IMG/VR virus record: IMGVR_UViG_3300042519_001281 | Span: 1-25,131 of that record | Source of the DNA: a virus | Reading direction: 5' to 3' (one strand) | Length of the DNA stretch: 25,131 bases | Shown here: positions 1 to 25,131 of the stretch, piece by piece | Position numbering within the stretch: the stretch's first letter is position 1 | Layout of the letters: each line of letters begins with the position of its first letter | Position numbers and translations under genes: made by a program | The notes under the pieces: generated by a model | The model's database searches: none | What the model was told of the DNA's origin: nothing | Seen by the model: only the letters and a program-made list of their open reading frames with translations

Positions 1-2
1 GA

Positions 3-3000
3 AAAATACCTAGGTCAGCATTAACGGAAGATGCACTTATATCAACGGAAATTAAAAGTGGTAGTGTAACTGCTTCGGTTAGTCCCGATTTTGGATTTAA
101 AGTAACAACTCCGTTTACATCTTCTTTATCATTTGACAACGTATTCACTGTAACTAATAATGGAAGTGGTAATTACAATATAAGTAACGGATTAATAAGT
201 GGTTCAAATCCTACAATTACATTACATAGAAATTATGAATATGTTTTTAATGTAAATGCAAATGGCCACCCTTTTTGGATTAATTCGGCAAGTGCAGTTG
301 GTGTTGTAAATGGATATAATACTTGGGTTACTAATAATGGTGAAGATGTTGGACAGATAACATTCTTAGTTTCTGGAAGTGCACCAAATACATTATATTA
401 TAATTGCCAATTACATTCAGCAATGGCTGGTGTTATAAATGTAGTAGATGGTAATCCAACCTTTATATATAATACTCAAATTGGTTCTAAATTTACTGGT
501 TCGGTTGATATAAGTGGTAGTTTGTTTATAAACGAAGCTAGTGGCGGATTGTTCTTAGCATCATCTTCAAAATATTATGGTGAAGGTACATATTTAAGAA
601 ATATTCCTCGTTCTGCTTTAACCGAAGATGCACTAACTTCATTTGAAATTAAATCAGGTTCGGTAACTGCATCTGTTTCTCCTAATTTTGGATTTAGAGT
701 ACAATCACAAGAAAGTGGTTCTCAATTTACTGGAAGTGTTGACGTAAGTGGTTCATTAAGAGCATTTGCATTCATAGGAGATGGTTCACAAATAACAAAT
801 GTACAAGCAGCAGCATCACCTTTAATAGCAAGTGGTTCTGCAACTGCATCTGTTACAAGTGGAGAGCAATTTATAGTAACAACTGCAAAGACCGGTTCTC
901 AAATAGGTTCTCAATTTACGGGTTCAATTGATGTGAGTGGTAGTGTAAAGGCATTTTCATTTATTGGAGATGGTTCGCAATTAACTAATGTACAAGCGGC
1001 AGCAGCACCATTGATAGCAAGTGGTTCAGCAACAGCATCGGTTCAAAGTGGAAATACATTTATAGTAACAACCGGAGCAACTGGTTCAGCTATTGGTTCT
1101 AGATTTACTGGTTCTGTTGATGTTAGTGGTAGTGTTAGGGCATTTAATTTTATTGGAGATGGTTCTCAATTAACAAATGTACAAGCTGCAGCATCACCTT
1201 TAATAGCAAGTGGTTCGGCAACGGCATCCGTAGCAAGTGGTGAACAATTTATTGTAATAACTGCACCAGCATCTGGTTCATATAAATCTCAATTTACATC
1301 ATCGGTAGCGATTAGTGGTTCAATAACCGCATCTATTTACTATGGTGATGGTGGTGGATTATTCAATATCCCACCTGAATCAATTGAAGGACTTGAATTG
1401 TTTAAAATTAATTCTGGTTCTGGTAGAGCAATTATAGACCCAACTAAATTAGATGTAAACGTACCAATAACCGCAGCACTTTACATAGGTGATGGTGGTG
1501 GATTATTCAATATCCCTGCGAACGCATTGCAAGACCTTAAATTGGATAGAATTATTTCTGGTTCAGTTCAGGCGGTAATATCGCCAAATAAAGGTTTAGA
1601 GATTGGAACTAGAACATTTGTGTCTGGTAACTTAAGTGTTACTGGTGGATTGTTTGTTACTGGTTCTGATATTGTATTAGCATCTGGTTCAAGTTATTTT
1701 GGTGATGGTAGTGGATTACGAAATATTAATATCGCTAATTTAGCATTTGAAACATCAATATTAAAATCAGGTTCTCAATTTGCAGAAATATCTCCAAATA
1801 GAGGATTTAGAGTAAGTACATCATCTTCAATTGATGGTAATTTAATTGTAACACATAATATATCAGCGGTAGATATAACTGGTTCTCACGCAGTATTTGC
1901 ACCAATAGTTAGTGGTGGTTTGGTTGGTACATATAATTTTAAAGGAGTAGGGCCAACTGCATCGGCTGAATATGATATTTTAAGATATGATGAAAGTAGA
2001 GGATATTTTATTCCTCAACCTGAATATTCATTAACTGAAACTGTTGGATTTAATAATATAAGTAATTTAACAATTGTACATAATTTGGGTATTCGTTATC
2101 CATTAGTTCAAATATATGCTACTGGTTCGGAAGACCAAATAATGGCTGGTACAATTAAATCAATAGATGATGATACAATACAAATTGTATTTAGTGGATT
2201 GACAAGTGGACATGCAGTTATTGGTAGTGGTGGTAGTATAATTAGTGGAACTGTACAGGGAAATAGAGTATTTGGTAGTGTTCTTTCTGCATCATATGCA
2301 GATAGAGCATCGGTTGCTGATACAGTTACTGGATTTGATTCGGCATCATTATCAGCATTAAATGATATTCAAAACTTAGTAAGAAACTCACAAACATCTT
2401 CGATGAGTGTGTTTTTCGCAGTTAGTTCATCTCACGCATTAACGGCATCATATATATCAAATTTAAGTGGATTGAATTTGACAGATTATGTTAGAAATGA
2501 TAGAACATCATCAATGTTGGTTGGTACTGCTTCATTAGCAATTACAGCATCTTACGCATTGTTTGCACAAAATGCATCAAACGTAGATACATCTAACTTT
2601 GTTCAGAATTCACAAACGGCATCAATGACTGTTGGAACGGCCTCATTGGCATTTACGGCTAGTGTGGCACTTTTTGCTTTAAATGCAGCAAACGTTGATA
2701 CGGCATCATTCTTACAAGTAAATAAAGATAGTAACATTAATGCTAACTTAACTATTAGTGGTAGTTTGGGTGTTAGTGGTAGTGTGTTATTAAATTCATT
2801 ACCAACTGGTTCATCGGATAATGTTGTTGTTTGGAATGATATAACAAAAAAATTAGAAAGAAGAAATATAGCAGCTGCAGTGGGTTCGTCTGGTACGGGT
2901 GGTACATCAGGAACTTCTGGTGAAAGTGGTACGGATGGTACATCAGGAAGTTCTGGCACATCTGGAAGTAGTGGTACTGAAGGAACATCTGGGTCATCTG

Positions 3001-6000
3001 GTGTTGACGGTTCAAATGGAACATCGGGAACTTCTGGCACTGAAGGTACATCAGGAACTTCTGGCACGGAAGGTACATCAGGAACTTCTGGCACTGCAGG
3101 TACATCAGGAACTTCTGGCACCGAAGGTACTAGCGGAAGTAGTGGAAGTAGTGGTTCTTCAGGAACCGAAGGTACATCAGGAACTTCTGGCACCGAAGGT
3201 ACATCAGGTTCATCTGGAATAGATGGAACGTCTGGTTCTTCGGGAAGTAGTGGCACATCTGGAAGTAGTGGTTCTTCGGGAAGTTCTGGTAGTAGCGGTA
3301 CTGAAGGTACATCAGGAACTTCTGGCACAAGCGGAAGTAGTGGAAGTGGGGGTACATCAGGAACTTCTGGTTCAAGTGGCACATCTGGAAGTACAGGTTC
3401 ATTTGGTACAAGCGGAAGTGGGGGTACATCAGGAACTTCTGGCACAAGCGGCACAAGTGGTACTGAAGGTACATCAGGAACTTCTGGGTCTTCAGGAACA
3501 TCTGGAACATCGGGAACTTCTGGTAGTAGCGGTACTAGTTCTAGTTCTGGTACTGGTGGTTCTAGTGGCACAAGTGGAAGTAGTGGTTCATCGGGAAGTA
3601 GTGGTAGTAGTGGTACGGAGGGCACATCAGGAAGTAGTGGTACATCTGCAACTTCTGGTAGTGGTGGTTCTGCTGGTACATCGGGTACATCCGGCTCATC
3701 TGGTACAAGCGGCACATCAGGAAGTTCTGGTATAAGTGGTTCGGCTGGTACATCGGGTTCATCTGGTACAGCAGGTAGTGGTGGTTCTGCTGGTACATCG
3801 GGAACTAGCGGTTCGTCTGGCACGTCAGGAACAACTGGTTCGGCTGGAACATCAGGAACTTCTGGCACATCAGGAACTTCTGGTAAAGATGGTACATCGG
3901 GAACTTCTGGAAGTAGCGGTAGTAGCGGTACTGGTGGTTCATCAGGAACTTCTGGCACATCAGGTACCGAAGGTACATCAGGAACTTCTGGTATAGATGG
4001 CACATCGGGAACTTCTGGTACAAGTGGCACAAGTGGTACTGAAGGTACATCGGGTAGTAGTGGTACTGAAGGCACTAGTGGTAGTAGCGGTACTGAAGGT
4101 ACATCGGGAACTTCTGGAATAGATGGCACAAGTGGAAGTAGTGGTTCTAGTGGCACAAGCGGTAGTAGTGGAACTTCTGGCACAAGCGGCAGTAGTGGTA
4201 CTGAAGGTACATCAGGAACTTCTGGTAAAGATGGCACATCGGGAACTTCTGGAAGTAGTGGTACTGAAGGTACAAGCGGTAGTAGCGGTACTGAGGGAAC
4301 TGCTGGCACATCAGGAACTTCTGGAGTAAATGGCACATCGGGAACTTCTGGTATAGATGGCACATCGGGAACTTCTGGTTTAAGTGGAACGGATGGGACA
4401 AGCGGCACAAGTGGCAGTAGTGGTACTGAAGGTACATCAGGAACTTCTGGTATAGACGGAAGTAGTGGCACATCAGGAACTTCTGGAAGTAGTGGTACTG
4501 AAGGTACATCAGGAACTTCTGGTAGTGGTGGCACATCGGGAACTTCTGGAACATCTGGATTGGATGGAACATATTTTGGTAGTAGCGGTACTAGTGGTAG
4601 TAGCGGAACTTCTGGCACAAGTGGCAGTAGTGGTACGGAGGGTACATCAGGAACTTCTGGTATAGATGGAACATATTTTGGTAGTAGCGGTACTAGTGGC
4701 AGTAGTGGAACTTCTGGCACATCAGGAACTTCTGGTAGTAGTGGTAGTAGCGGTACTGAAGGTACTTCGGGAACTTCTGGTAGTAGCGGTAAAGATGGAA
4801 CTTCATTCGGTTCATCTGGAACATCAGGAACCGAAGGTACAAGCGGCACTGAAGGCACATCGGGAACTTCTGGTAGTAGTGGTACTTCAGGAACTTCTGG
4901 TAAAGACGGAACTTCATTTGGAAGTTCTGGAAGTAGTGGTACATCAGGCTCTTCTGGTTCATCTGGCACCGAAGGTACATCGGGAACTTCTGGTAAAGAT
5001 GGAACTGTTGGTACATCGGGAAGTTCTGGACAAGACGGAACATTTTTTGGAAGTAGTGGTATAAGTGGTACATCAGGAAGTTCTGGATATGATGGTAGTC
5101 ATGGTACAAGTGGTACGCAAGGTACATCGGGAACTTCTGGTAGTAGTGGTTTAGATGGAACTTTCTTTGGTAGTAATGGAACATCGGGAAGTTCTGGAAT
5201 TAGTGGAACGGATGGACTTAGTGGAACTGACGGTTCTGCTGGAAGTTCTGGAACATCGGGAATAAATGGTACTTCGGGTAGCAGTGGCGTAAACGGAACT
5301 TCTGGTAGTAGTGGTTTAGATGGTACATTCTTTGGGTCATCGGGAACTTCTGGCACAACAGGTACTTCGGGAACTTCTGGCACAACAGGTACATCAGGAA
5401 CTTCTGGAGAAAACGGAACTTCGGGTAGTAGTGGTTTAGACGGAACGTATTTTGGTTCATCGGGAACTTCTGGATTTGGTACAAGTGGTACTTCGGGAAG
5501 TTCTGGAGAAAGTGGTTCATCGGGAACAACTGGTACATCGGGAAGTTCTGGATTAGATGGTACTTTATTTGGTAGTAGCGGTACTTCTGGTACATCAGGA
5601 ACTTCTGGAATATCTGGGTCAGCTGGAACATCAGGTACAACTGGTACATCGGGAAGTTCTGGATTAGATGGTACGTTATTTGGAAGTAGTGGTACATCGG
5701 GTACAACAGGTACTTCTGGAATATCTGGGTCAGCTGGAACATCAGGTACAACTGGTACTTCTGGTAGTAGCGGTTTAGATGGAACTTTCTTTGGAAGTAG
5801 TGGAACATCAGGAAGTTCTGGTACATCGGGTATAACTGGAAGTAATGGAAGTAGCGGCACATCTGGTACAACAGGTACTTCTGGTAGTAGCGGTTTAGAT
5901 GGAACATTCTTTGGTAGTAGCGGAACATCGGGTACAACTGGTACATCAGGTATAACTGGCACAGCCGGTTCATCGGGTACAACTGGTACATCAGGAAGTT

Positions 6001-6809
6001 CTGGATTTGATGGTACATTCTTTGGTAGTAGTGGAACTACTGGAACATCAGGAACTTCAGGTATATCTGGGTCAGCTGGAACTTCTGGATTGGGCACAAA
6101 TGGTACTTCAGGAAGTTCTGGATTGGATGGAACTTTCTTTGGAAGCAGTGGAACATCAGGTTCATCAGGATTATCAGCATCAAATGGTACATCAGGAACT
6201 TCTGGATTGGGTACATCTGGAACATCTGGATTAGATGGTACTTTATTTGGTAGTAGTGGTACAAGCGGTGTAAATGGAACTTCTGGGGTTACAAGTACTA
6301 ATGGTACATCAGGAACTTCTGGTTTTAGTGGCACAAATGGTACATCGGGAAGTTCTGGATTTATGTTATTGTCTGGAGCAACTGAAAATGGTGTATTGAC
6401 TTGGCAAAATAGTACAACAACTGGTATTGTTGAAAGTAATTTAACTTTTGATGGTACTACTCTATCGGTAGCAGGTAACGTAGCATCTACAACATTTAGA
6501 GAAACTTATTCTGATTTAGGAACTGGTGGAAGTGCAACTTTAGATTTATCAACAGCAAACAACTTTAGAAGACAATTTAATGGTACATCAACATTAACAT
6601 TTACTAACGCACCTGCATCAAACGCATTTGGGTTTACGTTAGTGACAGTAAATGCTGGAGCATATACAGTAAACTTTCCTGCTAGTATTGATTGGGCAGG
6701 TGGGAGTGTACCACTTCTAACAACATCTGGTGTGGATGTATTAGTATTTTACACATTTAATGGTGGTACTACATATTTAGGATTTGTAGGAGGTAAGAAT
6801 TTAAATTAA
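3..6809 (+). CDS. Large modular tail fibre with cupredoxin-like domain and collagen-like shaft (5' end outside window)
   Basis: The frame is open from base 3 with no stop, so the gene begins upstream of the window and the ATG at 423 is an internal Met. At least 2268 residues are visible. In order: a fibre module (residues 1-37), a cupredoxin-like domain (about 42-146), repeated fibre modules of the GDGS-LTNV and SGS-A-ISPN type (about 150-620), a small domain with an IVHNLG-RYPLVQIY stretch (about 680-750), Ala/Ser-rich repeats (about 790-900), a Gly-X-Y region (961-2119), and a beta-rich C-terminal domain ending in FVGGKNLN. The modular make-up and the neighbouring tail genes point to a virion fibre, probably trimeric and used for host contact. 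The C-terminal domain resembles small tip domains of other phage fibres. The modules are paralogous to those at the start of the gene at 8916. Which fibre or baseplate position it occupies cannot be told from sequence. Confidence 0.88.
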   Translation, partial: KIPRSALTEDALISTEIKSGSVTASVSPDFGFKVTTPFTSSLSFDNVFTVTNNGSGNYNISNGLISGSNPTITLHRNYEYVFNVNANGHPFWINSASAVGVVNGYNTWVTNNGEDVGQITFLVSGSAPNTLYYNCQLHSAMAGVINVVDGNPTFIYNTQIGSKFTGSVDISGSLFINEASGGLFLASSSKYYGEGTYLRNIPRSALTEDALTSFEIKSGSVTASVSPNFGFRVQSQESGSQFTGSVDVSGSLRAFAFIGDGSQITNVQAAASPLIASGSATASVTSGEQFIVTTAKTGSQIGSQFTGSIDVSGSVKAFSFIGDGSQLTNVQAAAAPLIASGSATASVQSGNTFIVTTGATGSAIGSRFTGSVDVSGSVRAFNFIGDGSQLTNVQAAASPLIASGSATASVASGEQFIVITAPASGSYKSQFTSSVAISGSITASIYYGDGGGLFNIPPESIEGLELFKINSGSGRAIIDPTKLDVNVPITAALYIGDGGGLFNIPANALQDLKLDRIISGSVQAVISPNKGLEIGTRTFVSGNLSVTGGLFVTGSDIVLASGSSYFGDGSGLRNINIANLAFETSILKSGSQFAEISPNRGFRVSTSSSIDGNLIVTHNISAVDITGSHAVFAPIVSGGLVGTYNFKGVGPTASAEYDILRYDESRGYFIPQPEYSLTETVGFNNISNLTIVHNLGIRYPLVQIYATGSEDQIMAGTIKSIDDDTIQIVFSGLTSGHAVIGSGGSIISGTVQGNRVFGSVLSASYADRASVADTVTGFDSASLSALNDIQNLVRNSQTSSMSVFFAVSSSHALTASYISNLSGLNLTDYVRNDRTSSMLVGTASLAITASYALFAQNASNVDTSNFVQNSQTASMTVGTASLAFTASVALFALNAANVDTASFLQVNKDSNINANLTISGSLGVSGSVLLNSLPTGSSDNVVVWNDITKKLERRNIAAAVGSSGTGGTSGTSGESGTDGTSGSSGTSGSSGTEGTSGSSGVDGSNGTSGTSGTEGTSGTSGTEGTSGTSGTAGTSGTSGTEGTSGSSGSSGSSGTEGTSGTSGTEGTSGSSGIDGTSGSSGSSGTSGSSGSSGSSGSSGTEGTSGTSGTSGSSGSGGTSGTSGSSGTSGSTGSFGTSGSGGTSGTSGTSGTSGTEGTSGTSGSSGTSGTSGTSGSSGTSSSSGTGGSSGTSGSSGSSGSSGSSGTEGTSGSSGTSATSGSGGSAGTSGTSGSSGTSGTSGSSGISGSAGTSGSSGTAGSGGSAGTSGTSGSSGTSGTTGSAGTSGTSGTSGTSGKDGTSGTSGSSGSSGTGGSSGTSGTSGTEGTSGTSGIDGTSGTSGTSGTSGTEGTSGSSGTEGTSGSSGTEGTSGTSGIDGTSGSSGSSGTSGSSGTSGTSGSSGTEGTSGTSGKDGTSGTSGSSGTEGTSGSSGTEGTAGTSGTSGVNGTSGTSGIDGTSGTSGLSGTDGTSGTSGSSGTEGTSGTSGIDGSSGTSGTSGSSGTEGTSGTSGSGGTSGTSGTSGLDGTYFGSSGTSGSSGTSGTSGSSGTEGTSGTSGIDGTYFGSSGTSGSSGTSGTSGTSGSSGSSGTEGTSGTSGSSGKDGTSFGSSGTSGTEGTSGTEGTSGTSGSSGTSGTSGKDGTSFGSSGSSGTSGSSGSSGTEGTSGTSGKDGTVGTSGSSGQDGTFFGSSGISGTSGSSGYDGSHGTSGTQGTSGTSGSSGLDGTFFGSNGTSGSSGISGTDGLSGTDGSAGSSGTSGINGTSGSSGVNGTSGSSGLDGTFFGSSGTSGTTGTSGTSGTTGTSGTSGENGTSGSSGLDGTYFGSSGTSGFGTSGTSGSSGESGSSGTTGTSGSSGLDGTLFGSSGTSGTSGTSGISGSAGTSGTTGTSGSSGLDGTLFGSSGTSGTTGTSGISGSAGTSGTTGTSGSSGLDGTFFGSSGTSGSSGTSGITGSNGSSGTSGTTGTSGSSGLDGTFFGSSGTSGTTGTSGITGTAGSSGTTGTSGSSGFDGTFFGSSGTTGTSGTSGISGSAGTSGLGTNGTSGSSGLDGTFFGSSGTSGSSGLSASNGTSGTSGLGTSGTSGLDGTLFGSSGTSGVNGTSGVTSTNGTSGTSGFSGTNGTSGSSGFMLLSGATENGVLTWQNSTTTGIVESNLTFDGTTLSVAGNVASTTFRETYSDLGTGGSATLDLSTANNFRRQFNGTSTLTFTNAPASNAFGFTLVTVNAGAYTVNFPASIDWAGGSVPLLTTSGVDVLVFYTFNGGTTYLGFVGGKNLN
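126..440 (+). other. Cupredoxin-like domain with complete type 1 copper ligand set, within the fibre
   Basis: Counting base 3 as residue 1, a beta-rich stretch carries His89 (bases 267-269, in GHPFWI), Cys135 (405-407), His138 (414-416) and Met141 (423-425). The C-x2-H-x2-M spacing is that of amicyanin, and the His-to-Cys distance of 46 residues is close to plastocyanin (His37 to Cys84). The domain separates two related copies of the same fibre module, as if inserted after a duplication. Similar domains are, from memory, common in marine phage structural proteins; whether they bind copper is unknown to me. Confidence 0.7.
717..1283 (+). repeat. Three tandem 63-codon fibre modules
   Basis: Three copies of 189 bases begin at 717, 906 and 1095. 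Each encodes GS-FTGS-DVSGS, then FIGDGSQ-TNVQAAA, then PLIASGSATASV. The exact spacing keeps the frame. A fourth, more diverged copy follows from about 1284. Confidence 0.9.
2883..6359 (+). repeat. Collagen-like Gly-X-Y region, 1159 residues, no proline
   Basis: Almost uninterrupted triplets starting with Gly, mainly GTS, GSS, GTE, GID and GKD, with no proline visible. In phage fibres Gly-X-Y runs form trimeric rod-like shafts; here stability would have to come without proline, perhaps through Thr/Ser packing or glycosylation (inference). At the DNA level the unit GGTACATCAGGAACTTCTGG occurs more than ten times exactly, which should favour recombination between copies. Confidence 0.92.
4563..6263 (+). 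repeat. Fifteen periodic DGT-[F/Y/L/S]-F-GS interruptions in the Gly-X-Y shaft
   Basis: In the distal half of the shaft the motif DGT-x-FGS-[S/N]-G recurs 15 times, with x being F, Y, L or S. It adds one residue between two glycines, so each copy shifts the triplet register by one. The preceding triplet is usually GLD, GID or GKD. None of these occurs in the first half of the shaft or in the second fibre gene. Confidence 0.9.
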
Positions 6810-6825
6810 TATTATATTTAAAGTT

Positions 6826-7731
6826 ATGGGAATATTTAGAAGATTGGTATCACAAGATGGTTCGGAAGTGTATCCATTTGTTTTTAAAATAACAACAACT
6901 ACGAGCAGCACTGTATTTACAACCCCATTGGTTGATTATGGTACATTAACTCCTAATTTAACTATTAGTTGGGGTGATGGTGGAGCAAATTCTCCATTAA
7001 TAACATCATCAACATCAACAGATAGAATTCATACATATGCTACTGCTGGAACTTATACAATTACTATAAATGGACTTATGCCTGGCTTTAAGGTAAATAA
7101 TAATTCAGCAATTAGAGGTTTGATTACAGAGTTGGTTCAATGGGGAATTGTTGGATTACGAACAATTGATTTTTATGGTTGTAGTAATTTAACAGAAATA
7201 CCTGCAAGTGCAACTTTAAGTGCAGTTGGTGGGTATACTGGATTGGAAGAAGTGATTTCATTCACATCGTTTATGAGAGGTACTAGGATAACATCAATAC
7301 CATCTGACCTTTTTGATTATTCTCCAAATGCAACATCATTTACGGATTGTTTTTCATCAATTACAACAATAACAACAGTACCAACTGGATTATTTGATAA
7401 TGTACCAAATGCAACAACATTTGCAAACGCATTTCTTGGATGTCCTGCATTGACAACTGTACCAGCAACATTGTTTGATAATAATCCAAACGTACTTAGT
7501 TTTGTGGGAACATTTAGAAACTGTTTACAATTAACTAATGTATTACAATTTACATTCAACACATCGGTTAGCAATTTTAGTAATATTTATAATATGACCT
7601 CAGTATCAAATGCTTTAACAGGAACCGCTCCAACAATATGGAGTAGAAGTCCAGTACCTCTTGGAACTAATGCATTTAATAACTGTTTTGGTTTAGCAAA
7701 TTACGCATCAATACCATCAACTTTCAAATAA
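6826..7731 (+). CDS. PKD plus leucine-rich-repeat (BspA-like) putative tail protein
   Basis: 301 residues, starting 16 bases after the fibre stop codon. Residues about 45-88 look like a PKD/Ig-like domain (SWGDGG, then HTYATAGTYTITINGL). From about residue 115 come leucine-rich repeats of the BspA/DUF285 type, with three clear copies of 26 residues built on IP/VP-x-x-LFD, then P-N-A/V, then an F/C-rich stretch (IPSDLFDY, VPTGLFDN, VPATLFDN). There is no signal peptide. Such repeat proteins usually bind proteins or glycans. Its place between a fibre gene and a tail assembly chaperone suggests a virion adhesin or fibre tip, which is inference. No Shine-Dalgarno sequence is visible. Confidence 0.7.
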   Translation: MGIFRRLVSQDGSEVYPFVFKITTTTSSTVFTTPLVDYGTLTPNLTISWGDGGANSPLITSSTSTDRIHTYATAGTYTITINGLMPGFKVNNNSAIRGLITELVQWGIVGLRTIDFYGCSNLTEIPASATLSAVGGYTGLEEVISFTSFMRGTRITSIPSDLFDYSPNATSFTDCFSSITTITTVPTGLFDNVPNATTFANAFLGCPALTTVPATLFDNNPNVLSFVGTFRNCLQLTNVLQFTFNTSVSNFSNIYNMTSVSNALTGTAPTIWSRSPVPLGTNAFNNCFGLANYASIPSTFK

Positions 7732-7732
7732 T

Positions 7733-8176
7733 ATGTATTTAAGAATTATAGAAGATACAATTCATTATCCTTATAGTATTCCTCAATTAAGAAAATCATA
7801 TCCAAACACAAGCTTACCTGCTCAATTAACGGATGAATCTTTAATAGAGTGGGATATGTATGTAGTTACCCCAACTCCAATGCCAAATGATTATACAAAA
7901 AATATTATCGAAGGAACACCTGTTTTAATTGATGGAAATTATTGCAGAAATTGGATACAAACAAATGCATCGGAAGAAGAAATTTCTTATAGAATTCAAA
8001 CAAAGTGGGAGGAAATTAGAATTCAAAGAAACGAATTATTAACAGAATGCGATTGGACACAATTATTGGATATCCCAACCGAAACAAAAGAATTGTGGCA
8101 AACTTACAGACAATCGTTAAGAGATATTACATCTCAATCAAACCCATATAACATAACTTGGCCGGTTAAACCTTAA
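7733..8176 (+). CDS. Phage tail assembly chaperone-like protein (Phage_tail_APC type)
   Basis: 147 residues, starting one base after the previous stop codon, so probably translated together with it. The C-terminal half carries the characteristic pattern RNELLTECDWTQL, then TKELWQTYRQSLRDIT, then a closing NITWP, typical of the Phage_tail_APC family (PF16778 from memory). These small proteins are often encoded next to tail-fibre genes and are thought to help fibre or tail folding and assembly. The N-terminal half is less conserved and may be specific to the partner. The likely client is one of the neighbouring fibre or LRR proteins. Confidence 0.8.
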   Translation: MYLRIIEDTIHYPYSIPQLRKSYPNTSLPAQLTDESLIEWDMYVVTPTPMPNDYTKNIIEGTPVLIDGNYCRNWIQTNASEEEISYRIQTKWEEIRIQRNELLTECDWTQLLDIPTETKELWQTYRQSLRDITSQSNPYNITWPVKP

Positions 8177-8185
8177 AAGGAAATT

Positions 8186-8199
8186 TATTTATATTTATA
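8186..8199 (+). promoter_or_regulatory. Candidate late promoter motif (two overlapping TATTTATA)
   Basis: Two overlapping copies of TATTTATA (8186-8193 and 8192-8199) lie in a 49-base spacer, 26 bases before the ATG at 8226. The same octamer appears in the spacers before the genes at 18170, 18705, 21681 and 22752. Confidence 0.45.
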
Positions 8200-8225
8200 C
8201 ACATAACAAACGTATATAGATATAA

Positions 8226-8555
8226 ATGGTAATACATAGTCCCATATTTTCAGGCTCAATAATTCAAGATAGAAATTTTGGTTATGCTGACCTTAGTGGT
8301 TCATTCACAGGCTCATTAACTGGTTCATTTAAGGGAGAAATCGATGTACAGCAAGCTACATTTGATAATTTAATAGTAAGAAGTACTTTAAAATTAGGTT
8401 CTAGTGTAACTGATAAACAAATAGTAACTGGTTCTTTGTTGTTTACTGGTTCTATGTCAACAACTGGTTCGATAAATTTAACACAAGGCTCATTTTTACA
8501 AGATGGGGTTAATGTGTTAGATACGGCATTAGCATATTCAATAGCGTTAGGATAA
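8226..8555 (+). CDS. Small fibre-module protein, function unknown
   Basis: 109 residues. Rich in Ser, Thr and Gly, with fibre-like stretches (SGSFTGSLTGSFKG, then VTGSLLFTGSMSTTGSINLTQGSF) of the same kind as the N-terminal modules of both large fibres. It could be a short fibre, an adaptor at a fibre base, or a detached module. It opens a group with the genes at 8568 and 8916, with short spacers between them, behind a candidate promoter. No catalytic motif, membrane segment or signal peptide is seen. Confidence 0.65.
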   Translation: MVIHSPIFSGSIIQDRNFGYADLSGSFTGSLTGSFKGEIDVQQATFDNLIVRSTLKLGSSVTDKQIVTGSLLFTGSMSTTGSINLTQGSFLQDGVNVLDTALAYSIALG

Positions 8556-8567
8556 AATAAAATATAA

Positions 8568-8900
8568 ATGGCAAACTTTTTTAAAAATAGTATAACAGGT
8601 TCAATTGGTACAACGGGTGTAATAACCTACCAAACCCCAGCAGCAACTACTACAACCGTAATTGGACTAAATGTAGCAAATGTAGCAACACAAAATATTT
8701 CAGTAAGTGTAATGGCTAGAGATAGTTCATCAAATAAAACTGTATATTTGGTAAAAGATGCTATAATTGTTCAAGCTAGTACTGCAATTTTAATTGGTGG
8801 TGAGCAAAAAATTGTTTTGGAAGCAAATGATTTTCTTTCAGTAACATCATCACTAGCTAATTCAGCAGATGTAATTATTTCGGTATTGGAATTAACATAA
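8568..8900 (+). CDS. Small beta-rich virion-type protein
   Basis: 110 residues, 12 bases after the previous gene. The pattern (MANFFKNSITGSIGTTGV at the start, IGLNVANV, then VYLVKDAIIV, a GGEQKIVLEANDFLSV turn, and a closing ISVLEL) resembles a family of about 100-residue beta-sandwich proteins that I recall from marine T4-like phage structural regions. A virion decoration or fibre-attachment role is plausible. The exact role is unknown. Confidence 0.65.
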   Translation: MANFFKNSITGSIGTTGVITYQTPAATTTTVIGLNVANVATQNISVSVMARDSSSNKTVYLVKDAIIVQASTAILIGGEQKIVLEANDFLSVTSSLANSADVIISVLELT

Positions 8901-8915
8901 TAAAAGATAAATTGA

Positions 8916-11900
8916 ATGAAGTTCGAAGGTAAGAGCCCAAATGGTATAAATCAAACTAGCGTTAATAGTGTTTCACTTTTTGTAAGTGGTTCTCCTATTT
9001 TAAATGCCTCATCCCAATCTGTAAGTGTTGTGGGTAATTTTACGGCATCCGCAGTACAAACAAATGTTATTGGAGTTACCAGCGGTTCTTCTCTACAAAT
9101 AAAAGGAAATACAATAATAAGTGGGTCTATAACAGCATCTTTATTTCAAGGTGATGGTAGTGGGTTATTTAATATTAATGCAGCATCTATTGGAGATTTG
9201 TTTAGAATCAAATCAGGTTCAGCAGTAGCAGCAATATCGCCAAATAAAGGTTTAGAAATAAATACAGGTGTTATTGTTAAAGATTATTTAATAGTAACTG
9301 GTAGTGGTATTTTTAAAGGAGATATTAGTGTAGCTGGTAAAATAACATCAACTGAATTACATACAACATTTATATCATCATCAGTAATATTCTCATCAGG
9401 TTCAAATAAATTCGGTGATGCATCAAATGATAAGCAAGAAATAACTGGTAGTTTATCAGTTAGTGGTTCGATATTTGTAACTGGTGATACAATACCAACT
9501 GATAATACAACAAACGAAGTATTAGTTCTTAATACAACAACAGGAAGAATTAGTAGAAGATTTGCAGCAGCAACTTCGGGAACTTCTGGTACATCTGGTA
9601 CATCAGGTAGTAGTGGTTCTAGTGGCACAAGCGGAAGTAGTGGCACGAGTGGAAGTAGTGGCAGTAGTGGTTCATCGGGAAGTTCTGGGACAAGCGGCAC
9701 ATCGGGTTCATCGGGAACTTCTGGAAGTGGTGGTACATCCGGCTCTTCTGGTTCAAGTGGCACAAGTGGTAGTAGTGGTTCATCTGGAACAAGAGGTACA
9801 TCAGGAAGTAGTGGCACAAGTGGTAGTAGTGGAAGTAGCGGTACATCAGGTTCATCTGGCACAAGCGGAAGTAGTGGTAGTAGCGGTAGTAGTGGTTCTT
9901 CGGGAACTTCTGGCACAAGTGGAAGTAGTGGAAGTAGTGGTAAAGATGGTTCAAACGGTAGTAGTGGTTCTAGTGGTTCAAGTGGTAGTAGCGGTGTTAG
10001 TGGAAGTAGTGGTAGCAGTGGTTCATCAGGTTCATCTGGTACAAGCGGAAGTAGTGGCACAAGCGGAAGTAGTGGAACATCTGGATTAACTGGAGCTTCA
10101 TCAACAAATGGTACATCGGGAAGTAGTGGTACAAGCGGAAGTAGTGGTACAAGTGGAAGTAGTGGCAGTAGTGGAACTTCTGGTTCATCTGGTATAGCTG
10201 GAGCATCATCTTCAGCGGGTACATCTGGAAGTAGTGGAAGTAGTGGTTCTAGCGGCACAAGCGGAAGTAGTGGTTCATCGGGTATTACTGGTGCTGGTGG
10301 TGGAGCTGGTAGTAGTGGTAGTAGCGGTTCGTCTGGTACATCAGGAACTCGTGGCACAAGTGGTAGTAGCGGTTCATCAGGAACTTCTGGTAGTAGTGGA
10401 ACGAGTGGAAGTGGTGGGGCACAAGGTTCATCAGGAAGTTCTGGTACATCAGGAAGTTCTGGCACATCAGGAAGTTCTGGAACAAGTGGTAGTAGTGGAG
10501 TAACAGGTTCATCAGGAAGTTCTGGAAGTAGTGGAACTTCTGGAGGACAAGGTTCATCAGGTTCTGCTGGTACATCTGGTAGTAGTGGTACATCAGGAAC
10601 TCGTGGCACAAGCGGAAGTAGTGGTACAAGTGGAAGTACAGGTACTTCTGGAAGTAGTGGCACAAGTGGAATAAGTGGTTCATCGGGAACTTCTGGAGCA
10701 CAAGGTTCATCTGGGTCTGCTGGTACATCTGGTAGTAGTGGTTCATCGGGAACTTCTGGTTCATCAGGAACTCGTGGTAGTAGTGGTTCATCAGGAACTT
10801 CTGGTAGTAGTGGTACAACTGGAACTGGTGGGTCAGCTGGTACAAGCGGAAGTAGTGGTTCTAGTGGCACAAGCGGAAGTAGTGGTTCATCGGGAACTTC
10901 TGGTTCATCAGGAACTCGTGGTAGTAGTGGCACATCAGGTAGTAGTGGTTCATCGGGAACTTCTGGTAGTAGTGGGTCATCGGGAACTTCTGGTAGTAGT
11001 GGTACAACTGGAACGGCTGGGTCAGCTGGTACGTCAGGTAGTAGTGGTACATCGGGAACTAGAGGCACGGGAGGCACATCAGGTAGTAGTGGTTCTAGCG
11101 GCACAAGCGGAAGTAGTGGTACAAGTGGTAGTAGTGGTTCTAGTGGCACAAGTGGAAGTAGTGGTACATCGGGAAGTAGTGGTACTAGTGGGTCAAGCGG
11201 TTCATCGGGAACATCTGGAACGCAGGGTACATCAGGTTCTTCTGGATTATTAGCATTAACTGGTACAACTGATAATGGTGTAATTACATTAAACGGAACT
11301 GCACCAAACGGAACTGTTGAAGCAAATTTAAAATTCGATGGTAGTACATTGACGGTAACTGGAGATGCTACAATTAGTGGTAACTTAACTGTTAGTGGAA
11401 CTACAACATATATTAATACAACAACTTTAAATGTAGGTGATAATATCATTACATTAAACGCAGATATTGGAGCATCAACTGCACCAACTGAAAATGCTGG
11501 TATAGAAGTTAAGAGAGGTAATGCAGCAACAAAAGCATTTTATTGGGATGAAGGAAGTGATAGATGGTATCATGATGATTATACTTTTGTAAATGGTATA
11601 TTACGCAACTCATCTAATATAAATAGTACAGGTGACCAAGGTATATTGGTAACAAGTGGTGATAGATTAGGATTTGACCAATCTGGTACTCGTTCTTGGA
11701 ATATAAAAGCAACTGGTGGTAATTTAGCATTAAACTCTGGAGATGGTGGTGGATTATATACATTTGGTAGTGGTATAACTATTAATGCAGGTAATTTAAC
11801 ATTAAGTTCTGGTAACATAACAATTAGTGGTACAATAGATACAGGACAGGGAGCAACTGAAGTTTATTTAATGAACCAAAATCTCCGTACAACTGATAAT

Positions 11901-14900
11901 GTAACATATGCTAATATAACTGGTAACACAGTTTATTTAGGTGGCGGTACAACTTATTATGTAAATGGGGGAACATCAAATTTAAATTCATTAAATGTTC
12001 AAGGTTGGTCTGTTAGAGATACATTAAGTATTTCTGTTACTGGTGGAAACTGGTACACAGTAGCAACTAATGCTGGTAATAGGGCAATGGCAACATTCCA
12101 TATTTGGGATACTGAAAGTTCTAGGCATGGTTCTATGAAATTTAATGCTGGTATTTCATTTGGTGGAACGGCTGATATTACTATGCTTGGTAAATCTTGG
12201 TATAGTGGTGGTGGTATATTTAATAACATTCGTATTAGAAGAACAGGTACATACGATACTCATTTTTTACAAATATATGTAGCTTCAACTGGTACATTGT
12301 ATATAGCAATGACTGATAACTATCAAAGTGCTGGTTGGGTATTGACAAATGGTGGTACTGGTACTCCGGGTTCAACAACGGCAGCTGAAGTAGTTCCAAA
12401 TGATTATGCTGGTTTAGCTACTAACAATAACATTTATAGTGGAAACGCTGTACATGCTGCAGGGGAAATGCAATCTCCAATTTATTATGATAGAGATGAT
12501 ACCACATATAGAATAAATGGTAATGGTACATCTGTATTAAATTACTTACAAATGAATGCAGCGGAATCTATGAACCTATATGGTATTAGGGGTAGATTCA
12601 CAAACGAATATATTCATTTATATAATAAAGTTGGTATAGGTAATCCAAGTGGTTGGGGAGTTGGTGAAACAAGTACTCCTATATATGGTTTATCCACATA
12701 TGGAGCAATGAATATTGGATATGGCAATACCGCTGATAGTAATTTAACTGGTACATTTAATATAAATGGTAGTACTATAAATGGAGCAAACGATGCAACA
12801 GTTTATATAACCGCCACAAATAACAATGATTGGTTATTAAGATTAAATGCTAGAAATAGTAGTAAGACTGAATATGGTATGTATGTGGATATTCCAAATA
12901 CAGCAACATATGGATATGCTTTACTTAGTGATGGTACTAACTGGACTTATAGAGTAAATGGTAATGGTTATGTTTTCTCAAGATATTATTATGATATTGA
13001 TAACACAGCATATTATGTAAGACCTTCTGTTACAAGTAATTTAAATGCATTACTTACATATTCATATCAAGGTAATGGTAACGTTGGTGGTACTGGTAAC
13101 GCATCTTGGCATCCATCTGGTATTTATTCGGCTGGATACAATTGGTTGTATGGTGGTATAAATGCAGGTGGTAGTAGTGTTACTAATATGAGTGATGCTA
13201 GAGCAAGTATTTTTTATGATTACGATAATACTAATTTTTTCTTAAACCCAGCATCAACCGCAACTTCATTAAGAATAGCAGGTGGTATAAAACAAAATAA
13301 CTTAGTAGGTAGACCTTATGCCGTTTGGGGAGCAACTGGTGCAACTGGAGCAGTTGTTGTTAAATTCCCTGGTAATACAGGAAACTATGGTATGATTCAT
13401 GCGGTTATTGACATTTATGAATATAATGGAAATAATGCATGTACTGTAATAGTTGGTGGACATAACTGGAATGGTGCTTGGTATAATTTCGGAGCAACTC
13501 TTGTAGGATATACTGATAAACCAATTAGAGTTGGTGTTAAAGATGGTAAATATTGTATCGTAATTGGTAATGGTTCATCATCTTGGTCATATGGACAAGT
13601 TGTTCTTCGTAAAATACAAAACGGAGCTTATTATGATGGTGTAATGGATGTTGCTGAAGGATATACTGCGGCAATTGAATCTGATACATATTCAAATATA
13701 TCTGGTGATTTAAGTGGATTTAGAAGTACAACTATAAGTGCTACATCAGCAATGTACTCTCCAATATACTATGATTCAAATGATAGTGGATATTATATTG
13801 ATGGAAATAATCAATCTAGATTATTAGCATTAAAAGTTGGAAACTTAGGTACATTTAATTCTGGTAATACTTACGCTCTACAATTATCACATAACAATAG
13901 ATATTTACTAGCTTTAAATTATAATAATAGTTCGTATTATCCTTGGTTAGCAAATGATACTTGGAATGGATACGAAGCATTGATTTTCCATTTTAACGGT
14001 ATAGGAGACCAATTTTATTTTAATAGAGCCGGTCAAATGCAAGCAAATGGTGATATGAGAGCACCAATATTCTATGATAGTAATGATACAACTTACTATA
14101 CTAATCCTGCTGGAACATCTCAATTCAACGATTCTATATTTGGTACAACTGGATTAGCATCTAACACTGGTATTCAAATTCGTTATCAAAACTATTCAAG
14201 TGGTTATGGTAGAATTCGTTTTTATCAAAGTGATAGTAACCACCAAACTATACATGCATTCTCTGCAAACTGGCAGAGTGGTAATTTATTAGGTTCATCT
14301 ACTGGTGGTATTAATATAGAAGGACAAAATGGTGTAACCTTTGGTCCTTGGAACGCAATTCATACTGGCATAACATCAGCTGGTGTATATATTCGTAATA
14401 ATGGTAATCTTTATTTGGATTATAATTACGGACAATCTGTTGTTGGTGTATATTCGGATGTTAGATATCAGGGTATATTCGCAATGGGTGATGCATATAA
14501 ATTATCAATAGATGGAACTGGTACTGGTAACTTATATGGTTTAGCATGGTCACATCCAAATAGAGGTGGTGTGGCTAGTAACTTAGCAGACCATGGTTTA
14601 TTACTATTACAATATGGTACATTTAGAACAGCAATAGGTGGTGGTAGAATTGTAACAACATCCGATATTAGAGGTACTGTATTTTATGATTATGATGATA
14701 CTGGATATTACACAGACCCAAATACAACTGGAACTGCTGGTAGATTTAGAGGACAACTTTTAATAGGTCCAAACTCATCTGGTAGATATACTAGAATTGG
14801 TGGAAATGGTGGAGCAATCGATGAAGCAACTTTATCAGCATCAAACGGAAACTTACACATTGATAGTGCCAATGGATATGGATTATATTTAAACCATTAT

Positions 14901-17666
14901 TCAAACGGAACTATTTTTATGAATAATGGTGGTGGACATGCGTTTTCATACACTTCATTAAGAGCACCAATATTCTATGATTACAATAATACAAACTATT
15001 ATTTAGATCCTGATGGTACATCTGTTTTACTTGCAACTTATATAGGTGGGCATTATTATTACACATATAATAGTGCAAATATAATGATAAGAACTGCTGG
15101 AAATAGTGATGGTGGTATTTTATTACAAAACGCAGGGGGTTCATTCAAATTCCAATTATATGCAGATAATAGTAGTAACTATGGTTTCTTAAATGGTCCG
15201 TGGGCAAGTTGGGATTTGAGAAAGACCTTAAATGGTAACTTGTTTATGAATAATAATAGTAGTTATTATTTAAATACAAATTCAATATCTCAATTAGCAA
15301 TTCTAAGAACTGATGTATCGACTAGTGGTTATACCGCTATGTTTGGACCTTATACATTATCTACAAATGGGCAAACGTTTATATATCCAGATGATGCTAG
15401 ATATGGAGTAGTAGTTAATGCACCATACTACCCACACTTATACATAAACTCATATGCAAATGGTGGTAACCCTACGCATGGTGGTGTATTTAGTATGAGT
15501 GGTTTTTTGACAGGTGGTGGATTTAGAAGATTTGTAATGGGTATCGCAAATACCAATCCAAACGAAATGAGTTTTGGTTGGTATGATAATAACTACAATC
15601 CGCACTATGGAGTAGGTATTAACTGGTCTTACCCAGCATCTATTTGGTATGATACATCTAATAACTTCTATGTAAGAAATTCAGTTTACGCTTATACTTT
15701 CTATGATAGAGATAATACTGGATACTATGCAAATCCAGCATCAACATCTAATTTTAACTATGTAATTGCTGCTAACGGAGCATCTTATCAACATAACGCG
15801 TATAATAACAATGGTTCATTTATGATGAATAACGCATCTACCTATTGGGGTATGATGTTAAACGTATCTGCAAATGACTGGAGATTGGGTTATGGTGGTG
15901 GTAATAGTATTGTTGGTTGGAACTTACGTTGGGATAATGGTTCTACTGTTTGGGCAAATGGTTCATTTAGAGCACCAATATTCTATGATAGTGATGATAC
16001 TGGATATTATGCTAATCCAAATGGTGAATCAAGTTTTAGCACAGGTATATTTTATGGAAATAGATTAGTAATTAGAGGAGGTTCTCCAACTTTATATTTC
16101 AGAGATACGGATGAAAACTCTGCAATGCTTCACAACAATAGTAACCGTCTTTATGTATTAAGAGGTGGTACTGATAGTGAAAGCTGGGGTACTGTAAATG
16201 GGTATTGGCCTACATATTGGCAACTTAATACCAACTATTGTTTAATGGGTGGTACTACTGAAGCTGTTTATGATTTTAGAGCACCAATATTCTATGATTC
16301 AAACAATACTGCATATTATTGTGACCCTAATGGTACGGCTAGATTATCATATGTAGCAGCAAATGGTGGTATTCGTATTGATGGAAATGCAGACCTTTAT
16401 TTAGATAACAACTACGGACAATCTGTTGTGGGTGTTTATACATCTGTAAGATATCAAGGTGTATTCTCAATGGGTAATTCATATAAACCAGCAATAGATG
16501 GTACATCTATGAATAACTTGTATGGTATTGCTTGGTCACATCCAAACGTTGGAGGACAGGGTGGGTACTTGAATGACCATGGTATGATTGTTGCCAATTA
16601 TGGTACGGCATTCGCAGCAATTTCATCACGTGGTTGGTTTAGAACATCCGTACAATCTCCAATATTTTACGATGATAATAATACTGGTTACTATTGTAAT
16701 CCTAATGCATATTCTCAATTTAGTTCTGGTGAAGCAAATGATTATTGGAGAGTATCAAGATTGACATTTACTGGTGAGGGTGGTAACTCCGGAAATGGTG
16801 CACACGCATACGCTATCTTCCAAGAAGGTGGTGGTTGGGGTTATCCTTATCCGGATTTAAGAATTGCATTCCATACTGGTATTAAATTGGGAGCAAATGC
16901 ATCATACGAAGGAACTCGTATTTATGATGATTATCCAATGGGTACTATCAGATGGCAGTTTAATGGAGGTAGTGGTTATAATTATCAATACACTTGGACT
17001 CAACTTACAGGACACCACGGACATTATTCTGGTACTAATGGTGCACACTGGTATCCAAACGATGTTACTTATGGTGCGTGGAGAATGGCCGGTAATAGAA
17101 ATGGATGGTATGGTCATAGAATAGATTCATCTTACGCACCTCATATAATGTTTGAAAGTGGTAATGGTGGTATTTACTATCAAGATAATGGAAGATGGGT
17201 ATTCTATCATTCATTAGGAAATAACTGTACTGGACTTGGAACTTCATCAACGGCTAGTGGGTATGGAATTTATGTAAATGGTGGTGTTTATGCAACTGGT
17301 AACGTTGTGGCTTATTCGGATGCACGAAAGAAAAAAGATGTTGTTACAGTTGATAAGGCTTTAGATAAAGTTTTACAATTAAGAGGTGTTTACTATACTA
17401 AAATTTATAATGAAAATGATACCATTCCTGATGGAGGTGCTGACAAAAGACAACTTGGTGTAATTGCACAAGAAGTAAATGAAGTAGTTCCTGAAGTAGT
17501 ATCATATGTGAAAGATTTAGATGAATATGCAGTTGCATATGGTAATATGTCAGCATTACTTATTGAAGCAATTAAAGAGCAAAATCAAATTATCAAAAAG
17601 CAAGCGGATGAAATTGAAGAAATGAAAGAAATTTTAAATAAATTGATATTTAATAATAAAGGATAA
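8916..17666 (+). CDS. Giant tail fibre with collagen-like shaft and C-terminal S74 intramolecular chaperone
   Basis: 2916 residues. Residues 1-220 are fibre modules related to those of the first fibre gene (GDGSGLFNI, SGSAVAAISPNKGLEI). Residues 222-777 are Gly-X-Y repeats. Residues 778-900 form a connector (VSGTTTYINTTTLNVGDNIITLN). Residues about 1020-1160 form a beta domain seen in other fibres. From about 1187 to 2600 there are 11 clear copies of a YD-x-[DN]-[DN]-T/S-x-YY-type motif, each followed by long beta-rich inserts. The end is a Peptidase_S74/endosialidase chaperone domain (SDARKKKDV, LGVIAQEV) closed by a coiled coil. In this family the chaperone drives trimer folding and then cuts itself off before the Ser. 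The size and domains fit a long tail fibre that binds the host receptor. No frameshift or truncation is seen. Confidence 0.92.
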   Translation: MKFEGKSPNGINQTSVNSVSLFVSGSPILNASSQSVSVVGNFTASAVQTNVIGVTSGSSLQIKGNTIISGSITASLFQGDGSGLFNINAASIGDLFRIKSGSAVAAISPNKGLEINTGVIVKDYLIVTGSGIFKGDISVAGKITSTELHTTFISSSVIFSSGSNKFGDASNDKQEITGSLSVSGSIFVTGDTIPTDNTTNEVLVLNTTTGRISRRFAAATSGTSGTSGTSGSSGSSGTSGSSGTSGSSGSSGSSGSSGTSGTSGSSGTSGSGGTSGSSGSSGTSGSSGSSGTRGTSGSSGTSGSSGSSGTSGSSGTSGSSGSSGSSGSSGTSGTSGSSGSSGKDGSNGSSGSSGSSGSSGVSGSSGSSGSSGSSGTSGSSGTSGSSGTSGLTGASSTNGTSGSSGTSGSSGTSGSSGSSGTSGSSGIAGASSSAGTSGSSGSSGSSGTSGSSGSSGITGAGGGAGSSGSSGSSGTSGTRGTSGSSGSSGTSGSSGTSGSGGAQGSSGSSGTSGSSGTSGSSGTSGSSGVTGSSGSSGSSGTSGGQGSSGSAGTSGSSGTSGTRGTSGSSGTSGSTGTSGSSGTSGISGSSGTSGAQGSSGSAGTSGSSGSSGTSGSSGTRGSSGSSGTSGSSGTTGTGGSAGTSGSSGSSGTSGSSGSSGTSGSSGTRGSSGTSGSSGSSGTSGSSGSSGTSGSSGTTGTAGSAGTSGSSGTSGTRGTGGTSGSSGSSGTSGSSGTSGSSGSSGTSGSSGTSGSSGTSGSSGSSGTSGTQGTSGSSGLLALTGTTDNGVITLNGTAPNGTVEANLKFDGSTLTVTGDATISGNLTVSGTTTYINTTTLNVGDNIITLNADIGASTAPTENAGIEVKRGNAATKAFYWDEGSDRWYHDDYTFVNGILRNSSNINSTGDQGILVTSGDRLGFDQSGTRSWNIKATGGNLALNSGDGGGLYTFGSGITINAGNLTLSSGNITISGTIDTGQGATEVYLMNQNLRTTDNVTYANITGNTVYLGGGTTYYVNGGTSNLNSLNVQGWSVRDTLSISVTGGNWYTVATNAGNRAMATFHIWDTESSRHGSMKFNAGISFGGTADITMLGKSWYSGGGIFNNIRIRRTGTYDTHFLQIYVASTGTLYIAMTDNYQSAGWVLTNGGTGTPGSTTAAEVVPNDYAGLATNNNIYSGNAVHAAGEMQSPIYYDRDDTTYRINGNGTSVLNYLQMNAAESMNLYGIRGRFTNEYIHLYNKVGIGNPSGWGVGETSTPIYGLSTYGAMNIGYGNTADSNLTGTFNINGSTINGANDATVYITATNNNDWLLRLNARNSSKTEYGMYVDIPNTATYGYALLSDGTNWTYRVNGNGYVFSRYYYDIDNTAYYVRPSVTSNLNALLTYSYQGNGNVGGTGNASWHPSGIYSAGYNWLYGGINAGGSSVTNMSDARASIFYDYDNTNFFLNPASTATSLRIAGGIKQNNLVGRPYAVWGATGATGAVVVKFPGNTGNYGMIHAVIDIYEYNGNNACTVIVGGHNWNGAWYNFGATLVGYTDKPIRVGVKDGKYCIVIGNGSSSWSYGQVVLRKIQNGAYYDGVMDVAEGYTAAIESDTYSNISGDLSGFRSTTISATSAMYSPIYYDSNDSGYYIDGNNQSRLLALKVGNLGTFNSGNTYALQLSHNNRYLLALNYNNSSYYPWLANDTWNGYEALIFHFNGIGDQFYFNRAGQMQANGDMRAPIFYDSNDTTYYTNPAGTSQFNDSIFGTTGLASNTGIQIRYQNYSSGYGRIRFYQSDSNHQTIHAFSANWQSGNLLGSSTGGINIEGQNGVTFGPWNAIHTGITSAGVYIRNNGNLYLDYNYGQSVVGVYSDVRYQGIFAMGDAYKLSIDGTGTGNLYGLAWSHPNRGGVASNLADHGLLLLQYGTFRTAIGGGRIVTTSDIRGTVFYDYDDTGYYTDPNTTGTAGRFRGQLLIGPNSSGRYTRIGGNGGAIDEATLSASNGNLHIDSANGYGLYLNHYSNGTIFMNNGGGHAFSYTSLRAPIFYDYNNTNYYLDPDGTSVLLATYIGGHYYYTYNSANIMIRTAGNSDGGILLQNAGGSFKFQLYADNSSNYGFLNGPWASWDLRKTLNGNLFMNNNSSYYLNTNSISQLAILRTDVSTSGYTAMFGPYTLSTNGQTFIYPDDARYGVVVNAPYYPHLYINSYANGGNPTHGGVFSMSGFLTGGGFRRFVMGIANTNPNEMSFGWYDNNYNPHYGVGINWSYPASIWYDTSNNFYVRNSVYAYTFYDRDNTGYYANPASTSNFNYVIAANGASYQHNAYNNNGSFMMNNASTYWGMMLNVSANDWRLGYGGGNSIVGWNLRWDNGSTVWANGSFRAPIFYDSDDTGYYANPNGESSFSTGIFYGNRLVIRGGSPTLYFRDTDENSAMLHNNSNRLYVLRGGTDSESWGTVNGYWPTYWQLNTNYCLMGGTTEAVYDFRAPIFYDSNNTAYYCDPNGTARLSYVAANGGIRIDGNADLYLDNNYGQSVVGVYTSVRYQGVFSMGNSYKPAIDGTSMNNLYGIAWSHPNVGGQGGYLNDHGMIVANYGTAFAAISSRGWFRTSVQSPIFYDDNNTGYYCNPNAYSQFSSGEANDYWRVSRLTFTGEGGNSGNGAHAYAIFQEGGGWGYPYPDLRIAFHTGIKLGANASYEGTRIYDDYPMGTIRWQFNGGSGYNYQYTWTQLTGHHGHYSGTNGAHWYPNDVTYGAWRMAGNRNGWYGHRIDSSYAPHIMFESGNGGIYYQDNGRWVFYHSLGNNCTGLGTSSTASGYGIYVNGGVYATGNVVAYSDARKKKDVVTVDKALDKVLQLRGVYYTKIYNENDTIPDGGADKRQLGVIAQEVNEVVPEVVSYVKDLDEYAVAYGNMSALLIEAIKEQNQIIKKQADEIEEMKEILNKLIFNNKG
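9579..11246 (+). repeat. Second collagen-like Gly-X-Y region, 556 residues, no proline
   Basis: Residues 222-777 of the giant fibre are triplets dominated by GSS and GTS, with occasional GTR, GAQ, GKD and GIT. Two triplets have Ser in place of Gly (GAS-STN and GAS-SSA). Unlike the first fibre there are no aromatic one-residue interruptions and almost no acidic triplets. Confidence 0.92.
14406..14650 (+). repeat. Duplicated fibre domain, copy 1
   Basis: Encodes NLYLDYNYGQSVVGVY, then YGLAWSHPN and DHGLLL. It matches copy 2 in frame at an offset of 1986 bases (662 residues). The WSHPN-DHG pattern is found in other phage fibres. Confidence 0.85.
16392..16636 (+). repeat. Duplicated fibre domain, copy 2
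   Basis: Encodes DLYLDNNYGQSVVGVY, then YGIAWSHPN and DHGMIV. It is clearly homologous to copy 1 with moderate divergence, so this is an old internal duplication. Confidence 0.85.
17316..17663 (+). other. S74 intramolecular chaperone domain with self-cleavage Ser2801
   Basis: Ser2801 (codon at 17316) opens the SDARKKKDV motif, the family's cleavage-site serine followed by Asp, Arg and Lys. LGVIAQEV follows further on, and a coiled coil ends the protein. Family knowledge predicts release of the last 116 residues, leaving a mature fibre of 2800 residues. Confidence 0.85.
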
Positions 17667-17669
17667 ATT

Positions 17670-18101
17670 ATGGCACTAATTAAAGATTATGAATTACCAG
17701 GAACTGGAGTAACTGTACCAAATGCATATCACGTAGTTACAAATGTAAAAATTGAAAAACGAATGGCAGACTTCAAGCCACCTGTTGATAATTCTAGACC
17801 CGATGGTTTAACACCAATGGATAGAAGCGCAGGTACGGAAGTATATTGGGCAGCGGGATATACAGCAGAAATAGCAGTTACAGTTTGGAAAAATAAAGAA
17901 GCAAGAGATACTGAAGCAAGGCCGATAGGATTTGTAGGAACAAACCCAAGTGATAATGCACATAACGCAAGTATTGGTACACCGGGTATGGACCACAAAT
18001 GTAAATTTATGTTAGAAGTACCATCTGAATTGGACCATATGGCACAAGCATATAGGCATTTATTAACTACGGATTATTATAGTGGTTCTTTGGAAGTTTA
18101 A
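17670..18101 (+). CDS. Conserved phage protein of unknown function
   Basis: 143 residues, starting four bases after the fibre's stop codon, so probably on the same transcript. It begins MALIKDYELPGTGVTVPNAYH, a start I associate with small proteins beside fibre and sheath genes in other T4-like marine phages. A mixed alpha/beta composition is suggested, with a central WAAGYTAEIAVTVW strand pair and a C-terminal helix near LDHMAQAYRHLL. There is no signal peptide, membrane segment or catalytic motif. A virion or assembly role is inferred only from position. Confidence 0.6.
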   Translation: MALIKDYELPGTGVTVPNAYHVVTNVKIEKRMADFKPPVDNSRPDGLTPMDRSAGTEVYWAAGYTAEIAVTVWKNKEARDTEARPIGFVGTNPSDNAHNASIGTPGMDHKCKFMLEVPSELDHMAQAYRHLLTTDYYSGSLEV

Positions 18102-18130
18102 TTAAAATAGTTACTTTTTCAAAACAAATA

Positions 18131-18138
18131 TATTTATA
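18131..18138 (+). promoter_or_regulatory. Candidate late promoter motif TATTTATA
   Basis: Exact octamer in the 68-base spacer, 31 bases before the ATG at 18170. The surrounding spacer is A/T only apart from scattered C and G, with no strong hairpin. Confidence 0.4.
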
Positions 18139-18169
18139 TTATATAAACAAAAATAAATAAAAATTCAAT

Positions 18170-18562
18170 ATGGCATACACATACACTTGGAAATTGAAAA
18201 GCCTTAAAAAACAAAATACCGAATTGTTTGAAAATGCAATTGTAGGTACTCAATGGAGAGTAACGGCAACAGCAGAAGATGGAACAGAAGGTAGTTTTGA
18301 TGGAGCAACTCCATATAAAGTAGTTGATGCAAACGCTGATGGATTTATTGATTATCAAGACTTATCAGAAGATATTGTTCTTGGTTGGATTAAAAATACT
18401 GTAAGTGGTTCAGCAAGTACAAACTATTGGCCTCATATATCAGAGCAAATCCAAAAGCAAATAGATACTAAACGTAATGTTATTCTTGAAGTTAATGATT
18501 CGGATTTCCCATGGTCACCAACTTCTGGTAGTACGGCACCTGGATCACCCGCTCCACTTTAG
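18170..18562 (+). CDS. Conserved small phage protein with YTWK start, function unknown
   Basis: 130 residues. It begins MAYTYTWKLKSLKKQN and continues with a two-strand stretch (VGTQWRVTATAEDGTEGSF), a linker with DANADGFIDYQDL, a helix containing EDIVLGWIK, and a second helix (ISEQIQKQIDTKRN). I recognise the pattern from hypothetical proteins near tail genes of cyanophages and other marine phages, but not a function. The D-A-N-A-D-G-F-I-D-Y stretch resembles a calcium-binding loop of dockerin or EF-hand type, which is weak evidence alone. It is the only gene here ending in TAG. A terminator follows 22 bases later. Confidence 0.62.
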   Translation: MAYTYTWKLKSLKKQNTELFENAIVGTQWRVTATAEDGTEGSFDGATPYKVVDANADGFIDYQDLSEDIVLGWIKNTVSGSASTNYWPHISEQIQKQIDTKRNVILEVNDSDFPWSPTSGSTAPGSPAPL

Positions 18563-18584
18563 TTTATAGTAAAAAAATAATATT

Positions 18585-18634
18585 AAAATGTCCAAAGCAC
18601 TTATTTATAAAGAAATTTGTGTTTTGGACATTTT
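18585..18634 (+). terminator. Rho-independent terminator or large hairpin before the sheath gene
   Basis: AAAATGTCCAAAGCAC (18585-18600) pairs with GTGTTTTGGACATTTT (18619-18634): 16 pairs with one G-U wobble, followed by a T-rich stretch. The 18-base loop contains TATTTATA at 18602-18609. Confidence 0.75.
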
Positions 18635-18639
18635 CTTTA

Positions 18640-18647
18640 TATTTATA
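18640..18647 (+). promoter_or_regulatory. Candidate late promoter motif TATTTATA before the sheath gene
   Basis: Exact octamer just after the terminator stem, 57 bases before the sheath ATG. With the copy in the hairpin loop this makes two for this spacer, the longest in the window. Confidence 0.45.
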
Positions 18648-18704
18648 TGTGTAATTTTGGTATAATTCCAAAACTACATTTAAAATAATAATTGAAGAAA
18701 TAAA

Positions 18705-21026
18705 ATGGCAGAAAGAATTGTATCACCTGGCGTATTCACAAGAGAAAACGATTTATCATTCTTACCTCAAGGGGTTGGTGAAATCGGCGCCGCATTCATA
18801 GGACCTCTAAAAGAAGGACCTTCATTCATACCTACAATAGTAAGAACACAATCTGATTTCGAAGAAGTATTCGGAAAGGTTGATGGTACTTATTATACTG
18901 AGTATGCTGTACAAAACTATTTAAGAGAAGCTGGTCAAGCAACTGTAATAAGAGTTGGCGGTACTGGTGGATACACACAAGCAGCACCTTTAGCAATTTT
19001 GGCTAGTGGTAGTTTGTTTGGACAAAAAATAGTAGGTGTATTACATAGTACATTAAATGGTCTTAGTTACCAAGCAATTCCATCAACTGCAAGTATTGTT
19101 GATACAATCGGTAGTGGTTCATTTACTATTAAAGGTAATGAATACAATGGAACAACTGGTATTGCAGCATCAATATTACCATCCGCTACAAATGATTTAG
19201 CAGATGTATTTGGTGAATCACCATTTGGAGCTAAAAATGCATACGCTTACAAATATTTTGAAAAATTAGCATCTACATTTACACATGGTGGAGTTTCTGG
19301 ACTTATATTACCAGCACAAAACTATACACAAGACGCAACAGCTGCAGAAACTCCAATTATTAAATCTCAATTAATTAGTGGTGATAGATATAGCTTATTT
19401 AAGTTTGTAACTTTAGGTGATGGTACAAATTATAATCATAAATTTAAAGTAGCTATTTCAAATGTTAAAGCAGCTGGTGAAGATGGAGCAACTGATTATT
19501 CTACATTTACTGTAACTGTTAGAAGATTTGATGATACTGATAAGAGAAAAGTTGTATTTGAAACATTTGCAAACGTAAACTTAGACGCAGCTTCTTCTAA
19601 CTATATTGGTAGAAGAATTGGTGATAGATATTATACAATAGATAATGATGGTAAAATTACCGAAAATGGTGATTACTCAAATCGTTCTAAATATATAAGA
19701 GTAGTTGTAAACGATGTAAACGAAGGAATTGCAGGACCTGGTTCTTATCCAATTTCAGCAGCACCATTCGGACATGCAGCTTACAATAACCCAATCAAAA
19801 CAAATAATACAACTCAAGATTCATATGTACCTGCAGTAACGTATCAAACTGGTTCAGCTAATAATACAGCTGGTTCACCAATATACTATGGTGGTTTCGA
19901 TTTTGAAACAACTGGTGTGGCTATGGATAATCGTATGTATTTAGCACCTATTCCTGTTGGAGTTACTGTTGGAGCAAACGTTGATTTCGCATTTGATTCT
20001 CAATTAACTTATCAAATGACTGGTTCTAACTCTGTAGATATGAGTAAGAGACAATTTATGTTAGGTTTCCAATATGGATTTGATGGTATGAACCCAACAA
20101 CTAAGATTAACTTAGGAGCTGATATGGTACAAGCAAATTCGCAAGGTATGGATTTATCAACTTCAGTATCAAATGGTACTTTAGGATATTTCAAAGCAAT
20201 TAACGCTATCTCTAACGCAGATGAATATGATATCAATATGGTTATCACACCGGGTATCATCAGAAGCTTACACCCTTCAGTTACTACAAAAGTAATTGAT
20301 ATGGTTGAAGATAGACAAGATTGTTTCTATATCGCTGACTTTACCGAAATTGGAGCATCTATTTCTGAAGTAACAGCGCAAGCAAATTCAGTAGATTCTA
20401 ACTATGTTGGAACTTACTATCCTTGGGTTAAAACAATTGACACAAACACTAATAAGATATTATCAGTACCTCCTTCAGTATTACTGCCGGCTGTATTCGC
20501 TAGTAACGATAGATTAGCAGCAGAATGGTTTGCACCTGCTGGTTTAAATAGAGGTGGTATCACTGGAGCAATAAGTGTATTAAATAGATTAACACACGCT
20601 GAAAGAGATACTCTTTATGAAAACAAAGTAAACCCAATCGCTTCTTTCCCTGGACAAGGTATCGTAGCATTCGGACAAAAAACATTACAAGATAAGGCTT
20701 CAGCATTAGATAGAATCAATGTAAGAAGATTATTAATTGTATTGAAGAAGTTTATCGCATCTACATCTCGTTATTTAGTATTCGAACAAAATACTGCAAC
20801 AACTAGACAAAGATTCTTAAACACTGTTAATCCATACTTAGAGGCTGTACAGCAAAGACAAGGTTTGTACGCATTCAAAGTTGTAATGGATGAAAGTAAC
20901 AATACACCGGATGTGATTGATAGAAACATATTGGCTGGACAAATTTTCTTACAACCTGCTAAGACGGCGGAATTTATCGTAATAGATTTCAACATCTTAC
21001 CAACTGGAGCAAGTTTCTCAGCATAA
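18705..21026 (+). CDS. gp18: Contractile tail sheath protein (T4 gp18-like)
   Basis: 773 residues, longer than T4 gp18 (659). The N terminus MAERIVSPGVFTRENDLS is the usual sheath start. Further on come AFIGPLKEGPSF-P, a long variable middle (about 100-480) forming the outer domains, and the conserved C-terminal part with EWFAPAGLNRGGI, VRRLLIVLKKFIAS, FNTVNPYL-type helices and a final FNILPTGASFSA. The protein polymerises around the tail tube and contracts to drive it into the host. The tube gene follows 52 bases later, the usual gp18-gp19 order. Its long leader with terminator and promoter-like motifs fits a highly expressed gene starting its own transcript. The extra length is probably in the surface-exposed domains. 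Confidence 0.93.
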   Translation: MAERIVSPGVFTRENDLSFLPQGVGEIGAAFIGPLKEGPSFIPTIVRTQSDFEEVFGKVDGTYYTEYAVQNYLREAGQATVIRVGGTGGYTQAAPLAILASGSLFGQKIVGVLHSTLNGLSYQAIPSTASIVDTIGSGSFTIKGNEYNGTTGIAASILPSATNDLADVFGESPFGAKNAYAYKYFEKLASTFTHGGVSGLILPAQNYTQDATAAETPIIKSQLISGDRYSLFKFVTLGDGTNYNHKFKVAISNVKAAGEDGATDYSTFTVTVRRFDDTDKRKVVFETFANVNLDAASSNYIGRRIGDRYYTIDNDGKITENGDYSNRSKYIRVVVNDVNEGIAGPGSYPISAAPFGHAAYNNPIKTNNTTQDSYVPAVTYQTGSANNTAGSPIYYGGFDFETTGVAMDNRMYLAPIPVGVTVGANVDFAFDSQLTYQMTGSNSVDMSKRQFMLGFQYGFDGMNPTTKINLGADMVQANSQGMDLSTSVSNGTLGYFKAINAISNADEYDINMVITPGIIRSLHPSVTTKVIDMVEDRQDCFYIADFTEIGASISEVTAQANSVDSNYVGTYYPWVKTIDTNTNKILSVPPSVLLPAVFASNDRLAAEWFAPAGLNRGGITGAISVLNRLTHAERDTLYENKVNPIASFPGQGIVAFGQKTLQDKASALDRINVRRLLIVLKKFIASTSRYLVFEQNTATTRQRFLNTVNPYLEAVQQRQGLYAFKVVMDESNNTPDVIDRNILAGQIFLQPAKTAEFIVIDFNILPTGASFSA

Positions 21027-21047
21027 TATGAAAATAAACAAAATTAA

Positions 21048-21055
21048 TATTTATT
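21048..21055 (+). promoter_or_regulatory. Variant of the late motif (TATTTATT) before the tube gene
   Basis: One mismatch from the octamer, 23 bases before the tube ATG. The spacer also holds AAAAGGAA 10-17 bases before the ATG, the closest thing to a Shine-Dalgarno sequence in the window. Confidence 0.3.
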
Positions 21056-21078
21056 AATACAAATAAAAGGAATACAAA

Positions 21079-21567
21079 ATGGCAGAAATATTAGAATTCG
21101 ATAAAATGTTCTATACGAACTTCGAACCAAAGATGAAGAATCGCTATGTAATGGAAATTGATGGCATTCAGTCTTACTTAGTTAAAGCAGCAGCTAGACC
21201 TACAATTCAATTTGAGGTAATAACTTTAGACCATATCAACGTAAAAAGAAAGTTGAAAGGTAAAGGTGAATGGCAAGATATAACAATCACATTGTTTGAC
21301 CCAATTGTACCTTCTGGGGCACAATCGGTAATGGAGTGGATTCGTTTATCACATGAATCTATCACTGGTAGAGATGGATATGCAGATTTCTATAAAAAAG
21401 ATTTAGATTTCTATATGTTAGGACCAGTTGGTGATAAGATTGAGCAGTGGAAAATTAAAGGAGCATTCATCTCCCAAGCAAACTTTGGAGATGTATCATT
21501 CGATTCTAACGAACCTGCAACAATTGAATTAACATTATCTTACGATTACGCAATTCTTGAATTCTAA
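21079..21567 (+). CDS. gp19: Tail tube protein (T4 gp19-like)
   Basis: 162 residues, almost the length of T4 gp19 (163). Typical features are the start MAEILEFDKMFYTNFEPKMKNRYVM-IDG, the central VKRKLKGKGEWQDITITLFDP strand pair, the helix SVMEWIRLSHES, and the end ATIELTLSYDYAILEF. These match the T4 gp19 tube family (PF06841). The protein stacks in hexameric rings to form the inner tube through which DNA passes, inside the sheath encoded just upstream. A strong terminator follows 21 bases after the stop codon, so sheath and tube form one late unit. Confidence 0.93.
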   Translation: MAEILEFDKMFYTNFEPKMKNRYVMEIDGIQSYLVKAAARPTIQFEVITLDHINVKRKLKGKGEWQDITITLFDPIVPSGAQSVMEWIRLSHESITGRDGYADFYKKDLDFYMLGPVGDKIEQWKIKGAFISQANFGDVSFDSNEPATIELTLSYDYAILEF

Positions 21568-21588
21568 TCTAAGACTAATAATAAAATT

Positions 21589-21621
21589 AAAGGGATATCA
21601 TTCAGTTGGTATCCCTTTTTT
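21589..21621 (+). terminator. Rho-independent terminator after the tube gene
   Basis: AAAGGGATATC (21589-21599) pairs with GGTATCCCTTT (21608-21618), 11 pairs with one U-G wobble and an 8-base loop, running into six T's (21616-21621). Confidence 0.88.
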
Positions 21622-21645
21622 ATTTCCAATTTTTTAAAATCTATG

Positions 21646-21653
21646 TATTTATA
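21646..21653 (+). promoter_or_regulatory. Candidate late promoter motif TATTTATA
   Basis: Exact octamer 25 bases after the tube terminator and 27 bases before the ATG at 21681, the position expected for a promoter restarting transcription. Confidence 0.45.
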
Positions 21654-21680
21654 TATACAAACTTAAAAACAATTAATGTT

Positions 21681-22502
21681 ATGGCAGAAATGGCAAATGT
21701 GGAAAATTTACAATCACAACCTGTAAGTGCACCACCAAAAAGAGAATTTGAATTCCCAACGGAAACAATTGAATTACCTTCTCAAGGATTAGTTTATCCT
21801 GAAGGACACCCACTAAGAAAAGGTAGTGTAGAATTAAAATATATGACAGCTAGAGAGGAAGATATCCTTGCATCTCAAAACCTTATCAAAAAAGGAGTTG
21901 TTTTGGATAGATTATTTGAATCGGTTGTTGTTGAGCCAGGTATAAATTGTGAAGATATTTATACTGGAGATAAAAACGCAATTCTTTTAGCAACTCGTAT
22001 TTTAGGATATGGAGCTGACTATGCAGTTGAAATTACTGACCCTTTTAGTGGAGAAAAACAAGAAGTAACTATTGATTTATCTGCAATCCAAACCAAAGAA
22101 GTTGATTTTTCTAAATTAAATAGTAAAAATAGATATGAATTTACACTACCTTCAAATGGTAAAAACATTGAATTTAAATTATTAACGCATAAAGATGAAG
22201 TTGATATTGCAAAAGAAATTCAAGCACTAGAAAGATTAAATAAAAATTCAGCATTAGCATCCGATGTTACAACTAGATTTAGATATATGATTACTGCGGT
22301 TGATGGTAATTCTGATAGAGGTTTCATCAATAGATGGGTACAAAATAATTTCTTAGCTAGAGATACAAAAGCATTTAGAACATATGTTAAGGATATTAGT
22401 CCTGATATGGATATGAGATTTGTATTTACATCAGAAATAACAGGTGAATCGGAGGCGCTAGATATCCCATTTGGGATAAACTTTTTTTACCCTACCAACT
22501 AA
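21681..22502 (+). CDS. gp26: gp26-like baseplate/tail assembly protein, probable tape-measure chaperone (0-frame product)
   Basis: 273 residues from ATG 21681. An in-frame ATG at 21606 is rejected because it lies inside the terminator hairpin. Recognisable T4_baseplate family (gp26, PF12322 from memory) features are ETIELPSQGLVYPEGHPL near residue 32, then VELKYMTAREEDILASQNLIKKG and an IPFGINFFYP end. T4 gp26 acts in tail assembly and is not a major virion component. The place directly before the tape measure is where gpG-type chaperones sit in other phages, so a role in keeping the tape measure soluble is likely (inference). The last codons contain a run of seven T's that can link it to the reading frame at 22480-22701. 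Confidence 0.8.
   Translation: MAEMANVENLQSQPVSAPPKREFEFPTETIELPSQGLVYPEGHPLRKGSVELKYMTAREEDILASQNLIKKGVVLDRLFESVVVEPGINCEDIYTGDKNAILLATRILGYGADYAVEITDPFSGEKQEVTIDLSAIQTKEVDFSKLNSKNRYEFTLPSNGKNIEFKLLTHKDEVDIAKEIQALERLNKNSALASDVTTRFRYMITAVDGNSDRGFINRWVQNNFLARDTKAFRTYVKDISPDMDMRFVFTSEITGESEALDIPFGINFFYPTN
22479..22488 (+). other. Candidate programmed frameshift site (AACTTTTTTT)
   Basis: In the 0 frame the codons are AAC TTT TTT TAC, followed three codons later by TAA at 22500. The extension frame is closed upstream by TAA at 22477-22479, so a switch must happen between 22480 and 22499; the T7 run is the only slippery stretch there. A +1 or a -2 slip of tRNA-Phe keeps full pairing on TTT and enters the extension frame. 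A small inverted repeat, TATCCC-ATTT-GGGATA (22463-22478), lies just before it. Confidence 0.6.
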
Positions 22503-22701
22503 TTACAAAGTACAACTCCATACTCAAATTTGGGAAATGGTACATTATGGTAATGGGTTTACTTGGTCTGATGTTTATTTTATGCCAATACATCTTAGAA
22601 ACTTTTATTTTAAACAATTAGTTGATTTTAAGAAAAAAGAAGCAGAGGAGAATAAAAAAGCACAATCAAAAGCAAGAATACCAAAAGTGAGGACACGATA
22701 A
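22480..22701 (+). CDS. C-terminal extension of the gp26-like protein, reached by frameshift (gpGT/gp51-like)
   Basis: 73 codons open in the +1 frame relative to the upstream gene. The sequence looks like real protein: WEMVHYGNGFTWSDVYFMP, then IHLRNFYFKQLVDFKKKEAEE and a basic end (ARIPKVRTR). The pattern (aromatic-rich helix, W-S-D-V, MP-x-x-LR-x-FY, then a charged helix) recalls small proteins or extensions found after gp26-like genes in other T4-like phages. No good start is present at the beginning; the first ATG in frame is at 22537 and would remove the first 19 codons. The best model is a fused product of about 341 residues made by slippage at the T7 run. Alternatives are independent translation from 22537, or a one-base error in the T run. 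Confidence 0.65.
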   Translation, partial: TFFTLPTNYKVQLHTQIWEMVHYGNGFTWSDVYFMPIHLRNFYFKQLVDFKKKEAEENKKAQSKARIPKVRTR

Positions 22702-22714
22702 TCCTCACTTTTTT
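22683..22714 (+). terminator. Rho-independent terminator after the frameshift extension
   Basis: AAAAGTGAGGA (22683-22693) pairs perfectly over 11 bases with TCCTCACTTTT (22702-22712), followed by T's to 22714. The 8-base loop contains the TAA stop codon, so the left arm is coding. Confidence 0.88.
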
Positions 22715-22723
22715 ATTATACAA

Positions 22724-22731
22724 TATTTATA
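22724..22731 (+). promoter_or_regulatory. Candidate late promoter motif TATTTATA
   Basis: Exact octamer 10 bases after the terminator's T run and 20 bases before the ATG at 22752, positioned to start a transcript for the small gene and the tape measure. Confidence 0.45.
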
Positions 22732-22751
22732 CAATATAAATGTGAATTACC

Positions 22752-22961
22752 ATGTCAACTAACAAAAAACAAATAAAAGAAGGTATATTTGATGCTGCAG
22801 ATAGATTTGTAGCTAACTTCTTTGATAACTTAAGTAAAGGAGCAGCTGATACTATTATAAAGAAGGCTGAAAAAGCAAAATTACCTCCTGATGCAATCGC
22901 ACATATGAAGAAGATGGAAAAGGATGCAATTGAATTTAGAAAATTCATGAAAGATTTGTAA
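22752..22961 (+). CDS. Small helical charged protein before the tape measure
   Basis: 69 residues, Lys-rich and predicted helical throughout, starting MSTNKKQIKEGIFDAADRFV. It has FFDNLSKGAADTIIKKAEKA in the middle, a turn at LPPD, and a last helix with MKKMEKDAIEFRKFMKDL. There is no signal peptide or membrane segment. Small KEGIFD-type proteins at this spot occur, from memory, in other T4-like phages, but no function is known to me. Eleven bases separate it from the tape-measure start, so the two are probably cotranscribed. A tape-measure partner or assembly factor is a guess from position. Confidence 0.65.
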   Translation: MSTNKKQIKEGIFDAADRFVANFFDNLSKGAADTIIKKAEKAKLPPDAIAHMKKMEKDAIEFRKFMKDL

Positions 22962-22972
22962 ATCAATTATAA

Positions 22973-25131
22973 GTGGCAGATAGCATATTACAATTTAATG
23001 ATGATTCTACTAAAAATGTATCCGATAGAATACGTTTGATGAAAGAAGCTGTCAAAATAGCAAGACAGCAAGAAACACTCACGGATGCAGAATTAGCAAA
23101 ATTAAGACAAATTGAAGCGTTAGAAGTAAAACTTTTGAATTATCAAAAGAAAAAATTAGAAAACGCAAGAACCTACGATAAAAAACAATTATCGATGGTG
23201 GCATCATCTGCCGGAGAATTAGCAAATTTAGAATCAATAAGTGATATTTACAGAAACTTAACTAGTGCACAATCACTAAGTTTGAGAATGGGAACTTTAT
23301 CTTTAAAGTCCTCACTAGCTGCTGAAAATGCAGATGCATCCAAATATGAATTGGTAGAAGGTATATTAGGTGAAACGGCTAAATTAAATAACTTACAACA
23401 AAAGTTGGCAGAAACCGGCCCAGAAGATGTAGAGGCACAAAAATCTATAAGAGCTCAATATGATGCACAAGTTGATGCAATTAGACAGCGTGTGGCTGAA
23501 GCAAGGGCTAGTGGAGATTTAACTGCTGACCAGGTAACACATTTTGATAAAATAATAGAGAGACAGGCTAAAAATTTAAGTATAGCAGAGCAATATGCAA
23601 CAGTTAGTAGTAAATCTAAAGAAATAGTACAAGGACAGATTGATGCATATAAAGCAGTTGAAAAAACCATAAGAGGTATTATTGGAACTGCTAAACTATT
23701 GTTTAGTAGTTGGAGAGGATTTGTGGGAGGTACACTTATAGCTGCTGGTATGGCTGCTGAAAAATTAGGAGCAACTGTTAGAGCAATGGGTGGCTATATG
23801 GGAGGGGTTACATTTTCAACCACAGCATTGGGATTGGTATTTAAGGATGCACAGGGTGTTGCTGAAGGATTAAATGCTGAGTTGGGTGGTATGAGTGATG
23901 TAACATTCCAAACTCAACTCAATACCAACTTAATGGCTACTAATATGGGTATTAGTGGACAGGAAGCAGCTTCATTGACTGGTAACTTTGCTAGATTGAA
24001 TGGCAACTCTACATCAATAGCCGCTGATATGGCTGAGAGTACAAAGCAATTAGCAAAATCAAAGGGAGTAATGCCATCCGCTGTAATGAAAGATGTTGCT
24101 AAATCATCAAAAGCATTTGCTGAATATGGTAAAGATGGTGGAAAAAATATAGCTGAAGCAGCTGTTGCGGCAGCAAGGTTAGGCGTTAATATGGATAGTC
24201 TTACCAAAGTTGCAGACCATTTATTAGATTTTGAATCATCTATCACAGATGAATTAGAATTAGGCGCAATGTTGGGAAGAAATATAAATCTTAACAATGC
24301 TAGAGATTTAGCATATAGAGGACAGATTGGAGCAGCTGTAAAAGACGCATTACATCAATTAGGTGGTATTGATGCATATAATAAAATGGATGTTTTTCAA
24401 AAACGTCAAGCAGCAAAAGCATTAGGATTATCAACGGAAGAACTTGACAAAATGGTTAAGAATCAGGATAAACTTAATGATGATGGTACGTTGCAACTTA
24501 CTACATTTGAGAGTTGGTCACAATCATTAACAGCATTTGCAACCGGCCCACTTGGTAGTGTATTGAAAACAATGGGTGGTTTAGTTTTATCTGGTGCACA
24601 ATTTGGTGGAGCTCTTGCACAAATGGGATTCAATATTGGAGGAATGGTTAAAGGTACGTTCCAAATGCTTGGTAATTTTGCTAAAATGGCAGTAACTAAA
24701 GTGGCTGGGATGTTTGGTAAAAAGATATCATTTGGAGCTGGTAAAGGTCCTGAATTACCTGATACTAATAAAATAGCAGATGGGTCTGATAAAATGTCAA
24801 AAGGAAAAGGTGGAATAGGTGATAAGTTAAAAGACCTTGCTAAAGGATTAAAAGAGATGGGTAGTGGTAAAGTACTATTCGGAGCATTGAATTTAATACC
24901 AACTGGATTGGGATTTTTGGGAATGATACCTGGCTTACCAACTCTTTGGTTATTATCTAAAATGGATGTTAGTGGTGTTGGTAAAGGTTTGGGTGAGTTA
25001 GCAAAGGGGTTGAAAAAAATGGGTGATGGTAAAGTATTATTCGGAGCATTATCATTATCATTAGCTGGTTTGGCATTTGCAGTAATGACTCTTGGTGTTA
25101 TTGGAATGGCCGCAGTTGCATTATTGGGAAT
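22973..25131 (+). CDS. Tail tape-measure protein (3' end outside window)
   Basis: Open from GTG 22973 to the window edge, 719 codons. TAA at 22970 lies directly before the GTG in the same frame, so the start cannot be further upstream. The next ATG is at 23039, but the GTG gives the start MADSILQFND. Residues about 15-60 are a charged coiled coil, helical Ala/Gln/Lys-rich sequence continues to about 235, and a first hydrophobic segment (LLFSSWRGFVGGTLIAAG) spans about 242-260. The rest alternates helical and hydrophobic stretches, with two strongly hydrophobic segments near 635-664 and 689-719. Such composition, length and position after sheath, tube and chaperone identify a tape measure, which sets tail length and is ejected with the DNA. 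It has no detectable resemblance to T4 gp29 by eye. Confidence 0.85.
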   Translation, partial: MADSILQFNDDSTKNVSDRIRLMKEAVKIARQQETLTDAELAKLRQIEALEVKLLNYQKKKLENARTYDKKQLSMVASSAGELANLESISDIYRNLTSAQSLSLRMGTLSLKSSLAAENADASKYELVEGILGETAKLNNLQQKLAETGPEDVEAQKSIRAQYDAQVDAIRQRVAEARASGDLTADQVTHFDKIIERQAKNLSIAEQYATVSSKSKEIVQGQIDAYKAVEKTIRGIIGTAKLLFSSWRGFVGGTLIAAGMAAEKLGATVRAMGGYMGGVTFSTTALGLVFKDAQGVAEGLNAELGGMSDVTFQTQLNTNLMATNMGISGQEAASLTGNFARLNGNSTSIAADMAESTKQLAKSKGVMPSAVMKDVAKSSKAFAEYGKDGGKNIAEAAVAAARLGVNMDSLTKVADHLLDFESSITDELELGAMLGRNINLNNARDLAYRGQIGAAVKDALHQLGGIDAYNKMDVFQKRQAAKALGLSTEELDKMVKNQDKLNDDGTLQLTTFESWSQSLTAFATGPLGSVLKTMGGLVLSGAQFGGALAQMGFNIGGMVKGTFQMLGNFAKMAVTKVAGMFGKKISFGAGKGPELPDTNKIADGSDKMSKGKGGIGDKLKDLAKGLKEMGSGKVLFGALNLIPTGLGFLGMIPGLPTLWLLSKMDVSGVGKGLGELAKGLKKMGDGKVLFGALSLSLAGLAFAVMTLGVIGMAAVALLG
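24818..25060 (+). repeat. Tandem repeat in the tape measure (54-residue period)
   Basis: LAKGLKEMGSGKVLFGAL (from 24836) and LAKGLKKMGDGKVLFGAL (from 24998) are 162 bases apart, each followed by a hydrophobic stretch. A third copy may follow beyond the window edge. Confidence 0.85.

Follow-up and report, generated by a model that had tools for sequence, protein, structure and literature searches.

A conserved frame change in a T4-type tail assembly chaperone gene, best read as programmed +1 frameshifting

The window analysed here is the whole stretch of 25,131 nucleotides of the IMG/VR virus record IMGVR_UViG_3300042519_001281 (positions 1 to 25,131). Its tail genes and the elements around the frame change are listed in Table 1. 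The zero-frame chaperone gene starts with ATG at 21681 and ends with TAA at 22500-22502 after 273 codons; it closes with AAC TTT TTT TAC CCT ACC AAC TAA. The product matches PHROG 150 (E 1.7e-12) and PF12322, the T4 base plate family (E 1.2e-7; 32.1 bits, above the curated cut-off of 24.5). The run of seven T residues (T7) in its last codons is the only one on the shown strand of the window. The +1 frame, which is the same as the -2 frame, is open from 22480 to a TAA at 22699-22701, giving 73 codons from 22480 and 70 from the codon after the T run. An earlier sequence-only reading had placed the two frame ends at 22502 and 22701, and its coordinates and frame offset are correct.

The chaperone gene lies between the genes for the tail tube and the tape measure protein, the latter assigned by its position and by the annotation of relatives. 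A family search with the reading frame at 22973-25129 gave nothing better than E 0.03, and its position is that of the annotated tape measure gene in Flavobacterium phage immuto and Bacillus phage SP-15. Between the extension and this gene there is a 69-codon ORF (22752-22961; best PHROG E 0.16), and an ORF of about this length also stands here in Microcystis phage Mel-JY01. Elsewhere in the window, positions 3-6809 and 8916-17666 encode two very large, probably tail fibre-like proteins with long GTSGSSG-type repeats. The ORF at 18170-18562 matches PF25590 (DUF7936) and PHROG 7802, and adjoins an unmatched ORF at 17670-18101.

Table 1. Features of the chaperone locus and its neighbours in the window
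Feature	Position	Strand	Evidence
Tail tube protein (gp19 type), upstream	21079..21567	+	PF06841 E 1.1e-8, PHROG 4542 E 2.2e-29
T4 gp26-like short tail assembly chaperone (TAC-N), 273 aa, zero frame	21681..22502	+	PHROG 150, PF12322
GGAGG, Shine-Dalgarno-like, 31 nt upstream of slip site	22451..22455	+	conserved position
Small 5' hairpin UAUCCC-AUUU-GGGAUA, putative modulator	22463..22478	+	predicted fold, just upstream of site
Slip site TTT TTT T(AC), C before	22482..22488	+	TTT TTT TAY in 79 of the best 80 first-round homologues; constraint at synonymous sites
+1-frame extension, 70 aa, only in long chaperone (TAC-NC, gp51-like C-terminal domain)	22489..22701	+	
Probable tape measure protein, runs off window	22973..25129	+	position

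The first round of homologues came from a scan of viral contigs and comprised the best 80 of a longer list. Further sets were obtained by two profile scans, with the best 80 loci taken from each of two longer lists, and from seven named phage records. Ten of the 15 matching named-phage records were taken; the other entries are further immuto and SP-15 records and phage CM1. The resulting 247 loci, less 52 duplicate junctions and the exceptional locus L023, gave 194 distinct junctions. The T7 run and the frame offset seen in the window recur in 79 of the best 80 first-round homologues: the zero-frame stop lies no more than a few codons from TTT TTT TAY CCT, and the +1 frame continues, in a few of the 79 to the end of the contig. 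The exception, L023, has a normal T7 junction but an earlier zero-frame stop upstream in the same gene. The counts exclude L108 (LR756511), a distant relative from an uncultured phage; its zero frame runs beyond the usual FF position and lacks that ending, and its -1 frame is open. Another 21 loci, found by a scan with the extension and standing outside the counts, were checked later; the junction is TTTTTTTAYCC in 17 of them and TTTTTTTGG in the other four.

The extension was placed with its own profile, built up in four rounds. Its frame is +1 in 189 of the 194 listed distinct junctions and -1 in two (L198 and L293), and three (L112, L221 and L298) have no profile assignment. Seven more named phages were picked for an open -1 frame; the profile gave -1 in two of them and no assignment in five. 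Among the loci placed in +1 are Microcystis phage Mel-JY01, Flavobacterium phage immuto, Streptococcus phage vB_SagM-GXN1, Bacillus phage SP-15 and Listeria phage LIS04. In Rhodothermus phage RM378 the +1 frame is open at TTT TTT TGG, and the profile does not recognise the extension. Divergence in the shifted frame is 0.16, 0.13 and 0.34 at codon positions 1, 2 and 3 (464 equal-length pairs in the 5-35% divergence band, drawn from 181 complete extensions), so the frame evolves as coding sequence. The short product and the out-of-frame extension are thereby conserved together. Most loci are related metagenome contigs, and the signal survives clustering; as judged from these alignments, the shifted frame is conserved far beyond chance. 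The analysis thus supports the suspected frameshift as a conserved trait of a gp26-like gene that adjoins the gene for the tail tube and precedes the one for the probable tape measure protein. A tblastn search of phage records with the window extension gave no match, and its best PHROG hits have E values of only 0.034 and 0.3. The -1 extensions of cyanophage, Rhizobium and Aeromonas phages match PHROG 634 (E 7.9e-27, 3e-8 and 1.9e-15, respectively); no match to this PHROG was obtained from the Mel-JY01 +1 extension or the L198 -1 extension.

Cognate re-pairing one base on, from UUY to UUY, is possible in all 189 of the +1 loci, as a programmed +1 site demands. The second codon of the site is TTT in 182 of these loci, CTT in six and CTA in one. 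Phenylalanine at this position is thus always encoded by TTT (182/182), against 72% TTT for phenylalanine elsewhere in these genes, and the preference is not explained by codon usage. The sites are mostly UUU_UGG or UUU_UAC; UUC_UUU_CGU is found in the relatives L106 and L221. A scan for synonymous constraint is strongest between codon -10 and the new frame's third codon, and farther on leucine (KL 1.45) and threonine (KL 1.08) stand out less. The -1 sites of the TTT TTC form also hold UUU_U, hence this tetramer is not sufficient for a +1 shift. The simplest reading for the whole family is that the P-site tRNA-Phe slips +1 on UUU_Y.

The sequence-only reading had left the shift as +1 or -2, and here the relatives favour +1. 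A programmed -2 slippage on U7 would move tRNA-Phe back by two bases and reach the same frame with one extra phenylalanine. Programmed -2 slippage is known from phage Mu, and cognate -2 re-pairing is allowed by the T7 run in the window and in 175 of the 189 +1 loci. Shifts of -1 or -2 on a U6A heptamer are also indicated by the title of a paper cited in the accessible part of PMC3498833. Against this, -2 re-pairing is impossible in the other 14 loci, which keep the same frame; their sites include TTT CTT TGG in immuto, TTC TTT CGT in vB_SagM-GXN1 and also TTC TTT TGG. A U before the run would leave the -2 re-pairing intact, yet it is avoided (3/189). We therefore consider the -2 shift unlikely. 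The same loci bear on slippage of RNA polymerase, the further mechanism that had been suggested, in which mRNAs with six or nine U residues would be made from the T7 run. The longest T run is indeed exactly 7 in 166 of the 189 loci and 8 or 9 in five, as polymerase slippage would favour. It is only 3-4 in the 14 loci without -2 re-pairing, so that neither mechanism is credible there. Moreover, an extra T before the run is avoided, though it would lengthen the run, and 173 of the 189 loci keep TTT TTT as two in-frame codons. These observations speak against the polymerase and make its slippage very improbable.

The second frame could also be a separate gene with its own start or translated by coupling, like the annotated ORF of Pseudomonas phage Cygsa01 that starts at TAATG directly after gp26. 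In the shifted frame, from its upstream stop to 33 nt beyond the zero-frame stop, an ATG is present in 47 of the 189 loci, and GTG or TTG only in 89 more. The ATG codons stand at scattered offsets and 53 loci have no ATG, GTG or TTG in this interval, so no conserved start was found there. Conservation in the shifted frame starts at the junction, and T4 gp51 has both parts in one chain. A separate gene is, on this evidence, a shade less probable still than polymerase slippage. As for a homopolymer error of sequencing or assembly, the window is a single contig and T7 runs can be miscounted, but the same frame relation repeats in 189 distinct junctions and in isolates including immuto and SP-15. 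The chance of such an error is negligible, and the homologues already refute it.

The base before the first phenylalanine codon differs between the +1 loci and their -1 relatives. In the 189 +1 loci this base is C in 99, G in 69, A in 18 and T in 3, on a background of 37% T and 12% C among third bases in these genes. T precedes other in-frame TTT codons in 278 of 1316 cases (21%). Grouping at 60% identity gives 48 clusters, in which 21.7 sites with a preceding T are expected from codon usage; three were observed, and none of 200,000 simulations reached that. Since three +1 loci (L219, L231 and L272) do have T, the avoidance is not absolute. The window has C before U7 and its extension in +1, and its site does not form the canonical -1 heptamer (X XXY YYZ). 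Among nine -1 loci, four assigned by profile and five by reading of the open frame, T precedes the site in eight. Cyanophage-type relatives carry T TTT TTC in all 56 distinct junctions, which is the canonical -1 heptamer U UUU UUY; their extension is in -1 in 55 and the remaining one has no assignment.

Both directions occur among 15 relatives of L293 (10 distinct). Four have the -1 site AAT TTY TTC TGG, five have the +1 site AAC TTT TTT TGG, and L391 has no site. Both sites encode the peptide N-F-F-W, so the differences between them are synonymous. The distance from the site to a conserved proline codon of the extension is 106 nt in five +1 loci versus 113 nt in three -1 loci (L198, L382 and L384); judging by this spacing, a flip of direction would also need a length change beyond the site. 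In a tree of 69 proteins the direction label takes three changes, a number forced by well supported branches. The -1 loci L380/L381 and L198/L382/L384 fall in two separate places inside the +1 clade. The deeper order of the outer -1 groups is unsure owing to the meeting of long branches, of which the tool warned.

A Shine-Dalgarno-like GGAGG stands upstream of many sites. Among the 76 unique +1 loci with a TAC or TAT codon in the A site, the type of the window, it lies at exactly -31 in 74, and it is found in none of four upstream control blocks of 60 nt. The other 113 +1 loci have GGAGG within the last 60 nt in 53 cases (control mean 1.5), mostly at -28, -31, -22 or -32. In cyanophage-type loci, GGAGG or AGGAG is at -16 in 47 of 56, which is near the usual spacing of -1 stimulators. 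The nested -1 loci L380 and L381 have GGAGG within 48 nt upstream; L198, L382 and L384 have none in this interval. A direct Shine-Dalgarno effect of the prfB kind, where the spacing is 3 nt, does not fit a GGAGG at -31 and was rejected. To our knowledge, the spacing in the +1 sites fits no known stimulator.

The hairpin region (27 nt) folds better than its synonymous recodings (n=80, mean z -1.03, p 2.4e-9), with z from -0.43 to -0.02 in five control blocks farther upstream. A smaller group gave a mean z of -1.68 (n=10, p 0.011), which is weak given its controls of -1.05 to +0.17. The hairpin is absent in several loci, so the better folding holds on average and not per locus. Folds of longer segments were compared with simple letter shuffles in two groups of at most 25 loci each. 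The 45 nt upstream of the site show no excess in this comparison (-0.45 and -0.09, versus controls of -1.12 and -0.15), and the wider fold of the window is no more stable than its shuffles (z 0.03). A stimulatory structure in the 70 nt after the site was rejected, the difference being too small (z -1.45 and -1.11, versus controls of -0.86 and -0.52). An Rfam search of 21500-23100 gave no match at E <= 1.

We speculate that the direction of the shift is an evolvable switch, a reading that may equally well hold or fail. The direction would be set by a few synonymous bases of the site, with AAC UUU UUU UGG for +1 and AAU UUY UUC UGG for -1 encoding the same peptide. Two lineages within the +1 clade would have flipped, one of them with a change of 7 nt in the spacing to the extension. 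The +1 form would use a new layout of its stimulator, in which GGAGG stands some 28-31 nt before the site (at 16 nt for -1 sites of the cyanophage class), often with a small hairpin between it and the site. The near-identical +1 and -1 sites provide a natural test of what sets the frameshift direction in bacteria.

The T4 proteins gp26 and gp51 belong to the same family as the window protein: both are members of PHROG 150 and PF12322, with an additional C-terminal part in gp51. A profile of the fused protein aligns with T4 gp51 from end to end (probability 97.8, E 1.3e-12), and with T4 gp26 only to the junction, where gp26 ends with EFFELL (probability 97.5, E 7.9e-12). The short form of the window thus ends where gp26 ends, and the long form aligns with gp51. 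The extension alone matches T4 gp51 at a probability of 3% (E 0.015; best of 50 column shuffles 1.3%), so the strong gp51 score needs the whole protein. T4 has two genes; the window has a single gene with a +1-shifted extension, and in cyanophage-type relatives the extension is in -1. A study by Vladimirov, Gautam and Davidson (2022, Virology 566:9-15) reportedly treats the tail assembly chaperones of T4-like phages and the two-gene solution of T4. The link to gp26 and gp51 drawn in the sequence-only reading is borne out by the profiles, and it is not new. According to the accessible part of PMC10885494, separate genes for the short and the fused long chaperone in T4-like phages were published by Vladimirov et al. 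2022.

The AF2 model of the zero-frame product has a pLDDT of 88 and that of a gp51 homologue one of 81; to our reading the order of elements is similar in the two, and the latter adds C-terminal helices predicted with low confidence (pLDDT about 52-66). Two mixed alignments (A5 and A6) gave poor predictions and were dropped. Foldseek searches of viral models returned gp26-like hub proteins, with TM 0.78 for SP-15 and up to 0.70 for T4-like hub assembly proteins, and some of the BFVD matches are annotated as baseplate hub or T4-like hub assembly proteins. Against the PDB, Foldseek gave nothing at E <= 0.001; the HK97 tail assembly chaperone 2ob9 is a weak match (rank 12, probability 0.28, TM 0.48 by target). 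A sequence search of the PDB gave no match for the chaperone profile, and chance-level matches only for gp51.

By far the best reading of the locus is a conserved, programmed +1 frameshift in a gene for a T4-type tail assembly chaperone, and very probably a programmed +1 slippage of tRNA-Phe on UUU_U yields a short and a long chaperone. The sequences themselves show the conserved frame change with its direction, the slip site, the avoidance of U before it and the kinship with gp26 and gp51; the slipping of ribosomes and the ratio of the two products we infer. Most ribosomes would read to the TAA at 22502 and make the short form of 273 residues. At AAC UUU UUU UAC, some P-site peptidyl-tRNA-Phe (anticodon GAA) would move from its UUU onto the overlapping UUU one base ahead while the A-site codon is still unread. 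Translation would restart at ACC and add 70 residues (...NFF|TLPTNYK...). A base other than U before U6 (C, G or A) would avoid a competing -1 heptamer, U UUU UUY. The upstream GGAGG and the hairpin may modulate the shift. By homology, the short form would act as lambda gpG or T4 gp26 and the long form as gpGT or T4 gp51, the two together loading the tape measure protein and recruiting tube subunits.

Systems of this kind are known. Slippage on UUU-pyrimidine in E. coli has reportedly been described by Schwartz and Curran, and by Fu and Parker in argI. The gpG/gpGT pair of lambda likewise lies upstream of the tape measure gene and has two products from a shift near the end of the first frame, as described in the accessible part of PMC5009743. 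By the same source, the lambda-type shift is -1, whereas that of the window is +1 on UUU_U; the two are compared here by arrangement. The part of this review available to us states that G-T frameshifting is conserved among phages with long tails 'except T4', and describes a 'very likely +1' shift in the tail chaperone of the haloarchaeal myovirus HSTV-2, which has an archaeal host and is compared here by description. The +1 slip in PA-X of influenza A also occurs in the P site, on UCC_UUU_CGU, as deduced from mass spectrometry and mutants (PMC3498833, accessible part). As in PA-X, the relatives would use a P-site tRNA-Phe moving +1 on UUU_Y, and UUC_UUU_CGU in two of them is close to its site; PA-X differs in its eukaryotic ribosome, its gene and its site. 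A poly-T slip site at the end of the TAC-N gene has also been described in Pseudomonas phage Adele and the Vandenendeviridae, with direction -1 and a GTTTTT motif, a likeness drawn from the description in the accessible part of PMC12846349. That text cites poly-T -1 signals in T4-like chaperone genes as known. No +1 shift in a gp26-type chaperone was found in the literature within reach; most subscription papers, notably Vladimirov 2022, lay outside the search, so priority is not established. With this scope, the +1 direction, the guarding base, the natural +1/-1 flips and the upstream GGAGG look new.

One homologous gene is thus found in three states, with a +1 shift, with a -1 shift and as the two genes of T4. 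These states allow one to ask how the product ratio persists while the mechanism changes. In Cygsa01 the extension is annotated as an ORF of its own (L133, 1809-1982), with TAATG after ATT TTC ACC; this is possibly a fourth architecture that uses coupling instead of frameshifting. Annotation can also miss the extension or cut it short. Small ORFs called in immuto (L104, 3339-3449) and SP-15 (L107, 3309-3428) have their starts inside the extension and share its +1 frame relative to the chaperone gene, so they are probably truncated calls.
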